Below are positions 1 through 64,000 of a stretch of DNA of 64,000 nucleotides, piece after piece (position 1 is the stretch's first letter; each line of letters opens with the position of its first letter). Where the stretch lies: contig JACIWU010000007.1 in assembly GCA_014360805.1 (NCBI GenBank), forward strand, positions 1 to 64,000. Direction: 5' to 3'. Under the pieces are notes generated by a model. That model ran no database searches, was not told the DNA's origin, and worked only from the letters and a program-made list of their open reading frames with translations. Source of the DNA: Chloroflexota bacterium. Lineage in GTDB: Bacteria > Chloroflexota > Anaerolineae > DTLA01. A program made the position numbers and the translations under genes.

Positions 1-2386
1 GCCCCGAATTCGGGGCGGGGGAGGGTGATGCGGCAGGCCGTGGATTGTCCCCCATTCCTGTCTGTGCAGGGAGCTCATTCCCCTTCCCCGCTCGCGGGGT
101 AGGGGTCAGGGGATGGGGTTCCAACCCCGCGAGCGGGGAAGGAACCGGGGGAAGGGTTCTAATCGCACTGTGAATCTCCCCTATGACTCGTTCAAGGTCG
201 TTCAGTACCTGCTCGTTCGTGAAACGCAGGACGCGGTAGCCCAGGCTTTCCAGCACAGCCTGCCGCGCAGCGTCGTGTTCCTCTTGCGTCTCGTGAATTG
301 CGCCATCCACCTCCACGACCAGGCGTGGCTCGCGGGCGTAGAAGTCCACGATGAAGCGGTCAATGCAGTGCTGGCGGCGGAATTTGACGCCCAGTTGCCC
401 CTCGCGCAGGCGCTGCCAGAGGGCTTCTTCGGCAGGTGTAGGGTTCTTGCGCATCTCTTGCGCCTGGGGGCCGAGGTGCTCATACAGGTTCGCAGGCGTT
501 TGCCAGCGGTATTCGTGAGCCAGCCCGTGAGATTGCTCGCCATACTTGACGAACAACGCAATCGCCACGCCCTGGCGGATGTCAAAGACGTTTTCGTCCG
601 GGCCGCCGTCGGGGGCGGTCTCCCGCTTCAGGCTGTTGCCGTGCAGGTCCAGGATGTAAATCTCGTCAAAGGTCTTGAGCAGGCTCTGGCGCATGCCGCG
701 AAAGGTGGGGTTATCCAGGTAGCCATGGTTGGTGATCATGGCGACGATGCCGCGCCCGGCCCGGTGAATCTTCCACTGGGCGAAGCGCAGGAACTTGACG
801 TAGTCATCCTGCAGCCATTTAGGGTTTTTCTCGCCGAGCGGCCGGCCGTCCACGGTGTAGTAACTCTGCGCGCCGTCCAGGTCGGTTTTGAGCAGTTCCT
901 CTGTCCAGCGGTTCTGGTTGGCCGAGATGCCGGAATAGGGCGGGTTGCCCAGGATGACCAGAATTGGCTCGTCCTTCTTGACCTGGGCGGCGTGATGGCT
1001 CTCTTCGGAGAGCGAAGCCAGGCCGGGGATGGTGATTTGCTGGAGATCTTCCATCTCCAGGGTGTTGGTCAGGTAGAACTGGAAACGCTCGCCGTTCTGC
1101 AACGGGACGCCCAGCGCCTCCAGCAGGAAGCCGATTTTCATGTGGCCGATGGCGTACGGGGCCATGAGCAACTCAAAGGCGTAGAAGTGGGGCAGGATGT
1201 GCCCGCGCAAGAAGTTCTCTTTGGCTCCTTCGCCGTATTTGCGGGTGAACTCCCCAAAAGCGAGGTGGATGGCCTCGGCGGGGAAGGTCAGGGTGCCCGC
1301 GGCGGGGTCCAGCAGGGTTACCTTGGAATCGGCCAGGCCATCGGCGAGGCCGAAGCGCGTCTTGAGCAGGTTATGCACGGCGCGGACGATGTAACGGACG
1401 ACCGGCTGGGGGGTGTAGTAAACGCCGCGCCGCTCACGGGTTTCGGGGTCGTATTCGGCCAGGAAGGTCTCGTAGAAGTGCAGGATGGGGTCGTCGCCCT
1501 TGCCCTGCTGGTAGTATTGGGTCAGGATGGCTTGCACATCGGCGGCGTGCAGCACGGCGGCAATCTCGTCCACGATGACTTCCATCTGGGGCGAGGGCTT
1601 GCCCAGCGAGATGAACTGGAAGACGTCGCGCAGGATGCCGATGGTGGAGGGGATGAGGGCGTAGGCCATCTGACGGTTGAACGGCCCCTGCGTGCGGGTG
1701 CGGGCGGCGAACAGGCCGTAGGTGATGGTCTGGGCGTAGAGGTCGGCGAACTGCTCCTCGGTCAGGCCGGCGATGAGGTACTTCTGGAAAGCCTCGTAGA
1801 AGCCGTAGAGGCCCTTTTGCTTCTGGGCCAGTTCGGGGCGGATGACCTCGTCGCGGAGGAAGCGGGTGCGCCGCGCCAGTTCCACCGAGAGGGCTTCGGG
1901 CGTCAACGTGGGCGGCAGGGCGAAAGAAAAGAAGGTCTGGAACAGGTGCGTCAGGGCCTCCACCTGTTCTGCAGGCGGGCGAGCCTTGAGCGTCTGGGCG
2001 ATGAACGGGCGGGCGAGCAAAGCGCGCTCCAACAGCACGCCCTGTCGGTACAGGCGGAATTCGTAGAAATCGGTCAGGATGACGTTGGGGAAGGTTTGCC
2101 GGTAGCGCTGGAGTTGCTCCGAGGTCTCAACGATGTCCAGTTTGGCCCCGGGCGCTTTGGCTTCAATGTAGCCGATGACCTGGTGCGCGCCGTCCCAGAC
2201 GCGGAAATCGGGGTTGCCGGCCTCGGTGGGCTTGGGGAGGACCGTAACCTGGACGGCGCGGTGCAGGGTTTGGGCAAGGTCTTCCAGCAGCGACTTGAGC
2301 GCGGGATAGTAACTCTCCTCGCGGGCGTCGCCGCGCTGGGTGAGAGTCGCGATGGATTGCAGGTAGGATTGCAGACGTTTGTTCAC
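1..2386 (-). CDS. Type ISP-like restriction-modification protein with embedded DUF559 nuclease (partial, 3' end off window)
   Basis: The frame is open from a GTG at 2386 (AGGAGG at 2398-2403) to the window edge without a stop, so the C-terminus is missing. The N-terminal ~90 residues carry a PD-(D/E)XK-like pattern (GNPDFRVWD then YIEAKAPG), expected of the cleaving domain of single-chain type ISP enzymes. An N6-adenine methylase core follows, with motif I as LLDPAAGTLTF (about residue 360) and motif IV as NPPYSG (about 480). The typical conserved stretch ENVFDIRQGVAIALFVK comes next. At about residue 640 the family sequence stops and a DUF559 (Vsr-like) domain begins (MRKNPTPAEEALWQRLREG ... 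VVEVDGAIHE ... VLRFTNEQVLNDLERVI). After it the frame runs through low-complexity proline-rich sequence encoded by a palindromic repeat (59-160). The target-recognition part would lie beyond the window. Methylase family is clear; the insertion reading is inference. Confidence 0.8.
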   Translation of the reverse strand, partial: MNKRLQSYLQSIATLTQRGDAREESYYPALKSLLEDLAQTLHRAVQVTVLPKPTEAGNPDFRVWDGAHQVIGYIEAKAPGAKLDIVETSEQLQRYRQTFPNVILTDFYEFRLYRQGVLLERALLARPFIAQTLKARPPAEQVEALTHLFQTFFSFALPPTLTPEALSVELARRTRFLRDEVIRPELAQKQKGLYGFYEAFQKYLIAGLTEEQFADLYAQTITYGLFAARTRTQGPFNRQMAYALIPSTIGILRDVFQFISLGKPSPQMEVIVDEIAAVLHAADVQAILTQYYQQGKGDDPILHFYETFLAEYDPETRERRGVYYTPQPVVRYIVRAVHNLLKTRFGLADGLADSKVTLLDPAAGTLTFPAEAIHLAFGEFTRKYGEGAKENFLRGHILPHFYAFELLMAPYAIGHMKIGFLLEALGVPLQNGERFQFYLTNTLEMEDLQQITIPGLASLSEESHHAAQVKKDEPILVILGNPPYSGISANQNRWTEELLKTDLDGAQSYYTVDGRPLGEKNPKWLQDDYVKFLRFAQWKIHRAGRGIVAMITNHGYLDNPTFRGMRQSLLKTFDEIYILDLHGNSLKRETAPDGGPDENVFDIRQGVAIALFVKYGEQSHGLAHEYRWQTPANLYEHLGPQAQEMRKNPTPAEEALWQRLREGQLGVKFRRQHCIDRFIVDFYAREPRLVVEVDGAIHETQEEHDAARQAVLESLGYRVLRFTNEQVLNDLERVIGEIHSAIRTLPPVPSPLAGLEPHPLTPTPRAGKGNELPAQTGMGDNPRPAASPSPAPNSG

Positions 2387-2466
2387 GGTTCGCGATGCCT
2401 CCTGCGGCTCGTGGTACGGCCCGGCGGCGCGGCGGTGGCCGGCCGGGTGCCGCGGTCGCCGGCCGC

Positions 2467-2495
2467 ATTATACCACATCGTGGGGATTCCCACCA
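2467..2495 (-). promoter_or_regulatory. Putative promoter of the restriction-modification gene with a palindrome at -35
   Basis: On the minus strand an extended -10 (TGGTATAAT, 2467-2475) lies about 80 bp upstream of the GTG start. The -35 is weak and overlaps a short inverted repeat, GTGGG-GATT-CCCAC (2480-2493). That is a plausible site for an autoregulator or controller protein, though no such gene is visible. Confidence 0.45.
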
Positions 2496-2499
2496 GCGG

Positions 2500-2960
2500 T
2501 AGCGCGATCCCACGGAGCTGGTTGTAACCGCGACTGCACGCGAATGTAGCGAGCGTAGGGACAGGTTTCCATACTGCCCTGTAACCGCGAATAACACGAA
2601 TGTACGCGAAGGGCATTATGCCCAACGCTGAAGCATCGGGCTGAAGGGGCAAAGCCCTGCGGGCTGCCCCAGCCCTGAAGGGGCTTGGTTCGTTCAGCGC
2701 GGGGGTTCACCCCCGCGCGCTGGCTGACCTCACCCCCTCATTCCCCCTCTCCCGGCAGGAGAGGGGGACGCCGAAGGCCGGGGGTGAGGTGCGGTGTCCC
2801 CCACCCTGGCCCGCCCCGCGCCGCGGGAGAAGCCCACGATGACGGCCGTGCGCCGTCCCCTCGCGGAACAAACCTGCGCGTTCTTCCCCCATTTGCAGGC
2901 GAGAAGCACAGCACGCCCAGGCGCGCGGCGGCCCGCCCTTCTTGGTGTCTTCGCCACTTT
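2500..2960. repeat. Gene-free stretch of REP-like palindromes
   Basis: The 640 bp between the restriction-modification gene and the YqeC fusion holds no convincing gene. It contains three repeat types also found elsewhere in the window. One is a fragment with CAGGTTTCCATACTGCCCT (2560-2580). One is an AGCCCTGAAGGGGCTTGGTT element followed by a GGGGGTTCACCCCC hairpin (2671-2720). The third is a C-rich palindrome, CCCCTCTCCCG...GAGAGGGGG (2743-2766). Long open frames here are GC-driven artefacts. Confidence 0.7.
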
Positions 2961-2970
2961 GTGGTAAATT
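2942..2970 (+). promoter_or_regulatory. Possible sigma-70 promoter for the YqeC fusion
   Basis: TTGGTG (2942-2947) and TAAATT (2965-2970) are separated by 17 bp and lie 56 bp before the TTG start. The -35 is imperfect, so this is tentative. Confidence 0.35.
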
Positions 2971-3026
2971 GCAACTATCTCTGCGCTCGCCGCGTCTCTG
3001 CGGCGGGCCACTGGGAGACACACGAC

Positions 3027-5264
3027 TTGACATTCGCAGATGCCATTGGACTGCAACGCGGCGACGTGCTGGCGCTGGTGGGAGCCGGCGGCAAGACTAC
3101 CCTCACGGCCCTGCTGGGCGTGGAGTTGCTGGCCCGAGGCGAACCCGTCGCCTGCTGCGCCACGACCATGACCCTGCTGCCCGCGCCCGGCGCCCGCGTG
3201 CGCGTGATGTTCACAAACCGCGAGGACGCCGCGGCAGCCATCCGCGACGCGCTGGAATCCGGCCAACTCCCCTGGGTCGCGGGCGAACCTTCGTCCCAAC
3301 GCGACCCCGCATGCCACGCCCGCGACGGCATGGTTCAGCCCATCGCGCTGACCGACGCCAAGGTCGCCGGCGCCGCCCCCGCGGACATAGACCGCATCCA
3401 TGCGGCGCTGCCCGACGTAACGCTCATCGTGGAGGCCGACGGCGCGCGCCATCGCTGGCTCAAGGCGCCCGCGGACTATGAGCCGCAACTGCCCGCGTCC
3501 ACCGCGATTCTGTCGTCGGTCGCGCACCTGGGCATCCTCGGCAAGCCCCTGACCGAGGAATTCGTCCACCGTCCGGAGCGCGTGGCGCGTATCCTGGACG
3601 CGCCGATGGGCACAATCCTCACGCCGCAGATGGTGGCAGCGATTCTGACGCACCCAGAAGGCGGACTGAAGGGCTGGCAGCCCGGAATGCGCGCCGTTCC
3701 GATCCTCACCCTGCCCGACGCCGATTTCCCGACGCCAGACGATCTCGTGCAGGCGCTGCTGGAAAACAGCCGGGTTTCCCATGTCGTCCTCGCATGGCTG
3801 GGCGAAACACCGTGGGTGCAGGCAATCCACCGCCCCACCCCGCAGGACAGTAGAAGGCCGGTTGTCGGCGTCCTCCTTGCCGCTGGCGGCTCCAGCCGCC
3901 TGGGTAAGCCCAAGCAACTCCTCCCCTTCGGCGGCACGACGCTGGTGGAGCACGCGCTGGACATCCTGCTCCGCTCGCCCGTGGACGAGGTCGTCGTGGT
4001 GCTGGGCGCGCACGCCGAGGAGATCGCGCCACGGTTGCAGAAGCCGCGCGTGCGCGTGGTGCTCAACCCGCGCTGGGAGCAGGGGCAGAGCACTTCGCTC
4101 CACGCCGCGCTGGACGCCCTGCCGCCCGACTGCGCCGCCATGGTCTTCGTGCCGTGCGACATGCCCTGGATCTCGCCCGAACTCATCGCGGAGATCATCG
4201 CGACGTGGGAGCGGACGGGCAAGCCGCTTGTGGCCACGCTCGGCGGAGAGGTGCGCGGCATTCCGGCGCTCATCGCGCGCGAGATCTTCCCCGAACTGAA
4301 GACCATTCCGGGCGACCAGGGGTGCCGCGTCCTGATTCGGGGAGATTCCGCCCGCGTGGCGCACGTTCAAGCCGACCCGCGCCTGCTGGCCGACATTGAC
4401 ACGCCCGAGCAGTATCAAGCGGCGCTGGAAGAATACCATCGCAGACGACAAGGAGAGCAAATGCAACACCTGAAGTCCATCCGCAACCTCATCGTGGACA
4501 TGGACGGCGTGCTGTACCGCGGCGACGCGCCGATTCCGGGCATCGTGCCATTTTTCCGATTCCTGCGCGAGAACCGCATCCGCTTTCTCCTCGCCACCAA
4601 CAACTCCACGCTGACCCCGCAGGAGTACTCGGAGAAAATGGCGCGCATGGGCGTGGACATCCCGCCCGAATCCATTCTGACGTCGGGGCTGGCCGCCGCG
4701 GACTATCTCGCGGCCCGCTACCCCAAGGGGACGCGCGTCCACGTGATCGGCGAGGCCGGCCTGCGCCAGGCGCTGGCGTCCGTGGGGTTCGTGCTGGCCG
4801 ACGAGGATGTGGCGGCCGTGGTGGTCGGCATGGATCGCCAGGTAACCTTTGAGAAACTTGCGCGGGCCACGCTTCTCATTCGGGCAGGTGCGCTGTTCGT
4901 CGGCACAAATCCCGACAAGACGTTGCCCGTGCCCGAGGGCGAAATCCCCGGAAACGGCGCTCTGCTGGCCCTGCTGGAGGCCGCAAGCGGTGTGCAGCCC
5001 CTCGTCATCGGCAAGCCCGAAAAGCACCTGTACGAAATCGCCATGCGGCGGCTCGGCGCTCCGAAGGAGACAACGGCCGCCCTGGGAGATAGGCTGGAGA
5101 CGGACATCCTGGGCGCCGAACGCGCCGGGCTGTTCTCCATCATGGTACTATCGGGCGTATCCACCCGCGAGCAGGCCCTGACCTCGCCGCATCCGCCCAA
5201 CCTGATCTTCCAGGATGTCGGCGAACTGACGGAAGCGTGGCGCGTGTTGCTGGACGGGGCATAG
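3027..5264 (+). CDS. YqeC-MocA-HAD three-domain fusion (selenium/molybdenum cofactor protein plus HAD-IIA phosphatase)
   Basis: The TTG start at 3027 is chosen because GGGAGA lies 8 nt upstream and the YqeC domain begins there; 745 residues. Residues 1-~260 match YqeC, a protein linked to selenium-dependent molybdenum hydroxylases, with P-loop GAGGKTT (19-25). Residues ~279-475 match the MocA/MobA nucleotidyltransferase fold (LLAAGGSSRLGKPKQLLP), which transfers CMP to molybdopterin. Residues 479-745 are a HAD-IIA/NagD-type phosphatase with D491-M-D493-G-V-L and a late GDRLETDI motif. The frame is continuous between MocA and HAD, but a Met at 4461 has AAGGAG a few bases upstream. The HAD part may therefore also be made as a separate protein. 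YqeC-MocA fusions are plausible within one pathway; the added HAD is unusual and its substrate is unknown. Confidence 0.85.
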   Translation: MTFADAIGLQRGDVLALVGAGGKTTLTALLGVELLARGEPVACCATTMTLLPAPGARVRVMFTNREDAAAAIRDALESGQLPWVAGEPSSQRDPACHARDGMVQPIALTDAKVAGAAPADIDRIHAALPDVTLIVEADGARHRWLKAPADYEPQLPASTAILSSVAHLGILGKPLTEEFVHRPERVARILDAPMGTILTPQMVAAILTHPEGGLKGWQPGMRAVPILTLPDADFPTPDDLVQALLENSRVSHVVLAWLGETPWVQAIHRPTPQDSRRPVVGVLLAAGGSSRLGKPKQLLPFGGTTLVEHALDILLRSPVDEVVVVLGAHAEEIAPRLQKPRVRVVLNPRWEQGQSTSLHAALDALPPDCAAMVFVPCDMPWISPELIAEIIATWERTGKPLVATLGGEVRGIPALIAREIFPELKTIPGDQGCRVLIRGDSARVAHVQADPRLLADIDTPEQYQAALEEYHRRRQGEQMQHLKSIRNLIVDMDGVLYRGDAPIPGIVPFFRFLRENRIRFLLATNNSTLTPQEYSEKMARMGVDIPPESILTSGLAAADYLAARYPKGTRVHVIGEAGLRQALASVGFVLADEDVAAVVVGMDRQVTFEKLARATLLIRAGALFVGTNPDKTLPVPEGEIPGNGALLALLEAASGVQPLVIGKPEKHLYEIAMRRLGAPKETTAALGDRLETDILGAERAGLFSIMVLSGVSTREQALTSPHPPNLIFQDVGELTEAWRVLLDGA

Positions 5265-5782
5265 GGGGCAGCAACGCGGCATCGCCGCCACAGGGGCGCG
5301 CAAGCCCCGCATCACCGCCGCCCGCCCGCGCCAGCGCGAAAGGCGCGTGCGCGTGTGCCCGCGCGGGGCTAAACCCCCGCGCTGACGGAACAAAGCCCCT
5401 TCGGGGCTGGGCCAGCGCGCGTCGGGCAGACTGTCCCCTCTCCCGCCGGGAGAGGGCTAGGGTGAGGGCCGTTCGGATCGCGAAGAACACGAAACGACGC
5501 CTCAGCAGCGGGCGGCGCGGCGCTCCAGCGGCAGGCGTAACACCCTTCGCATAGATTCGTGTTATTCGTGGATAGGCAAGGCAGGTATGGAAACCTGCCC
5601 TACGTTCGCTCGGTTCGTGGCACAATGCCCAAACACGTAGGGCGGCTTTCCATAGCCGCCGAAAAGGCTAAGCAATCTCGCGTTCCCTATTGGCGTAGAT
5701 TCGTGTTATTCGTGGATGACCCCAGTTACATGTAGAAAGCGCGGTCTTGCCGTAGGCCGCCCAGCCCACGCGGAGGAAAAAC
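5265..5782. repeat. Intergenic repeats (about 520 bp, no gene)
   Basis: An inverted copy of the AGCCCC-type REP element with its hairpin lies at 5361-5408. A C-rich palindrome with CCCCTCTCCCGCCGGGAGAG follows (5434-5455). A 24-bp unit beginning GTAGGGCGGCTTTCC occupies 5637-5660, and GGTATGGAAACCTGCCCTAC sits at 5584-5603. Two near-identical stretches containing AGATTCGTGTTATTCGTGGA lie at 5552-5571 and 5697-5716. No gene is supported. Confidence 0.65.
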
Positions 5783-6661
5783 ATGCATCGGCGAGGCACG
5801 GCCTGGCACAGGTGGGCGCTGCTCGCGATCGCCGTCGCAGCAGCGGGCGCAACGTTCCTGCTCAACGTCAGTCGGCCCGGGCCGCTGGCCCGTGTCGGCG
5901 AAGGTGAGTCCGCCCCCATGCCCGCCACCCTCACCGTCGCCACCCTCAACCTGTGGCACGACTACCCGCGCTACTCCCGACAGGCCGAACGCCTCCAGGC
6001 GGCGACCCTGGCGCTGCGCGACCTGTCGCCCCATGTGGTGTGCCTGCAAGAAGCCTCGCGCACGCCTGTCGTGGCCCACGCAGCCCGCCAATTGGCCAAT
6101 GGCCTTGGCATCTCCGGCGTGTACGCCCGCGCCAACGGCAACCGCGCGCTCATCCGTTTTGAGGAGGGCGAGGCCATCCTGGTGCGCGGCGCGCTGGCCA
6201 ACGCCGCGTGGCGCGAACTGTCGCCCACCGCCGGCTTCTTTGAGCATCGGCTGGCCGTCTGGGGCACGGTGGACACCGAAGCGGGACCGGTTGTCGTCTT
6301 CAGCACGCATATCACCAACAAGCGAGGCGCGGTCAACGTCGCGCAAATCCGCGCACTCGTGGACATCGTGGAGCGCGAACGGCGAGGACTGCCTGCGGTC
6401 GTGGCGGGCGACTTCAACGCCGACGAGCCCGCGCCCCAGATACAGGCGCTGCCCGCCCCCTGGCGCGACGCCTTCCGCGCGGCCCGGCCTGACGCGCTGG
6501 GGGTCACCAGCATAGATTCAAACCGGCGGATTGACTACATCTTCTTGGTGGATGGCGATGGCGTGCGCTGGCACGTTCTGGACGCCGACACCTTCGGCGG
6601 CGAGGACATCTCGGACCACCGAGGCGTGTGGGCGCGGGCCACTCTCGTGCCGAATCGGTAA
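5783..6661 (+). CDS. Endonuclease/exonuclease/phosphatase (EEP) family protein, membrane-anchored or secreted
   Basis: 292 residues. The N-terminus is basic and followed by one hydrophobic segment (about 11-30), so the catalytic domain is probably extracytoplasmic. The EEP fold is shown by TVATLNLWHD (about 51-60), catalytic E90 in VCLQEAS, GDFNAD (D210, N212) and SDH at 277-279 near the C-terminus. The family hydrolyses phosphodiesters or phosphomonoesters (nucleases, sphingomyelinases, inositol phosphatases). The substrate cannot be told from sequence. The gene stands alone, flanked by repeats upstream and a convergent transporter gene 6 bp downstream. Confidence 0.82.
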   Translation: MHRRGTAWHRWALLAIAVAAAGATFLLNVSRPGPLARVGEGESAPMPATLTVATLNLWHDYPRYSRQAERLQAATLALRDLSPHVVCLQEASRTPVVAHAARQLANGLGISGVYARANGNRALIRFEEGEAILVRGALANAAWRELSPTAGFFEHRLAVWGTVDTEAGPVVVFSTHITNKRGAVNVAQIRALVDIVERERRGLPAVVAGDFNADEPAPQIQALPAPWRDAFRAARPDALGVTSIDSNRRIDYIFLVDGDGVRWHVLDADTFGGEDISDHRGVWARATLVPNR

Positions 6662-6667
6662 GTGGCG

Positions 6668-7582
6668 CTACACCGCCTCGGGCGGCGCGGGCCGGGCGTT
6701 GCGCCGCCACTGCGCCAGTGCCACGCCCACGATCGCCACGCCCATACCCACGTACTGCACCGCCTGCAGGCGCTCGCCCAGCGTCAGCAGCGCGATCAGC
6801 GCCGTGGCGAACGGCGATAGGTTCAGCAGCAGATTCATCTCCAGCGCCGTCAGCGTCTGAAGCGCGTGATTGTACAACAGATAGGCCGCCGCCGTGTTGA
6901 CCAGCGCCAGCCAGAGGACAATCCAGACCCCAGGGGCGGCCATTCGCGGCGCGCCTTCCACGGCCAGCGCCAACGGCAACAGCGCGATGCCACCGAACCC
7001 CAGCGGGAAAGCCGTGAGCGCCAACGTGCCCGCGGTTCCGTCGCGCGCCACCTCTCGGCCCAGAATCCCGAACACGGCGAACGCCGCCAGGCCCAGCCCC
7101 GTAACCGCCAACCCCAGCGGCTCGCCCGCCCGCAGTCCGGGCGCGAAGAACACCCCGCACCCCGCCAGGCACACGGCCAGCCCGATCACCTGCACGCGGG
7201 TCGGGTACTCCCGAAGCCACAGGATGCCGAACCCCAGCACCAGCAGCGGCACCAGGCTCATCAAGAACGAACTCGTGGTAGAAGGCAGGTACTGCAACCC
7301 CCAGAAGAGGCATCCGTTTCCGACGGTATAGGCGCACAGGCCGATGAGCGCCAGCCGCACCCACACGCCGCGCGAACGCGGGCGCGTGTTGCGGCGCAGC
7401 GCGAACGGGAGTAGAATCACAAACGCGGCCGTGTACCGGAGGCCCGCCAGCGTCAGCGGCCCGGCGTAGCGAAGCCCCGCCTTCACAAGCACGAACGACG
7501 AGCCCCAAACCACCACCACGACCAGCGCCTCGGCCAGGGCAGTGGGGAGAGGCGGCCCAACGCGCGATCGGGACGGAATCAT
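6668..7582 (-). CDS. EamA/DMT-family transporter (RhaT-like)
   Basis: An inner-membrane protein of about 304 residues with some ten hydrophobic helices and the duplicated EamA fold. Typical features are WGSSFVLVKAGLRYAGPLTL near the N-terminus and LTLGERLQAVQYVGMGVAIVG at the end of the second repeat. Drug/metabolite transporters of this family usually export or exchange small metabolites; the substrate is unknown. The ATG at 7582 is favoured because GGAG lies about 8 nt upstream; in-frame ATGs at 7588 and 7597 are alternatives. Longer upstream frames run through repeats and are unlikely. Convergent with the EEP gene. Confidence 0.82.
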   Translation of the reverse strand: MIPSRSRVGPPLPTALAEALVVVVVWGSSFVLVKAGLRYAGPLTLAGLRYTAAFVILLPFALRRNTRPRSRGVWVRLALIGLCAYTVGNGCLFWGLQYLPSTTSSFLMSLVPLLVLGFGILWLREYPTRVQVIGLAVCLAGCGVFFAPGLRAGEPLGLAVTGLGLAAFAVFGILGREVARDGTAGTLALTAFPLGFGGIALLPLALAVEGAPRMAAPGVWIVLWLALVNTAAAYLLYNHALQTLTALEMNLLLNLSPFATALIALLTLGERLQAVQYVGMGVAIVGVALAQWRRNARPAPPEAV

Positions 7583-7610
7583 GGGCATACTCTCCATGCA
7601 GAGTGCTGCC

Positions 7611-7639
7611 ATTATTGCGCGCCGCGGGCCGAGTGTCAA
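7611..7639 (-). promoter_or_regulatory. Sigma-70 promoter of the EamA transporter
   Basis: On the minus strand TTGACA (7634-7639) and AATAAT (7611-7616) are 17 bp apart. The expected start site near 7604 sits just before the candidate ATGs. This excludes the much longer upstream start. Confidence 0.7.
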
Positions 7640-7659
7640 GATTCGGCGCTCCATGGCCC

Positions 7660-7855
7660 CGTTCGCGGGGAGAGGGTTGGGGTGAGGGGTCTCACCCTCG
7701 CCCCGCCTCGCGGGCAGAGAACCCGTAGGGCGGCTTTCCATAGCCGCCTTGCGGCCCCCTCGCCCCGCCTCGCGGGCAGAGCACTGGGGTGAGGGGTCTC
7801 ACCCTCGCCCCGCCTCGCGGGGAGAGGGTTGGGGTGAGGGGTTTATCTCCCACTG
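7660..7855. repeat. Tandem CTCACCC/CGCGGG repeat units
   Basis: Several copies of a unit with GGGGTGAGGGGTCTCACCC and CGCCTCGCGGG follow one another. One copy of the 24-bp GTAGGGCGGCTTTCC element is interposed (7725-7748). No gene is supported. Confidence 0.65.
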
Positions 7856-7866
7856 CCAAAGGATTG

Positions 7867-7895
7867 TTGACAGCCCCGCCTGCAAGGAGTATAAT
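7867..7895 (+). promoter_or_regulatory. Consensus sigma-70 promoter for the nitrilase-fold gene
   Basis: TTGACA (7867-7872) and TATAAT (7890-7895) with a 17-bp spacer match the consensus exactly. It lies 33 bp before the ATG and just downstream of the repeats. Confidence 0.85.
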
Positions 7896-7928
7896 CGCAA
7901 TAGAACATGTTTTCTACGGAGGGCAACC

Positions 7929-8741
7929 ATGAGCGAGATCACCGTCGCCTGCGTCCAGATGTCGCCCCGACTGGGCGAGGTTGGCGAGAACCTGGTTCGG
8001 ATGACCGAATTCATTGAGAAGATTCGCGGCGAGCACGACGTGGATCTCATCGTATTCCCGGAACTGTGCACCACGGGCTACGAATGCGGCGTCCGATTCA
8101 CCGAACTGGCCGAGCGCATCCCCGGCCCCACCACCAACCTCATGAGCCAGCGCGCCTCCGAGTTTGAGGTGCATCTCGCCTTCGGCATGGTGGTCAAAGA
8201 GAAGGTGGAAAGCATCATCTACAACGCGGCCATCCTCATCGGGCCCGACGGCGAGATCCTGGGCGACTACCGCGCCCTGCACCCGAAGGGCGAGGAGCGG
8301 CTGGCCTTCCGCCCTGGCTATCGCCTTCCCGTCTTTGACACGGGCATCGGGCGCATCGGCCTCATGCTGGGCTGGGACCTGGCGTTTCCCGAGGTGGCGC
8401 GGTCGCTGGCGCTGGACGGTGCAGAACTTCTCCTCGCGCTGGCCAACTGGGAGAAGCCCAACCAGGAGGAGTGGAAGGCGTATGCCCTGGCGCGGGCGAT
8501 GGAAAACGCATCGTTCCTGGCAGCGGCCAACCGCATCGGCGAAGAGTACACCTACGCCTTCTTCGGCGAGAGCGTCATCCTCGGCCCCCGCGGGCAAGTG
8601 CTCGCCATCATGGACGAGGAAACCGAGGGATACTGCGTCGCCCGCATCAACCTGGACGACGTGCGGCGCACCCGCGAGGAATTGCAAATCATGCAATGCC
8701 GCCAACCCCAGGCCTACCGCAGCATCGTGAGGAGGTACTGA
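7929..8741 (+). CDS. Nitrilase-superfamily (carbon-nitrogen hydrolase) fold, catalytic residues missing
   Basis: 270 residues, starting at the ATG behind GGAGGG. The fold is clear: TVACVQMSPRLGEVGENL at the N-terminus, VFPELCTTGY with the conserved Glu (E45), and the FPE...GAELLLALANW block. However the catalytic Cys, normally in an ICYD-like motif, is Gly148 (LGWDLAFPE). The usual YRK lysine position is Ala116 (DYRALHPKGEE). The protein is therefore probably not an amidase in the usual sense; it may bind a ligand or have a divergent chemistry. It is read from a consensus promoter and is followed after 1 bp by threonine aldolase, so the two are co-transcribed. Confidence 0.8.
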   Translation: MSEITVACVQMSPRLGEVGENLVRMTEFIEKIRGEHDVDLIVFPELCTTGYECGVRFTELAERIPGPTTNLMSQRASEFEVHLAFGMVVKEKVESIIYNAAILIGPDGEILGDYRALHPKGEERLAFRPGYRLPVFDTGIGRIGLMLGWDLAFPEVARSLALDGAELLLALANWEKPNQEEWKAYALARAMENASFLAAANRIGEEYTYAFFGESVILGPRGQVLAIMDEETEGYCVARINLDDVRRTREELQIMQCRQPQAYRSIVRRY

Positions 8742-8742
8742 T

Positions 8743-9792
8743 ATGCAGCGCATCATTGACCTTCGTAGCGACACCGTAACCCACCCCACCCCCGCCATGC
8801 GCGAGGCCATGTACCGCGCCGAGGTGGGCGACGACGTCATGGGCGAGGACCCCACCGTCAACCGCCTCCAGGAGATGGCCGCCGAACGCATGGGCAAGGA
8901 GGCGGCCCTGTTCGTCGCCAGCGGCACCATGGGCAACCTCATCTGCATCCTGGCCCAGTGCGGCCGCGGCGACGAAGTGATCATGGGCGACAAGGCCCAC
9001 ACGTTCCTCTTTGAGGCGGGTGGCCCGTCGGTGCTCGGTGGAGTGCACGTGCGCACCGTGCGGAATGGCGACGACGGCACGGTGGACCCCGCCGAGGTGG
9101 AAGCCGCCGTGCGCGCCGACAACGTGCACTTTCCGCGCAGCCGCCTAGTCGTGCTTGAAAACACGCACAACCGATGCGGGGGAGCGGTGCTCACTCGCGC
9201 GCAGATGGACCCCATCGTCGCGGTTGCGCGCAAGCACAACCTCAACGCGCACCTGGACGGCGCTCGCATCTTCAACGCCGCCGTGGCCCTGGGCGTGGAC
9301 GCCCGCACCCTCGCCGAACCCTTTGACACGGTCAGTTTCTGCCTGTCCAAGGGGCTATCCGCGCCGGTCGGGTCGCTGGTCTGCGGTACCCGCGAGTTTG
9401 TACGCGAAGCCACGCGCCTGCGCAAGGTGCTTGGCGGCGGGATGCGCCAGGCGGGCATCATCGCCGCGGCGGGCATCGTGGCGCTGGAGCAGATGGTGGA
9501 CCGCCTCGCCGACGACCACGCCAACGCGAGGCGGTTGGCCGAGGGCCTCGCCGAGATGGGCGTCTTTGACATCCGCCCGGACCGCGTCCAGAGCAACATC
9601 CTCATCTTTGGCCTGGCCACCCGGCGGTTCACGCCGCAGCAACTGGTGGCCCGATGCGCGCAGGACGGCCTGAAATTCCAGGCCATTGAGGGCGGCCAGT
9701 TCCGCATGGTTACGCACTACGGGATAGAGCGCGAGGACATAGACCGGGCCTTGCGCATCCTCACAGACGCCATACGCGACCTGAATCGCTAG
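8743..9792 (+). CDS. Low-specificity threonine aldolase (PLP-dependent)
   Basis: 349 residues of the beta-eliminating lyase/threonine aldolase family, cleaving threonine or allo-threonine to glycine and acetaldehyde. Diagnostic blocks are IDLRSDTVTHPTPAMREAM, VGDDVMGEDPTVNRLQE, SGTMGNLI, HLDGARIFNAAVALG and SFCLSKGLSAPVGSL. The last contains the PLP-binding Lys (K203). GAGGAGG just before the ATG lies inside the end of the preceding gene, so translation is probably coupled to it. Length is normal for the family. Confidence 0.9.
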   Translation: MQRIIDLRSDTVTHPTPAMREAMYRAEVGDDVMGEDPTVNRLQEMAAERMGKEAALFVASGTMGNLICILAQCGRGDEVIMGDKAHTFLFEAGGPSVLGGVHVRTVRNGDDGTVDPAEVEAAVRADNVHFPRSRLVVLENTHNRCGGAVLTRAQMDPIVAVARKHNLNAHLDGARIFNAAVALGVDARTLAEPFDTVSFCLSKGLSAPVGSLVCGTREFVREATRLRKVLGGGMRQAGIIAAAGIVALEQMVDRLADDHANARRLAEGLAEMGVFDIRPDRVQSNILIFGLATRRFTPQQLVARCAQDGLKFQAIEGGQFRMVTHYGIEREDIDRALRILTDAIRDLNR

Positions 9793-9918
9793 CACGGCCT
9801 TGTCCCCACGGGCCTTAAAGACCCCCGGGGGCTGTGTGCATTCGCGTGGATTCGCGCGATTCGCGGTTGCAACTGGAGCGCCAACAAGAGACGGGGGATG
9901 TCGCTCTACGGCGATAGT

Positions 9919-9946
9919 TTGCACGTCCGCGCATTTGCGCTATACT
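9919..9946 (+). promoter_or_regulatory. Sigma-70 promoter upstream of the peptidase/rlmN pair
   Basis: TTGCAC (9919-9924) and TATACT (9941-9946) are 16 bp apart. The ~115-nt leader to the ATG at 10070 contains only a GC-rich stretch near 9990-10020. The rest of the 277-bp gap shows no gene. Confidence 0.6.
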
Positions 9947-10069
9947 TTTACCAAGTACAGGATTGGCCCATAGCGCCGGGGCGTCTTGCGGGACTCGGCG
10001 GCAGGACTTTCCGCCGGCGTTCCTGCGTTTCACCGGCATAGACTGTGTTCCTGTGGAGGTAGGCACAAG

Positions 10070-10774
10070 ATGTTCTTTCCAGGTCTCTACTTTGACCCGA
10101 TGTACCTGATATTCGCGCTGCCCGCGCTGCTGCTGGGCCTATACGCCCAGATGAAGATACGCACGTCCTACTCCAAGTACCTGCGCGTGGCGAACAGCCG
10201 CGGGATCACCGGCCTCAATGCCGCCCGCTACCTGCTGGACAACGCGGGCCTGTACGATGTGGAGATTGAGGGCACGCCGGGCGAACTCTCGGACCACTAC
10301 GACCCATCCAGCCGGAAACTGCGCCTATCGCGCGGCGTCGCCAACTCCGCCTCGGTGGCTGCCCTCGGCATCGTCGCCCACGAGGTCGGCCACGCGGTCC
10401 AGCACGCTGAGGGCTACGGCCCGTTGCGCCTGCGCTCGGCTATCGTGCCTGTCGTGAGCATCGGGACGTGGCTGGGCCCCATCCTGTTCATCATCGGCTT
10501 CCTCCTGCAGGCCTACGACCTGGCGGTGCTCGGCGTCATCGCCTTCGCGGGCGCGGCGGTATTCTCGCTCGTTACGCTCCCGGTGGAACTCAACGCCAGT
10601 TCGCGCGCCATGCAGATGCTCACCCAGACGGGGCTGGTAACCCGCCAAGAGTACAACGGCGCCAAGTCGGTGCTGTCGGCCGCCGCGCTGACCTACGTGG
10701 CCGCCGCCGCGCAGAGCATCTCTACCCTGCTGTACTACGTCTTCCTCCTCGGCGGGCTTCGTAGAAGCGACTGA
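10070..10774 (+). CDS. YugP-type membrane zinc metallopeptidase
   Basis: 234 residues, ATG preceded by GGAGGT. Hydrophobic segments sit near the N-terminus (about 8-22), in the middle (two helices about 125-175) and at the C-terminus. The HEVGH zinc motif (H104-H108) and the flanking family signature (SGVANSASVAALGIVAHEVGHA-like, here starting SRGVANSASVAAL) identify the neutral zinc metallopeptidase YugP/PF04298 family. The physiological substrate is unknown. It is followed after 9 bp by rlmN. Confidence 0.87.
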   Translation: MFFPGLYFDPMYLIFALPALLLGLYAQMKIRTSYSKYLRVANSRGITGLNAARYLLDNAGLYDVEIEGTPGELSDHYDPSSRKLRLSRGVANSASVAALGIVAHEVGHAVQHAEGYGPLRLRSAIVPVVSIGTWLGPILFIIGFLLQAYDLAVLGVIAFAGAAVFSLVTLPVELNASSRAMQMLTQTGLVTRQEYNGAKSVLSAAALTYVAAAAQSISTLLYYVFLLGGLRRSD

Positions 10775-10783
10775 TTCAGAGAC

Positions 10784-11827
10784 GTGGACCTGATTCTTGA
10801 CCTGTCGCTTCCCGAACTAGAGGCCCGCCTGGAGGAGTGGCAACAGCCCGCGTACCGCGCCCGGCAGGTTTGGGAGTGGATCTACAGGCAAGGCGCAACC
10901 CAGTTCGCCCAGATGACCAACCTGCCGGTCGCCCTCCGCCAGCGCCTGGAATCCCACTTCACCCTCACGCCGTTTGAGCCGGTCGCCGAGCACCTCTCGT
11001 CAGACGGCCAGACGCGCAAACTGGCCCTCCGCCTCCGAGATGGCGAAATCATTGAGGCCGTGTGGATGCGCTACGAAAACCGCGAGAGCGTGTGCGTCTC
11101 CACCCAGGCCGGGTGCGCCATGGGCTGCGCGTTCTGCGCCACGGGCCAGGGCGGGCTTCGCCGCAACCTCTCCGCGGGCGAAATCGTGGGCCAGGTGCTG
11201 GCTTTTGCGCGCCTTCTCGCCCCCCAGTCCGCGCGCGTTACCAACGTCGTCTTCATGGGCATGGGCGAGCCGTTCGCCAACTACGACGCCGTCTGGAAGG
11301 CTGCCTCCACCCTCATGCACCCGGCCGGCCTGGGCCTGGGCGCGCGGCACATTGTCATCTCCACTGTCGGGCTGATCCCCGGCATCCGCCGGTTCGCCCA
11401 GGAGCGGTCCCAGGTGCGGCTGGCAGTCTCGCTCCACGCGCCCGACGACGCCCTGAGAGACCGCCTGGTGCCCATCAACCGAGCCTATCCCATCGGCCCG
11501 CTCATGGAGGCTGTTCGCAATTATGTCAACCTAACCGGCCGCCGCGTTACGTTTGAATACGCCCTCATCGCCGGCGTCAACGACCAGCCCGAACAGGCCC
11601 AGGCCCTTGCCGCGCTCCTTCGCGGCCTGCCGGCGCACGTGAACCTAATCCCGTTGAACCCCGTACCCGACTCCCCCTGGCGACCAAGCCCCCGCGCCAG
11701 GGTTCGGCAATTCCAGGCCACGCTCGCCGAGCGCGGCGTGGCATGCACGGTGCGCCTGGGACGCGGCGCCGACATTCAGGCGGCATGCGGCCAGTTGCGG
11801 GCGCGCACGCTGCAGACACCCTCGTAG
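10784..11827 (+). CDS. rlmN: 23S rRNA (adenine-C2)-methyltransferase RlmN (radical SAM)
   Basis: 347 residues from a GTG at 10784. The radical-SAM cluster motif is C111-x3-C115-x2-C118 ([12 protein letters not shown]), followed by [15 protein letters not shown]. The conserved [27 protein letters not shown] and SLHAPDD blocks are present, as is [21 protein letters not shown] near the C-terminus with its catalytic Cys. RlmN installs C2-methylation of A2503 in 23S rRNA and on some tRNAs. Length and motifs are normal. The ribosome-binding site is weak, so translation is probably coupled to the peptidase gene. Confidence 0.94.
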
Positions 11828-11892
11828 CCCCGAAGGCTTCGCACCCACCGCAGGGTTCGGCACGTGCATCTGGCGCGCTACACACGCCCGCG

Positions 11893-11943
11893 CAGCCCCG
11901 AAGGGGCTTTGTTCCTTCAGCCCGACGCTTGAGCGTCGGATGG
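11893..11943 (+). repeat. REP-like palindromic element
   Basis: AGCCCCGAAGGGGCTTTGTT followed by a CCGACGCTTGAGCGTCGG hairpin. It is the third copy of the element at 2671-2720 and 5361-5408, with a different second hairpin. Confidence 0.6.
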
Positions 11944-11993
11944 GGCCTCGCCCAGGGGCCGCCCCTGTAAACGTGTGTGGCGAGGGCGAATTC

Positions 11994-12022
11994 TTGCGTT
12001 TTCGCCCAAGAAAGGGTAAGAT
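11994..12022 (+). promoter_or_regulatory. Possible promoter giving a short leader to rpe
   Basis: TTGCGT (11994-11999) and TAAGAT (12017-12022) with a 17-bp spacer. The predicted start would be at or next to the rpe ATG (12029), giving a nearly leaderless message. An AAAGGG at 12011-12016 argues for an alternative start further upstream. Confidence 0.35.
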
Positions 12023-12028
12023 AACATT

Positions 12029-12697
12029 ATGATCCGAATCTCCGCATCTATCCTATCGGCCGACTTTGCGCGGCTCGGCGAGCAGATCGCAGAAGCGGAA
12101 CGGGGCGGCGCCGACTATATCCACGTGGACGTGATGGACGGCCTGTTTGTGCCGAACATCACGGCGGGGCCTGTGCTGGTGAGCGCGGCGCGCCGTAGCA
12201 CTTCCCTGCCGCTGGACGTGCACCTGATGATAGAAAAGCCCGAGCGATACGTGGAGGCGTTCCGAGAGGCTGGGGCCGACATCCTGACCGTGCATTACGA
12301 GGCGTGCCCCCACCTGCACCGGACGGTGCAGCGCATTCGCGAACTGGGCGCGGCGCCCGGCGTCTCGCTCAACCCGTCCACGCCCCTGTCGGCGCTGGAG
12401 GAGATTCTGGACTACGTGGACTTGGTGCTCATCATGACGGTCAATCCCGGCTTCGGCGGGCAGAAGTACATTGAGAGCATGACGGCGAAGATCGCGCGCC
12501 TTCGCCGCTGGCTGGACGAGCGCGAGCACCGGCCTGTCCTGGAAGTGGATGGCGGGCTGAACCCACACACCGCGCCCAAGGCGGCCAGGGCTGGCGCGGA
12601 CATCATCGTCGCCGGCGCGGCCATATTCGCCGCCGATGTGCCAGTTAGCGAGGCCATTCGCCGCATTCGCGAAGCGATTGCCCTAAAACAGGGTTAG
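12029..12697 (+). CDS. rpe: Ribulose-phosphate 3-epimerase
   Basis: 222 residues, the usual length. It interconverts ribulose-5-phosphate and xylulose-5-phosphate in the pentose phosphate pathway. Signature blocks: [77 protein letters not shown] and [19 protein letters not shown], with metal-binding His and Asp residues in place. Transcription converges on rpmB. Confidence 0.95.
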
Positions 12698-12705
12698 AGG
12701 AATAG

Positions 12706-12728
12706 AAAAGGCCAGCCGACGGCTGGCC
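12706..12728 (-). terminator. Rho-independent terminator of rpmB
   Basis: GGCCAGCC-GAC-GGCTGGCC (12710-12728) forms an 8-bp stem with a 3-nt loop. On the minus strand it is followed by CTTTTC, giving the U-tract. It may also stop rpe transcripts from the other side. Confidence 0.8.
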
Positions 12729-12751
12729 TGGCGTGGAGCCGACAGGCGGAT

Positions 12752-12931
12752 TTAGGCTTTCTGAAGCGTCTTCAGGCACCGAGAGCAGATGCGAACCCGT
12801 CTCTTGCGGCCATCCACAACGATGGTGGCCATCTGCACGTTCACATCAAAACGGCGGTTGGTGCGCCGATTGGAATGGCTCACATTGTGCCCGAACTGCG
12901 GCCCGCGCATGCAGATTTCACACTTTGCCAT
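12752..12931 (-). CDS. rpmB: 50S ribosomal protein bL28, zinc-binding type
   Basis: 59 residues starting MAKCEICMRGPQFGHNVSHS. The ATG at 12931 is chosen because AAAGGGG is correctly spaced; a Met three codons upstream is less likely. C4-x2-C7 and a C-terminal RICSRCLK CxxC make this the zinc-binding (C+) paralogue class. The L28 signature NRRTNRRFDVNVQ is intact. Monocistronic, with its own promoter and terminator. Confidence 0.95.
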   Translation of the reverse strand: MAKCEICMRGPQFGHNVSHSNRRTNRRFDVNVQMATIVVDGRKRRVRICSRCLKTLQKA

Positions 12932-12995
12932 GGAACGCAACCCCTTTCAGAATGCGAGATCAAGGATAAGTACCGCGCAAATTGCGCACCAAAAT

Positions 12996-13024
12996 ATAAT
13001 ACCATAAACCGACAATCTTGGCAA
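12996..13024 (-). promoter_or_regulatory. Sigma-70 promoter of rpmB
   Basis: On the minus strand TTGCCA (13019-13024) and TATTAT (12996-13001) with a 17-bp spacer. The leader to the rpmB ATG is about 60 nt. Confidence 0.7.
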
Positions 13025-13083
13025 AAACCGCGCCCGCATTTTACAGCCGACCCAATGCACAGGGCGCGGGGGAGAATGACCAC

Positions 13084-13440
13084 ATGACAGAACAAACCAG
13101 ACTGGGCAGAATTGAAGTGTCGCCGGCGGCCATCGCCAGCATCGCCAGCCACGCCGTGCTCAAGTCCTACGGCGTCGTCGGCATGGCCTCGGCCAACGTG
13201 CGAGACGGCATCGTGGAGGTGCTGACGGGCGACCGCAGCCGGCGCGGCGTCCAGGTTCGGCTGGAGGGCAACGAAATTCACATTGACCTGTACGTGGTCA
13301 TTGAGTACGGGACGCGAATCTCCGTTGTCGCCCACAACATCATGAGCGCCGTGAAGTTCAGCGTGGAGAAAGCCCTCGGCGTGCCGGTCAAGGAAGTCAA
13401 CGTCCACGTACAAGGATTGCGCGTCAGCAGCGCCGATTGA
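13084..13440 (+). CDS. Asp23/Gls24-family envelope stress protein
   Basis: 118 residues, ATG behind GGGAGA. The family core is complete: LGRIEVSPAAIASIASHAVL, YGVVGMA, VQVRLEGNEIHIDLYVVIEYG and VEKALGVPVKEVNVHVQGLRV. In Firmicutes and relatives this family sits directly before fakA, and its members are membrane-associated and linked to envelope stress. The same order is seen here, and its stop overlaps the possible upstream TTG of the next gene. Confidence 0.9.
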   Translation: MTEQTRLGRIEVSPAAIASIASHAVLKSYGVVGMASANVRDGIVEVLTGDRSRRGVQVRLEGNEIHIDLYVVIEYGTRISVVAHNIMSAVKFSVEKALGVPVKEVNVHVQGLRVSSAD

Positions 13441-13487
13441 CGCGCCGCTCGCGCCACTACCCTGCACGGAAAGAGAGGAACCGCATC

Positions 13488-15146
13488 TTGGCGTCAGAAG
13501 CCGCAAAGAGACCCAATCCATCTTACAGACGCAGAGAAGCCGTGCGCATCGGCGACGGGGAATGCCTGTTCAAAGCGCTGCGCGTGAGCGCCGCATGGTT
13601 TGAACAACACGTCCAGGCGGTGAATGCCCTGAACGTCTTCCCGGTGCCCGATGGCGACACGGGCACGAACATGATGCTGACCTTGCAGTCGGCCATCAAA
13701 GAAGTAGGAGACAATCCCAGCGACTCGGCCAGCGAAGTCATCCAGAAAGTCGCCCATGGCGCGCTCATGGGCGCGCGCGGCAACTCGGGCGTCATCCTGT
13801 CCCAGTTGCTTCGGGGCATGGCGCGCTACCTGCACAAGAAGGACTCGTTCACGGCAGGCGACCTGGCGGCCGCCATGCGCGAGGGTGCCGTTACCGCCTA
13901 CAAAGGCGTGCTCAAGCCGGTGGAGGGCACCATTCTCACCGTCGCGCGCGAAGTGGCCGATGCCTGCGCCCGCACCGTTGAGGATACCGACGACATCGTG
14001 GCGCTCCTGGAAACCGCCGTGGAAGAGGCCCGACACTCCGTCAGCCGCACCCCCTCGCTCCTGGCTGTGCTCAAGGAGGCGGGTGTCGTGGACGCCGGCG
14101 GGCAGGGACTTGCCATCATCCTGGAAGGCGTACTCCGATTTGCGCGAGGTGAATCCGTGGAAATGCTGCCCACTTCCGTAACCCATGCCGAACTCAGCGT
14201 GCCGCGCGCCGAGGCCGAATACGGCTACGACACCCAATTCATCATCCACGGCCAGAACCTGGACGTGGAGGCCGTGCGCCAGAAAATCTCCGAGATGGGC
14301 GACTCGGTCATGGTCGTCGGCGACAGCACCACCATCAAAGTCCACGTCCACACCCCCACGCCCGGCACGCCCATCAACTACGGCGCCAGCCTGGGCTCCA
14401 TTAGCCATGTGATCGTGGAAGACATGCAGCAGCAGTATCAGGAATTCGTCCAGGCCCAGACCAAACCGCCGGTCTCGGCGGAGGAGATTTGCAACATCGC
14501 GACCGTGGCAGTAGCGCCTGGAGCGGGCCTGCGCCGCGTGTTTGAAAGCCTGGGGGCCAGCGCCGTCGTTTCCGGCGGCCAGACCATGAACCCCAGCACC
14601 GAGGAACTGCTCAACGCCATTGAAAGCGTGAAGGCCGACAACGTGATCGTGCTGCCCAACAACCGCAACGTCATCCTCTCGGCGCAGCAAGCCAAGACGC
14701 TATCCCGCAAGAACGTCTTCGTGATTCCCACCAAGACGATCCCGCAGGGCATCGCCTCACTTCTCGCCTTCAACTACCAGGCCGACGCCACCACCAACGC
14801 CCAGATCATGGAACAGGCATTTGCCCGCGTGCAGACGGTGGAAGTTACGCACGCCGTTCGTGCCGCGCGGGTGAACGGAGTCACCATCAAGGAAGGCGAC
14901 GTCATCGGGCTGATCAACGGCGACCTGAAGATCAGCGGCGACAATTACCACCAGGTCATCCTGGATGCGTTGGGCATGTTGCCGTTGGACGAAAACGAGA
15001 TTATTACGATATACTACGGCGAGGACGTGGGAGAGGCAGACGCCCAGACCTTGGCCGATAGGATTCGGGCGCAGTTCAGCCACCTGGAAGTGGAAGCCGT
15101 GAACGGCGGGCAGCCGCACTATCCCTACATCCTTTCGGTGGAGTAA
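13488..15146 (+). CDS. fakA: Fatty acid kinase-like protein FakA (DhaL/DAK2 domain)
   Basis: About 552 residues from a TTG at 13488, preferred for AAGAGAGG 9 nt upstream; a TTG at 13437 overlapping the previous stop is possible. The N-terminal DhaL kinase domain has NVFPVPDGDTGTNMMLTL (Mg-ADP/substrate aspartates) and GARGNSGVILSQLLRG. The middle and C-terminal domains (VVSGGQTMNPSTEELLNAI, VLPNNRNVILSAQQA) match FakA. FakA phosphorylates fatty acids bound to DegV-type FakB proteins, and two such genes follow immediately. Confidence 0.9.
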   Translation: MASEAAKRPNPSYRRREAVRIGDGECLFKALRVSAAWFEQHVQAVNALNVFPVPDGDTGTNMMLTLQSAIKEVGDNPSDSASEVIQKVAHGALMGARGNSGVILSQLLRGMARYLHKKDSFTAGDLAAAMREGAVTAYKGVLKPVEGTILTVAREVADACARTVEDTDDIVALLETAVEEARHSVSRTPSLLAVLKEAGVVDAGGQGLAIILEGVLRFARGESVEMLPTSVTHAELSVPRAEAEYGYDTQFIIHGQNLDVEAVRQKISEMGDSVMVVGDSTTIKVHVHTPTPGTPINYGASLGSISHVIVEDMQQQYQEFVQAQTKPPVSAEEICNIATVAVAPGAGLRRVFESLGASAVVSGGQTMNPSTEELLNAIESVKADNVIVLPNNRNVILSAQQAKTLSRKNVFVIPTKTIPQGIASLLAFNYQADATTNAQIMEQAFARVQTVEVTHAVRAARVNGVTIKEGDVIGLINGDLKISGDNYHQVILDALGMLPLDENEIITIYYGEDVGEADAQTLADRIRAQFSHLEVEAVNGGQPHYPYILSVE

Positions 15147-15154
15147 ACGCTGGA

Positions 15155-15176
15155 CATGCTGGCCGAAAACAGCATG
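15155..15176 (+). promoter_or_regulatory. Short stem-loop between fakA and the first degV
   Basis: CATGCTG, 8-nt loop, CAGCATG: a perfect 7-bp inverted repeat just before the GGAGGAGGAGG ribosome-binding site. It could modulate processing or translation of the downstream gene. No U-tract follows, so it is not a terminator. Confidence 0.4.
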
Positions 15177-15191
15177 CTGCGAGGAGGAGGA

Positions 15192-16034
15192 ATGGCACGC
15201 CCGATCATTGTTACCGACAGCACCGCGGGACTCTCGCCTGCCGAGTGTGAACAATACGGCATCCAAGTGGTGCCCCTGTACGTTCGGTTCGGAGACCAAG
15301 TCTTTCGGGAAGGCGTGGACATTACCAGCGAGCAGATGTTCAGCCGAATGCGGCGTTCCGCGCTAGGGCCGATTACCTCGCCCCCAACGCCGGACGATTT
15401 CCGTCGGGTCTACCTGGCCGCCGCCCGCAAGACCGACCAGATTCTGTCCATCCACCTATCCGGCAAACTGAGTCAGACGGTGGCCTTCGCCCAGGCAGCC
15501 GCCGAAACGCTCCTAGGCCGCATCCGAATCCACGTGATAGACTCGCAGACGACCTCGGCGGGGCTGGCAGTCCTGGCGCGGGAGACCGCCAAGGCCGCAG
15601 CCGCCGGCATGAACCTGGACGAGTTGATCCCCTACGTGCGCGGCCTCATCCCCCGCATCTACCTGGTCTTCTTCGTGGACACGCTGGACTACCTGGAGCG
15701 CGGCGGCCGCATCGGCAAGGCCGAAGCCCTCCTGGGCAGCATGCTCAACATCAAGCCGCTCCTCATCGTGGAAGACGGCGAAATCCAGCCGTTGGAGAAA
15801 GTCCGAACCCGCGCCAAGGCTATTGAGAAACTGGCCGAATTCGTGGCCGAGTTCAGCAGGATCAAGGAACTCTGGATCCTGCAGGAACAGGAAAACGAAG
15901 AGACCGCCCAACTCCGCGAACTGCTCCGAGAGTACTTCCCGACCGTCGCGACGCCGGTCGTGCCCTATGGCCCCGTTCTCGCCAGCCACGTAGGCCCCGG
16001 AGCTATGGGCGTCGTGGTCTTTGAGGACGTGTAG
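15192..16034 (+). CDS. DegV/FakB family fatty-acid-binding protein (first copy)
   Basis: 280 residues, ATG directly behind GGAGGAGGAGG. DegV signature: IIVTDSTAGLSPAECEQYGI, VVPLYVRFGD, FREGVDIT and ITSPPTPDDF near the N-terminus; FFVDTLDYLERGGRIGKAEALLGSMLNIKPLL in the middle; and HVGPGAMGVV at the end. FakB proteins present a fatty acid to FakA for phosphorylation. It is probably a FakA partner. Confidence 0.88.
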   Translation: MARPIIVTDSTAGLSPAECEQYGIQVVPLYVRFGDQVFREGVDITSEQMFSRMRRSALGPITSPPTPDDFRRVYLAAARKTDQILSIHLSGKLSQTVAFAQAAAETLLGRIRIHVIDSQTTSAGLAVLARETAKAAAAGMNLDELIPYVRGLIPRIYLVFFVDTLDYLERGGRIGKAEALLGSMLNIKPLLIVEDGEIQPLEKVRTRAKAIEKLAEFVAEFSRIKELWILQEQENEETAQLRELLREYFPTVATPVVPYGPVLASHVGPGAMGVVVFEDV

Positions 16035-16054
16035 GCCCTGGACAGGAGCGCAAA

Positions 16055-16888
16055 GTGGTTCGGATTGTAACGGACAGCACCTCGGACATCCCCAGGCCGA
16101 TGGCCGAGGAGTACGGGATTCGCGTGGTTCCGGCCATCGTCAACTTTGGCCTGGAATCGTTCCGCGAAGGCGTGGACTTATCCCCCAGCGAATTCTTCGC
16201 CCGCCTGGTCGCCTCTCCGACCCTGCCCACGACCTCGCAGCCATCCGTCGGCGAGTTCATGGAGGCCTACGCCGAAGCCGGGCGAAGCGGCGAGCCGGTC
16301 CTGGGCATCCACCTCGGCTCCACCTTCAGCGGACTCTACGATGCCGCCCAATTAGCGGCCCACTCCATGCCCGAACATGCGGTTACGGTCTACGATAGCG
16401 GTCTCCTCTCCATGGGCTTGGGACTCATGGTCATTGAGGCAGCAAAGGTCGCCCGCCGCGGCGCCACCGTGGAGCAGTTGCTCCACCTCCTGGACAACCT
16501 CAAGCCACGGACGCGCGTCATCGCCGTGCTGGACACCCTGGAATACCTGCGCAAGGGCGGACGGCTCAGCCGCGTCAGCGCGACCCTGGGCCGAGTGCTC
16601 AGCATCCGCCCCGTCATCCAGGTGTTTGACAACAGGCTGGACCAACTCGCCCGCACCCGCCACCGCATGAACTCTCTCAATCGGCTTCTGGAATTCGCGC
16701 AAACGCACGCCCCCTTTGACCACCTCGTAGTCCTACACGCCGCAGCCGCCAACGCGGCCGACTGGGTCGCCGAACGCTTGGCCCGCTTGAATTCCGGCGC
16801 AAAACCTGCTATTATAGAAGCGGGTTCCGTCATCGGCACGCACGCCGGACCGGGTGCGGTGGGCTTCGCCTGCGTAACGAGGCGCTAG
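16055..16888 (+). CDS. DegV/FakB family fatty-acid-binding protein (second copy)
   Basis: 277 residues from a GTG at 16055 with AGGAG 7 nt upstream. Same fold as the preceding protein: VRIVTDSTSDIPRPMAEEYGI, FREGVDLSPSEFF, AVLDTLEYLRKGGRLSRVSATLGRVLSIRPVI and HAGPGAVGFACV. The two copies differ widely in the lipid-pocket region, consistent with different acyl-chain preferences (inference from FakB1/FakB2 in Firmicutes). Confidence 0.88.
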   Translation: MVRIVTDSTSDIPRPMAEEYGIRVVPAIVNFGLESFREGVDLSPSEFFARLVASPTLPTTSQPSVGEFMEAYAEAGRSGEPVLGIHLGSTFSGLYDAAQLAAHSMPEHAVTVYDSGLLSMGLGLMVIEAAKVARRGATVEQLLHLLDNLKPRTRVIAVLDTLEYLRKGGRLSRVSATLGRVLSIRPVIQVFDNRLDQLARTRHRMNSLNRLLEFAQTHAPFDHLVVLHAAAANAADWVAERLARLNSGAKPAIIEAGSVIGTHAGPGAVGFACVTRR

Positions 16889-16932
16889 CGTCCCACAACC
16901 TCTCATATCCAGACGGTGAACCGGAGAAACGG

Positions 16933-19356
16933 ATGCATTCTGTCGTGGAGAAACTGCTGAAGATTCTTGATTTGGAGGAGCAGACGGGGTACAGGAATCA
17001 GGCCGTTATCGGAGGGCTGGACAAACTGGCCGAGCACTGGCCCAAGGAAGCGGCCGCCGCCTATCCGGGCGCAGACAGGCAGGCCCTCATCCACCAAGTC
17101 GGGGATTTACTCACCGCCTACCCAACCCGCGCCACGCCCGAGGGCCGCGAAGAGATCATTCGCGCCCTCCGCAAGACCGTTGCGCGACTGGAGGAAGGTG
17201 CGCCGGAGCCTATCGCCGTGCCACAGCGCTCCCCTGCCCGCCCGGCCCGGCCCACGCCCCCTGCCCCACCCCAGGACAGACCCCGACCCGGGCTCGGCCT
17301 GGACGCGCCGGTAACGAAACTCGTCGGCGTCAACGCGGGATACGCCGAGAAACTGGAAAGACTGGGCGTGCGCACCATCCGCGACCTGCTTATGCTCTAC
17401 CCCCGCCGATACGAGGACTACAGCGCCATACGCCCCATCGGCACCCTTCGCCCCGGCGAGCAAGTTACCGTCCTGGGCCAGATTTGGGACGTCCAGAGCC
17501 GCAAGTCCCAACGCGGCATGCACATCCTTACCGTTACCCTTGCCGACGGGTCTGGGACAATCCAGGCAACCTGGTTCAACCAGCCCTATCTGGAAAAGCA
17601 ATTCCAGCAGGGGCGCCGCATCATCCTGAGCGGGAAGACCGACGTCTATCTGGGCCACCTGGTGATGCAATCGCCCGAATGGGAACTGTCCACCGACGAG
17701 GCGATCCACACGGCGCGCCTGGTCCCCATCTACCCGCTCACCGAAGGCATCAGCCCGCGCTGGCTTCGGCGCGTGCAGAAGCGCACCGTGGACTACTGGG
17801 CGCCGCGCCTCCCCGACCCGCTGCCCGAATCGGTGCGGCGCGACGCAGGGCTTATGGACTTGCCCACCGCCATCGCGCAGATTCACTTCCCCGACGACAA
17901 GGCCAAACTGGAGAAGGCCCGCAAGCGCCTGTGCTTTGACGAGTTCCTCACCATCCAGTTGGGCGTGCTTCGGCAGCGCCGAAACTGGCGACAGCAGCCC
18001 GGCCGCCCCCTGCGCGTCAACGCGCAGACCGTGGAGACTTTCATCCACTCACTCCCGTTTGACCTCACGAATGCGCAGCGACGCGCTATGGACGAGATTC
18101 TGCACGATATCGCGCAACCGCAACCCATGAGCCGCCTCCTCCAGGGCGATGTGGGTTCGGGCAAGACCGTCGTCGCCCTGACGGGGATGCTGGTCGCGGC
18201 CCTGGACAACCGGGCGCAGGCGGCGCTGATGGCCCCTACCGAAATCCTCGCGGAGCAACACTACCGGACCATCTCGCAAATCCTGGAAGCCTCGGGCATC
18301 GGCAAGGACACCCTCACGGTTCGGCTCCTCATCGGCAGCCTGAGCAACGGCGACAAGGAGCGCATTCGGCAGGAAATCCAGGACGGCAAGGCCAACCTGA
18401 TCATCGGCACCCACGCGCTCATCCAGGGTTCCGTCGCCTTCCAGAACCTGGCCTTCGTCGTCATTGACGAGCAGCATCGCTTCGGAGTGATGCAGCGGGC
18501 CACCCTGCGCGAGAAAGGCTTCAATCCGCACATGCTAGTCATGAGCGCCACGCCCATCCCGCGCAGCCTGGCCCTCACGCTGTACGGCGACCTGGACATC
18601 TCGGTGATTGACGAGATGCCGCCAGGCCGTCAGCAGGTCAAGACCTACTGGCTCGCACAGCGCGAACGCGAGCGGGCCTACACATTCCTGCGCAAGCAGA
18701 TTGAGCAGGGACGGCAGGCGTTCATCATCTGCCCGCTGATTGAGGAATCGGAGGCCCTGGACGTCAAAGCCGCCGTTGATGAGCACCACAGGCTCCAGAC
18801 CGAGGTCTTCCCCGACCTGCGTCTCGGGCTTCTCCACGGCCGGATGCGAGGCGACGAGAAGGACGAGGTCATGCGCCGCTTCCGTGCCGGGGAACTCCAC
18901 ATCCTGGTGTCCACATCCGTTGTTGAAGTGGGGATTGACATTCCCAACGCCACGGTTATCATGGTGGAAGGCGCGGACCGGTTTGGCCTGGCGCAACTGC
19001 ACCAGTTCCGCGGGCGCGTGGGCCGGGGCGAGCACCAGTCGTACTGCATTCTCATCTCGGACTCGGCCACGCCCGAAAGCCAGGAACGTCTGCGCGCCAT
19101 TGAGCAAATCCACGATGGCTTCAAGTTGGCGGAAAAAGACCTGGAACTGCGGGGCCCGGGCGAATTCTTCGGCACACGCCAGAGCGGCCTGCCCGACCTC
19201 CGCCTCGCCAGGCTGAGCGACACGCGCATCCTGGAAGAGGCGCGGCGGCAAGCCTTGCGCATCTTTGAGCGGGACCCCGAGTTGACCGACCCGGAGCATG
19301 CGTTGCTCGCCCAGCAGGTGCGCGAATTCTGGCAGCACAAAGGCGACCTGAGTTAG
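16933..19356 (+). CDS. recG: ATP-dependent DNA helicase RecG
   Basis: 807 residues. An N-terminal extension of about 120 residues with a proline-rich linker (RPARPTPPAPPQDRPRPG) precedes the wedge/OB domain (VGVNAGYAEKLERLGVRTIRDLLMLYPRRYEDYS-like region, about 130-260). The helicase core follows, with Walker A GDVGSGKT (405-412), DEQH (512-515), MSATPIPRSLALTLYGDLD and the C-terminal VVEVGIDIPNATVMV-like, LHQFRGRVGRG motifs. The last residues include GPGEFFGTRQSGLPDLRLA, typical of RecG. It remodels stalled forks and branched recombination intermediates. A longer N-terminus is common outside proteobacteria. Confidence 0.95.
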   Translation: MHSVVEKLLKILDLEEQTGYRNQAVIGGLDKLAEHWPKEAAAAYPGADRQALIHQVGDLLTAYPTRATPEGREEIIRALRKTVARLEEGAPEPIAVPQRSPARPARPTPPAPPQDRPRPGLGLDAPVTKLVGVNAGYAEKLERLGVRTIRDLLMLYPRRYEDYSAIRPIGTLRPGEQVTVLGQIWDVQSRKSQRGMHILTVTLADGSGTIQATWFNQPYLEKQFQQGRRIILSGKTDVYLGHLVMQSPEWELSTDEAIHTARLVPIYPLTEGISPRWLRRVQKRTVDYWAPRLPDPLPESVRRDAGLMDLPTAIAQIHFPDDKAKLEKARKRLCFDEFLTIQLGVLRQRRNWRQQPGRPLRVNAQTVETFIHSLPFDLTNAQRRAMDEILHDIAQPQPMSRLLQGDVGSGKTVVALTGMLVAALDNRAQAALMAPTEILAEQHYRTISQILEASGIGKDTLTVRLLIGSLSNGDKERIRQEIQDGKANLIIGTHALIQGSVAFQNLAFVVIDEQHRFGVMQRATLREKGFNPHMLVMSATPIPRSLALTLYGDLDISVIDEMPPGRQQVKTYWLAQRERERAYTFLRKQIEQGRQAFIICPLIEESEALDVKAAVDEHHRLQTEVFPDLRLGLLHGRMRGDEKDEVMRRFRAGELHILVSTSVVEVGIDIPNATVIMVEGADRFGLAQLHQFRGRVGRGEHQSYCILISDSATPESQERLRAIEQIHDGFKLAEKDLELRGPGEFFGTRQSGLPDLRLARLSDTRILEEARRQALRIFERDPELTDPEHALLAQQVREFWQHKGDLS

Positions 19357-19378
19357 ACGCCGTCTCAAGGAGGAGAGT

Positions 19379-19906
19379 ATGACCACAGCGGTGTATCCGG
19401 GAACCTTTGACCCTGTGCACTATGGTCATGTGGACATCGCGAAGCGCGCTGCCAAGATCTTTGACCGTCTCATCGTCGCCGTCTATGACCGCCCGCTCAA
19501 GAACCTTCTATTCAGCCCCGAAGAGCGCCTGAGCATGATCCGCCAGGCACTCTGCGACATGCCCAACGTTGAATTGGACACATACGGGGGACTTACGGTA
19601 GAATACCTTCGCCGAAGGGGGGCGCAGGTCATCGTCCGGGGGCTACGGGTAACCTATGACTTTGAGTTGGAGTACCAGATGGCCCTCACGAACAAGAAAC
19701 TGGCCCCCGAGATAGAGACCGTGTGCCTGGTAACGAGCCTGGAGCACGCTTTTTTGAGTTCCAGCATCGTCAAGGAGGTCGCCATAGCCGGCGGGTGCAT
19801 AGAACAGATGGTCCCCCCCCATGTGGCCACCGCGCTAATAGAGCGCCTCAAGACGCTCGGGGCCGACGGCAGCGGGAAGATCCCGCTCGTCTCCCTGCGC
19901 GACTGA
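19379..19906 (+). CDS. coaD: Pantetheine-phosphate adenylyltransferase
   Basis: 175 residues, ATG behind AAGGAGGAG. Nucleotidyltransferase motif YPGTFDPVHYGH (6-17), with VAVYDRPLKNLLFSPEERL and the second motif SSSIVKEVA. It makes dephospho-CoA from 4'-phosphopantetheine and ATP. GLRVTYDFELEYQMALTNKKLAPEIETVCL is the expected hexamer core. The tail is slightly longer than in E. coli. Confidence 0.95.
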   Translation: MTTAVYPGTFDPVHYGHVDIAKRAAKIFDRLIVAVYDRPLKNLLFSPEERLSMIRQALCDMPNVELDTYGGLTVEYLRRRGAQVIVRGLRVTYDFELEYQMALTNKKLAPEIETVCLVTSLEHAFLSSSIVKEVAIAGGCIEQMVPPHVATALIERLKTLGADGSGKIPLVSLRD

Positions 19907-19957
19907 CCACGAATCAGGCAGCGGGCCAGCCACGTCCGCACAGAACGGAGGAGCACC

Positions 19958-20452
19958 ATGGACATCTTGCATCTGATTGACCAACTGGAAGCCGCCATCA
20001 ACAACGGGTGGCACATCCCCCTCACCTCCGACGTCATCGTGAACGAGGAAGAACTCCTGCGTATCGTGGACGAAATGCGCTCGCGTATCCCGCAGGAAGT
20101 GCAACAAGCCAAGCGGCTCCTCCAGGAGAAGGATCGCGTGCTCGCACAGGCGCGCGAGGAACGAGACCGCATCGTGGCGCTGGCCGGCGAAGAGGCGGCC
20201 CGCCTCACCGAAGAGAGCGAGATTACCAAGGCAGCCACGGTCCGCGCCCAGACGATTCTGGAGCGCGCCAAGCGAGACGCCGACAACATCCGCAAAGGTG
20301 CCGACGACTACGTCGTGGAAGTCCTCGGCAACCTGCAACGCGAACTGGAGCAACTCCTGCGCACGGTAAACAATGGCATCGTCGCCATCCAGCAAGGCGT
20401 TACCCGCAGCAACGACGAAACAGAGAACCCCTCGGACGCGCAGCGGGGCTAA
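19958..20452 (+). CDS. Coiled-coil protein (DivIVA / ATP-synthase-b-like), function unknown
   Basis: 164 residues with a good GGAGGAG. After a short N-terminal part (MDILHLIDQLEAAINNGWHI, ending before VNEEELLRIVDEMRSRIP), most of the chain (about 45-145) is a charged, heptad-rich helix: QAKRLLQEKDRVLAQAREER, then RAQTILERAKRDADNIRKGA. No transmembrane segment or signal peptide is seen. Small coiled-coil proteins of this kind follow coaD in several bacterial groups and are sometimes called ATPases without evidence. A role in wall or division organisation is possible but unproven. Confidence 0.7.
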   Translation: MDILHLIDQLEAAINNGWHIPLTSDVIVNEEELLRIVDEMRSRIPQEVQQAKRLLQEKDRVLAQAREERDRIVALAGEEAARLTEESEITKAATVRAQTILERAKRDADNIRKGADDYVVEVLGNLQRELEQLLRTVNNGIVAIQQGVTRSNDETENPSDAQRG

Positions 20453-20592
20453 CCACTGGCCCCGCCTTCTGATTGCGCGCCGCCAGTGCAAGCGCAACCG
20501 GCACGTGCCTGATTCCACGCACTAACCCCATGGAACGTAGCCCCGCCACGCACCAATTCGCGCATCTCGTGCCCTCTTCTGCCCGCCATGCA

Positions 20593-20776
20593 TTGCGTGA
20601 TATTGCGCATTACCGCCGCCATGTTGCGTGTTATCGCGCATACTGACGACTGAATATGCGCATTGTGCCCAAATTCACCGAAAATTCCTGCCAAAACCCC
20701 TTGACTTTTGGACAAAATCGTGCTATAATAAGAGTGAAAGATCCCGCGGTTCGGGGAATCGCGCAAATATCTGCGC
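20593..20776 (+). promoter_or_regulatory. Cluster of GCGCA operator-like repeats around the deoR promoter
   Basis: Two direct repeats begin TTGCGTGATATTGCGCAT (20593) and TTGCGTGTTATCGCGCAT (20624), 31 bp apart, so on the same face of the helix. ATGCGCAT occurs at 20655-20662. An inverted repeat GCGCA-AATATC-TGCGC lies at 20761-20776, downstream of the promoter. This looks like a multi-site operator, possibly for the adjacent DeoR regulator. The rest of the ~520-bp gap shows no gene. Confidence 0.55.
20701..20729 (+). promoter_or_regulatory. Strong sigma-70 promoter of the deoR-rpoN operon
   Basis: TTGACT (20701-20706) and TATAAT (20724-20729) with an optimal 17-bp spacer, embedded in a locally AT-rich stretch. 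It leaves a leader of about 235 nt before the deoR-type start, which contains the GCGCA inverted repeat. Confidence 0.85.
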
Positions 20777-20972
20777 GACATTGAGCATGAACGGTGCCGC
20801 TCAATGTGCGCGACGCGCAGAGCGCACCCAGAACCACGGGACGCTGCCGGGCACGGGACTGCTGGCTTCCCACCGCGATGGCGACTTGCCCATCGTACCA
20901 TCAGCCCGCTCGGCAACACGAGCGAGGCAGTACCCAGTCGCGGCGATTGCATCATTCACAAGGAGGATCGCC

Positions 20973-21764
20973 ATGACAAAAGAAGACAGGCAAGCCGCCA
21001 TCCGCAAGGTGCTGGAGGAAGAACCGTTCGTTACCGTCGCGGAACTCGCAGCTCGGTTCAACACCTCCGAAAGCACCATCCGCCGCGACCTGGCCGAGAT
21101 GGCGCAGCAAGGCGTCATCAAGCGCACGCACGGAGGAGCCCTGTCCCAGATCACCGCACCCGAGGAGTCCGTCCCAGAGGAAGAACGCAAACCGGAAATC
21201 GGCGCCGACCTGGCCAGAATCCAGGGGGAGGAACTGTCCCGAATGGCCATCGCCGCCAGCAGGCTGGTCAACGAAGGGGAAACCATCATCATTGATTCCG
21301 GCCCGGGCACGCTGCAACTCGCACGCCGAATCAAGGCCAGCCGCCGAAACCTGACGGTGCTCACCAACAACCTGGAAGTCGCGCTGGAACTCAGCGAGTC
21401 CTTCGGCGTCAGCGCCATCCTCACCGGCGGCCTGGTGCGGGGACTGCGAAGCGGGCTCGTGGGCTACGTAGCAGAACAAACTTTGAGGGGAATGCAGGTG
21501 GACAAACTGTTCTTGACCGCCCCCGGCATTGACCAGGAGCGCGGCCTCACCACATCCCAACTGGAGGAGATCACCGTGAAGCAGGCCATGATCCAGGCCG
21601 CCCGCGAGGTCATCCTCCTCGCCCAGCACAGCCTATTCGGCAGGGTGGCGCTCGTGTCCTTCGCCCCCCTCACCGTCGTGCACAAGGTCGTAACCGGCCG
21701 CGAGTTGCCCCCCGACATGATCTCGACCATCGCGCGCCTGGGGATAGAAACCATCCTGGCCTGA
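20973..21764 (+). CDS. DeoR/GlpR-family transcriptional regulator
   Basis: 263 residues, ATG behind AAGGAGGATC. N-terminal winged helix: VTVAELAARFNTSESTIRRD (about 20-39), then LAEMAQQGVIKRTHGG. The C-terminal DeoR sensor domain resembles isomerase-fold sugar-phosphate binders (SRLVNEGETIIIDSGPGTLQ, LTVLTNNLEVA, LTGGLVRGLRSGLVGYVAE, and FLTAPGIDQERGLTTSQLEE). The effector is unknown, probably a sugar phosphate. It lies 19 bp before rpoN under one promoter, suggesting that it sets sigma-54 levels according to a metabolic signal (inference). Confidence 0.88.
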   Translation: MTKEDRQAAIRKVLEEEPFVTVAELAARFNTSESTIRRDLAEMAQQGVIKRTHGGALSQITAPEESVPEEERKPEIGADLARIQGEELSRMAIAASRLVNEGETIIIDSGPGTLQLARRIKASRRNLTVLTNNLEVALELSESFGVSAILTGGLVRGLRSGLVGYVAEQTLRGMQVDKLFLTAPGIDQERGLTTSQLEEITVKQAMIQAAREVILLAQHSLFGRVALVSFAPLTVVHKVVTGRELPPDMISTIARLGIETILA

Positions 21765-21783
21765 CCTTTCAGGAGGGTGCACC

Positions 21784-23190
21784 ATGTCGCTTTACCTTGA
21801 GCAAAGGCTTGAGAACCAACTGAAGATCACGCCCCAACTCATCATCGCCAACGAGGTGCTGGCGATGTCTTCGGCTGAATTAGAGCAAGCCGTGGCTCAA
21901 GAAGTGGAGCAGAACCCCGTGCTGGAAGTCATTGAGCACGAGCGGTGCCCCCTCTGCGGCAACCCCATCCGCGGCCAGCACTGCCCCTATTGCGCGGGCA
22001 GGAAGCCCCCGCGGGCCGACACCTGGGAGCCAGAGGGGTGGAACTACCAGGACTACCGAACGGCCGCCTGGGACGAAGAAGACGACGATCCCATATCGCG
22101 CGTGCCGAGCAGCTCCACGCTCGCCGAATACCTGACATGGCAGATACGCCCGGCCCTGGCCGCCGAGGATCATCCCATCGCGCAATTCCTCATTGACAGC
22201 CTGGACAGCCACGGGTACCTGACCATATCGGTCGGCGAGGTCGCGGCGCACCTCGGCGTAACCCCCGATCGCGTGCAGAAAGTCATCGCCGAACTCCAGC
22301 GGCTGGACCCCCCTGGCATCGGCGCTGCCGGCCCCCAGGAGGCGCTCCTTATCCAACTGCGCCGTATGCGCGAGGAGGGGAAGCCCCGCCCACTGGCCGA
22401 AGCCATCATCTCGCAATGGGAACTCTTCCTCAAACAACAAGTTCACGCCCTCGCGCGGGCGCTCAACGTTTCCGAGCAGGCCATCCGGGACGAGTACGCC
22501 TTCATCAAGGCCAACCTGAACGCCAAGCCGGCCCACGCCCACTGGGCACTGGGCGAGGCCAGGCCCGCGTCCGACACCGTCTACATCCGCCCCGACATCG
22601 CCATCCGGCGGCGGCCCGCCCCCGACACGGGCTTTGAGGTGGAGGTGCTCCCCGGGCGATCCTTCACACTCCGCATCGCCCCCGAATACAAACGCCTGGC
22701 CGAAGAACTGGAAACCAAGAACGACCCGTCTTGCGAACAGGCGAAAGAACAACTGAAAGAGTACATGTCCAGAGGCAAACTGTTCATCCGCTGCGTCAAC
22801 CAGCGTTGGCAAACGCTGCAAATGATAGGGGATTGGCTGGTCAATTATCAAGCCGAATTTCTGGAGAACGGCGAGCGATCCATCAAACCCATCACGCGGG
22901 CAGAACTGGCAGAACAGATCGGAGTCCATGAATCCACCGTGAGCCGGGCCGTGGCCAACAAGTACGCCCTGCTCCCCAACGGGCGCGTCATTCCGCTCGC
23001 GGACTTCTTTGACGAATCGCTGGCGGTCAAGGACGTGCTCTTGGAAATCATTCAGCACGAGGAGCGCCCGCTCAGTGACCAGGAACTGGCGAAGCGCCTG
23101 GCCCAGCGGGGCTACCCCATCGCACGGCGCACGGTGGCCAAGTACCGGCAGGAACTCGGCATCCTCCCTGCCCGGCTCCGATGTTCATGA
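21784..23190 (+). CDS. rpoN: RNA polymerase sigma-54 factor with inserted zinc ribbon
   Basis: 468 residues. Region I is at the N-terminus (LEQRLENQLKITPQLIIANE, ending in VEQNPVLEVIE). Where many homologues have only an acidic linker, there is a four-cysteine knuckle: C55-x2-C58-x8-C67-x2-C70 (CPLCGNPIRGQHCPYC). The core-binding region (STLAEYLTWQIRPALAAED and so on), the helix-turn-helix (AELAEQIGVHESTVSRAVANKY) and the RpoN box ARRTVAKYR (447-455) are intact. It should therefore recognise -24/-12 promoters and need an AAA+ activator, which is encoded two genes downstream. Stop and next start are 25 bp apart, indicating one operon with the sensor and activator. Confidence 0.93.
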   Translation: MSLYLEQRLENQLKITPQLIIANEVLAMSSAELEQAVAQEVEQNPVLEVIEHERCPLCGNPIRGQHCPYCAGRKPPRADTWEPEGWNYQDYRTAAWDEEDDDPISRVPSSSTLAEYLTWQIRPALAAEDHPIAQFLIDSLDSHGYLTISVGEVAAHLGVTPDRVQKVIAELQRLDPPGIGAAGPQEALLIQLRRMREEGKPRPLAEAIISQWELFLKQQVHALARALNVSEQAIRDEYAFIKANLNAKPAHAHWALGEARPASDTVYIRPDIAIRRRPAPDTGFEVEVLPGRSFTLRIAPEYKRLAEELETKNDPSCEQAKEQLKEYMSRGKLFIRCVNQRWQTLQMIGDWLVNYQAEFLENGERSIKPITRAELAEQIGVHESTVSRAVANKYALLPNGRVIPLADFFDESLAVKDVLLEIIQHEERPLSDQELAKRLAQRGYPIARRTVAKYRQELGILPARLRCS

Positions 23191-23215
23191 GCGCGTCCAG
23201 GAGGGGTTGCTAGAC

Positions 23216-26161
23216 ATGCGCAGATTCTGGCGGTTCGCCCTGACACTCACGCTGACGCTGCTGATCGGCGGGCTTCTCTACCAGTACTGGTGGGGACCGA
23301 CGCGCGCGCAGAATCAGCCCACCGCGCAGGAATCCCAGCGCGCCTGGCTCCAGAAGCACGGGCAAATTGTCATCGCCTCCCAGCCCAACAACGCGCCGTT
23401 CTTCTTCCCGTCCGAAGCAGGCATCTACGGCGGGTTTGACCAGGACCTCATCGCCGGCCTCGCGCTGGCGCTGAACGCCGACATCCGCCTCGTCCCCATG
23501 ACGGTGCAGGACGCCCGCGCCGCCCTCTCCATCGGCGAGATAGACGGTATCATGGGGCAAGAGCCGGGACCGGAACTCGCGCCCTTCTACGCCTTCACGC
23601 AGCCCTACCTGAGCAACGCCCAGGCCATCTTCGTTACGGCGGACCGGCTGGACATCCTCAACCTGTCCGACCTGGCGGGCCGCTCCGTCGCCGTCGTGAG
23701 CAACAGCCCAGGCGCGTACCTGGTCCAGTCCAACGCCGCCATCCACGCCGTTCCTGTCCCCAGCATCCAGGAAGGCCTCAACCGCCTCCTCTCTGGCGAG
23801 GTGGAAGCCTTCGTCGGCGACGAACTCTCCAGCCGCAGCCTCATCCAGCGCAACAACCTGGGTGGGCTTGTCAAGGCGGTGGGCGAACCGCTCCGCCGCC
23901 GCGGATACACCATCGCCGTGCGCAAGAACAACACCGAACTCCTGGCCCTGCTCAATTCGGGGCTTGCCGCCCTGGAGAGCACCAACGTCAAGGACAAGAT
24001 CGTTCGGAGATGGTTCGGCGCGGTGTCCACCGACGCCCACACGTTGCCCGACAACTGGGCCCTGTGGGCAGGCGGCGGCATCCTGGCCTTCGCCATCCTG
24101 ATCGCGGTCACCTACTCCTGGGCGCGCTCCATGAGCCGCAAGATGGCCGAACGCACGCACAAGTTGCGCGAATCCGAGCAACGCCAGCGCGTGTTGATTG
24201 AAAACGCCAACGACGCCATCTTCTCCATACACCCCGCCGACACCGGCATCCTGGAGGTCAACCGCAAGGCCGAACAGTTCACCGGCTATCGGCGCGAGGC
24301 CCTCCTGCACATGCGCCTCAGCGACCTCTTCCCCGCCGATTCACGTGAGCGGAGCGTCGGCAGGCTGCAAGAGGTCCTGCTCAACGGGTCCGGCACCTTT
24401 GACGACATGGTGTTCGTCCGCCAGGACGGGACCCGCATAGAGGTGGATGTCAGCGCCAGCGTCATTGAGTTTGACCGCCGCAAGGTGATCCAGATTCTGG
24501 CCCGCGACATCACCGAACGCAAGCAGATGGAGCGCGAACTCCTACGACGCAACCGCAATCTCTCGGCCCTGAACACCATCTCGGCCACCGTGGGCCGGTC
24601 GCTGGAACTGGACGAAATCCTGGACGCGGCGCTGGACAAGGTACTGGACGTGGTAGGCGCCGACATGGGCGCCATCTACCTGTTTGACGAACAGACCGGC
24701 AACCTGGTGCTGCGGGTGTACCGCGGCGAGCCGCCGGTCCTGGCCGTCCAATCCCAAGCCTTCGCCGAACAGAACGGCGGCACCATCATCGCCGCCTCCA
24801 ACGGCAACGTGGCCCAACTGGCCGGCGCCTGGTGGCCGCAGACCTCCCAGCCGCACCTGGGCTCCTTCGTCAGCAGCCAGTTGCGCGCCAAGGACAGGCT
24901 CCTCGGCGTGATGAACGTCGCCAGCCAAAAGCAGCGCTGGTTCACCCAGGAGGACGTGGATTTGCTGACGGCCGTGGCCAACCAGATCAGCGTGGCCATA
25001 GAGAACGCCATGCTGTTCACAGAACTGCGCACCGCCATCGGCGACCTGTTCGTCATCAAGCAGTTCAACGAGAACGTCCTGCAGAGCATGACCAACGGCC
25101 TCATCACGGTGGACCTGTCGGGCAGAATCACCTCCACGAACATCGCCGCCGCGCGCATCATCGGCTACCCGCGCGAGTACCTCCTGGGCAAGCCCGTGCA
25201 CCAGGTGCTGGTCTCGTCCAACGGGTTGGAGAAGATCCTCTCGGAGACGCTCCACAAAGGCGTCCCCTGCTCCAACTACGAGACCGTCATCACCCACCGA
25301 GACGGGCACGAAATCCCTATCGGGCTGAACACTTCGCCGCTCCGCGACAATCAGGGCGTTGTAACGGGGCTTCTGCTCGTCTTCAGCGACCTGAGCGAAA
25401 TCAAGAAGATAGAAGAGGAGAAGCGCAAGTTGGATCGCCTGGCCGACCTGGGCGAAATGGCCGCCGTCCTCGCGCACGAACTGCGCAACCCGCTCGGCTC
25501 CATCAGCGCGGGCATCCAGCATCTGGCCCGCAAGATCACCGACCCTTCGCAACAGCGCGCCGTCCAACTCATCCTGGAAGAGACCGAACGGGTGAATCGC
25601 CTGATTGAGAACGTCCTGATGATCTCGCGCCCACCCACGCTGGACCTGGTTCCCGCCCAGGTGTCGGACATCGTGGAGAACGTCCTCACGCGCTGGCACG
25701 CGAAAGCCGCCGAGAAGCGCATCCGCATCACCAAGAATTACGCGCCCGGCATCGGCTCGTGCCTGGTGGACCCCCTGCGGCTGGACCAGGCGCTCTCCAA
25801 CCTCATCAGCAACGCCCTGGACGCCATGCCCAACGGCGGCGACCTGCGCATCAGCGTGCGCAAGGTGCGCCTGATTCCAGAACCAGCCGCCGCCCTGGAA
25901 GCGGCCGAGAAAGCCCCGCAGCCGGCGATGATCGGCCCCGAGGAGTGGATTCGGATTGAAGTCGCCGACACGGGCATCGGCATCCCGTCGGACAAATTGC
26001 CCAAGATCTTTGAACCGTTCGTAACCACGAAGGCAAAAGGCACAGGCCTGGGCCTGGCCATCACCCGGCGCATCATCACCGACCATCACGGCAACATCTC
26101 GGTGCGCAGCAAGGAAGGCGTCGGAACCGTGTTTACCGTTGACCTGCCAGTAGCCGCATAG
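23216..26161 (+). CDS. Membrane sensor histidine kinase: solute-binding (SBP3)-TM-PAS-GAF-PAS-HisKA-HATPase
   Basis: 981 residues, ATG with AGGAGG upstream. Residues 1-30 are a signal/TM segment. About 45-270 is a periplasmic-type solute-binding domain (VIASQPNNAPFFFPSEAGIY, GGFDQDLIAGLALALNADI, GEIDGIMGQEPG). TM helix about 280-300; PAS about 326-430; GAF about 445-600; second PAS about 615-725. HisKA carries H754 in AVLAHELRNPLGS, and the ATPase has NLISNALDAMPNGG and DTGIGIPSDKLPKIFEPFVT. It probably senses a small amino-acid-like ligand outside the cell plus internal cues, and phosphorylates the NtrC-type regulator encoded 21 bp downstream. Confidence 0.9.
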   Translation: MRRFWRFALTLTLTLLIGGLLYQYWWGPTRAQNQPTAQESQRAWLQKHGQIVIASQPNNAPFFFPSEAGIYGGFDQDLIAGLALALNADIRLVPMTVQDARAALSIGEIDGIMGQEPGPELAPFYAFTQPYLSNAQAIFVTADRLDILNLSDLAGRSVAVVSNSPGAYLVQSNAAIHAVPVPSIQEGLNRLLSGEVEAFVGDELSSRSLIQRNNLGGLVKAVGEPLRRRGYTIAVRKNNTELLALLNSGLAALESTNVKDKIVRRWFGAVSTDAHTLPDNWALWAGGGILAFAILIAVTYSWARSMSRKMAERTHKLRESEQRQRVLIENANDAIFSIHPADTGILEVNRKAEQFTGYRREALLHMRLSDLFPADSRERSVGRLQEVLLNGSGTFDDMVFVRQDGTRIEVDVSASVIEFDRRKVIQILARDITERKQMERELLRRNRNLSALNTISATVGRSLELDEILDAALDKVLDVVGADMGAIYLFDEQTGNLVLRVYRGEPPVLAVQSQAFAEQNGGTIIAASNGNVAQLAGAWWPQTSQPHLGSFVSSQLRAKDRLLGVMNVASQKQRWFTQEDVDLLTAVANQISVAIENAMLFTELRTAIGDLFVIKQFNENVLQSMTNGLITVDLSGRITSTNIAAARIIGYPREYLLGKPVHQVLVSSNGLEKILSETLHKGVPCSNYETVITHRDGHEIPIGLNTSPLRDNQGVVTGLLLVFSDLSEIKKIEEEKRKLDRLADLGEMAAVLAHELRNPLGSISAGIQHLARKITDPSQQRAVQLILEETERVNRLIENVLMISRPPTLDLVPAQVSDIVENVLTRWHAKAAEKRIRITKNYAPGIGSCLVDPLRLDQALSNLISNALDAMPNGGDLRISVRKVRLIPEPAAALEAAEKAPQPAMIGPEEWIRIEVADTGIGIPSDKLPKIFEPFVTTKAKGTGLGLAITRRIITDHHGNISVRSKEGVGTVFTVDLPVAA

Positions 26162-26182
26162 ACCAACAAGTGAGGGAGCAGA

Positions 26183-27574
26183 ATGGCCGCGACGGTGCTG
26201 ATCATTGATGACGAACAGACGTTGAACCATTTTGTCCAGGAAGACCTGCGAGAGGCCGGGTACGAAAGCCTTGGCGCGCTCACAGGTCAGGAAGGACTGG
26301 ACCTCATCCGCAGCCATGAGGTGGACCTGGTTCTCCTTGACCAGCAACTCCCCGACATGCACGGGCTGGATGTGCTCAAAGTCATCCGCGAGGAGGAGCC
26401 CGACATCCCGGTCATCATCGTAACCGGCCACGGCGAGATAGACTGCGCCGTCCAGGCCATGAAGTTGGGCGCCTACGACTACATGAAGAAGCCCTACAAC
26501 CTGGACACCCTGCTTCTCGTCGCGGCGAAGGCGCTGGAAGCGTCGGCCATGCGCAGGGAGATACGCCGCCTGCGCAGGGAAACGCGCAACCGCTATGCGC
26601 TCACATGGATCGTGGGCGAAACCCCGCAGATGAAGGCCATCGCGCAGTTGCTCATGCGCGTTGCCCCCACCAACGCCAGCGTTCTCCTGCAGGGCGAGAG
26701 CGGCACCGGCAAGGAAGTCGTCGCCAACGCCATCCATCAGCAGAGCAACCGCGCCGAGCGGGCTTTCGTCGCCCTCAACTGCGCGGCCATCCCCGACGCC
26801 CTGCTGGAAAGCGAACTGTTCGGATACGAGCCAGGGGCCTTCACCGGCGCGCACAAACAGAAAAAAGGGCTGATTGAGGCCGCGGATGGCGGGACCCTAT
26901 TCCTGGACGAAATCAGCGGCATGAAGCCCGAAATGCAGACGAAACTGCTCAGGGTGCTGGAAACCCGCACCCTGAGGCGGGTCGGCGGCACCCGCGACAT
27001 CAAGGTGGACATCCGCATCATCGCCGCGTCCAACCAGGACCTGGTCAAGGCCATCCGCGAGGGGACGTTCCGCGAGGACCTGTACTACCGCCTGGGCGTC
27101 GTTACGGTCAACCTGCCCCCCTTGCGCGAGCGCATCGTGGACCTGCCGCTTTTCATCGCCGCGTTCATTGACGACTACAACCAGTCCACCGGACGCAACA
27201 TCACCGGCGTTTCCGCCGATGCCCTCAGGCTGCTCAAAGCCTACTCCTGGCCTGGCAACATCCGCGAACTGCGCAACGTCGTGGAGCGCGCCGTCATCCT
27301 GTGCGATGGCGACGAAATCCGGCCCCAGCACCTGCCCGCCGAGATCGTCGCCTGCCAGCCAAGCCCGATGCCCGCGACGGCCGAAGCGAAAGGCGACAGC
27401 GTCCCGCCCAACGGCCACGGCCTCAATCTCAAGGAAGCGGTCGCCCGCCTTGAGGAAGACCTGATCCGCAGGGCATTGGCCCTCGCCGACGGCAACCAGA
27501 CCAGGGCGGCCAACACGCTGGGTATATCCCGCGACGAGTTGCGATACCGGCTACGCAAATACCAATTGGAGTGA
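26183..27574 (+). CDS. NtrC-family sigma-54-dependent response regulator
   Basis: 463 residues. The receiver domain has acidic residues near the N-terminus (LIIDDEQT) and phospho-acceptor D53 (VLLDQQLPDMHG). The AAA+ domain has Walker A GESGTGKE, the sigma-54-contacting GAFTGA loop (218-223), Walker B DGGTLFLDEIS and the arginine-rich REDLYYRLGVV block. The C-terminal Fis-type helix-turn-helix is ANTLGISRDELRYRLRKYQ. All elements for activating sigma-54 polymerase are present. The best candidate target is the -24/-12 promoter starting 115 bp after its stop codon. Confidence 0.94.
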   Translation: MAATVLIIDDEQTLNHFVQEDLREAGYESLGALTGQEGLDLIRSHEVDLVLLDQQLPDMHGLDVLKVIREEEPDIPVIIVTGHGEIDCAVQAMKLGAYDYMKKPYNLDTLLLVAAKALEASAMRREIRRLRRETRNRYALTWIVGETPQMKAIAQLLMRVAPTNASVLLQGESGTGKEVVANAIHQQSNRAERAFVALNCAAIPDALLESELFGYEPGAFTGAHKQKKGLIEAADGGTLFLDEISGMKPEMQTKLLRVLETRTLRRVGGTRDIKVDIRIIAASNQDLVKAIREGTFREDLYYRLGVVTVNLPPLRERIVDLPLFIAAFIDDYNQSTGRNITGVSADALRLLKAYSWPGNIRELRNVVERAVILCDGDEIRPQHLPAEIVACQPSPMPATAEAKGDSVPPNGHGLNLKEAVARLEEDLIRRALALADGNQTRAANTLGISRDELRYRLRKYQLE

Positions 27575-27632
27575 GCAAGGTCCAGCCCCTTCCCCTCAAC
27601 GCCGGCTATCGGCAACTCGCCCTCTCTACGGT

Positions 27633-27668
27633 CTGACGGGCCATCCCCCACCCCGGATGGCCCGTCAG
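27633..27668 (+). terminator. 14-bp perfect inverted repeat: terminator of the regulator gene or activator-binding site
   Basis: CTGACGGGCCATCC (27633-27646), 8-nt loop, GGATGGCCCGTCAG (27655-27668), then ATTTCCCCC. The stem suits a terminator, but the T-run is poor. The repeat ends only 20 bp before the -24 element. It could equally be a dyad bound by the NtrC-type protein, though such sites usually lie further upstream. Confidence 0.6.
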
Positions 27669-27688
27669 ATTTCCCCCGAACGCTCCCG

Positions 27689-27704
27689 TGGCACAGAACT
27701 TGCA
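27689..27704 (+). promoter_or_regulatory. Sigma-54 (-24/-12) promoter
   Basis: TGGCACAGAACTTGCA matches the sigma-54 consensus TGGCACG-N4-TTGCA at all but one fixed position, with the GG and GC dinucleotides correctly spaced. The predicted start is near 27715, about 85 nt before the small membrane protein gene. It sits between the sigma-54 activator and the NACHT-TPR/protease operon. Confidence 0.87.
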
Positions 27705-27737
27705 ACCTTCCAGGTGCAATGCGCGCAACCGCGAACA

Positions 27738-27757
27738 TGCGCGAATCCGTTCGCGCA
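27738..27757 (+). promoter_or_regulatory. Inverted repeat in the leader of the sigma-54 transcript
   Basis: TGCGCGAA-TCCG-TTCGCGCA is a perfect 8-bp stem with a tetraloop about 25 nt after the predicted start site. It may be an RNA hairpin that stabilises the leader, or an operator. Confidence 0.5.
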
Positions 27758-27798
27758 CCTGACAGAATACATGGATTCTTCCAGAAAGGGGCATGCAT

Positions 27799-28110
27799 AT
27801 GATCACCAACTTGCAACTGGGGATGGCGATCACCCTCTTTGTCCTCGGCGTCGCCGCGTGCGTCGCCGGCCTCTGGACAATTCTAGCCCGCGACTATCAG
27901 CAGACGATGCGCACCCTGTCGGCCCAATCGGCCAAAATCGGCACCCGCGCCGCCCTGGAAGACGGCATCGCGCCCATCATTGACGCGGCGGCCCGCCTGG
28001 TGGAAGCCGTGAGCCAACTGATTCGGACCGCTGTTGGAATCGGCGTATTCCTGTGTTGCAGCGGCATCCTCATCTGCCTCGTCGCGTTCTGGATGATCTC
28101 CAAAATCTAG
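27799..28110 (+). CDS. Small two-helix membrane protein, function unknown
   Basis: 103 residues starting MITNLQLGMAITLF. The ATG at 27799 is chosen because AAAGGGG is 7 nt away; the ATG at 27793 is too close. One hydrophobic helix lies at about 8-29, an amphipathic middle at about 30-75 (QQTMRTLSAQSAKIGTRAAL) and a second helix at about 76-99 (GIGVFLCCSGILICLVAFWM). No known family recognised. It is the first gene after the sigma-54 promoter and lies 10 bp before the NACHT-TPR gene. It could anchor that protein at the membrane or act as a membrane-active effector; both are guesses. Confidence 0.75.
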   Translation: MITNLQLGMAITLFVLGVAACVAGLWTILARDYQQTMRTLSAQSAKIGTRAALEDGIAPIIDAAARLVEAVSQLIRTAVGIGVFLCCSGILICLVAFWMISKI

Positions 28111-28120
28111 GGGGTGAACC

Positions 28121-31100
28121 GTGGCTGCCAAGAACTCTTCCAAAGCCGCTTTCGCTCAAGGCCCCGCCAACGACTACCTGAAGGGCCTGCTGCACGATGA
28201 GGCCCTTGCCCGCGCATGGCAGTTGTACCTACAGCCTGTCTCGGCCATTCGCGCCGCTACCCAAGGGCAGGCCGACGACGTGGCGAGCCTCGTCGCGCTC
28301 TGGCCCTTGACGCTGGTGCTTGGCGAGCCGCTGAGCGGCAAGAGCACCCTGCTGGCGTACCTGGCCTGCGAAGCCGCCAACCGCAACCTCCTCGCCGCGC
28401 CAGATGAGGGGGCATTGTACCCTGTCCCCATCGTCCTGGACGCCGAGGCATGCCCTGCCGACGCCTCGCTGAACGACATCCTCGCCCAGGCGCTGGAGAA
28501 GCGCAATGTCAACCCCGCCGACGACGAAACTCGCCGCTGGCTGGACGGCGCGTCCCTCCTGTTCCTGGTGGACCAGGTGGACCGCGCCGGTGCCGCGCCC
28601 GGCCCCAAGTGGCTCCGCGAGATTTGCAACGCCGCGCAGCCCAACGGAAGGGTGAAGGCAATCTTCGCCTCGCGCCCGGACACCTGGCCGGGGCCTGCGT
28701 GGGGCTTGCCCGACGTCCCGACCGTCCGCCTGGGCCGCCTGTCCGACGAGGACATCACCGCCATCCTCTCGTCCAGGCTCACCGGCGAGCAAAGTCGGCG
28801 GATCAACCGCATCCTCCGCCGCGACCGCGTGCTGTGGGACATCGTGCACCTGCCCTTGTTCCTGTCGGTCGTGCTGGAACTGCTGGAGACCCTTACGCAG
28901 GTGCCCTGGTGGAACCTGGCGCAGATCATCCTGGCCGCATTGTCGCGCATCCTGGCCGCAAAGGGCAACGCATCCCCTAACCCCGAGCAGGCCCTGCGTG
29001 CGTTGGGTCTGGTGGCCCTGGCCGAAAGCATGGAGCGCCAGGGAGCCGACGCCATCAGCGCCCACCAGGCCAACGAAATCCTCCTGCAAAACGCCACGGG
29101 CCAGAAGAGCGCCGCGCTGGCCGTCGCCAAACAACTCGGCATCCTCGTGGAGACGCCCGACGCCAACGTGCGCTTTCTCCGGCCCGAGGTGCGCCGCTAC
29201 CTGTGCGCGTTGGCCCTCCGCGACCGCCTCGGCGAGGCTAAGGAGATGGCCCTGGCGCGCGAGAACCCCGCCCTCTGGGAGATGTACGTCTCCCTGCATC
29301 CCGAGCCAGAGCAGTCCATCGTGCGGCTCTTGCAGCACGGCGGGCCTTCCCTGGCGAGTCTGGCCGCGAGAGCCTTGCGCCAGAACTTGCTCCCCGACCG
29401 CTTGGCAAAGGCCGTGCGCCCCCTCAAGGACGCGGGCATTCCGCGCGAGACCCTGCGCGCCCTCGGCACAGCCATCGTGGACGCAGGCGAGGCCGAATCG
29501 GGCGTCCACCTCCTGCGCTCGCTTCTGCCGCAGGAGCCCACAACCACAGACGAGGCGCAGACCCCGCCTCCCACGGCTGACCTGGACCATCCGGAGCGAC
29601 TCCTGGACACCGCCCGACTCCACTACCACTTGGACAGGGGCATCATCCTCCGCCTGATGAACGATTCCGAGCGCGCCCAGGCCGAGTTGCAGCGCGCCCA
29701 GGACGAGGCGTCGGCGGTCTATGCCGTCATCTGCGCGGAACAGGGGCTTATCCACCTGGCCGAGGGCCGCGACGAAGAAGCCCTGTCCCAATTCCGCCTC
29801 GCCCTTGCGCGCCAGCCCAACGTCCCCGAGCACCACTACTGGGCGGGCGTGGCCCTCAACCGCCTGGGCAGGCCCGGCGAAGCCATTGAGCGCTTGCAGA
29901 AGGCCAGTGCCCTCCTGCCCAACAGCCCCGAAATCCTCGCCGAGTTGGGCCGCGCCTACCAGCAGCGCGGCTGGCTAGGAGAAGCCCTGGCCGCCTACCA
30001 GCAAGCCGTCCAGATGGCGCCCCAGGATGGCCGATATCTCCGTCTTGCCGCCCTCGTCATGGCCGAGCAGGGCCTGCGCGACGAGGCCATGGAGCGCATG
30101 CAACAGGCCATCGCGCTCCAGCCCGACCGCGCCGAGTGGTACGACGACCTGGGCACGCTCCTGGCCGACGCAGGCGACTGGCAAGGGGCGCGCGCCCGAT
30201 TCCGCGAAGCCGTGGAACTGTCGGGGGGAGACGCCGAATACGTGCGGCATCTGGCCCAAGCCGAGGCCCACCTGGGCCGCCTCGCCGTCGCCGTTGAGTT
30301 GTACCGCCGCGCCCTGGAAGCCAGGCCCGGCCAGGCGCAATGGATATCCGAACTCGGCGACCTCCTGGAGCGGCAAGGCGAATACGCCCAGGCCATCAAC
30401 GCCTACCGCCAGGCGTCGGTCATTGACCCAGGCGAGCCACGCTATCGCCTGGCCACTGCCAGGCTCTTCCAGAAACTGGGCCAGCCCGACGACGCCATGA
30501 ACGAGGTGCAGACCGTCCTGCGCGAGAATCCAAACGTCGCCGACGCGCATCGGGCCGCAGGCAACATCCACGAGGCGAAAGGCGACCTGAACGCCGCGCT
30601 GGAATCTTACCGCGCCGCCGCTCGGCTCACACCCACCGACGCCGAAATCCTTGTGGACGTGGCCCGCGTGGAGACCGCCCTGGGCCTGCTGGACGAGGCG
30701 CAGGCCACCCTGGACAAAGCCATTGACCTCGACCCAAGCGCCGGCGCCGCCTACGTCCAACTGGGCATCCTGCTGGAAAAGGGCGGCCACCTCGCCCAGG
30801 CGCGCAGCGTGTACGAGAAGGCCGCGCAACTCCTGCCGGGGACCACCGAGCCTATCTTGCGGCTCGGCGCCGTTCTGCACAAACTCGGCGAGAGCGCCCG
30901 CGCCGCCGCGCTCCTCTCGGATGCCGTGGCGACAGCCCCCAGCGACCCGCGCGCCCAATTCCAGATCGCCGAGGTCTGCGCCGACATGGGCGACCTGGAA
31001 CGCGCCCTCGGCCACTACCGGCAGGCCAGCGCCCTGGCGCCGTCCGAATGGCTCTACCGCCAACGCATCGCCGCCACCGCTGCCAAACTGGGGCGGCTGA

Positions 31101-34100
31101 ACGAGGCCCGCGAGGAAACGCTCGCGGCGCTAAAACTCGCCCCCAACCAGCCTGAACTTCACGCCCAACTGGCCGAAATCTATGCCCTGGGCAACGACCT
31201 CCCCAAGGCGGTGGACGCCCTCCAGAAGGCCGTGGCCCTCGCGCCCTCGGCTCTGCCCCACCGCATTCGGCTCTCCGAAATGCAGCGGCAGGCGGGCGAC
31301 CTGGCAGGCGCCAAGGCTACGCTGACGCAGGCGCTCCAGATCGCGCCCGACCAGGCGTCCGTACACTACGAGATGGGCATCCTGCACCAGATGGATCGCA
31401 ACTGGGCCGATGCGCTCCGCGAGTTTAGCCAGGCCGCGGCGCTGGATCCCATGCAGGCCCGCTACCACGCGGCCATGGGCGATGTCCTGATACAGGCCGG
31501 CGACCTGAACGCCGCCCAGGCAGCGTTCCGGAGAACGCTGGAACTCGCGCCCAACCACGCCGAGGCGCTCCTGGCCCTGGCCCACATCCTGGCGCAGCAA
31601 GGGCAGGAGAAACTCGCCTTGAGCCACTGCAAGCGCGCCGTGGAACTGCGGCCCAACTGGGCGCAGGCGCAGACGCTCTACGGCCGACTGTGCCGCGCCC
31701 TGGGCATGCGCGACCAGGCGCGCCACGCGCTCGCCGCGGCCCTCTCCGCAGACCCGGGCCTGGCCGACGCCCACCACGAGATGGGCCTCCTGTACCAGGA
31801 CGGCGGTCAGATAGACGCCGCCATCGCTTCCCTGCGTAGGGCCGTGGAATTGGCGCCCGACCGTCCCGCCTATCGGCGCTCCCTGGCCCTGGCCCAGAGC
31901 CAGAACGCCGACCCCGATTCGGCCATCGCCATCCTGGAGTCGGCCATCAGCCTCATGCCCGACGACGACGCGCTCCATGCGCAACTCGGCGCAGCCTTCG
32001 CGCGCAAGGGCTGGATTGGCGAAGCGATCAAGCAGTATCGGCGGGCCTTGGACATCGCCCCCGACAACGCCCACTACCATAGCCGCCTGGGATCCCTGTT
32101 GGCGCAGAACGGCCAGACGGGCGAGGCCTACGAAATGTTGCGTCGGGCGGCGGCGCTGGAACCCGGCGACCCGTCCATCCTGTGCGACCTGGGCGACCTC
32201 TACGCCGCCCAGGGCCTGGCCCAGGAAGCCGAACGCGCCTACACCCGCGCCGCCGAAGTCTGCGGCAGCGACGCGCTCACCCTCCAGCGCGTGGGCCTAT
32301 CGCTCCACAAACTGGGCAGGGCCAACGAGGCGCTGCACCTGCTGAAGCAAGCATCGCAGGCGGGCGACCCTGCCAGCAGCATCGCCCATCGCACCGCCGG
32401 CTCCATCCTGGCCGAGCAAGGGCGCCTACAAGAGGCCCTGGAAGAACTTCAGGAAGCCTTGCGCCTGGATCCGGGCGATTCCGTCAACTGGGGGATGCTG
32501 GCCCGGGTGCAATGGCAATTGGGCCAGGCGCTGGACGCGGAGAAGAGCCTCAAGACGGCCATTGACCGCGACGGCACGGTCGCCGAGCACTACGCATTGC
32601 TGGCGCAAATCTACGAGAGCCAGGGGCGCATGGGCGAGGCCCTGGAAGCCTACCAGAACGCGGCGGCCATCGCGCCCGAAGACCCCGACGCCCAGCGCGG
32701 GCTTGCCGCGGCGCTGCGCAAACAAGGCCGCGCCGCCGAAGCCATCCAGGCGCTGGAGCGTGTCCTGCAGGCGAACCCCGATGACGCCGAGGCCCACGCG
32801 CAAATGGCTGAACTGCACGAATCGGTGGGCGCCGTGGACAGGGCCGTCCCCGAATGGGAGCGGGCAACCGCACTCAATCCTGCAAGCCAGACCTACGCCC
32901 TGGCGCTGGGCCGCGCCCTGCTCCGCGCCCACAGGACGGCCCAAGCCCTCCCCGTGCTGGAGAAAGCCGTGCGCCTAGACCCCGCCCAGCCGGAAGCGCA
33001 CTATCTGTTGGGACTGGCGCACGAGGCAAAAGGCGAGGATGCCGCTGCCACCGCCGCCCTCAAGCGGGCGTACCGGCTGGCCCCCTCGGAGCCGCGCTAC
33101 GCCCTCGCGTTGGCGGGCCGCGTCCGCCGCGACCTGTCCAAGGCGCGCCAGGCGCAAACCCTGGGCCTCAAGCCCTCGGACGTGGACACGGAGGCCCTGT
33201 CCGAAAGCCTGAACGCCCTGACCCAACTCGCGGAGGCCCAGCCCAACAATCCCGACGCCAAGGCCGAACTGGGGCTGTTGCTGGCAGAAACCGGCAAGAC
33301 CGACGAGGCGCTGGCCCTGCTCCAGCGGGCGGCTTCGCTCTCGCCGACGCACGCCCTGCTCCGCCTGGCCCTCGGCGTCGTCAAGCGTCGCCTGGGCCAG
33401 CCCGCGGATGCCTACGAGGAACTGCGCGCGGCCGAGAGCATGGGCCTGGACAGCGACGAACTGCACTACCACCTGGGCATGGCGCTCCTGGAGCAGAGCA
33501 AACCCGAGCCAGCCGCGTTGCACCTTTCCAGGGCCGTCCAACAACGGCCGCAGGAGGCCGCCTACCACCACGCGCTCAGTCGGGCCTTGCAGGCCGCCGG
33601 CCGCCCCGCCGAAGCCAGGGATGCCCTCCAGACCGCCTTGAGCCTGAACGCAGACGTGGCCCCGTGGCAGGCCGAATTGGGCGAGATGCTCATGAACGAG
33701 GCGCAGTACCAGTCCGCGCTGGAATGCCTGCTCAAGGCCATCAAACTCCAGCCCGGCACGACCGACTACTATCGCCTGGCCGCCAAAGCCTACGCGGGTA
33801 TGGGCCGCCACTCGGCCGCAGCCGCACTGCTGGAGAAAGCCGTGAGCCTGGAGCCGAAGGCCAGCGACGACCTGGCCGCCCTGGGCGAGATGTACCTGAA
33901 GGCCAAACAGCCCAAGCAGGCCCGAATCGCCCTGCAGAAGGCCATTGAGGCCGCGCCAGACCGGCCCGAATACTACCTCACCCTCGCCGCCGTCCTACAG
34001 GACGAAGCCAGGCCCGATGACGCCATCAACGTGCTGAAGGAAGCCGTTACCCGCCGAGGCGACTACGCGCCTGTTCACGATGCCCTGGGCAATCTGTACG

Positions 34101-34750
34101 CGGCAGCCGGACGCTGGAACGAAGCCCTCGGCCACTTCCGGCGGGCGCTGTCGCTGGAACCCAAGAACGCGCGCTACTGCCTCCATGTGGGGCTGGCCTT
34201 CCAGCATCTGGGCCAGTACCACGAGGCCACCCAGTGCCTGGAAGCGGCCATCAACCTCGCCCCAGGCGACGCCGAGCCATACGTGGCCCTGGGCGACATC
34301 TTCCGCGAACAGGATCGCTTTGACGAGGCCCTGCAAGCCTATCAGCAGGCCATCGTCCTGGAGCCGAAACACGCCGAGGCGCACCGTCGCTTGGGCCTAC
34401 TGTCCGCGCAACTGGGGTACAAGGAAAAAGCCACGGCCCACTTCCAGAAACTGGTGGAACTCCTGCCCTCCGACGCCGAGGCCCAATACCTGCTCGGCAC
34501 GGCGCACGAACAGCAAGGCCACATTGAGGAGGCCCAGCGCGCCTACCAGCGGGCCATCCAGATCAACGGACAGAAGGCCGAGTACTTTGTCAGGGCTGGA
34601 CTCCTGTACAAGCGCACCAAGGAGTACGGCAAAGCCGCCGAGATGTTCCGGCACGCCGTCCGCCTGGAGCCAGGCAACGGCGAAGCCTACAAGCAACTCG
34701 CCACCGTCAGCGCCCTGGGGTTCATCAGCAAGGAGCCTGGCGCCGCCTGA
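28121..34750 (+). CDS. Giant NACHT-like STAND NTPase with a very long TPR array
   Basis: 2209 residues from a GTG at 28121 with GGGGTG upstream. Residues ~60-330 form a NACHT-like NTPase: Walker A GEPLSGKST (68-76), Walker B LLFLVDQVD (about 147-155), and an FASRPDTW block that fits the sensor segment of NACHT proteins. A helical region (about 330-500) follows. From about 505 to the end, TPR units of ~34 residues run almost without interruption, roughly fifty by length. Repeats show the usual W/L-G-Y-A-P pattern, e.g. AYVQLGILLEKGGHLAQARS. No signal peptide or TM helix, so cytoplasmic. STAND NTPases of this layout act as ligand-triggered switches that oligomerise. The next gene encodes a TPR protease, a likely partner. 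Confidence 0.88.
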   Translation: MAAKNSSKAAFAQGPANDYLKGLLHDEALARAWQLYLQPVSAIRAATQGQADDVASLVALWPLTLVLGEPLSGKSTLLAYLACEAANRNLLAAPDEGALYPVPIVLDAEACPADASLNDILAQALEKRNVNPADDETRRWLDGASLLFLVDQVDRAGAAPGPKWLREICNAAQPNGRVKAIFASRPDTWPGPAWGLPDVPTVRLGRLSDEDITAILSSRLTGEQSRRINRILRRDRVLWDIVHLPLFLSVVLELLETLTQVPWWNLAQIILAALSRILAAKGNASPNPEQALRALGLVALAESMERQGADAISAHQANEILLQNATGQKSAALAVAKQLGILVETPDANVRFLRPEVRRYLCALALRDRLGEAKEMALARENPALWEMYVSLHPEPEQSIVRLLQHGGPSLASLAARALRQNLLPDRLAKAVRPLKDAGIPRETLRALGTAIVDAGEAESGVHLLRSLLPQEPTTTDEAQTPPPTADLDHPERLLDTARLHYHLDRGIILRLMNDSERAQAELQRAQDEASAVYAVICAEQGLIHLAEGRDEEALSQFRLALARQPNVPEHHYWAGVALNRLGRPGEAIERLQKASALLPNSPEILAELGRAYQQRGWLGEALAAYQQAVQMAPQDGRYLRLAALVMAEQGLRDEAMERMQQAIALQPDRAEWYDDLGTLLADAGDWQGARARFREAVELSGGDAEYVRHLAQAEAHLGRLAVAVELYRRALEARPGQAQWISELGDLLERQGEYAQAINAYRQASVIDPGEPRYRLATARLFQKLGQPDDAMNEVQTVLRENPNVADAHRAAGNIHEAKGDLNAALESYRAAARLTPTDAEILVDVARVETALGLLDEAQATLDKAIDLDPSAGAAYVQLGILLEKGGHLAQARSVYEKAAQLLPGTTEPILRLGAVLHKLGESARAAALLSDAVATAPSDPRAQFQIAEVCADMGDLERALGHYRQASALAPSEWLYRQRIAATAAKLGRLNEAREETLAALKLAPNQPELHAQLAEIYALGNDLPKAVDALQKAVALAPSALPHRIRLSEMQRQAGDLAGAKATLTQALQIAPDQASVHYEMGILHQMDRNWADALREFSQAAALDPMQARYHAAMGDVLIQAGDLNAAQAAFRRTLELAPNHAEALLALAHILAQQGQEKLALSHCKRAVELRPNWAQAQTLYGRLCRALGMRDQARHALAAALSADPGLADAHHEMGLLYQDGGQIDAAIASLRRAVELAPDRPAYRRSLALAQSQNADPDSAIAILESAISLMPDDDALHAQLGAAFARKGWIGEAIKQYRRALDIAPDNAHYHSRLGSLLAQNGQTGEAYEMLRRAAALEPGDPSILCDLGDLYAAQGLAQEAERAYTRAAEVCGSDALTLQRVGLSLHKLGRANEALHLLKQASQAGDPASSIAHRTAGSILAEQGRLQEALEELQEALRLDPGDSVNWGMLARVQWQLGQALDAEKSLKTAIDRDGTVAEHYALLAQIYESQGRMGEALEAYQNAAAIAPEDPDAQRGLAAALRKQGRAAEAIQALERVLQANPDDAEAHAQMAELHESVGAVDRAVPEWERATALNPASQTYALALGRALLRAHRTAQALPVLEKAVRLDPAQPEAHYLLGLAHEAKGEDAAATAALKRAYRLAPSEPRYALALAGRVRRDLSKARQAQTLGLKPSDVDTEALSESLNALTQLAEAQPNNPDAKAELGLLLAETGKTDEALALLQRAASLSPTHALLRLALGVVKRRLGQPADAYEELRAAESMGLDSDELHYHLGMALLEQSKPEPAALHLSRAVQQRPQEAAYHHALSRALQAAGRPAEARDALQTALSLNADVAPWQAELGEMLMNEAQYQSALECLLKAIKLQPGTTDYYRLAAKAYAGMGRHSAAAALLEKAVSLEPKASDDLAALGEMYLKAKQPKQARIALQKAIEAAPDRPEYYLTLAAVLQDEARPDDAINVLKEAVTRRGDYAPVHDALGNLYAAAGRWNEALGHFRRALSLEPKNARYCLHVGLAFQHLGQYHEATQCLEAAINLAPGDAEPYVALGDIFREQDRFDEALQAYQQAIVLEPKHAEAHRRLGLLSAQLGYKEKATAHFQKLVELLPSDAEAQYLLGTAHEQQGHIEEAQRAYQRAIQINGQKAEYFVRAGLLYKRTKEYGKAAEMFRHAVRLEPGNGEAYKQLATVSALGFISKEPGAA

Positions 34751-34820
34751 GGCGCATAGCCGCAGAGCGAACCCCAGCACAACATAGCACACGCACTTTC
34801 AGACGCGCGGGAGTGGAAAC

Positions 34821-37331
34821 GTGAAAGGGAAAGAGATTTGCATAGCGGCCGAATCGAGCCTGAAGCAAGGCCAATTCCGCGAGGCGCTGGACAGGGCCGA
34901 AGGACTCCTTCGGCAGTATCCGGGGCACCTGCGCGGGATGTTCCTTGCGGCCGTCGCCCGAATCCGCCTGGGCGAGTCGCAGCACGCCCGCCTGCTCCTG
35001 GACGCCGCCCTCGGCCTGGATCCCGAGAACGCCGAATGCCGCCTGGCGCTTGCCGAGGCACTCCACACGCTGGGTGAGGCCGAGCAGTCCACCCGCCAGT
35101 TTGTCCGCGCCTTCGCCCTGTGCCCCTCCGACGCCGACCAGAAACTCGTGCTGGGCAGCCGCCTGCCTGCCGTCCTCAACCTGAAGTCGGCGGGCGAGGC
35201 CACCCCTCTCGGCAAGGCCGTTCGCTTCAAACTCTCGGTCAATTGGGGAGGCGCTCTGCCCGAGTTTCAGGCCATCACGCGCTCGGACCCATTCCTGCCC
35301 GAAGCGTGGCTCGGGCTTGCGGAAACCCTGTGGCAATTGGAGAGGCTGGACGAGGCCATGTCCACGCTGGACCAAATCGCCGCCGCATGGCCCAATTTCG
35401 TCAAGGCGGCGCTGATTCGCGGCGACATCCTGATACGCCGAGGCCAGGCCGAAGCGGGCACGGCATCCCTGCACGCCGCCCAAGCCCTGGACCCTAGCGG
35501 CATCGTCGCCGAACGCGCCTTTGGCGCGCAGGGGCAGTACCGGCTGCTTTGGGCCGACCCATCCGACCTGCCCGATGCGGCCTCTGACGCCCCCGCGCAG
35601 CGTGGCGCGAAACTTCGGGGCGAGCAGGTAGTCGCGGCAGGTACCGAAGCCGCCCCGCTGCCCCAAAGCCCCACGCTCCGAGACATCCAGGCCGAGATGG
35701 CGCGGCTCACCGATCACCTCATGGCCACCGACGACTCCCAGCCACCAGAGCGACTGTCGGCGATTTCGGCCCTCGCCATCCTCACGTGCCGAACGACGCT
35801 GGAAGCGAAGTTCGGTTCCGATTTCACCCAGCGCCTGGGCGAGGCCGTGCACCGGCTTGTAAAAGCCATCGGGCCGGCGGACAATCGGGCCATCCACTTC
35901 GTGGCCCTGGACGACCCCGAACAAATGACGGGCTTGGGCGCAGTTGCAGCCCAAAATCCCGCCGACCCCGCCCACATCAAGGCGGCGGTGGATTCCCTGG
36001 CGGATGGTCTCCTGACCCAGGGCCAGGACATGCGCCACGTGCTCATCCTGGGCGGCGACGACATCGTGCCATTCTACCGCACGGCGAACCCAACCGACGA
36101 CCAGGACGAGGACATCTACACCGACGCGCCCTACGCGGCCCGCAACGGCTCGTCGCTGCTCCCCACGCGGGCGGTGGGCCGCCTGCCCGACTGCGACGAC
36201 CCCGACGCCTTCCTGCGCCTGATAGAGCACGCCGCAAAAGCCCATGCGGATTCGGAGCGCAACGCCACTGCAAAGGGGCTGAAAGCCCTCCGCCGAATCT
36301 GGCAGCGCGGAGACGACGCCCCCTCGCCGGAGGACAGTTTCGGATACACCGCCAGCGTATGGAAGGAAGCATCGCGGGCCGTCTTTGAGGTCATCGGCCA
36401 GACGCGGCACCTGCGCATGTCGCCGCCCATTTCGCGGCAGGAGTTCTCGGCCCTGGCCCAGAGCAAGCCCCGCCTCGCCTACTTCAACTTGCACGGCGTG
36501 GAGGGGGAACCGGCGTGGTACGGCCAGCGCGACCCCGATTTCGCCGCCGACTACCCGCTGTTCCCCGTCGCCCTGCTGCCGGATGACATCGCCAGCGCTT
36601 GGGCCGCAGGCGCCACCGTCCTCACCGAGGCCTGCTACGGCGCCGACGTGCTCGCCCGCACGCACCACGACTCCATCGCGCTGCGGTTCCTGCACGAGGG
36701 CGCGCGCGCCGTCGTAGGCTCCACGCGCCTGGCCTATGGATCGCTCACGCCGCCCCTGGCCGGCGCCGACCTGCTGGGGCGGCTGTTCTGGCTCGCCGTT
36801 ACAAGCGGCATGCCCATCGGTCAGGCCCTCCAGTGGGCCAAACTCTCCTTCGCCAACGACCTGATGAACCGCCAGGGCTACCTGGACAGCGAAGACCAGA
36901 AGACGCTCCTGACCTTCAACCTGTTCGGCGACCCCACGCTAACCGTGGAGGGGCAGAAGCCCATCTGGGACAAACTGCCGCAGGCCGCGACCGTCCGCAA
37001 ATCCCTGGCCGTCTGCTGCCAGCACAGCGCGCATCGTGTCGCCGCCGACGTCCCCGACGACCTGGTGCAGCAGGTGCAATCGCAGATCAGCCACCGCCTG
37101 CCCTGGCTTGCGCCCAAGCAGGTGCGCGTTACCCAGCAGGTGCTGTGCAACGGCCAGTGCACCGGCAGTTGCCATTCCGGCGCGGCATCCCACAGCGCGA
37201 CGGCCATCGCCAACCGGTACGTATTCACCGTCAGCGGCGCGCCCGAAGGCGATGGCCTGCGCGGGCCACTCGTCGCGAAGATCACCGTGGATCACAAGGG
37301 CACCATTCTGAAGATGGCCGTGTCCAAATAG
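34821..37331 (+). CDS. TPR protein with C-terminal gingipain/caspase-like (peptidase C25) domain
   Basis: 836 residues from a GTG at 34821 with GGGAG upstream. About 1-230 is TPR-like (SSLKQGQFREALDRAEGLLR, LDAALGLDPENAECRLALAE). About 340-710 matches the clan CD C25 fold. It has HVLILGGDDIVPFYRT, TRAVGRLPDCDDPDAF, a catalytic His in AYFNLHGVEG (H558), a catalytic Cys in TEACYGAD (C605), and the closing TFNLFGDPTLTV strand. The C-terminal ~120 residues are cysteine-rich (VCCQHS, LCNGQCTGSCHSG) and unassigned. No signal peptide, unlike secreted gingipains, so a cytoplasmic regulatory protease is likely. CHAT, a related fold, is an alternative label. The gene is 70 bp after the NACHT-TPR gene. 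Confidence 0.8.
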   Translation: MKGKEICIAAESSLKQGQFREALDRAEGLLRQYPGHLRGMFLAAVARIRLGESQHARLLLDAALGLDPENAECRLALAEALHTLGEAEQSTRQFVRAFALCPSDADQKLVLGSRLPAVLNLKSAGEATPLGKAVRFKLSVNWGGALPEFQAITRSDPFLPEAWLGLAETLWQLERLDEAMSTLDQIAAAWPNFVKAALIRGDILIRRGQAEAGTASLHAAQALDPSGIVAERAFGAQGQYRLLWADPSDLPDAASDAPAQRGAKLRGEQVVAAGTEAAPLPQSPTLRDIQAEMARLTDHLMATDDSQPPERLSAISALAILTCRTTLEAKFGSDFTQRLGEAVHRLVKAIGPADNRAIHFVALDDPEQMTGLGAVAAQNPADPAHIKAAVDSLADGLLTQGQDMRHVLILGGDDIVPFYRTANPTDDQDEDIYTDAPYAARNGSSLLPTRAVGRLPDCDDPDAFLRLIEHAAKAHADSERNATAKGLKALRRIWQRGDDAPSPEDSFGYTASVWKEASRAVFEVIGQTRHLRMSPPISRQEFSALAQSKPRLAYFNLHGVEGEPAWYGQRDPDFAADYPLFPVALLPDDIASAWAAGATVLTEACYGADVLARTHHDSIALRFLHEGARAVVGSTRLAYGSLTPPLAGADLLGRLFWLAVTSGMPIGQALQWAKLSFANDLMNRQGYLDSEDQKTLLTFNLFGDPTLTVEGQKPIWDKLPQAATVRKSLAVCCQHSAHRVAADVPDDLVQQVQSQISHRLPWLAPKQVRVTQQVLCNGQCTGSCHSGAASHSATAIANRYVFTVSGAPEGDGLRGPLVAKITVDHKGTILKMAVSK

Positions 37332-37343
37332 CAGGAGGAACCC

Positions 37344-38729
37344 GTGGACATCAAAGCATACTGGCGACCCAAAGGCGATACCGGCATCGGCTTTCACTAC
37401 TACCCGAACGTCTTTCACTACAGCAAGGCCGACCTGGACCTGTGGCTGCCCGAACTGAAGGCGATGGGCGCGTCGTGGCTGGTGCTCCTGTCGGAACTGG
37501 AGAACCCCATCCCGTCGTTCTTCATCAAGGGCTTGATCCAGGCCGACATTGAGCCGCTCATTCGGGTTTACACGCCCACGGTCCGCCCCATAGACCAGAA
37601 GGCGCTCCGTTCGCTGCTGGACACCTATCGGGCGCTTGGCGTCCACTACGTCCACGTGTACAACGAGCCTAACCTCACGAACGAATGGGACTGGGCCGAA
37701 TGGGCCAGGCCGGCGCTGGTGGATCGGTTCATGGAGATGCTCATCCCCTGCCTGGAAACGATGAAGGCCGTCGGCATGTACCCCGTGTTCACGCCCCTGA
37801 GCCCAGGCGGCAACTACTGGGACACAGTCTTCCTGAAGACGGCCCTGGACTACATCGTGCTCAAGGGCAAAGAGGACCTCTTTGACACCATGGCCGTCGG
37901 AATGCACAACTACGTATCCAACAAGCCGCTGGACTGGGGCAAGGGCGGCCCCGCCCGCTGGCCCAACGCCCGTCCCTACTATTGCCCCGAGGGCAGCCAG
38001 GACCACGTGGGGTTCTACCTGTTTGAGTGGTACGACGCCATCATCCGCGCCCGTGTCGGGCGGTCGCTGCCCCTCGTCTGCTACGAGAACGGGCCTATCG
38101 TCGGCGCGCACGACCATCCCAAGTACCCGCCGGTGGACGAGGCGGCCCATGCCCGCATCGCCGTGGAGATGACGCGGATGCTGATGGACAACGTCGTGCC
38201 CGACTACGTGTTCAACAACGCCTTCTGGCTGCTCGCCAATAGCCACGGCAGCCCCTTTGAGGCGCACGCCTGGTACAAGGAGAGCGGTGCGCGCCTGCCC
38301 GCAGTCCAGGCGATGAAAGACCTGCCGAAACACGCCCGCCAGACCGCCCAGCCGCACCCTGCCCCCGACCCGGGCGCGCCCCCCCAGGAGCATCCCTTGT
38401 ACCATTACGTGCTCTGCCCCGTCTGGGAATGGGGCGTCTCGGAATGGTATTGGCGAATGCTGGCTAACTATGTGAAGGCTTTCAAGCCTGTCTGCGGTTT
38501 CAGCGTGGACGAGGCGGCCCTCGCCCGCTACGTAACCATCATCGGCAAGCCCCCCGGCGTCTCGTCCGGCGCCGAGGAAAAACTCCGAGCCGCCGGCTGC
38601 CGTGTGGAGCGGATCGCGGGGGCCGATGCCGCCGAAACCCAGAAGATTCTGGACCAAATGGCAAGTCAGGGCCGACGCTTCCTCAACTTTGAGGCAAGCC
38701 CGGCGTCTTCGTCGCACGAGGGGGAATAG
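37344..38729 (+). CDS. Glycoside-hydrolase-like (clan GH-A) protein with a CWB2-like C-terminal module
   Basis: 461 residues, GTG start behind AGGAGGA, 12 bp after the protease. The N-terminal ~330 residues look like a TIM-barrel glycosidase: acid/base candidate E108 in YNEPNLTNEW and nucleophile candidate E248 in CYENGPIVG. N-terminal DTGIGFHYYPN is shared with the gene at 44207. After a proline-rich linker, residues ~385-445 (YVTIIGKPPGVSS, LRAAGCRVERIAGADAAET) resemble one cell-wall-binding repeat 2. No signal peptide is visible, which is odd for a wall-binding protein. Substrate unknown, possibly glycan strands of the wall, given the neighbours. Confidence 0.7.
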   Translation: MDIKAYWRPKGDTGIGFHYYPNVFHYSKADLDLWLPELKAMGASWLVLLSELENPIPSFFIKGLIQADIEPLIRVYTPTVRPIDQKALRSLLDTYRALGVHYVHVYNEPNLTNEWDWAEWARPALVDRFMEMLIPCLETMKAVGMYPVFTPLSPGGNYWDTVFLKTALDYIVLKGKEDLFDTMAVGMHNYVSNKPLDWGKGGPARWPNARPYYCPEGSQDHVGFYLFEWYDAIIRARVGRSLPLVCYENGPIVGAHDHPKYPPVDEAAHARIAVEMTRMLMDNVVPDYVFNNAFWLLANSHGSPFEAHAWYKESGARLPAVQAMKDLPKHARQTAQPHPAPDPGAPPQEHPLYHYVLCPVWEWGVSEWYWRMLANYVKAFKPVCGFSVDEAALARYVTIIGKPPGVSSGAEEKLRAAGCRVERIAGADAAETQKILDQMASQGRRFLNFEASPASSSHEGE

Positions 38730-38732
38730 GCC

Positions 38733-41255
38733 ATGAGACGCTATGCGCGGATCGTAGTCTGCGCCCTCAGCCTCCTGGCTCTGGCGCTGTCCGTGGCCGG
38801 TTGCGCAGGAGGCGCGCAGCAAAACGTACAGCCCCAGGTGCAGGGCACGGCCACCTGGACCCAGTCCACGGTGTCGGATTTCAAGCAAGGCGTCCTGCAA
38901 CGTCTCCAGGTTGAGCGCCAGGGGGACGGCGAATTGACCCTCGCCCGCGATACCCAGGGCCAGTACGAGACGGCGGGCGTGTACACATCCCCGCCCTTCG
39001 CACCAGGCGCGCCCTTCTCTCTGGCCGTCTGGCAGTGGGAGGCCGACATCCCCGCCGGCACAACCCTGACGCTCGCCGTCCGCACCAGCGCCGACGGCAA
39101 AGCGTGGACGGACTGGCAGGAACTGCCCCCCGACGAAGACGTGCGATCCGCCACCGGCGACTGGCCGGGCCACATGTGGTTCGCCCAGGGCGCGCGGTAC
39201 GCCCAATACCGGCTCCGGTTTACATCCAGCGATGGCAGAGCCACGCCGGTCCTCGCCTCGGTAACCTGGCATTTCGCCAACACCGCGCCTGGCCCCACCG
39301 TCCAGGAAGCGATGCAGATGGTCATCCCGCAGGGCGAGGGGCCGGGCGTGCAGCGTCCCGCGATCATCCCGCGCCGCGGCTGGGGAGCCGACGAGAGCCT
39401 CATGACCTGGGAGCCGAAGTACGAGAAGCCCGTGAAGATCATCATCCACCACACGGCGACCCCCAACGATCCGAAACAGGACCCCGCCGCCACCGTCCGC
39501 GCCGTGTACTACTACCACGCCGTAACCCGCGGCTGGGGCGACATCGGGTACAACTACCTTATTGACCGCCTGGGCAACATCTACGAAGGGCGCAAGGGGG
39601 GCGAAGGCGTCGTCGGGGGCCACGACTACGGCTTCAACGAAGGCTCTGTGGGCATCTCCCTCATCGGCGACTTCCAGTCCGAGCCGCCCACCGAAGCGAT
39701 GATGAACGCGCTGGCCCGCCTGGTGGCCTGGGTCTGCGACCGCTACGGCATTGACCCCACCGGCCGCAGCATCTTCCGCGACCTGGACCTGCCCAACATT
39801 GCTGGCCACCGCGAGACCAAATCCACCACCTGCCCGGGCGATCAGGTGCAGAACCGCCTGCCGGCCCTGCGCGAACGCGTCGCCGAGATCATTCACCAGC
39901 AGGCCCCCTCCGTGCGGTTCGTGTCGCCGCTGCCCGACCGCGCCCTGTCCGGTCTGCAGACCGTAACTGTCCAAGGGGGAGTCGCCACCTCCGACATCAC
40001 CCTGTACCTGGACGGCAAGCCGGTGCTGCGGAAAATCGGCACCGCGCTGGAGTACAAATGGGATACAACCGCCACGGCGGACGGCGATCACCTGCTAAAG
40101 GCTGTGGCGCACAACGCGCGCGGCGAAGAGGCGTCTCAATCCATGATGGTGCTCGTGGACAACACTCCCCCGCAGGTTACGCTGCTCATCAACAACGGCG
40201 CCCCCTACGCGACGCAGCAGACCATCACCTTGACGCTGGAGGTGCTGGACGTGGGAAGCGGCGTGGAAGCCATGCAGGTGGCCCTGGGGGAGAACTTGGC
40301 AGCCGCGCCCGCCGAACCCTACCGGCGCGAAGTGGTGCTCACGCTCCCCGACGAGCCTGGACTTCGCACCTACTCGGCGGTCGTAACGGACAAGGCCGGC
40401 CTCACATCCAAGCCATCTGTCGCGCAGATATACTACGACCCCAACCCGCCCGGCGGGTGGACGGAAGCGGCGCTGTCCAGCACAGGCGAAATCGCTGTGC
40501 GCGTGCGCGATGCCGAAAGCGGACTTGAGCCGGCCAGCGCCTTTGCCGCCTGGTCCACCGACGGCGGCGCCACGTGGAGCGTGTGGCAAGACGTCAGCGT
40601 AACGCCCGAAGGACAGGAGGCCACGCTATACGCCCGCGTGCCCGAAGCCGCCACCTCGGTGCGATTCCGCATTGCCGACATGGCCGGCAATCTCGCCGAA
40701 AGTCCGGTGTACCTTCTGCCTTGCGGCGAATGCCCGCCCAAGCCGACGCCCGAACCCGCGCCCGCCCCGGACATCGCCGCGCCCGACCTCGTCGTCAGCG
40801 CGCTGGAAATCTTCCCGCCACAACCCGAAGCGGGCGAACCCACCCTCTTCCGAGTGCGGGTGCGCAATCAAGGCGATGGCCCCGCGCCCGGATGTTGGGT
40901 GCAACTGTACATAGACCCCAGCGTAATACCTTATGTCAACTCCGTCGCCAGCACGTTGGGCGTAGGCCTGCTGTGGTACGTCCCCGACCTGGCCCCCGGC
41001 GAAGAGATCACCCTCCTCTCGTCGGAACCGTACCCGCAATTCGGCAACTATGCGGGGAGTCTGGCAAGCGGTATGCACAGCATCTATGTGCTGGCGGACG
41101 CTTACCACACCGAAGGCGACACGGGGCTGGTAGCCGAGTCGGACGAGCAGAACAACCTGTTCGGCCCGGTGCAGGTACAGATGAAAGGCTCCAGTCCGTT
41201 CCGCTGGTCAACCCTAGAAGAGTGGCTGAGCCGCTGGCTCCACTGGAAACCTTAG
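38733..41255 (+). CDS. PGRP-type N-acetylmuramoyl-L-alanine amidase lipoprotein
   Basis: 840 residues. Lipoprotein signal with lipobox LSVAGC (Cys24), so anchored outside the membrane. An N-terminal beta domain (about 40-190) precedes the amidase_2/PGRP domain (about 210-390): IIIHHTATPND (H239/H240), GWGDIGYNYLIDRLGNIYEG, VGISLIGDF, and zinc ligands H359 (AGHRET) and C367 (TTCPGDQ). Ig-like domains (about 400-660) and a CARDB-like adhesion domain (DLVVSALEIFPPQPEAGEPT) follow. It should cleave the bond between muramic acid and L-alanine of peptidoglycan. It starts 3 bp after the preceding gene and precedes ftsZ, pointing to a wall-cutting role linked to division. Confidence 0.88.
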   Translation: MRRYARIVVCALSLLALALSVAGCAGGAQQNVQPQVQGTATWTQSTVSDFKQGVLQRLQVERQGDGELTLARDTQGQYETAGVYTSPPFAPGAPFSLAVWQWEADIPAGTTLTLAVRTSADGKAWTDWQELPPDEDVRSATGDWPGHMWFAQGARYAQYRLRFTSSDGRATPVLASVTWHFANTAPGPTVQEAMQMVIPQGEGPGVQRPAIIPRRGWGADESLMTWEPKYEKPVKIIIHHTATPNDPKQDPAATVRAVYYYHAVTRGWGDIGYNYLIDRLGNIYEGRKGGEGVVGGHDYGFNEGSVGISLIGDFQSEPPTEAMMNALARLVAWVCDRYGIDPTGRSIFRDLDLPNIAGHRETKSTTCPGDQVQNRLPALRERVAEIIHQQAPSVRFVSPLPDRALSGLQTVTVQGGVATSDITLYLDGKPVLRKIGTALEYKWDTTATADGDHLLKAVAHNARGEEASQSMMVLVDNTPPQVTLLINNGAPYATQQTITLTLEVLDVGSGVEAMQVALGENLAAAPAEPYRREVVLTLPDEPGLRTYSAVVTDKAGLTSKPSVAQIYYDPNPPGGWTEAALSSTGEIAVRVRDAESGLEPASAFAAWSTDGGATWSVWQDVSVTPEGQEATLYARVPEAATSVRFRIADMAGNLAESPVYLLPCGECPPKPTPEPAPAPDIAAPDLVVSALEIFPPQPEAGEPTLFRVRVRNQGDGPAPGCWVQLYIDPSVIPYVNSVASTLGVGLLWYVPDLAPGEEITLLSSEPYPQFGNYAGSLASGMHSIYVLADAYHTEGDTGLVAESDEQNNLFGPVQVQMKGSSPFRWSTLEEWLSRWLHWKP

Positions 41256-41272
41256 CACGCATGGAGGCTGGA

Positions 41273-42490
41273 ATGGCAGACAAACCGACCTATCCCATTC
41301 GCATCAAAGTCATCGGCGTCGGCGGAGCGGGCGTCAACGCGGTCAGCCGCATGATCCAGATCGGCATTCCGGGCGTGGAGTTCATCGCCGCCAACACCGA
41401 CGCCCAATCGCTGGCCTCATCGGAACCCTGCACCCGCATCCAACTGGGGAAGAACCTGACGCGCGGACTCGGCGCAGGCGGCAATCCGGACATCGGCTTC
41501 CAGGCGGCGCTGGAGTCCCAAAACGAACTGCGTCAGCATCTGGCCGGCGCCCACATGATTTTCATCGCCGCCGGCATGGGTGGGGGCACCGGCACGGGGG
41601 CCGTGCCTATTGTCGCCCGCATCGCGCGCGAAGCCCAGGCGCTCACCGTCGCCATCGTTACCCGCCCCTTCTCGTTTGAGGGCGTGCGCAGGCAGAGGGC
41701 CGCCGAGAGAGGTCTTGCCAGCCTGCGCGACCACGTGGACACGCTCATCGTCGTGCCCAATGACCGCCTTCTGCAACTCGTGGCCCACCACATGACCCTG
41801 GACGTGGCCTTCCGCGTGGCCGACGACGTGCTGCGCCAGGCCGTGCAGGGCATCGCCGAACTCGTTACCCAGCCCGGCCTCATCAATCTAGATTTCGCCG
41901 ACGTGCACGCCATCATGACCATCGGCGGCCAGGCGCTCATGTCCATCGGCCAGGGCCGCGGCCCCAAACGCGTCGCCGACGCGGTCAACGCGGCGCTGAA
42001 GTGCCCGCTCGTCAGCCTGGACTCCATCCAGGGCTGCACGGGCGTCCTGGTCAACATCACCGGCGGCGATGACCTGTCTCTCGCCGAGGTGGGCGAGGCC
42101 GCCGAAATCATCGCGGCCAACGCCAACCCCGACGCCAACATCAAAATCGGCGCCACCATAGACCCCACGATGAAGGGGCGCGTGCAGGTTACGCTCGTGG
42201 CCACCGGCATCGGCGTCGCAGCACCCCAAGTGATCCAGGTGGCAGGGGCCGAGATTCCCGTCCAGGCCGCGCCGGGCCGCTTGCCCCAGCCCAGAATCAC
42301 CACGCCGACCCCAAGCCCTGCGCAGGCCGACCAGAGTCCAAACCACCAGCCGCAGCCGGAGCCGACCGAAGCCCCGGCCCAGGAATGGCCGTCGTATTCG
42401 CCACGGTGGGACGCCGCCAACCTGGACGTGCCGGCGTTCTTGAGGCGGCGGCTCCAGTCGGCGCGCCTGGGCGACGCAGCCCACACGTGA
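41273..42490 (+). CDS. ftsZ: Cell division protein FtsZ
   Basis: 405 residues; the ATG at 41273 is chosen because GGAGG lies 5 nt upstream. Nucleotide binding: IKVIGVGGAGVNAV, AANTDAQSL, GGGTGTG (103-109). The T7 catalytic loop is NLDFADVHAIM, and the C-terminal conserved peptide is DVPAFLRRRLQ after a proline-rich linker. All polymerisation and GTPase residues look intact, so this is a true FtsZ rather than a tubulin-like relative. Unusual context: between a secreted amidase and a LysM protein, with no ftsA or mur genes nearby. Whether it is the only ftsZ in the genome cannot be seen. Confidence 0.95.
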   Translation: MADKPTYPIRIKVIGVGGAGVNAVSRMIQIGIPGVEFIAANTDAQSLASSEPCTRIQLGKNLTRGLGAGGNPDIGFQAALESQNELRQHLAGAHMIFIAAGMGGGTGTGAVPIVARIAREAQALTVAIVTRPFSFEGVRRQRAAERGLASLRDHVDTLIVVPNDRLLQLVAHHMTLDVAFRVADDVLRQAVQGIAELVTQPGLINLDFADVHAIMTIGGQALMSIGQGRGPKRVADAVNAALKCPLVSLDSIQGCTGVLVNITGGDDLSLAEVGEAAEIIAANANPDANIKIGATIDPTMKGRVQVTLVATGIGVAAPQVIQVAGAEIPVQAAPGRLPQPRITTPTPSPAQADQSPNHQPQPEPTEAPAQEWPSYSPRWDAANLDVPAFLRRRLQSARLGDAAHT

Positions 42491-42491
42491 G

Positions 42492-42521
42492 TTGACAGGG
42501 CGTTGCATTCGCAGGTATCAT
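42492..42521 (+). promoter_or_regulatory. Sigma-70 promoter between ftsZ and the LysM gene
   Basis: TTGACA (42492-42497) and TATCAT (42516-42521) with an 18-bp spacer, directly after the ftsZ stop. It overlaps an in-frame ATG at 42520, which therefore cannot be the start of the next gene on this transcript. Confidence 0.7.
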
Positions 42522-42564
42522 GAGTCAGATTATGTTGACCCACCAGGGACGAGACAAAACCGAG

Positions 42565-44043
42565 ATGCGAGCAGTCGTGAGGGGGCTATTCCTCGTAGCC
42601 GTGATCCTCGCAGGCTTCGGCCTGGCTTTGGGCACGGCCAGTGGCCAGGGCCGCGTACCCTGGAGCGTGTACACCGTCGGCTGGGGCGACACGCTGGATG
42701 CCATCGCCGAAACGTACGGCACCACCGCCGCGTCCCTCGCCCAGGCCAACGGCATCGCCCCGGACGCGCCTTTGCCCGTAGGCCGGCGGCTGCTCGTCCC
42801 AGGCCCCTCCCTGCGCGCCGCCACGCCAAGCCATTGGGCCACCCGCGTCGTTGGCCCAGGCGAGACGCTTGCCGCCGTCGCGTGCAGGTATCACGTGTCG
42901 CCCTGGCAAATCCTGGTGGCCAACCATCTGAACCCGAATCGTTCCCTCGCCCAGGGCGCCAAATTGCTCATCCCTACGAAGCCCTCCCGACCGGCGGCCA
43001 CCCTGCCCGCGCCTACCCGCAGGCCCGGCCAACAGACCTTCCGCTATGCCGCCAACGTGCAGTTGCTCGGCCAGGAGCACAGGGCCGTCCTGCAGGGCAT
43101 CCGCGGCATAGGCTTTGACTGGCTCCGCCAGGAAGTCCGCTGGGGAGCCATTGAGTGGCAGCAGGGCCAGTACGACTGGAGCGAACTGGACCGCCTGGTC
43201 GCCGACGCCTCCGAAGCGGGGGTCAAGGTGCTGCTCCAGGTCGGCGGATTCCCGCGCGAGGCCCCGCCAAGTCCGCGCGAGGGCCTGACGCTGACCGCCG
43301 ACGAGATGCAGCGTTACGCCGACCTCCTGGGGCGCACGGCGGCCCGCTATCGTGGCCAGGTGCAGGCCTACGAGATTTGGGATGCGCCGAACGCGACGCC
43401 GGCATGGGGCGGAAGCGGCATCATGCCCGCCGCCGACTACGTGCGCCTGCTCATCCTGGCCCACGCGGCGGTGAAAGCCGCCGACCCCCAGGCCATCGTG
43501 GTAACGGCGGCGCTCATGCCCACCGGCTCCCACAACCCTCACGAGGCCATTGAACCCGAGGTGTACCTGGGCCAGATGTACCAGGCCGGTGCCAAAGGGC
43601 ATTTTGACGCGCTGGGAGCGCAGTCGTGGGGATACAACAATCCGCCCGCCGACGACCCCACCCGCAGCACCGCCGACACCACGACGTACAAGGGCGACTG
43701 GCATCTCTACTTCCGAAGTTTTGAACTCTTGTATCCCGTCATGCAAAAGTATGGAGACGGCGCAAAGCAGATTTGGCTGGTGAAATTCGGGTGGCCCAGC
43801 AGCAACACCGTCATCCCGGGCCGCGAGTACGCCGCCGACAACACGGAGCGGGAGCAGGCGCTCTACCTCGCGGAGGCCTATGCCATCGGGCGCGCGAGAC
43901 CCTACATGGGCCTGATGGCCTTCTGGAACTTCAACTTCGCGCCGCAGGTAGCCGCCGATGACATCCGCGCCGCCTACAGCATCGTGAACCGCGACTACAC
44001 CGCGCGGCTCGCCATGGAGACCCTGGCCATCATGCCCAAATGA
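42565..44043 (+). CDS. Secreted LysM protein with degenerate glycosidase-like domain
   Basis: About 492 residues starting MRAVVRGLFLVAVILAGFGL, a signal peptide. The ATG at 42565 is preferred because upstream ATGs fall in or next to the promoter. Two LysM repeats (about 33-80, YTVGWGDTLDAIAETYGTT; about 92-138, RVVGPGETLAAVACRYHVS) bind peptidoglycan or chitin-like glycans. A GH-A-like barrel follows (FDWLRQEVRWGAIEWQQGQY, YEIWDAPNATPAW). The motif that should be NEP is D273-A274-P, and the expected second Glu is K407 (IWLVKFGWPSS). It probably binds but does not cut glycans. Confidence 0.8.
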   Translation: MRAVVRGLFLVAVILAGFGLALGTASGQGRVPWSVYTVGWGDTLDAIAETYGTTAASLAQANGIAPDAPLPVGRRLLVPGPSLRAATPSHWATRVVGPGETLAAVACRYHVSPWQILVANHLNPNRSLAQGAKLLIPTKPSRPAATLPAPTRRPGQQTFRYAANVQLLGQEHRAVLQGIRGIGFDWLRQEVRWGAIEWQQGQYDWSELDRLVADASEAGVKVLLQVGGFPREAPPSPREGLTLTADEMQRYADLLGRTAARYRGQVQAYEIWDAPNATPAWGGSGIMPAADYVRLLILAHAAVKAADPQAIVVTAALMPTGSHNPHEAIEPEVYLGQMYQAGAKGHFDALGAQSWGYNNPPADDPTRSTADTTTYKGDWHLYFRSFELLYPVMQKYGDGAKQIWLVKFGWPSSNTVIPGREYAADNTEREQALYLAEAYAIGRARPYMGLMAFWNFNFAPQVAADDIRAAYSIVNRDYTARLAMETLAIMPK

Positions 44044-44063
44044 CATCATGTGGAGAAGGACCC

Positions 44064-44180
44064 ATGCCTGGAACCTACAAATGCCCCAAGGGGGGCAAAC
44101 ACGAATGGGTTGTTCTAGTAAGCAAGGAAGGCGTGCGCTACAAGAAGTGCAAGAAATGCGGACAGAAGCGCCCCTTCTGA
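44064..44180 (+). CDS. 38-residue zinc-ribbon-like microprotein
   Basis: The ATG at 44064 is preceded by GGAGAAGGA at good spacing, and the frame ends at TGA 44178-44180. The peptide starts MPGTYKCPKGGKHEWVVLVS and ends KKCKKCGQKRPF. One Cys and one His in the first half and a CxxC in the second suggest a small zinc knuckle with a basic tail. It sits in a 160-bp gap between two envelope genes in the same direction. Too short for most gene finders; the ribosome-binding site and metal-ligand pattern support it. Confidence 0.7.
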   Translation: MPGTYKCPKGGKHEWVVLVSKEGVRYKKCKKCGQKRPF

Positions 44181-44206
44181 CGATACGTTTCGGGTGGTGA
44201 GAGACG

Positions 44207-45772
44207 ATGGACCTGGCATCCTACCCGCGTCCGGCAACCGACACGGGAATCGGGTTTCACTGGTTCCCCGATACGCAGCACGACGATCGCGCCTGGCTCA
44301 AGCGGTTCGGTCCCACCCTGAAGACGCTTGGGGCGAGTTGGCTCACGCTGCCCAGCGGCGTCAGCAACCCCGTGCCCGAGCACTTCATCGCGGGCCTCCA
44401 AGACCGGGCCATTGAGCCGGTGGTGCACCTCTGGACACCCTTCGTCGCGCCCGTAGCAGAAGCCGACTTGGCCCGAGCGGCGCGCCATTTGGCCAACGCG
44501 GGCGTGCGCTACGTGTTCATCTACGACCGCCCCAACCAGATGGGCCAGTGGACGAAATGGCCCGCCGACAGCGCCCCTGAAGCCTTCATGGACCTGGCGC
44601 TTCCTGCGCTGGAGACGCTGGCGCGGGAGGAGCCGCTCATCCCGCTCCTCTCGCCACTCCAACCCGGCGGCGACTACCACGACCTGCGGTTTCTGGACCG
44701 CTGCCTGGAGATTCTGGCGGCGAAAGCCAGCGCGAATCTCAAAGACAAACTCGGCATCGCCATCCACAACTTCACCAGCAACAAGCCGCTCACATGGGGA
44801 CACGGCGCAAGCCAGGCGTGGCCCGCCACCCGCCCCGGCATCTGCCCCGAAGGCAGCGAAGACCACACAGGCTACTGCCTGCACGAATGGTACCACGAGA
44901 TCGCCCTGCGGCGGCTGGGGCGCGCGGCGCTGATGGTGGCCGCGGCCAACGGCCCCATCCTCGGCGACCGCGCGCATGTGGCCCATCCGCCCGTGGATGC
45001 CGCTCGCCACGCCGCCTATGCCGCCGAGATGGCCCGAAGCATCATGGCGGGAGAGTCGCCCTACTACCTGGCCAACACGGCTTTTTGGCTCCTCGTGGCC
45101 GAGGACGGCGACCCGTTCGCGGCGCACCGCTGGTACAAGCCCGACGGCACACCCGTGCTGCGCGAAACCATCCAGGCGCTGGCCGACCTGCCCAAGCGCG
45201 CGCGGACGGTGCCCTCCGTCCCGGCCACGGTGTCGGTCCTCCTGGAAGACGGCAGCACCGTAACGATGGAACTTGAAGATTATGTCAAGGGTTGCGTGCC
45301 GAGGGAACTCCCTGCTAGCAGCCCCATGGAGGCGCTCAAGGCCCAGGCCATTGCGGCCCGCACATTTGCCGCCCGCGCCGTTCAGCAACCGCGCCACGGC
45401 GCGACGGCAGTCTGCACCACCTCGCACTGCCAGAACTGGTCGCCCAAGCATAGCGCGCGCTCGGACAAGGCAGTGGACGAGACGCGCGGCATCGTCCTTA
45501 CCTTCGGCGATGAACTCATCGGCGCGTACTACTTCGCCCATTGCGACGGCCACACGCGCAACAGCGAAGAGGTCTGGCGCGCCGCCCTGCCCTATTGCAG
45601 GAGCGTCCCCTGCATCTGCGGCAACGTGAAGATGTACGGCCACGGTGTGGGCATGTGCCAGGAAGGAGCCATCCGCATGGCCCAGCAAGGCGCTCTGGCC
45701 CACGAGATACTCACCCATTATTATAGAAGCGTGCGCGTTCAGCGGGCAGACGGCACCCCATTTACGGAGTAA
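44207..45772 (+). CDS. Degenerate glycosidase-like domain fused to a SpoIID-type domain
   Basis: 521 residues. The N-terminal ~320 residues are a paralogue of the protein at 37344 (DTGIGFHWFPD, TSNKPLTWGHG, CPEGSEDHTGYC). Both catalytic Glu are replaced: R108 (YDRPNQMGQW) and A247 (AAANGPILG). Residues ~345-515 are SpoIID-like: YVKGCVPRELPASSPMEALK (conserved Glu), AQAIAARTFAARAV, CTTSHCQNW, DETRGIVLTF and YGHGVGMCQEGA. SpoIID enzymes are lytic transglycosylases acting on stem-peptide-free glycan, typically after an amidase such as the one encoded upstream. No signal peptide is visible. The barrel may serve for binding or substrate presentation. Confidence 0.82.
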   Translation: MDLASYPRPATDTGIGFHWFPDTQHDDRAWLKRFGPTLKTLGASWLTLPSGVSNPVPEHFIAGLQDRAIEPVVHLWTPFVAPVAEADLARAARHLANAGVRYVFIYDRPNQMGQWTKWPADSAPEAFMDLALPALETLAREEPLIPLLSPLQPGGDYHDLRFLDRCLEILAAKASANLKDKLGIAIHNFTSNKPLTWGHGASQAWPATRPGICPEGSEDHTGYCLHEWYHEIALRRLGRAALMVAAANGPILGDRAHVAHPPVDAARHAAYAAEMARSIMAGESPYYLANTAFWLLVAEDGDPFAAHRWYKPDGTPVLRETIQALADLPKRARTVPSVPATVSVLLEDGSTVTMELEDYVKGCVPRELPASSPMEALKAQAIAARTFAARAVQQPRHGATAVCTTSHCQNWSPKHSARSDKAVDETRGIVLTFGDELIGAYYFAHCDGHTRNSEEVWRAALPYCRSVPCICGNVKMYGHGVGMCQEGAIRMAQQGALAHEILTHYYRSVRVQRADGTPFTE

Positions 45773-45776
45773 GACC

Positions 45777-46196
45777 ATGAGACCCGAATTCACCAACCCA
45801 TTCAGAAACCGAAAATTCGCCGTCGCCATAGTCGCCCTGGTTGGCCTGTTGGCCATCGGGTTGCTGGCCGTTGCCGGCGTGGCGCTGCTCAACAAGATGC
45901 AGGCCGTCCCCGCGCCCACAGCCGTAGCCACGCCCACGTTCACGGCCGCGCCAACCTCCACGCGATTCCCAACCGCCACGCGAGAGCCGACGCCCAGGCC
46001 CACGGCTACCCTGGTACCCGTGGCAACGGCTACAGCGACCGGCGCTCCCACTGCCCCGGTCAAGCCCACCGAAGGGCCAACCGGCGGCGAAGAGGTGCCC
46101 GACACGGGGGGATCGCTGCTGCCCCTTTTCGCGGCCAGCGCGGCATTCTCCGTGCTCCTTGTCGCCGCGCGGAAGGGCAGGCATCGCGAAGATTGA
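45777..46196 (+). CDS. Surface-anchored Pro/Thr-rich protein with VPDTG sorting-like signal
   Basis: 139 residues, ATG behind GGAG. An N-terminal hydrophobic segment (about 14-37) is followed by a Thr/Pro/Ala-rich stalk (TATREPTPRPTATLVPVATA). The tail EEVPDTGGSLLPLFAASAAF, a hydrophobic helix and RKGRHRED give the three-part layout of LPxTG-type sorting signals, with VPDTG as the motif. No sortase gene lies in the window. It may be covalently attached to the wall or simply be bitopic. Co-directional and 4 bp after the SpoIID fusion. Confidence 0.72.
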   Translation: MRPEFTNPFRNRKFAVAIVALVGLLAIGLLAVAGVALLNKMQAVPAPTAVATPTFTAAPTSTRFPTATREPTPRPTATLVPVATATATGAPTAPVKPTEGPTGGEEVPDTGGSLLPLFAASAAFSVLLVAARKGRHRED

Positions 46197-46213
46197 ACGG
46201 CGCGAGGCCATTC

Positions 46214-46243
46214 TTGAACAAAACCGCCCACATGGGCTATAAT
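46214..46243 (+). promoter_or_regulatory. Sigma-70 promoter of the LysM lipoprotein
   Basis: TTGAAC (46214-46219) and TATAAT (46238-46243) with an 18-bp spacer, 36 bp before the ATG. Confidence 0.7.
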
Positions 46244-46279
46244 ATACCAACCACCTCACCAACTCATAGGAGGCACAAC

Positions 46280-47062
46280 ATGAATGCGCGAATCCGGGCC
46301 ATCCTCATGGCGGCTGTGTGCGTGCTGGCCGTCGGACTATTGCTCGCGGGCTGCACAAGGCCCAAGCCAACCCCATCGCCCACCCCCCAACCCACGCCGC
46401 CCCAGGGGCTGACGCCCGCCGCGACCGCTGCACCCGGCATGCCCACGCTCACGCCGACGCCCATGGCCTCGCCCGCCGCTTCCGAGGCAACGGCAACACC
46501 CACGCCGGAGCCATTCCTGCCGCCGGAGCCCACCGCCACGCCCGCGCCCCAACTCCCGGAACCGACGCCGGAACCCGGAACGTCCACCTACACCGTCCAG
46601 CCCGGCGACACGCTCTACGGCATCGCGGCGCGCTTCGGCACCACGGTGAACGAACTGGCCGCCCTCAACAACCTGGCGCCCGACGCGCTCCTCATGGCCG
46701 GCCAGGTCCTCGTCATCCCGGGCGGCGCCACCAACCCGCCCAACGTGCACATCGTCCAGGCCGGCGAGAACCTGTACCGCATCGCGCTGCGCTACGGCAT
46801 CACGTGGCAGGAACTGGCCCAACTCAACGGCATCACCGACCCGACGACGTTGCGCGCGGGCCAGCGGCTCGTCCTGCCCGCCGGCGCGACGGGAACCCAG
46901 CCCACGACGCCATCCGGCACCCGCACCCATGTCGTCCAGCCCGGCGACACGCTCTATGGCATCGCAGCGCGCTACGGCGTGAGCGCTCAGGCCCTGGCCC
47001 AGGCCAACGGCCTCACGCTCAGCAGTTACATCTACCCAGGCCAGACGCTCATCATCCCGTAG
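46280..47062 (+). CDS. LysM lipoprotein with three LysM repeats
   Basis: 260 residues, ATG behind TAGGAGG. Lipobox LLLAGC with Cys25. A Pro/Thr-rich spacer (about 28-100) is followed by three LysM domains, each with a QxGDTLYGIA- or QAGENLYRIA-type start and a GQxLxIP-type end (about 102-150, 156-200, 213-260). No catalytic domain, so it is probably a peptidoglycan-binding tether between membrane and wall. It closes the envelope cluster and is followed by a terminator. Confidence 0.88.
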   Translation: MNARIRAILMAAVCVLAVGLLLAGCTRPKPTPSPTPQPTPPQGLTPAATAAPGMPTLTPTPMASPAASEATATPTPEPFLPPEPTATPAPQLPEPTPEPGTSTYTVQPGDTLYGIAARFGTTVNELAALNNLAPDALLMAGQVLVIPGGATNPPNVHIVQAGENLYRIALRYGITWQELAQLNGITDPTTLRAGQRLVLPAGATGTQPTTPSGTRTHVVQPGDTLYGIAARYGVSAQALAQANGLTLSSYIYPGQTLIIP

Positions 47063-47085
47063 CAAACCCCGACTCACCCTTTGCG

Positions 47086-47117
47086 AGCGGCCCTCCCATT
47101 GCCAGAGGGCCGCTTTC
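47086..47117 (+). terminator. Terminator after the LysM lipoprotein
   Basis: AGCGGCCCTC (47086-47095), 9-nt loop, GAGGGCCGCT (47105-47114), followed by TTC. The stem is strong but the T-run is short. Confidence 0.65.
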
Positions 47118-47162
47118 GCCATTTGGAGCACGAGGACCCGCTGCGAACCCGGCCAGCCCGTG

Positions 47163-47191
47163 TTGGCCGCTCGCGAAACCTGTGTTATACT
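47163..47191 (+). promoter_or_regulatory. Sigma-70 promoter of the phosphohexomutase gene
   Basis: TTGGCC (47163-47168) and TATACT (47186-47191) with a 17-bp spacer, 80 bp before the ATG. Confidence 0.6.
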
Positions 47192-47272
47192 ACCGCCGCT
47201 TTTCCCTGGCCGCCCGTGCCACGGCGCACAGGGCGCATCCCAACACCAACCTTGGCCAACTGCGAGGAGAGC

Positions 47273-48733
47273 ATGCCCATCAAGTTCGGAACCGACGGTT
47301 GGCGAGCCGTCATCAGCGACGAATTCACCTTCGCCAACGTGCGCCACGTATCCCAAGCCATCGCCGACCACATCCTCAAGGATCGGATGAACGGCGAGCC
47401 GCATCCTCATCCCCTTGTCATCGTCGGGTTTGACACCCGCTTTCTCTCCGACCGGTATGCGGCAGAAGTGGCTCGCGTCCTGGCCGGCAACGGCATCCGC
47501 GTGTACCTGAGCAAATCGGACTGCCCCACACCCGCCGTGTCCCACGCCATCCGTCGGATGGGGGCCACGGGCGGCGTCATGGTAACCGCCAGCCACAACC
47601 CCCCGCGCTACAACGGCATCAAGTACAAGGCTTCCTTCGGCGGATCTGCCATGCCTGCCGAGACCGCCCAGATTGAAGCGCACCTCCAGGCCAACCTGGC
47701 ATCGGGACGCCAGCCCGTGCTGGCCGACTGGGCCATAGAGCAGGGGGTGCTCCCGCCCCAGCCCAGCGGCGCGGAAATCACCCGCTTTGACCCCATGCCC
47801 GACTACCTGGCGCACGTGCGCTCGCTCATCAACCTGGACGTCATCGCCCGCTCGGGCCTGCGCGTGCTCATAGACCCCATGTATGGCGCAGGTCGCGGGT
47901 ACATGCGCGCCCTCCTCGCCGAGGCCGGGCTTGTGGCCGACGAAATCCACGGCGAGATGAACCCAGGCTTCGGCGGCATCCACCCCGAACCCATCAGCCG
48001 CAACCTGGGCGATCTCATACGCACCGTGCGCAACGGCTACGACATCGGCCTGGCCACCGACGGCGACGCCGACCGCATCGGCGCTGTGGATCACCTCGGC
48101 AACTTCGTGGACCCGCACGCCATCATCGCGTTGGCCCTGCGCCACCTGGTGGAGAACCGAGGCATGCACGGCTGCGTCGTCAAGACTGTCTCCACCAGCG
48201 AGATGGTGGCCCGCCTGGCTCGCCGCTACGGCCTCCCCCTGTACGAAACGCCCGTGGGCTTCAACTACATCTGCGACCACATGCTGGACAAGGACGTCCT
48301 CATCGGCGGCGAAGAGAGCGGCGGAATCAGCATCAAGGGCCACCTGCCCGTCGGCGACGGCATCCTGATGGGCCTGCTCCTGCTGGAAATCGTGGCGTCC
48401 AACGGCAAGTCGCTGCGCGAACTGGTGGACGACCTGCAGCGCACCGTCGGCCCGTTCCGGTATGCTCGCCACGACCTGCGCACCAGGCCCTTCGTCAAGT
48501 CCGAATTGGTGCGCGCCCTCAAGGCCAGTGTCCCCGCCCAACTCGCCGGACTGCCCGTGCGCGCCGTGGACGACAGCGACGGCATCAAGTACCGCCTGCA
48601 AGACGATTCGTGGCTGCTCATCCGCCCGTCGGGCACGGAGCCGGTGCTGCGCATCTACGCCGAAGCCCCCACCGCCGAGATAGTGCAGGCCCTGCTGGCC
48701 GAGGGTGGGCGCATGGCCCAGGCGCACCTGTAG
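47273..48733 (+). CDS. Phosphoglucomutase/phosphomannomutase family protein
   Basis: 486 residues, ATG with GAGGAGA upstream. Start KFGTDGWRAVISDEF is typical of the alpha-D-phosphohexomutase superfamily. The active serine S107 is in TASHNPPRYNGIK, the metal loop is DGDADR (263-268), the sugar loop is GGEESGGISIKGHLPVGDG and the phosphate loop is RPSGTEPVLRIY. It interconverts hexose-1- and hexose-6-phosphates for wall or glycogen sugars. Exact sugar preference cannot be read. Confidence 0.9.
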   Translation: MPIKFGTDGWRAVISDEFTFANVRHVSQAIADHILKDRMNGEPHPHPLVIVGFDTRFLSDRYAAEVARVLAGNGIRVYLSKSDCPTPAVSHAIRRMGATGGVMVTASHNPPRYNGIKYKASFGGSAMPAETAQIEAHLQANLASGRQPVLADWAIEQGVLPPQPSGAEITRFDPMPDYLAHVRSLINLDVIARSGLRVLIDPMYGAGRGYMRALLAEAGLVADEIHGEMNPGFGGIHPEPISRNLGDLIRTVRNGYDIGLATDGDADRIGAVDHLGNFVDPHAIIALALRHLVENRGMHGCVVKTVSTSEMVARLARRYGLPLYETPVGFNYICDHMLDKDVLIGGEESGGISIKGHLPVGDGILMGLLLLEIVASNGKSLRELVDDLQRTVGPFRYARHDLRTRPFVKSELVRALKASVPAQLAGLPVRAVDDSDGIKYRLQDDSWLLIRPSGTEPVLRIYAEAPTAEIVQALLAEGGRMAQAHL

Positions 48734-48830
48734 GGGCAGACCTACGTGTTTGCCCCGACGGGCAGACCTGCGTGTCTGCCCCAGACAGGCCAGACCCACG
48801 TGTCTGCCCAGGCGTGTCTGCCCCAGACCG
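48734..48830. repeat. Short tandem CAGAC-GTGTCTGCCC repeats
   Basis: Four to five imperfect copies of a roughly 20-bp unit such as GGCAGACCTGCGTGTCTGCC follow directly after the phosphohexomutase stop. Each copy is itself partly palindromic. The units are too short, contiguous and spacer-free for CRISPR. The rest of the 250-bp gap has no gene apart from a promoter. Confidence 0.6.
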
Positions 48831-48924
48831 CCCGCGCACCCCGCGTTTCCGCAACCCGCATCCGCCCGTGCGATGCTGCGTTTTAATTCGTGGTGCGCAC
48901 CGCACCCTTTCCGGGAATGCCCGT

Positions 48925-48953
48925 TTGCCAAAGGGCGCTTTCACATATACAAT
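48925..48953 (+). promoter_or_regulatory. Sigma-70 promoter of the giant modular protein
   Basis: TTGCCA (48925-48930) and TACAAT (48948-48953) with a 17-bp spacer. The predicted start near 48960 supports the ATG at 48984 as the first codon. Confidence 0.55.
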
Positions 48954-48983
48954 CATCATGACCCTGAAGCCAGGAGATCCGGG

Positions 48984-51900
48984 ATGACCAATCAGCCACC
49001 TTCCACCGTCGGCAAAGACCGCCGCCTGCTCCTCAAAGCCCTATGCGTTGCCCTTGCAGTCGTTGCCATCGCGCTGCTGGCGCGCGCGCAGAATACTTGG
49101 GCCAGCCCGCCCTCCGCGCCCGTCAGCCAGACCATCCCCGCGCAAGTGCGGTTCAACGGCCCCCCTTACGAATGGGCCGTGCAGGTGGGGTCGGTGCTCA
49201 CCCTGGAGTTCTGGGTGGACCCGGCGGGGCCGGGCGCCTATACGCAACAGATCGCCTTTACGTTGACCTTTGACCCCAGGTACCTCATGGTCGTGGATGC
49301 GGCGGGCAACCCGACGAGTCAAATCACGCCCAACACGGCAATCTTGAATAAAGTCAACCTGAACTCCGCCAACAATGGCACGGGACTGATCCAGTACAAC
49401 GCCGAAGACACGACGCCCTGCAACAACGAAAACAAGTCGTCCATCAAGATCGCCACCGTCCGCTTCAAGGGCAAGGCGGCTACATCCGGCACTGCGCTTA
49501 CATTCGCCAGCGTCGGCGTAAGCGGGCCGGGCTTCACATGCCCCTCCCCGTACTTCTCCTACTCTGCCATCGTGCGCAACGGCAACGTCATCGTTACCGC
49601 CGCCCCTGCCACATCCACGCCCACGCCCACGCCCACCATCACCAACACGCCCACGGCCACCCCCACGCCTACGAACACGCCAACGCCGATTCCTACCCCC
49701 ATGCCCGGGCGCGGCCAGATTCTCGGCTTCGCGTTCTGGGACGTCAACCACAACGATCGGCGCGAGCCTTACGAGCCGCCGTTGGGTGGGGTGCGCATTT
49801 CCCTCCGCAGCGCGCAGGGAACAGAACTGAGCGCGGCGATTTCCCGCGCAGACGGGTACTACGAGTTCCTGGCGCTGTATCCGGGCGTGTACCAGGTGGT
49901 GCAGACCACGGCCCCCACGGGCTGGCAGGACATATCCGCGCCCTGGTTCGGCGCGGTAACCGCCGATGAGACCTATCTCGTCAACTTCGCCAACGCCCTG
50001 CTGCGACAGAGCAACCGCTATCTTCCCTTCATCATGCGCAACGCGAGCGGCGCGAACATCGCCCCCAACCTCGCCCCGCGGGACGCCCGTCTTGCCGACA
50101 TCAGCCTGCCCGACGCCCGCCGCACGCCGGTCATCTCCAGCGCCAGGGCCCTTGCCTCCCAGGGCAGCGCGCCGGTCCGCGCGGACCTCTCCGTGGCGGC
50201 AACGGTCGTCGCCACCGTCCCCGTGCTGGACAAAGCCTACGACGTGGAAGTGGCGGGCAACTACGCCTACGTGGCCGACGGGCTGGCGCACCTCACCGTG
50301 CTAAACGTGTCCAACCCCATCAGCCCTACCTTCGCGGGGCGCGCGGGCGAAGGCTCCGGCGAAGCCCACGACGTGGCCCTGCTGGGCAACAAACTCTTCA
50401 TGGCCGAGAAGTACGGCTGGCTCCACATCTACGACATCACGAACCCCGCCAGCCCGTACCAACTGGAAATCATGAAGACCAATGCCTTCGTGAAGGGCGC
50501 GGATGCGGTGGGCTCCTATGCCTACATCGCCGACGAATGGGAAGGGATGCATGTGGTGCGGGCCACCGCCCCCTACACCATCGTGGGCACGGCATCAGGG
50601 GGGTGCGACTTCGCCGAGCGGGTCTGGTCCGACGGAACCTACGCCTACGTCGCGGGCGGCACATGTGGGCTTCGTATCGTCAACGTCTCCAACCCCACCA
50701 ACCCACAGGTGCTATCCACCCTGGCCTTTGACCCGGTGGGCTACCAATGGGATGTGTGGGTCAACGGCAACTACGCCTATCTCGCGGGAGACGCCGCCGG
50801 CTTGCGCGTCGTCAACATCGCCAACCGCAGCGCCCCGGTGCACGTAACCACGGTGGACACCGACGGCGCGGCCCAGGCCGTGTACGCCGAGGGGAACTAC
50901 GTGTTTGTCGGCGACGGCCCGGCGGGGGTGAAGGTCTATGACGTAACCAACCCCGCCGCGCCCGTGCTTGTGGCCTCCGTGAGCACGCCCGGCAACGTCT
51001 GGGGCATCTTCCACAAGGACGGCTACGTGTACGCCGCCGCCGAATCCGCGGGAGTGGTGGTGATCCAACTCGCCCCGCCCACGCCAACCCCGACGCCCAC
51101 CCCCACCCGCACGCCCACCAACACAGGATCGCCCACGCCCACCAACACCCGCGGCTCGCCCACGCCCACCAAAACCCACACCGCTACCCGCACACCCACG
51201 CCCACCTTCACGCCCACGCCCAACCCGCGCTTCCGCTTCGGCTTCGGCATTGACACCAGCATCGGTCAGATCGGCGACTACGACGTAACCCAACTGGGCG
51301 CAGGGTGGTATTCGGATTGGAGTTACCGCGTATCGCCACCGCGGCCCGGCGGGCTGGAATACTTCCAACTCATCAACGTCCGCTCGGACGTGGTGCAGGT
51401 GTACACCCCGACCAAGGTCGTTACCTATACCGGCTGGGCGAACCTAGAATCGGCCATCGCCGCCAACCCTGGATCCGTCTGGCTCATCGGCAACGAACCC
51501 GACTGCAAGTGGCCCGACTGCAACAACCGCTACCCCGATGAATACGCCGTCCTCTATCACGAGTTCTACACCTTCATCAAGAGCCGCGACCCCACGGCCC
51601 TGGTGGCCAATGGCGCTATCGTGGAAGGCACGCCCCTGCGCCTGCAGTACCTGGACATGATCTGGGACAAGTACCGAGAATACTACGGCACCGACATGCC
51701 CGTGGACGTGTGGAACATGCACAACCAGATCGCGCGCGAGAAAGAAGGCGACTGGGGCGCAGGCATCCCGCCCGGATTCCCGCCCGGCACCGTCGGCGCC
51801 CTCTACGAGGCCGAGCAGAACGACAGCCTGTCCCTGTTCATCCAGCACGTGCGCAACATGCGGACGTGGATGCGCGACCACGGCCAGCGCAACAAGCCGC

Positions 51901-54872
51901 TCATCATCTCCGAGTACGGCGTGCTGTTCACCGAAGACCGCGGCTTCACCGTGGACCGCGTCAATGACTTCATGAGTGCCACGTTCCGCTACCTGCTCTA
52001 CGCCACCGACCCGGACATCGGCTATCCCGCCGACGGCAACCGCCTCGTGCAGCGGTGGCTCTGGTTCAGCCTCAACTCGCCGCCGTGGAAGTGGAACGGC
52101 TCCCTGTTTGATTACACCGTCGTGCAATATCCGGGCGTTATCACCCGCTACGGCATCAACTACCGCAATTTCACGTCGGACCCCTGGCGCGCCACGCCCA
52201 CGCCGGCGGGCACCCCCGGCCCCAAGACCATCTACCGCGAGGCCGAGGGCGGCTCCCTGTCGGGTGACATGCGCATCGTATCCGGCCAGACCGCCGCGTC
52301 CAACTGCGCCTACGTGGACACGCCCCCCAACAGCGCGGGCGGCAACGTGAGGGTATCGGTCAACGTGCCGACGGCTTCGGGCTACTACGTCTGGCTGCGA
52401 GTATACGGCCCCAACACCAACAGCAACTCGTTCTGGGTCTCGGTGGACGAGGGGCTGGAATACAGCATGGAGTTCACTCCCGGCTCATGGCGGTGGGAAC
52501 GGCTGGGTGGCTCCAACCCCGTGCGGTTCAACCTCACCACCGGCTGGCACCGCATCATGGTGCGGCAAAAGGAAATCGGCGCGCGGGTAGATGCCATCGT
52601 CGTGTCGGACAACCCCAACCTCTCGCCCGACATCCCCAACCCGTGCTACACCCCCACGCCGACGCCCACCCACACGTCGGTCTACACGCCCACGCCCACC
52701 CGCACGCCCACGTCCACCCGCACCCCCATGCCCACCGGCGACGCCCACATCCTGGGCCATGTGGCCCTGCAGGGCCGCCCCACCCCGCCCGACCCGCGCT
52801 GGGCCGTGCCGGTACACGTTACGGTGCACCTGCCGGGCGACCCCATCCCCGCCTACCAGGCCCACCTGGACACCGACGAGAGCGGCAACTTCCTGATGGA
52901 GAACCTGCAGCCGGGAACCTACGACGTGGCCGTGCGCAACTGGCACACCTTGTGGAATCGCATTGGCAATGTAGTCCTCGCTTCGGGCATCAACTCCGTG
53001 AACCTGGGGACGCTGAAGGAAGGCGACGCGAGTCAGGATAACGTGGTTGATGTCACTGACTTCTCGCTTCTGGCAATGTCGTTGCTCAAGAGGCGAGGAG
53101 ACACGGGCTTCATCAACACGACGGACTTCAATGAAGATGGAACGACGGATGTCAGTGACTTCTCGTTGCTGGCAATGAACATCCTTCAATCCGGTGCGGC
53201 AGTGACGCCTGTGGCGGTCCGGATGACACCGAAGGCTTCCGCGCCAGAAGCCACATGCTCCGATCAGGTGAATCTCTATTTCTCGCCGAGTTCCAAGACT
53301 GTTCTACTTAATGAGTCTTTTACGATCAAGGTGCGCGTAAACCCGGTCGCGCATCAGGGTATATCCGGCGTCCAGGCCAGGATCACGTTCGACCCGATTA
53401 TCCTTCAACTCGTCTCAGTGACAGATTCGGGGCCGTTGGACTTCCTAGGCGGCAGCGGATTGCAGATTGGCAGCAACTATGTTCAGTTTGTCATGGGCAC
53501 GTTGGAGACGCCCGTGACCAACGACTTCTCGCTGATCGACCTGAACTTCAAGGCCCTGACGCCCGGCACCAGTACGCAGCAATTCACTGCCCTCTCTGGG
53601 GGAGAGCCCATCAAAGCCACAGGGCCTGACTGCACAACGGGATTCGCCCTGTACACGCCATCCGGCTCCGTTACCGTCCTCGCCGCCACGCCCACGCCGG
53701 TCGCCACGGCCAAGCCCACCTACACGCCCACGCCGCCCCTCCCGCCGGGCGAATCCGAAATCGTCCTGCAGTACGGCAAGGACGGCTACACGCAGATGTG
53801 GGACACCTACATCTCGGGTTGGAACGAAACCAACAACTATGGCCAGGAGTGGACCATGAAGGTCCGCACGGGCGACGTGCGTCAGCCGCTCCTGAAGTTT
53901 GACCTCTCGCCTGTTCCGGCGGGGGCCAATGTAACAGGCGCCCACCTGGACCTGTACGTAACCGACGGCACGGTCCACGCCCTGGACGTAGGCGCGTACA
54001 AACTCCTGCGGCCCTGGGCCGAGAACGAAGCCACGTGGATTCTGGCGCGGGCCAACGACCGGTGGAGCGTCCCAGGGTGTGGCGACGTGGGCACCGACCG
54101 CGCCGACACCGCCGTGTACACGCAGACCGTGCACGGGGCCGTCGGGTACTGGTATTCGTGGGACGTAACGTCGCTGGTGCGCGACTGGCTCGCCGAGCCG
54201 TCGCAGAATCACGGCCTCATCCTGCGCGGCGGAGGCTCCACCAGCACCGAGTACACCATCGCGGCCGCCCAGCACCCCACCCAGGCGTGGCATCCCAAAC
54301 TGGTGATCCGCTACACGCTCACGACGCCGACGCCCACGCCCACGGCAACGCCCACCTCCACGCCGAAACACACCCCCACGCCGACCGCCACGCCCACGGC
54401 CACCCCGCCCTGGGGCGGAATTGAGGGCATCGTGTTCCACGACCTGAACGCCGACGGCTTGTATCAGTGGGGCGAGCCCCCGTTGGCCGGCGCGCTCATC
54501 ACCCTGCGCACCGACGCTGGCGTGCAGATTGCCACCCGCCTGACCCAGTCCAGCGGGCGCTACTCGTTCCCGTACCTGGATCCGGGCACCTACTACGTAA
54601 CCGAGACCGACCCGCCCGGGTACACGTCCACGGCCAACGTGTTCCGCATCACCGTGATACCCAACTGGATGTTCGTCATCAACTTCGCCGACTATCCGGC
54701 GGGCGGATCATCTCCAACCCCGACGCCAACGGCCACCGTCGCGATGACGCCCACGCCCACACCGACCGCCACGGCGACGGCGACCGCTACACCGACCACC
54801 ACGGCGACGGCCACGCCACACAACACGCCGAGGGCGCGGTTGTGGCTGCCACACGTGGCCCGCGGACAATGA
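48984..54872 (+). CDS. Giant secreted modular protein with cohesin-, dockerin-, LVIVD- and glycosidase-like modules
   Basis: 1962 residues, ATG behind AGGAG. Signal peptide 1-40. In order: cohesin-like (about 50-205); Thr-Pro linker; SdrD B-like (about 243-342, GFAFWDVNHNDRREPYE); RYLPFIMRN; LVIVD propeller (about 405-697); linker; GH-A-like barrel (about 750-1068) with GNEPDCKW and IISEYGVLF, both Glu kept; a carbohydrate-binding-like sandwich (about 1080-1212); a CnaB-like domain; a dockerin-like pair (about 1347-1402, DASQDNVVDVTDFSLL and DFNEDGTTDVSDFSLL); a second cohesin-like domain (about 1422-1568); DNRLRE-like (about 1591-1782); SdrD B; and a WLPHVARGQ terminus. A surface scaffold binding polysaccharide is likely. 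Bases ~53020-53640 are visibly less GC-rich than their surroundings, suggesting an acquired dockerin/cohesin block. Confidence 0.82.
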   Translation: MTNQPPSTVGKDRRLLLKALCVALAVVAIALLARAQNTWASPPSAPVSQTIPAQVRFNGPPYEWAVQVGSVLTLEFWVDPAGPGAYTQQIAFTLTFDPRYLMVVDAAGNPTSQITPNTAILNKVNLNSANNGTGLIQYNAEDTTPCNNENKSSIKIATVRFKGKAATSGTALTFASVGVSGPGFTCPSPYFSYSAIVRNGNVIVTAAPATSTPTPTPTITNTPTATPTPTNTPTPIPTPMPGRGQILGFAFWDVNHNDRREPYEPPLGGVRISLRSAQGTELSAAISRADGYYEFLALYPGVYQVVQTTAPTGWQDISAPWFGAVTADETYLVNFANALLRQSNRYLPFIMRNASGANIAPNLAPRDARLADISLPDARRTPVISSARALASQGSAPVRADLSVAATVVATVPVLDKAYDVEVAGNYAYVADGLAHLTVLNVSNPISPTFAGRAGEGSGEAHDVALLGNKLFMAEKYGWLHIYDITNPASPYQLEIMKTNAFVKGADAVGSYAYIADEWEGMHVVRATAPYTIVGTASGGCDFAERVWSDGTYAYVAGGTCGLRIVNVSNPTNPQVLSTLAFDPVGYQWDVWVNGNYAYLAGDAAGLRVVNIANRSAPVHVTTVDTDGAAQAVYAEGNYVFVGDGPAGVKVYDVTNPAAPVLVASVSTPGNVWGIFHKDGYVYAAAESAGVVVIQLAPPTPTPTPTPTRTPTNTGSPTPTNTRGSPTPTKTHTATRTPTPTFTPTPNPRFRFGFGIDTSIGQIGDYDVTQLGAGWYSDWSYRVSPPRPGGLEYFQLINVRSDVVQVYTPTKVVTYTGWANLESAIAANPGSVWLIGNEPDCKWPDCNNRYPDEYAVLYHEFYTFIKSRDPTALVANGAIVEGTPLRLQYLDMIWDKYREYYGTDMPVDVWNMHNQIAREKEGDWGAGIPPGFPPGTVGALYEAEQNDSLSLFIQHVRNMRTWMRDHGQRNKPLIISEYGVLFTEDRGFTVDRVNDFMSATFRYLLYATDPDIGYPADGNRLVQRWLWFSLNSPPWKWNGSLFDYTVVQYPGVITRYGINYRNFTSDPWRATPTPAGTPGPKTIYREAEGGSLSGDMRIVSGQTAASNCAYVDTPPNSAGGNVRVSVNVPTASGYYVWLRVYGPNTNSNSFWVSVDEGLEYSMEFTPGSWRWERLGGSNPVRFNLTTGWHRIMVRQKEIGARVDAIVVSDNPNLSPDIPNPCYTPTPTPTHTSVYTPTPTRTPTSTRTPMPTGDAHILGHVALQGRPTPPDPRWAVPVHVTVHLPGDPIPAYQAHLDTDESGNFLMENLQPGTYDVAVRNWHTLWNRIGNVVLASGINSVNLGTLKEGDASQDNVVDVTDFSLLAMSLLKRRGDTGFINTTDFNEDGTTDVSDFSLLAMNILQSGAAVTPVAVRMTPKASAPEATCSDQVNLYFSPSSKTVLLNESFTIKVRVNPVAHQGISGVQARITFDPIILQLVSVTDSGPLDFLGGSGLQIGSNYVQFVMGTLETPVTNDFSLIDLNFKALTPGTSTQQFTALSGGEPIKATGPDCTTGFALYTPSGSVTVLAATPTPVATAKPTYTPTPPLPPGESEIVLQYGKDGYTQMWDTYISGWNETNNYGQEWTMKVRTGDVRQPLLKFDLSPVPAGANVTGAHLDLYVTDGTVHALDVGAYKLLRPWAENEATWILARANDRWSVPGCGDVGTDRADTAVYTQTVHGAVGYWYSWDVTSLVRDWLAEPSQNHGLILRGGGSTSTEYTIAAAQHPTQAWHPKLVIRYTLTTPTPTPTATPTSTPKHTPTPTATPTATPPWGGIEGIVFHDLNADGLYQWGEPPLAGALITLRTDAGVQIATRLTQSSGRYSFPYLDPGTYYVTETDPPGYTSTANVFRITVIPNWMFVINFADYPAGGSSPTPTPTATVAMTPTPTPTATATATATPTTTATATPHNTPRARLWLPHVARGQ

Positions 54873-54933
54873 TGAGCGACGCACCCCTGCCACAGGAAGA
54901 ATCGGAGGCCATTTGCGAAGGAGAACACGGACT

Positions 54934-57900
54934 TTGAGCGCGCATCTACGCAGGCAACCCCATCGCTGGCTATCCGCTGCCATCGCCGCTGCGGCCATGG
55001 GCCTGCTCGCCCTTTTCGTCGGCGCATCCCTGGCGGCGTCCACGGCGGCAGAGAGCGGCGCGTGGCGCTTGTCTTACCAACTGGACTACAGCGGCGTGCC
55101 CGACTGGGTAACCCATCGCGACATCACCTTGCGCATCCGCGTGGGCGAGAGCGTAACCGCCCTGTCCGCCGAAACAGCCGCGGGAGCCGTCTCCCACGTG
55201 TACGACCCCATCTCCGGCGTGGCGATCATCACCACCGACGCCCCGACGCTCACGGTCCGCCTTGCCGCCGATGCCGTGCCCGCCGATTTCGGCGCGGTCT
55301 CCACGGCCCCGCTCATGCACGACAAACTCTGGGCCTACAGCATCACCGCCGACGACGGCTACGCATCCGCCTATGAGCATCTGCTCGCCATCCTGGGCCG
55401 CTACAACTATCGCGGCTCCGTGGCCGTCATCGGCACCAACCTGGGCAAGACGGTGAACGGAGTGCGCTACCTCAACCCAGAGGAATTGCAGGCGCTCTTC
55501 GCCGCGGGTTGGGGCGTAACCAACCACACCTACAGCCACAAATACTTCGCCGACTATCCCAACGAGGCGGCTCTTGTGGCCGACGTGCAATGGAACAACG
55601 CCGTCATCAGCGATACCCTGGACGGATTCCAGCCGCGGATTTTTACGTCGCCGTTCACCGAGCCCCAGTTCGCGCCGGTGATTCGGGCCAACCGCGGCAC
55701 GCTGGGCCTGTACCTGGTGCAGCACCTGGGCTGGCGTATCAACTACGTGGACCCGCCGACCTTCCTCACGACGGACTACTTCTGGACCACCGGCCGCGAC
55801 CGCATTGAGGAATGGCACTACGACGACGCCCACCAGCGCGCCCTGGCGAACGGCGGCACACCCCTGTGGCTGACCCATCACGTTCACGACGAGGCGGGCC
55901 TGGACCCCATCTGCAACGCGGTGGAAATCGGCACGGACTATCTCTACTACCATTATGGCGCGGGCGGCACCGACGAGGTCTGGGTCGCGCCTGCCCAGGA
56001 AGTGTACGAGTACCTGGTTACCAGAGCCGCTATTGGCGTGTCGCTGCTGGCAGCGGAACCGGACGACTTTACCGCCATCTTGCCCGCGCCCAACATCACG
56101 CCGACGCCCACGCCCCTGCCCACGCTGTACACGCGCACCTTCTACCCCGTCGCCGACACCACCCTCAGCGCCGAGCAGTGGTACGACAACTTTGGCGAAG
56201 ACCACACCCTCCGCGTGCGCACCAAGCGGGACCTGCCCAGCGTCAAGGCCGCGCCCATCCGCTTTGACCTCTCGTCCATTCCAACCTACGCCACGGTTAT
56301 CACGGCGGAACTTCGGCTCTACAGCCTGAGCCAGAGCAATACAGCCTGGCTGTGCCTGGACCTGTACCGCCTGAACCGCCCGTGGGACGAGCGACAGGCC
56401 ACCTGGGACCGCGCCACCGCAGACGCGCTGTGGGCCGTCCCTGGTGCCAACGGCGTGCCCCACGACCGCGAGGGGACGCTGGCGACCGTCCGCTGCTGGG
56501 TGCAAAGCGTGGACCGTTGGTACACCATGAACGGCAAAACGCTGGCCCAATACTGGGTCAACAACCCGGACAAGAACGACGGCGTCTTGGTCAAACCAAG
56601 CGGCGGCTCATCGGTGGAATACCAATTCGTGTCGCGTGAGGGCGAACCCGACAAGCGGCCCCAACTGATCGTGTCCTACGTGCTGCCCGACAATGCCCCC
56701 ACGCCGGCGCCGCCCACGGCCACGCCCGAATACGCCTGGCCGCTCAAAATGCGCGTCCTGTCCACGACGAGCACCGAAGGGTTCGCCTACAACGTGCGCG
56801 CCAGGGGCGGCTACGCCTTCATCGCCAACGGGTCGCTGGGCAACATGCGCGTGGTGGATGCGCGCATTCCCGCATCACCCGTCCTGCTGCCGAAGGACCC
56901 CAAAACCACCGCGGGCGGCATCGCCCACAGCGTCTTCCTGCTGGGGAACCTGGCGCTCACCGGTGAGCGCACGGGGGGCATGCGCATCTACGACATCACG
57001 GACCCCGACAGCGCCGCCTTCGTAACCCGATTCCTCACCAGCGGGTCGGCCAAGGGCGTGGCCGCCTACGGCAACACCGCCTACATCGCCGACGAGTACA
57101 GCGGCCTGCAAATCGTCAACATCACCAACCCGCGCAGCCCTACGCTCATCAAAACGTTCAACATGAGCAACTTCTTCACCGAGGCGGTGGACACGGATGG
57201 CTCCTATGCCTATGTGGCCGCGCGGCAGGGCCTCTTCGTCATCAACGTCAAGAACCCGTACTCGCCGCGCTACGAAGGCAGCATCCCACTTCCGGGCTAC
57301 CCCTACGCCGTGCAGAAGATAGGCAACCTGGCCTATGTGGCGTGCGGCGGCAGCGGCGAAATCCCGTCCAAAGAAGGCGGCCTGCAAATCGTGGATGTCT
57401 CCACCCCCAACGCGCTCCGCGTGGTTGGCTCCTACCGTCCGAGCACGCCTGTACTGGGAGTCCGCGTCGCCGGCAACCGCGCCTACCTGGCCGCTTATGA
57501 CGGGGGCATCGTCGTGTTGGACGTAACCGAGCCCGCCAGTCCGGTCCTCCTGGGCGAAGCCGACACGCCCGGCCAGGCCTGGGGCATTGATGTGGAGAAC
57601 GACCTGGCCTACGTGGCCGACGGCGCAGCGGGCCTCACCATCGTGGATGTGGGACCTGTTCCCACGCCCACACCGACCGCCACTCCGTCGCTCACACCCA
57701 CCGAGACCCCAACCCCCACACCCACGTGGACGCCGACCGAGACCCCAACTCCCACGTCAACCGAAACACCCACCGCCACGCCGACGGCAACGCCCACCCT
57801 TACGCCGCGACCGTCCTATCGGCTCATCCTGCCCCTCATCTGGCGCGGCGCGGAAAGCCCGGCCCGCTCACAGGCCAAAGCGCAGAGCCTCCCCGAACTG

Positions 57901-59286
57901 GCCGGGGCGCAGGCCCTCTACGGCTCCGAGGCCGACCGCTTTGGCGTCGGCGTCAACCCCGTGTACGGGCGCATCACCGACTACGACGTGGCGCGGTTGC
58001 ACATCGGCTGGTACTCCGACTGGTCCTACAGCGTCAACCCGCCGCATCCCGCCAACCTGGACTACGTCCACGTCGTCTCGGTGCACCACGACAAGTACCC
58101 GCCGGACTGGAACCGCCTGGCCCAGGCCATCGCCGCCAACCCGGGCGCGCTCTGGATCATCGGCAACGAGCCGGAAGGCGTGTGGCAGGGCAACCGCACG
58201 CCCGCCGAATATGCGCTCATCTACGGCACGCTCTACCGCTTCATCAAGGCCCGCGACCACACGGCCCAGGTCGCCATCGGTGGCGTCATTGAGCCGACCC
58301 CGCTGCGGCTTCAGTGGCTGGACCAGGTGATGGCGGAGTATCAGGCGCTGTACGGCCAGAAAATGCCGGTGGACGTGTGGAACATCCACGTGCAAATCCT
58401 GCGCGAGAAAGGCCCGTGGCCGGGCTGTCCCGACTGCTGGGGCGCGGGCGTTCCCGTGGGCCTGACGGGCGTAACCCAGGGGCGCTTGTACGAGATTGAA
58501 GACAACGCCGACCCGGCCATCTTCCGCCAACTGGTGCGCGAGTTCCGCCAGTGGATGAACGCCCGCGGCGAGCGCGACAAACCGCTCATCATCTCCGAGT
58601 ACGGGGTGCTGATGCCGTCGGACTACCTGGCCCCGACCGTAGAAGAAGGCGACCTGATAGTGAAGCATTTCATGACCGAGACTTTTGACTTCCTGCGCAC
58701 GGCTGTGGACGCAAACGTTGGCTACCCTGCTGACGGCAACCGCCTCGTCCAGCGCTGGCTCTGGTATAGCCTGAACGACTCGCCGGACAACTTCAATGGC
58801 GGCCTGTTTCGTCACGACGACCCTTCGCAGATTACGCAGTTCGGCGAGCACTTCGCCCAGTACACCGCCCCGCTGCAATGGCCATTCACTGATCTGGCCG
58901 TTCGGTCGGTGGTGCTCACGCCCAACGTGCTGCAATCCACGCCTCTCACGCTCACAGCCCGTGCCGAAATCCTGAACCTGGGGACGCAGGCCACAGGGCC
59001 TTTCATCGTTGCCTTCTACGAGGGCAACCCGCAAAGCGGCGGCGTGCTCAAGGCCCAGGTGCTGGTAGCAGGCGCAGCTGCCCGCTACGACGCCGCGCCT
59101 GTCATCGCAGAAGCGTCCTGGCTCACCGCGCCCGGCATCCCCGGCCAGGCTCGCGAGGTGTACGTAGTGGCCGACAGCGCTGGCGCTATCGGCGAGTCCA
59201 ACGAGGCCAACAACATGGGGATGCGCGCCGTTACCGCCCACGCGCCATTCGCGCGCTACCTGCCCGTGGCGCTGCGCCGATACTGA
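54934..59286 (+). CDS. Giant secreted protein: deacetylase-like, DNRLRE-, LVIVD-, glycosidase-like and CARDB modules
   Basis: 1450 residues from a TTG at 54934 with AAGGAG 10 nt upstream; a TTG at 54913 is possible but lacks such a site. Signal peptide to about 35. In order: beta domain; polysaccharide-deacetylase-like (about 125-385, [18 protein letters not shown] and NHTYSHKYF); DNRLRE-like (about 399-585); LVIVD propeller (about 602-905); Thr-Pro linker; [13 protein letters not shown]-like barrel (about 1000-1315) with GNEPEGVWQ and [14 protein letters not shown]-like domain (about 1319-1435); [11 protein letters not shown] end. The barrel and propeller are clear paralogues of those in the preceding protein, 62 bp upstream. 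Probably a surface enzyme acting on extracellular polysaccharide. Confidence 0.8.
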
Positions 59287-59319
59287 GCGCCCCCGCCCAG
59301 GCGCCCCAATCCCGCGAGG

Positions 59320-59907
59320 CTAGTCGCGCTTCTCCTCGGTCTTGCGCCAGACAAAATACATGCGCTGGAAGGCCGTCACGTTCGTCAGAATGGCCAGAAC
59401 CCACAGCGCCAGGGGCACCACGTCCAGCAGGAGTGCCAATACGAGGATAGCAATGCGCTCAAAACGCGTCAGCATGCCTTCCTTGCATTCCACGCCGATC
59501 CCCTCGGCCCGCGCCCGCGCATAACTGACCATGAGCGATCCGATGATGGCCGCGTAAATGAGGATCGTGTGCAGCGTCGTGCCGTAGCGAATGTAGTACA
59601 GCAGCAGCCCGAAGTACATCAGCGCCTCGGAGAACCGGTCCAGGTTGGAATCCAGGAAAGCCCCGAAGCGGCTCACGCGGTTTGCGGCCCTGGCGACCGC
59701 GCCGTCTAGAGCGTCAAAAATGCCCGCGAATACGATGAGCAGCGCGCCCCAGAAGAACCAACCCTGCGACAGCACGTAGGCGATCCCTATGTGCATCACA
59801 AAGCCCGTCAGCGTCAGCGCGTTGGGCGATATGCCCGTCCGCGCGATGGCCTGGGCCACCGGATTCACAATCCCATACGTCCATTTCCGCAAGCGTTCGC
59901 CAATCAT
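59320..59907 (-). CDS. CDP-alcohol phosphatidyltransferase (phosphatidylinositol-phosphate-synthase-like)
   Basis: 195 residues with about six TM helices. The catalytic signature D-x2-DG-x2-AR-x8-G-x3-D-x3-D is complete in DALDGAVARAANRVSRFGAF followed by LDSNLDR. The ATG at 59907 overlaps the stop of the upstream gene (ATGA), indicating translational coupling. Together with the PimA-like and acyltransferase genes the order mirrors the mycobacterial pgsA1-acyltransferase-pimA locus. Inositol-phosphate is therefore the favoured acceptor, but glycerol-phosphate cannot be excluded. Confidence 0.88.
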   Translation of the reverse strand: MIGERLRKWTYGIVNPVAQAIARTGISPNALTLTGFVMHIGIAYVLSQGWFFWGALLIVFAGIFDALDGAVARAANRVSRFGAFLDSNLDRFSEALMYFGLLLYYIRYGTTLHTILIYAAIIGSLMVSYARARAEGIGVECKEGMLTRFERIAILVLALLLDVVPLALWVLAILTNVTAFQRMYFVWRKTEEKRD

Positions 59908-61064
59908 AAAGACTCGTTCAGCCCCCCTCTTCTGCGCCGTTTGTCTAGCAATTCCGCGTAGTACTCCAGCACCCTGTCCGCCACCGTGTCCCAACTGAAT
60001 TCGCGGGCGCGCCGAAGCCCCGCCTCCCCCATCGCGCGGGCCATCTCCGGATTCAGGAGAATCCGCTCCAACGCGGCAGCCAACGCCTCCTCATCCTCCG
60101 GCGGCACAAGAAGCCCCTGCACGCCATTCTGCAACACCGAGCGATACCCCGGGATATCGCTCGCAACCACGGGCCGCCCCGACGCCATCGCCTCCAGCAG
60201 CACGATGCCGAAACTCTCCGAGCCGGTAGACGGCGCGCAGTACACCGTGCACGTCCGGTAGTAGCGGGGCAACGCACCCGCGGGCACATACCCCACGAAG
60301 CGCACATCCCGGATGCCCCGCTCGCGCACATAACGCACATACGGATCCTTGCTCTCCTTGTCAAACGCCCCTGCCACGATGAGCCTGGCATCGGGCACGC
60401 GCGCCTTCAGGATTTCAAAGGCCCTGAGAAGATAGCGAAAGCCCTTGCGTTTCTCCAGGCGGCCCAGGAACAGAATATTCGGCTTGCCGTCGTTGAACCG
60501 CTCAATCGGCTCCACGTTCGGATCCGAGAAGGCTTCCACGTCAATACCGTTGGGAATCACGCGGTACTCGCCCGGAAAGTATGCCGCCACGTAGTCCCGC
60601 GCCGCCTCGGACACCGCAATCCGCCCGTCCAGGCGCTCCATGAGCCGCTCCAGGACCACTTTCCACGCCGAGTAGGTGAAACTGGTCTCCCGATAGGCAT
60701 GGAATGTCCCGACGTTGACGGCAGTGGAATGGTACAACATGGCCCAGGGGAGCGTCGGCGTGAGGGGTTCCTGCAAGTGGACCACATCAAACCGATGGCT
60801 CTCCAGAATATCCTTGGCGCGATTGTACACCCTGGGCGACAGCGAGATGCGCGCCTGGGAGCCGGCAAACGGGAACGATACAATGTGCTTGGTGGCTGCG
60901 ATGACGTGCTCGGGCAGTTCGGCATCTTCCGGGCACGGGGCCACGATGTGCACCTCGTGGCCCTTCTTGCGCAGCGTCGCGCTCAGATGGCGGATGTGCT
61001 CCGTTACGCCGCCCGGGTAGGGATACTCATACGGCGCTACCATGGCAATCGTCAGTCGTTCCAT
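59904..61064 (-). CDS. GT4 glycosyltransferase, PimA-like
   Basis: 386 residues; the ATG at 61064 overlaps the end of the acyltransferase gene. N-terminal Rossmann half: IAMVAPYEYPYPGGVTEHIR, VVHLQEPLTPTLPWAML, FHAYRETSF. C-terminal half: ILFLGRLEKRKGFRYLLRAF, VPAGALPRYYRTCTVYCAPS and the GT4 E-x7-E motif in GSESFGIVLLEAMASGRPVV. The GGVTEH and TLPWA..FH blocks resemble PimA, which transfers mannose from GDP-mannose to phosphatidylinositol at the inner membrane face. Confidence 0.87.
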   Translation of the reverse strand: MERLTIAMVAPYEYPYPGGVTEHIRHLSATLRKKGHEVHIVAPCPEDAELPEHVIAATKHIVSFPFAGSQARISLSPRVYNRAKDILESHRFDVVHLQEPLTPTLPWAMLYHSTAVNVGTFHAYRETSFTYSAWKVVLERLMERLDGRIAVSEAARDYVAAYFPGEYRVIPNGIDVEAFSDPNVEPIERFNDGKPNILFLGRLEKRKGFRYLLRAFEILKARVPDARLIVAGAFDKESKDPYVRYVRERGIRDVRFVGYVPAGALPRYYRTCTVYCAPSTGSESFGIVLLEAMASGRPVVASDIPGYRSVLQNGVQGLLVPPEDEEALAAALERILLNPEMARAMGEAGLRRAREFSWDTVADRVLEYYAELLDKRRRRGGLNESL

Positions 61065-61927
61065 ATTTTTCTGAACACCACCCACTGGGAAGGGTCTCTC
61101 CGCATCTCGCGTTCCACCACCGATAGCACCTGGCGCATGGTCTGTTGCACCGTCGCGTCGTCGGGCTGCTTCACCACGGGGAAGACCATCGGCGGATACG
61201 CGCGCAACACGTATCGCGCACCGGGCAGCCGCCAGACGAGAACGGGAAGCACCGGCGCTCCCGTCCGCAGGGCCAGCAACGCAAACCCGTCAGGTAGGCG
61301 CGCGGGCCTGCCGAAGAACTCCACCACACGCCCGCTGTCCGTCGCATCGCGATCCAGCGCCAGGCCCACCCCGTCGCCGCGCCGCAGCGCCCGCATGATT
61401 TCCGTCAACGGGCCATCCACCGGCAGGAGGTGCAGCCCCTTCGCCGAGCGCAACCGGCACAGGTACTGGAACAGCGGCTCCGGCTGCACGTGCTCGGCCG
61501 GAGCGTAGCACGGCTTGCCGGCCAGCGGCACCATCTGGACGGCCAGTTCGGGGTTGCCGTAGTGGAGCGAGACGATGATCACCCCGCGCCCCATGGCAAA
61601 CGCATCCTCCAGGTGTCCCCAGTCCTCGGTGACCACCCGTTCGCGCACCTGTTCCACGGGGCGCGCCGCCATCCAGAACAGGTCAAAGTAGTTCTTCAGG
61701 CTGCACCGGTAGGTCATGCGGGCCATCCGATCCAGTTCCTTCTCGTCCGGGTCGCCGCCCATGACCTGCCGGATGTTGCCCCGGACGATGGCCCGCTCCC
61801 TGGGGCGGAGATACGCCACCACGTCGGCGATGCGATCCACGAGCCAATGCCCCACGCGGATGGGCACCCGCGGCACCAGGAACCCCGCCACCCTGTACAG
61901 ATAGTACGTCCACATGGTCGGCTTCAC
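61052..61927 (-). CDS. LpxL/HtrB-family lipid acyltransferase (PIM-acyltransferase-like)
   Basis: 291 residues from a GTG at 61927. The family catalytic HX4E motif is in IIVSLHYGNPELAV. Further blocks are LPVDGPLTEIMRALRRGDGV, ALDRDATDSGRVVEFFGRPA and GAPVLPVLVWRL. One hydrophobic segment lies near the N-terminus. The position between an ArsR gene and a PimA-like gene fits the acyltransferase that acylates a PIM mannose in actinobacteria. Substrate assignment is inference from context. Confidence 0.86.
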   Translation of the reverse strand: MKPTMWTYYLYRVAGFLVPRVPIRVGHWLVDRIADVVAYLRPRERAIVRGNIRQVMGGDPDEKELDRMARMTYRCSLKNYFDLFWMAARPVEQVRERVVTEDWGHLEDAFAMGRGVIIVSLHYGNPELAVQMVPLAGKPCYAPAEHVQPEPLFQYLCRLRSAKGLHLLPVDGPLTEIMRALRRGDGVGLALDRDATDSGRVVEFFGRPARLPDGFALLALRTGAPVLPVLVWRLPGARYVLRAYPPMVFPVVKQPDDATVQQTMRQVLSVVEREMRRDPSQWVVFRKIWND

Positions 61928-61933
61928 GAAATC

Positions 61934-62248
61934 CTAACCCCTGGTTTCGTCGTGAGTATCGTTGCTGGGCGACAGGACATGAGACACATTCGCGATATGC
62001 AGGCGAAGCGCATCGGGGCTGAGCGAACAGTACACCTCGCGTCCGACCTTGCGAACCTGCACCAGCCCCGCCCGCGTCAGCAGCCGCAGATGCCACGACA
62101 CCAACGGCTGGCTCACCCTCAGCATCCTGGCCAGGCCCGACACGTTCAACTCGCCCCTGTCGGCGAGCAGCATCAGCATCCGCAGGCGCAGCCCATCGGC
62201 CAGGGCCCGGAAGTATTCGGCTAACGCATGGCAATCCGACTGGAGCAC
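61934..62248 (-). CDS. ArsR-family winged-helix regulator
   Basis: 104 residues from a GTG at 62248. Helix-turn-helix: LNVSGLARMLRVSQPLVSWH, then LRLLTRAGLVQVRKVGREVY and CSLSPDALRLHIANV. No obvious CxC metal motif in the recognition helix; two Cys (C6, C75-region) are present, so the effector is uncertain. First gene of the lipid operon; its stop is 6 bp before the acyltransferase start. It probably represses the operon through the palindrome in its own promoter. Confidence 0.85.
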   Translation of the reverse strand: MLQSDCHALAEYFRALADGLRLRMLMLLADRGELNVSGLARMLRVSQPLVSWHLRLLTRAGLVQVRKVGREVYCSLSPDALRLHIANVSHVLSPSNDTHDETRG

Positions 62249-62271
62249 CTCGCACCTGCAGGGAAAAATTC

Positions 62272-62316
62272 ATAAAGGAGCGTTTATACATTACACCCGT
62301 TTCGCGGATTTGTCAA
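62272..62316 (-). promoter_or_regulatory. Promoter and operator of the arsR-lipid operon
   Basis: On the minus strand TTGACA (62311-62316) and TAATGT (62288-62293) with a 17-bp spacer. An inverted repeat ATAAA-GGAGCG-TTTAT (62272-62287) covers the start-site region, a typical place for an ArsR operator. Confidence 0.65.
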
Positions 62317-62449
62317 AGCGGCGGTCGCCCGAGACGCATTGGGGTTCTGGCGCGAGAATGACCGGGCATCGTGCAGTTGCCGCGCAGGACTCACCTCACC
62401 TATCCCCACCCCGGCCGGGTTAGGTGAAGTCATGCATTCCATCGCTGTT

Positions 62450-62600
62450 CGCCATGTGGCGAAAGCCGCCTCCGTCTGGTACGGGGAGAGGACATGGGGT
62501 GAAGGGTAGACACGTAGGGCGGCTTTCCATAGCCGCCGGAAGGCGTAGGGCCGGTATGGAAACCTGCCCTACGCTCTATGCATTTCATGCTGCCGCTCAT
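62450..62600. repeat. Intergenic dispersed repeats
   Basis: A third exact copy of the 24-bp GTAGGGCGGCTTTCC element (62514-62537) is followed by GGTATGGAAACCTGCCCTAC (62553-62572), the same pair seen at 5584-5660. Nothing else is recognised between 62317 and 62650. Confidence 0.65.
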
Positions 62601-62651
62601 CGGTCTGACCGATTTCCACCGAATAGTATACACGACCACCGAACCGCCCAC

Positions 62652-62680
62652 TTGCACCCGCCCCAGGTTTGTGGTACAGT
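62652..62680 (+). promoter_or_regulatory. Sigma-70 promoter of the endonuclease V-sirtuin pair
   Basis: TTGCAC (62652-62657) and TACAGT (62675-62680) with a 17-bp spacer, 18 bp before the ATG. Confidence 0.6.
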
Positions 62681-62698
62681 ATCCGCGGAGGGTTCGCC

Positions 62699-63415
62699 AT
62701 GCAGATACCCGCCGTGGACTTCGCGCTGTACACTCCGCAGCAAGCCGCGGAGGAACAGCGGCGACTGGCGAGCAAAGCCATTCTGTGCCCGCTTCCACAC
62801 CCACCGGCGACGGTCGGCGGCATAGACGTGGGAATCCGCAATGGAATCGCCTGTGCCACCGTCGTCGTCCTGTCCTACCCTGCGCTCCGCGTCCTGGCGT
62901 GGAGCCTGGCCCGCGCGCCGGTCTCGTTCCCCTACATCCCCGGCCTGCTGGCGTACCGCGAGATTCCCGTGGCGCTGGAGGCGCTGCGCAACCTGGACGC
63001 CCTGCCCGATGTGCTCATCTGCGACGGACAGGGCATCGCCCACCCGCGCCGCATGGGCATCGCGACGCACCTGGGCATCCTGCTGGATCACCCCACCGTT
63101 GGCTGCGCCAAATCGCGCCTGTGGGGCGTTCATGCCCCCGTGGGCAACCAACGCGGCGAGTGGCAACCGCTGGACGACCACGGCGAGACCATCGGCGCGG
63201 CGCTCCGCACGCGCCAGGGTGTCAAGCCCGTGTACGTCTCACCCGGCCATCGCACCGACCTGGACAGCGCGCTCCGCCTCGCCCTGGACTGCGCCCCGCG
63301 CTACCGCCTGCCCGAACCCACGCGGCTGGCGCATACCCTGGCCGCCGTGGGCGAGGCCGAATTCCGCGCCCTGATTCGGAAGCGCGGCTGGGATCGCAAG
63401 AAGGTGGAACCGTGA
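62699..63415 (+). CDS. nfi: Endonuclease V (deoxyinosine 3' endonuclease)
   Basis: 238 residues, ATG with GGAGGG upstream. Catalytic residues fall in family blocks: D43 in GGIDVGIRNG, the Glu in FPYIPGLLAYREIPVALEAL, and the Asp in LICDGQGIAHPRRMGIATHL. GCAKSRLWG and YVSPGHRTDLDSAL complete the fold. It nicks DNA near deoxyinosine and other deaminated bases, which suits a high-GC and possibly warm-living organism. The stop overlaps the next start (TGATG). Confidence 0.94.
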   Translation: MQIPAVDFALYTPQQAAEEQRRLASKAILCPLPHPPATVGGIDVGIRNGIACATVVVLSYPALRVLAWSLARAPVSFPYIPGLLAYREIPVALEALRNLDALPDVLICDGQGIAHPRRMGIATHLGILLDHPTVGCAKSRLWGVHAPVGNQRGEWQPLDDHGETIGAALRTRQGVKPVYVSPGHRTDLDSALRLALDCAPRYRLPEPTRLAHTLAAVGEAEFRALIRKRGWDRKKVEP

Positions 63416-64000
63416 TGAGCGCCGCCATACGCAAGGCTGCCGACATCCTGCGCGCCGCAAAGCACGCCGTCGCGCTGACCGGCGCGGGCCACAGCACCCC
63501 GTCGGGCATCCCCGACTTCCGCAGCCCCGAAAGCGGCCTGTGGGAGAAGTATGACCCCATGGTGGTGGCGTCCATCCAGTCCTTTCGCGCCAACCCGCGC
63601 CTCTTCTACGACTGGATTCGCCCGCTGGCGCGACAGACCGCAGAGGCCAGGCCCAATCCCGCCCACTATGCCCTGGCGCAACTGGAGGCCCAGGGCATTC
63701 TCAAGGCTGTCATCACCCAGAATATTGACGACCTGCACACCAAAGCCGGCTCGCGGCGCGTCCTGGAACTTCACGGCCACCTGCGGACGGCGACGTGCAT
63801 CCGTTGCGGGCGCACGGTGGATGCTGCCCCGCTGGTGCGCCGCTTCCTGGAAGAAGACTGGCTTCCCACCTGCGAGTGCGGAGGCGCCATCAAGCCCGAT
63901 GTAGTGCTGTTCGGCGAAATGTTGCCGGTGGACGTGTTTATGGAAGCCGACGCCGAGGCGCGATCCTGCGACGTCATGCTCATCGCGGGCAGTTCGCTGG
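63415..64000 (+). CDS. NAD-dependent protein deacylase, Sir2 family (partial, cut by right edge)
   Basis: At least 195 residues; the C-terminus lies outside the window. NAD-binding: AVALTGAGHSTPSGIPDFRS, where the usual GAGIS is GAGHS. TQNIDDLHTKAG and the catalytic His in LELHGHLRTA follow, then a zinc ribbon with CIRCG and CECGG, and IKPDVVLFGEMLP. The long DFRSPESGLWEKYDPMVV stretch is typical of bacterial CobB-like sirtuins. It removes acyl groups from lysines using NAD. Translation is coupled to endonuclease V by the TGATG overlap. Confidence 0.92.
   Translation, partial: MSAAIRKAADILRAAKHAVALTGAGHSTPSGIPDFRSPESGLWEKYDPMVVASIQSFRANPRLFYDWIRPLARQTAEARPNPAHYALAQLEAQGILKAVITQNIDDLHTKAGSRRVLELHGHLRTATCIRCGRTVDAAPLVRRFLEEDWLPTCECGGAIKPDVVLFGEMLPVDVFMEADAEARSCDVMLIAGSSL

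Follow-up and report, generated by a model that had tools for sequence, protein, structure and literature searches.

A conserved -24/-12 element beside rpoN and an NtrC-type activator gene in Anaerolineae: a probable sigma-54 promoter for an envelope and division operon containing a second FtsZ

Results

Gene content of the locus

The window analysed here, that is the whole stretch of 64,000 nucleotides from a Chloroflexota bacterium, contains a group of regulatory genes followed on the same strand by a long series of closely spaced genes (Table 1). The product of rpoN has the activator-interacting, core-binding and DNA-binding domains of sigma-54 as well as the RpoN box ARRTVAKYR, which is conserved among relatives. 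Only one PF04552 match was found in the whole genome, indicating that this is the sole rpoN copy. It is followed by the gene of a membrane histidine kinase, whose start we place at MRRFWRF, and then by the gene of an NtrC-type protein combining a receiver, an AAA+ domain and a Fis-type HTH. The GAFTGA loop of this activator is also present in relatives, and no other protein of the genome gives a strong PF00158 match. One cluster holds the sole rpoN, a sensor kinase and the sole true sigma-54 activator.

Table 1. Features of the locus, with positions in the window
Feature	Position	Strand	Basis or remark
rpoN (sigma-54), 468 aa	21784..23190	+	Pfam AID, CBD, DBD; TIGR02395 above cut-off
Membrane histidine kinase	23216..26161	+	Pfam: extracytoplasmic SBP_bac_3, PAS, GAF, PAS, HisKA, HATPase
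NtrC-type response regulator / sigma-54 activator	26183..27574	+	PF00072, PF00158 with GAFTGA, PF02954
Perfect 15-bp inverted repeat TCTGACGGGCCATCC-N8-GGATGGCCCGTCAGA	27632..27669		~60-nt block unchanged in three congeneric species
Predicted sigma-54 promoter TGGCACAGAACTTGCA	27689..27704	+	Consensus match, conservation, matrix score
S105 (103 aa, two transmembrane helices), first operon gene	27799..28110	+	ORF may start at 27793
2209-aa protein, N-terminal NACHT NTPase then long TPR array	28121..34750	+	Domain matches
836-aa TPR and clan-CD (C25/gingipain-type) cysteine protease	34821..37331	+	His558/Cys605 in NLHG/EACYG motifs
461-aa protein, DTGIGFHYYP... start	37344..38729	+	No Pfam family; also precedes ftsZ2 in relatives
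Lipoprotein-like N-acetylmuramoyl-L-alanine amidase	38733..41255	+	Amidase_2, CARDB, Big_7
ftsZ2, second FtsZ	41273..42490	+	PF00091, T4 GGGTGTG, T7 NLDFAD intact, C-terminal DVPAFLRR peptide

The first gene of the series encodes a small protein, here called S105. We tried to assign it to a known family and rejected this, as no Pfam, NCBIfam or PADLOC match exceeded the cut-off and its structure model, a helical hairpin, gave no significant or informative fold match. The counterparts of the NACHT/TPR giant in relatives have about 1700-2280 residues. In the next protein, the predicted dyad H558 and C605 is invariant in 16 sequences and places it in Peptidase C25/clan CD; its structure model (mean pLDDT 75) gave fold matches, with low identity, to gingipain K, separase and Csx29. 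The 461-aa protein is, at a guess, a TIM-barrel glycosidase-like protein (the TIM-like gene below). Its start is of the same type as that of the product of 44207-45772 (DTGIGFHWFP), this part being without Pfam family in both, and the second protein has a SpoIID domain. Further downstream, at 48825-54872, lies the gene of a giant surface protein, in which LVIVD, cohesin, dockerin, CBM96 and SdrD_B domains were recognised.

From S105 to ftsZ2 all the genes are on the same strand and separated by 3 to ~70 nt. We detected no terminator-like site on the + strand between the promoter and 42490, and a sigma-70-like site lies right after ftsZ2 (42492-42521), so that the operon probably extends over 27793-42490. 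We infer its continuity across 14.7 kb from the gaps and the strand.

The -24/-12 element and the inverted repeat

The 16-mer TGGCACAGAACTTGCA, separated by 115 nt from the end of the activator gene, has no mismatch to TGGCACRNNNNTTGCW and has the correct GG-N10-GC spacing. A sequence-only reading of this DNA had proposed it as a sigma-54 promoter deviating from the consensus at one fixed position. This deviation does not exist with respect to TGGCACRNNNNTTGCW and applies only to a stricter consensus, one that demands G at position 7 or a preceding Y. The same reading had noticed no comparable second site and, indeed, all the other sites of the 64-kb window have at least two mismatches to TGGCACRNNNNTTGCW. 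A matrix derived from the cassette sites of other genera gives the element a score of 23.1 and the runner-up in the window one of 14.6. Many equally good matches inside coding sequence had been named as an outcome that would refute the promoter; the whole 3.24-Mb genome contains five exact matches to TGGCACRNNNNTTGCW as compared with none to a reversed control pattern, so that this outcome did not arise. Given the usual distance from -12 to +1, a transcript start is expected near 27714-27715, in agreement with the position near 27715 predicted in the sequence-only reading.

The inverted repeat just upstream is predicted to form a very stable hairpin (z = -6.6). The ends of its arms vary among three congeners, and in these three species the block of about 60 nt is more conserved than its flanks. 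It is a candidate binding site for the activator and/or a candidate terminator hairpin of the rpoN-ntrC operon. The repeat was also considered as a general activator site and rejected as such, since its words are missing upstream of the other genus-conserved sites, except for one 7-mer (L109/L111).

Conservation of the element and of the gene order

We scanned species genomes with an S105 alignment and obtained 34 S105 loci; Levilinea saccharolytica KIBI-1 and Bellilinea caldifistulae GOMI-1, both type strains, are among the carriers. Of the 34 records, all but two are labelled as Chloroflexota or its classes or orders, the exceptions being labelled "bacterium" and Desulfobulbaceae. The latter (L117, DDXK01000076.1, Desulfobulbaceae UBA2262) has an S105 91% identical to the one described here and is probably a misnamed or mixed bin. 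The order that recurs in Anaerolineae is rpoN, kinase, ntrC, the -24/-12 element, the two-helix S105, the NACHT/TPR giant and the TPR/clan-CD protease; throughout the class, this cassette occurs as one copy with conserved synteny. In many loci a receiver-only gene is found between the promoter and S105; it is absent from this genus.

We observed that 33 of the 34 loci have an element with 0-1 mismatch within 1 kb upstream of S105, which is exact in 21 of them. Shuffles of the same stretches gave expected numbers of 0.28 (0-1 mismatch) and 0.005 (exact), GG and GC being mandatory in the shuffles as in the scan, and the opposite strand gave none. In two congeneric genomes the layout is kept and the 16-mer is identical, with a diverged leader. 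The element at 27689 thus has GG and GC separated by 10 nt, is conserved in place before orthologous genes and occurs in a genome with rpoN. Its function as a promoter is strongly supported by this conservation, and the proposed tie to the adjacent activator gene is supported by the related loci.

Among 100 relatives, S105 is clear in 14 and 13 of these have a full rpoN; six have rpoN only, one S105 only and 80 neither (Fisher p = 5e-11, uncorrected for kinship and thus overstated, the relatives not being independent). In one relative (G038), rpoN is on a separate contig and yet an exact site is found 124 bp before S105. In the 16 other S105 genomes tested for strong activator domains, we found one in 13 and two in three. 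In four relatives, rpoN itself is also directly preceded by a site, which suggests feedback. Taken together, sequence and conservation demonstrate the machinery, the element, the gene order and the recurrence of a second FtsZ, described below. The rpoN gene in the same cluster, the content of the operon and this second FtsZ go beyond what had been noticed in the sequence-only reading.

A second FtsZ in S105 genomes

The window copy of FtsZ has the tubulin-fold GTPase domain (PF00091) and the GGGTGTG motif; PF12327 was matched in the copy of locus L133. A housekeeping FtsZ is encoded on another contig (C2) of this genome. At least two FtsZ were found in 23 of 27 further S105 genomes, and 11 genomes have ftsZ2 on the contig of S105, at a distance of 8.6-16 kb downstream. 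In the 100 relatives, two FtsZ/tubulin matches were present in 12/14 genomes with S105 versus 13/86 without it; second FtsZ genes are also found in genomes without S105.

In a phylogenetic tree, a single branch separates the FtsZ2 copies from housekeeping FtsZ (SH-aLRT 97), a clean split that is partly by construction as the labels came from linkage, T7 loop and score; the divergent copies L219-L221 form long branches of unsure placement. In these three loci (family f37 and kin), the FtsZ-like gene located ~8.8 kb downstream from S105 has lost the GGGTGTG loop and encodes a far-diverged cytoskeletal protein. Housekeeping FtsZ keeps the T7 loop N(L/V)DFADV. In cassette FtsZ2 it is often NVDFAN, NVDFAH, NLDFAS or NLNLMH, with loss of the aspartate required for hydrolysis. 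FtsZ2 of this genus and of family f25 retains this aspartate, and the idea of a hydrolysis-dead protein is therefore not applicable to the present species.

Six genomes (Bellilinea group, Levilinea group and G117) have ftsZ2 and S105 on different contigs; in Bellilinea, more than 40 kb of contig extend on either side of ftsZ2. We examined these six together with two genomes in which ftsZ2 is linked and has an internal site (G119, G120). All eight have their own -24/-12 element before the TIM-like gene and/or ftsZ2, five of these being exact, with 0.08 expected. The housekeeping ftsZ is preceded by such an element in only 1/17 cases. The own elements in 8/8 genomes are the strongest argument that ftsZ2 is itself a target of sigma-54. 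In relative L224 the same amidase gene as in the window directly precedes ftsZ2. The interval from the TIM-like gene to ftsZ2 (L224:13798-17312) has a DivIVA-like coiled coil (below cut-off), MraZ and the amidase, that is a second division-type gene set.

Other sigma-54 sites and size of the regulon

Few sites are conserved in the genus. One precedes, in three species, the gene of a secreted 1905-aa PKD/cohesin/dockerin protein. Another, exact in two species, precedes the gene of a membrane-anchored LysM/CBM96 protein, whose orthologue in this genome has the variant TGGCATGGAATTTGCA about 74 nt before the gene (C38:6433). A third, shared by three species, precedes an aminopeptidase-P-like gene at a very short distance from its start codon.

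It could be proposed from the first two of these that sigma-54 governs cell-surface genes broadly and that ftsZ2 is one among many targets, all the more as sigma-54 was termed a controller of the bacterial exterior in a survey (PMC3162934). However, genomes of the genus have only 4-5 exact sites each, a number near background in the congeners, which argues for a small regulon, and the cassette is the only target that we found conserved across the class. We consider a broad envelope regulon as the less probable of the two views, though one with a real share of the likelihood; a large regulon in this genus was rejected on the basis of these counts. A dedicated regulon, as the sequence-only reading had suggested, is supported by the single rpoN, the single activator and the few genus-conserved sites, mostly located before envelope proteins.

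A different situation was observed in a sister lineage, family f29, where three genomes (G030, G063 and G090) have 32-61 exact -24/-12 matches per genome versus 0-3 for the reversed pattern, together with a full rpoN and no S105. G030 has one activator domain. The sigma-54 regulon of this lineage may be far larger, perhaps with a single activator in control. Four other genomes (G020, G066, G079 and G016) have 9-17 exact matches, above the reversed control, and no rpoN match; this excess may be due to repeats, to base composition or to a sigma factor that was missed.

Discussion

From these observations, it is very probable that the 27689-27704 element functions as a sigma-54 promoter and that a self-contained sigma-54 regulon for an envelope/division operon, extending across the class, centres on it. 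The whole has the appearance of a minimal regulon in which sigma-54 is reserved for an envelope/division programme.

Another view accepts the promoter and limits its targets to S105 and the NACHT-TPR and protease genes, which would form a STAND-type system of conflict or programmed death, ftsZ2 being a separately regulated neighbour. A NACHT-TPR protein, a caspase-like protease and a small protein with two transmembrane helices do resemble STAND/protease systems, the model of the protease has gingipain, separase and Csx29 among its matches, and conflict systems of multicellular bacteria have been reported to include rare FtsZ-type components (PMC7159879). However, ftsZ2 has its own -24/-12 sites even when located elsewhere, and the cassette is neither patchy nor hypervariable in the class. 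PADLOC yielded TPR-type matches only, and a known defence system was rejected on this ground. We regard this second view as unlikely, more so than the broad envelope regulon. Finally, although sites this good arise a few times per genome (the reversed pattern has at most four matches in congeners), a chance match in an intergenic gap is refuted by the occupation of the orthologous positions in 33/34 loci versus 0.28 expected, and its probability is negligible.

In the mechanism that we propose for the dedicated regulon, an envelope signal would lead the sensor kinase to phosphorylate NtrC, which would bind upstream, perhaps at the inverted repeat, and remodel the sigma-54 polymerase at 27689. 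Sigma-54 polymerase opens no promoter without an activator, so that the operon would be strictly off or on. The products of the operon would then act at the membrane, where FtsZ2 polymers, with S105, the NACHT-TPR scaffold, the protease and the amidase, may drive, block or redirect septation; hydrolysis by FtsZ2 is probably slow or absent in many lineages. Such a change in septation could, for example, fragment multicellular filaments under stress. The gene content suggests a possible role in alternative septation, filament fragmentation or stress response. We thus propose tentatively, at somewhat less than even confidence, that Anaerolineae possess an all-or-none, sigma-54-switched second division system, in which an FtsZ2 that is GTPase-dead in many lineages would act with S105 under NACHT-TPR and caspase-like protease control in developmental septation such as filament fragmentation.

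Chlamydia and Borrelia have single-activator regulons in which sigma-54 and an NtrC-type two-component system act on -24/-12 promoters. One sigma-54, one activator, promoters of this type and a small regulon are common to these bacteria and to the present system. In contrast, here in Chloroflexota rpoN, the kinase, the activator and the first target operon are in one locus, and the target includes a second FtsZ, the NACHT-TPR giant and a clan-CD protease. FtsZ1 and FtsZ2 are known from archaea. Two FtsZ were also described in Atribacterota RT761 (PMC7736352). In these cases, as here, a divergent paralogue exists beside a housekeeping FtsZ; the one described here differs in being tied to a sigma-54 promoter and a cassette and in the absence of the T7 catalytic Asp from many copies. 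As for the protease, its predicted fold and His/Cys motif are like those of gingipain, separase and Csx29 (Craspase), but identity is ~12%, the TPRs are N-terminal, no signal peptide is evident and no CRISPR genes were seen adjoining.

Sigma-54 promoters and NtrC activators are already known, as is their presence in some Chloroflexi, recorded by the survey mentioned above (PMC3162934), in the available text of which we found no Chloroflexi target or link with FtsZ. The main text of a multi-phylum regulon study of 2025 (PMC12316311) names neither Chloroflexota nor Anaerolineae. Searches of the open-licence literature turned up neither the cassette nor S105, nor any second FtsZ under sigma-54 control, and an earlier report may exist elsewhere.

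With this locus, sigma-54 in Chloroflexota gains a concrete target. The locus shows how a bacterium can retain this factor when there is essentially a single activator to use it and, in filamentous bacteria, it connects sigma-54 with a caspase-like protease and a second FtsZ. As the cultured type strains Bellilinea caldifistulae GOMI-1 and Levilinea saccharolytica KIBI-1 carry the system, regulated or alternative division becomes testable in this little-studied class.

Follow-up and report, generated by a model that had tools for sequence, protein, structure and literature searches.

The window, the whole stretch of 64,000 nucleotides that was analysed, encodes a putatively secreted multi-domain protein of 1,962 amino acids at 48984-54872 on the forward strand, starting with ATG at 48984, with a longer version from a GTG at 48705 being possible. 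The modules follow each other in the order signal-peptide-like start, divergent cohesin (cohesin 1), SdrD/CnaB-like modules, six LVIVD stretches, glycoside-hydrolase-like region, CnaB-like module, dockerin, second cohesin (cohesin 2), CBM96/DNRLRE domain and SdrD_B domain, and Thr-Pro linkers are present. The features are as follows, G001 being a sister genome.

48984..54872, + strand: whole coding sequence, 1,962 amino acids (open reading frame and translation)
48984..49115, + strand: N-terminal signal-peptide-like stretch (translation read by eye)
49116..49508, + strand: cohesin 1, divergent (A1 profile 49.2 bits; PF00963 alone 18.4 bits, cut-off 24.1)
50184..51030, limits approximate, + strand: LVIVD repeats, beta-propeller-like region (PF08309, 147 bits, six stretches)
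51249..52139, + strand: glycoside-hydrolase-like region (PF02836, 17.8 bits, under the curated cut-off of 21)
52740..53018, + strand: CnaB/carboxypeptidase-regulatory-like module adjoining the dockerin on the 5' side, conserved chassis (Pfam and sister comparison)
53022..53186, + strand: dockerin with two duplicated halves (PF00404, 31.6 bits; 28.6 bits in a second scan)
53025..53060, + strand: calcium loop 1, DASQDNVVDVTD (loop pattern read directly)
53124..53159, + strand: calcium loop 2, DFNEDGTTDVSD (loop pattern read directly)
53265..53639, + strand: cohesin 2 (PF00963, 33.0 bits; AlphaFold model against solved cohesins, Z up to 16.3)
53029..53684, + strand: segment very probably replaced, with most of the dockerin, the spacer and cohesin 2 (51% nucleotide identity to G001; score 277)
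53130..53489, + strand: core of the low-GC3 stretch (best low segment, shuffle test)
53799..54311, + strand: CBM96/DNRLRE domain, conserved chassis (PF24517, 59.5 bits; NF033679, 95.1 bits)
54429..54635, + strand: SdrD B-like domain (PF17210)

The next gene, at 54913-59286, joins a polysaccharide deacetylase with LVIVD repeats, a glycosyl-hydrolase-like core and CARDB. Between its product and the dockerin-cohesin protein the hydrolase-like parts are 54% identical. Similar-looking C-terminal ends are found at 54837-54872 and 59247-59286 and at the ends of open reading frames in the loci L020, L023 and L068. Several of them come after Thr-Pro linkers and they are perhaps a sorting or anchoring tail.

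In the translation of 52992-53699 the dockerin scores 28.6 bits against PF00404 (residues 11-65, curated cut-off 22.9) and cohesin 2 scores 33.0 bits against PF00963 (residues 107-194, curated cut-off 24.1). Both calcium loops have the form D-x-[S/N]-x-D-[N/G]-x-x-D-x-x-D and match the dockerin profile, not just non-dockerin repeats, which confirms the dockerin-like loop pair of the original prediction. That prediction also placed two cohesin-like domains in the protein. The whole-protein scan does give two cohesin stretches, but the first is divergent, stays under the PF00963 cut-off and lies far upstream at 49116-49508, outside the region concerned (52990-53700). The AlphaFold model of the dockerin-cohesin tandem, built from 13 sequences, has a pLDDT of 82.6 and a pTM of 0.78 with low confidence in the spacer (residues 70-86), and its cohesin part aligns with 2vo8 over 131 residues (Z 16.3, rmsd 2.2), with cohesins of C. 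perfringens and A. fulgidus among the nearest folds. The best Foldseek and VIA matches cover the cohesin part of the model, not the dockerin, and a single-sequence model with a pLDDT of 40 was set aside. The dockerin is type I-like and two-faced, and a short spacer, disordered, separates it from cohesin 2.

Two other genomes of the same genus, G001 (JADBJK010000024.1) and G002 (JARYMK010000093.1), and one genome of the same class from outside the window's order, G161 (DIVN01000232.1, UBA6131), allow the pair to be compared in its surroundings. Nucleotide identity between the window and G001 is 51% over 53029-53684 and about 88% around it; the segment was delimited by a maximum-score scan in which the score of 277 compares with a maximum of 28.9 in 1,000 shuffles. 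The orthologues in G001 and G002 are mostly 82-96% identical to the window protein in the modules flanking the block, against 33-58% in the block itself, taken as four windows of 50 residues. Between the window and G001, pS is 0.75 and pN 0.42 in the block, compared with 0.34 and 0.044 in the chassis, and pS is 0.39 on the 3' side of the block and 0.32 in the neighbouring phosphoglucomutase gene. Synonymous sites are near saturation in the block only. G161 has the same chassis (81% amino acid identity in CnaB, 73% in the next linker) with a third, unrelated pair that is low in GC3 and whose cohesin 2 is 32% identical.

G001 and G002 carry the same allele (pN 0.05), and a conserved chassis with a hypervariable recognition part is found as three alleles in four genomes, a count across genomes and not within a population. 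The G002 gene is split over two contigs and the half that is available matches G001 at 94% of the amino acids; because of the split, the G002 value for cohesin 2 in the comparison with best counterparts is meaningless, and the window-G002 value 3' of the block (0.58) was discarded for poor alignment of the fragment. Between G001 and G002, pS in the dockerin plus spacer is 0.48. The chassis gives 0.16, and its windows of similar length do not go above 0.31. These comparisons show that the block has its own history. The cohesin exchanged together with the dockerin is cohesin 2 of the block and not the upstream cohesin 1. Cohesin 1, for its part, has a pS of 0.58 to G001 against 0.34 in the chassis, perhaps from an older exchange.

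The original prediction held that the bases from about 53020 to 53640 differ in composition from the flanking modules, and the computed composition is indeed not uniform. Total GC is 0.55-0.58 at 52850-53600 and 0.65-0.70 alongside. The best low segment, 53130-53489, has a GC3 of 0.63, where the remainder of the gene has 0.87, and a score of 14.3, higher than in all 2,000 shuffles (maximum 10.7). Over 53055-53648 GC3 is 0.70, compared with 0.88 in the upstream chassis. The region predicted from composition nearly coincides with the segment 53029-53684 found independently from the divergence to G001.

Low GC3 could have been intrinsic to dockerin and cohesin modules, an explanation that is rejected because, over 43 dockerin-cohesin reading frames from the class and phylum samples, block and neighbours differ by 0.00 in mean GC3, and because the other cohesins and dockerins of the window's genome have a GC3 of 0.74-0.94 against 0.68 and 0.73 for the two modules of the block. 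The dip in the window block (-0.18) ranks second among these 43, also when corrected for amino acid make-up, with G161 first and G001 third. The 43 are the set of 44 tandems, used here and for covariation below, with one omitted as too near a contig end. Since the blocks of G001 and G161 are also low in GC3, composition alone leaves the direction of replacement unfixed.

The window's genome (96% complete, 154 contigs) has 12 cohesin matches, nine of them over the cut-off, and two dockerins over the cut-off; a profile derived from alignment A1 finds 15 cohesin modules in the examined loci. When the 15 cohesins and four dockerins examined are compared with their best counterparts in G001, cohesin 2 (39%) and its dockerin (61%) are the lowest of their kind. 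The remaining 14 cohesins reach 58-97% and the remaining three dockerins 87-98%; two of those cohesins are only 58% and 60% identical, and their orthologues may be absent from the regions compared. Another dockerin-cohesin tandem of the same genome, on contig C24, is 98% and 84% identical to G001 in its two modules, with pS 0.19 and 0.29 and GC3 0.90 and 0.89, and its pS is lower than that of its own chassis.

Searches for relatives of the block alone gave the divergent alleles in the sister genomes and G161 but no close donor. The tandem protein (P0002) gave no donor in the genome-contig collection, a search with alignment A2 returned eight loci of which none is nearer than the sister and G161 alleles, and viral contigs, plasmids and phages gave no donor match. 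At E 1e-15, three of 400 genomes in the phylum sample matched, one being the window's own. A paralogue in the same genome was rejected as donor, the best other match there being 36% identical (E 0.0016).

It is very probable that the dockerin and cohesin 2 were replaced as one block. As to module acquisition, though not as to its being recent, the original prediction is supported in this sharper form, as replacement of an existing pair, because the sisters carry a different pair in the same place and in the same chassis. Most likely both modules were replaced together, through recombination with a donor that was divergent: homologous recombination in the conserved flanking modules would have swapped the pair in the window's lineage, and the incoming pair, divergent and with lower GC3, would come from an unsampled donor.

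Fast evolution in place, under diversifying selection or relaxed constraint and without import, would also give a divergent block. An exposed pair could be under selection and pN is high, pS is raised in cohesin 1 too (0.58), and weaker codon bias in the block could lift pS. However, near-saturated synonymous sites are limited to the block and GC3 falls with them, modules of the same types elsewhere in the genome evolve at or nearly at the rate of the chassis, and the pS of dockerin plus spacer exceeds that of the chassis (0.48 against 0.16) even between G001 and G002 with their common allele; divergence in place is therefore distinctly improbable. An assembly chimera, with sequence from a different strain or organism joined into the contig by error, would fit a fragmented assembly of 154 contigs, but neither joint interrupts the reading frame, the inserted modules are of the same two kinds and sit at the homologous position, and two other alleles of the pair occur in three other assemblies, which makes an artefact of this kind highly improbable.

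The halves of the window dockerin read VTDFSLLAMSLL and VSDFSLLAMNIL at the recognition positions and show the internal duplication. Of the 89 dockerin-bearing reading frames, 72 dockerins were compared, leaving out duplicates of five loci, identical sequences and dockerins below 45 bits, including all three other dockerins of the window's genome. Within the 44 that precede a cohesin, agreement between halves is 0.537 against 0.378 when permuted (0 of 5,000 permutations). The excess is largest at loop positions 9, 10, 11, 14, 17, 18, 20 and 21, with some at 13 and 7; the accessible part of PMC8063739 gives 10 and 11 as determinants of specificity. There is no excess at positions 2, 4, 15, 19 and 22. 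Positions 17, 18, 21 and 22 may also contact the cohesin. The 28 dockerins without a cohesin after them have a similar pattern (0.552 against 0.425, 0 of 5,000). The pattern speaks for selection on two binding faces that are equivalent, the repeat of the presumed recognition residues in both halves being the dual-binding signature. Internal gene conversion of the helices possibly contributes to the likeness of the halves; the core helices of the window dockerin are identical in 27 of 30 bases, counted by eye.

Sequence alone makes it difficult to foresee which cohesin a dockerin will bind. In distance-matrix tests the contact positions of the dockerin correlate with the next cohesin at r=0.38, with a partial correlation of 0.20 after controls (0 of 2,000 permutations), whereas the CnaB module correlates with the cohesin at 0.58, and in 17 proteins with a cohesin on both sides of the dockerin the correlation is 0.667 for the upstream and 0.663 for the downstream cohesin. 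The higher value for CnaB means that shared ancestry explains much of the covariation, which was rejected as too weak to prove pairing. The exchange itself is more informative: the genome's other cohesins mostly stayed as they were, so cohesin 2 is a natural candidate partner, and there is about an even chance that the two modules are a cognate pair.

A cognate pair might nevertheless have no role in assembly. The dockerin could act as a structural clamp that docks on the adjacent cohesin of the same chain; the spacer is short, and the pTM of 0.78 and pLDDT of 82.6 of the tandem model, reached despite the low-confidence spacer, would fit docking. The 28 of 72 compared dockerins that have no cohesin after them carry the same duplicated faces, and a clamp seems fairly unlikely. 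A scaffold for several proteins, with the dockerin serving other cohesins of the genome, is unlikely: the 12 cohesin matches (nine over the cut-off) and 15 modules found with the A1-derived profile offer partners, but most of those cohesins stayed in place when the dockerin was exchanged, and they score 14-52 bits against 106 bits for cohesin 2, a comparison that is partly circular in that the profile includes the window sequence.

In the preferred explanation, block replacement of a cognate pair, the match between dockerin and cohesin 2 would be the reason for their joint exchange. The dockerin of one copy would bind cohesin 2 of another copy with calcium, such binding would link molecules into chains or a surface layer, and exchange of the pair would alter which copies can join. 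That predicted dockerin-cohesin binding links copies into chains or a fibre, as originally suggested, is possible but doubtful. The explanation as a whole, with replacement, pairing and linking of copies, is given a probability of about 0.6. It is quite unlikely, but conceivable, that the pair is an exchangeable self-recognition cassette by which copies on neighbouring cells join only when they have the same allele. If so, recombination of a 650-base cassette would found new compatibility groups, with a logic like that of TraA and parts from cellulosomes.

The locus amounts to an experiment done by nature: a single dockerin and a single cohesin were exchanged jointly while most other cohesins stayed unmoved, which names likely partners, and the three available allele pairs would allow a three-by-three binding matrix. 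To our knowledge, the use of cohesin and dockerin modules outside cellulosomes is largely unexplained.

The comparison with cellulosomes in the original prediction is not supported for the window's genome, nor is membership of a cellulosome. In the examined loci of the window's genome (96% complete, 154 contigs) there are at most two cohesins per reading frame and no scaffoldin with three or more. Another genome of the class, G043, has 13 dockerin matches and an open frame of at least 2,779 amino acids (L085, G043:C79:1-9000, reverse strand) with one dockerin followed by nine cohesins, which is scaffoldin-like. Locus L107 (G055:C17:191000-199500) has three adjacent open frames, each with a dockerin at its end, and the recognition residues of the three dockerins are almost alike. 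In L064 (JAFNFZ010000061.1) a frame ends in a dockerin and a cohesin lies in the next frame about 150 bases on, like a tandem split into two genes.

With an E limit of 1e-6, the tandem (P0002) has relatives in 51 of the 396 class genomes searched. The module orders in the 89 dockerin-bearing reading frames are dockerin-cohesin (28), dockerin alone (25), cohesin-dockerin-cohesin (23), cohesin-dockerin (7), cohesin-cohesin-dockerin (5) and one dockerin with nine cohesins (1), counts that include five duplicate loci. The frames come from 62 regions with higher-scoring matches in the class and phylum samples and are biased to tandems because the query is a tandem. Cohesin and dockerin modules thus occur in this class, compared with none in the six Anaerolineae genomes (five curated genomes and UNI-1) covered in the accessible part of Xia et al. 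2016 (PMC4877987). By title and start of abstract, searches combining Anaerolineae, Chloroflexi or Chloroflexota with dockerin gave no paper on such proteins, with thin coverage of subscription journals, and none of the titles listed concerned a dockerin-cohesin pair being exchanged.

Cohesin and dockerin modules of secreted proteins outside cellulosomes, as reportedly described by Peer et al. in 2009 (a study cited by PMC9012536), resemble those of the window protein, in which, however, a tandem of the two is exchanged as a pair between close relatives. Cellulosomal dual-binding dockerins, in the accessible part of PMC8063739, likewise have two near-identical halves with matched residues at 10 and 11, but the window dockerin precedes a cohesin in a multi-domain protein and is not on a cellulase. 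The dockerin and cohesin sets of ANME, according to the text available from PMC9012536, are also extracellular, are thought not to serve cellulose degradation and differ between related genomes; hosts and carriers are others, and exchange of a pair is not among what that text reports. TraA of myxobacteria has a conserved chassis with one hypervariable recognition part, going by the portion of PMC3820747 at hand, but its PA14-like domain comes without cohesin or dockerin, and the likeness is one of analogy with no homology claimed. ScaC of Ruminococcus flavefaciens, like the window protein, combines a cohesin with a dockerin and differs from strain to strain; from what is accessible of PMC3197198, part of the ScaC dockerin varies while the cohesin is conserved, whereas in the window protein the dockerin and the cohesin change together.
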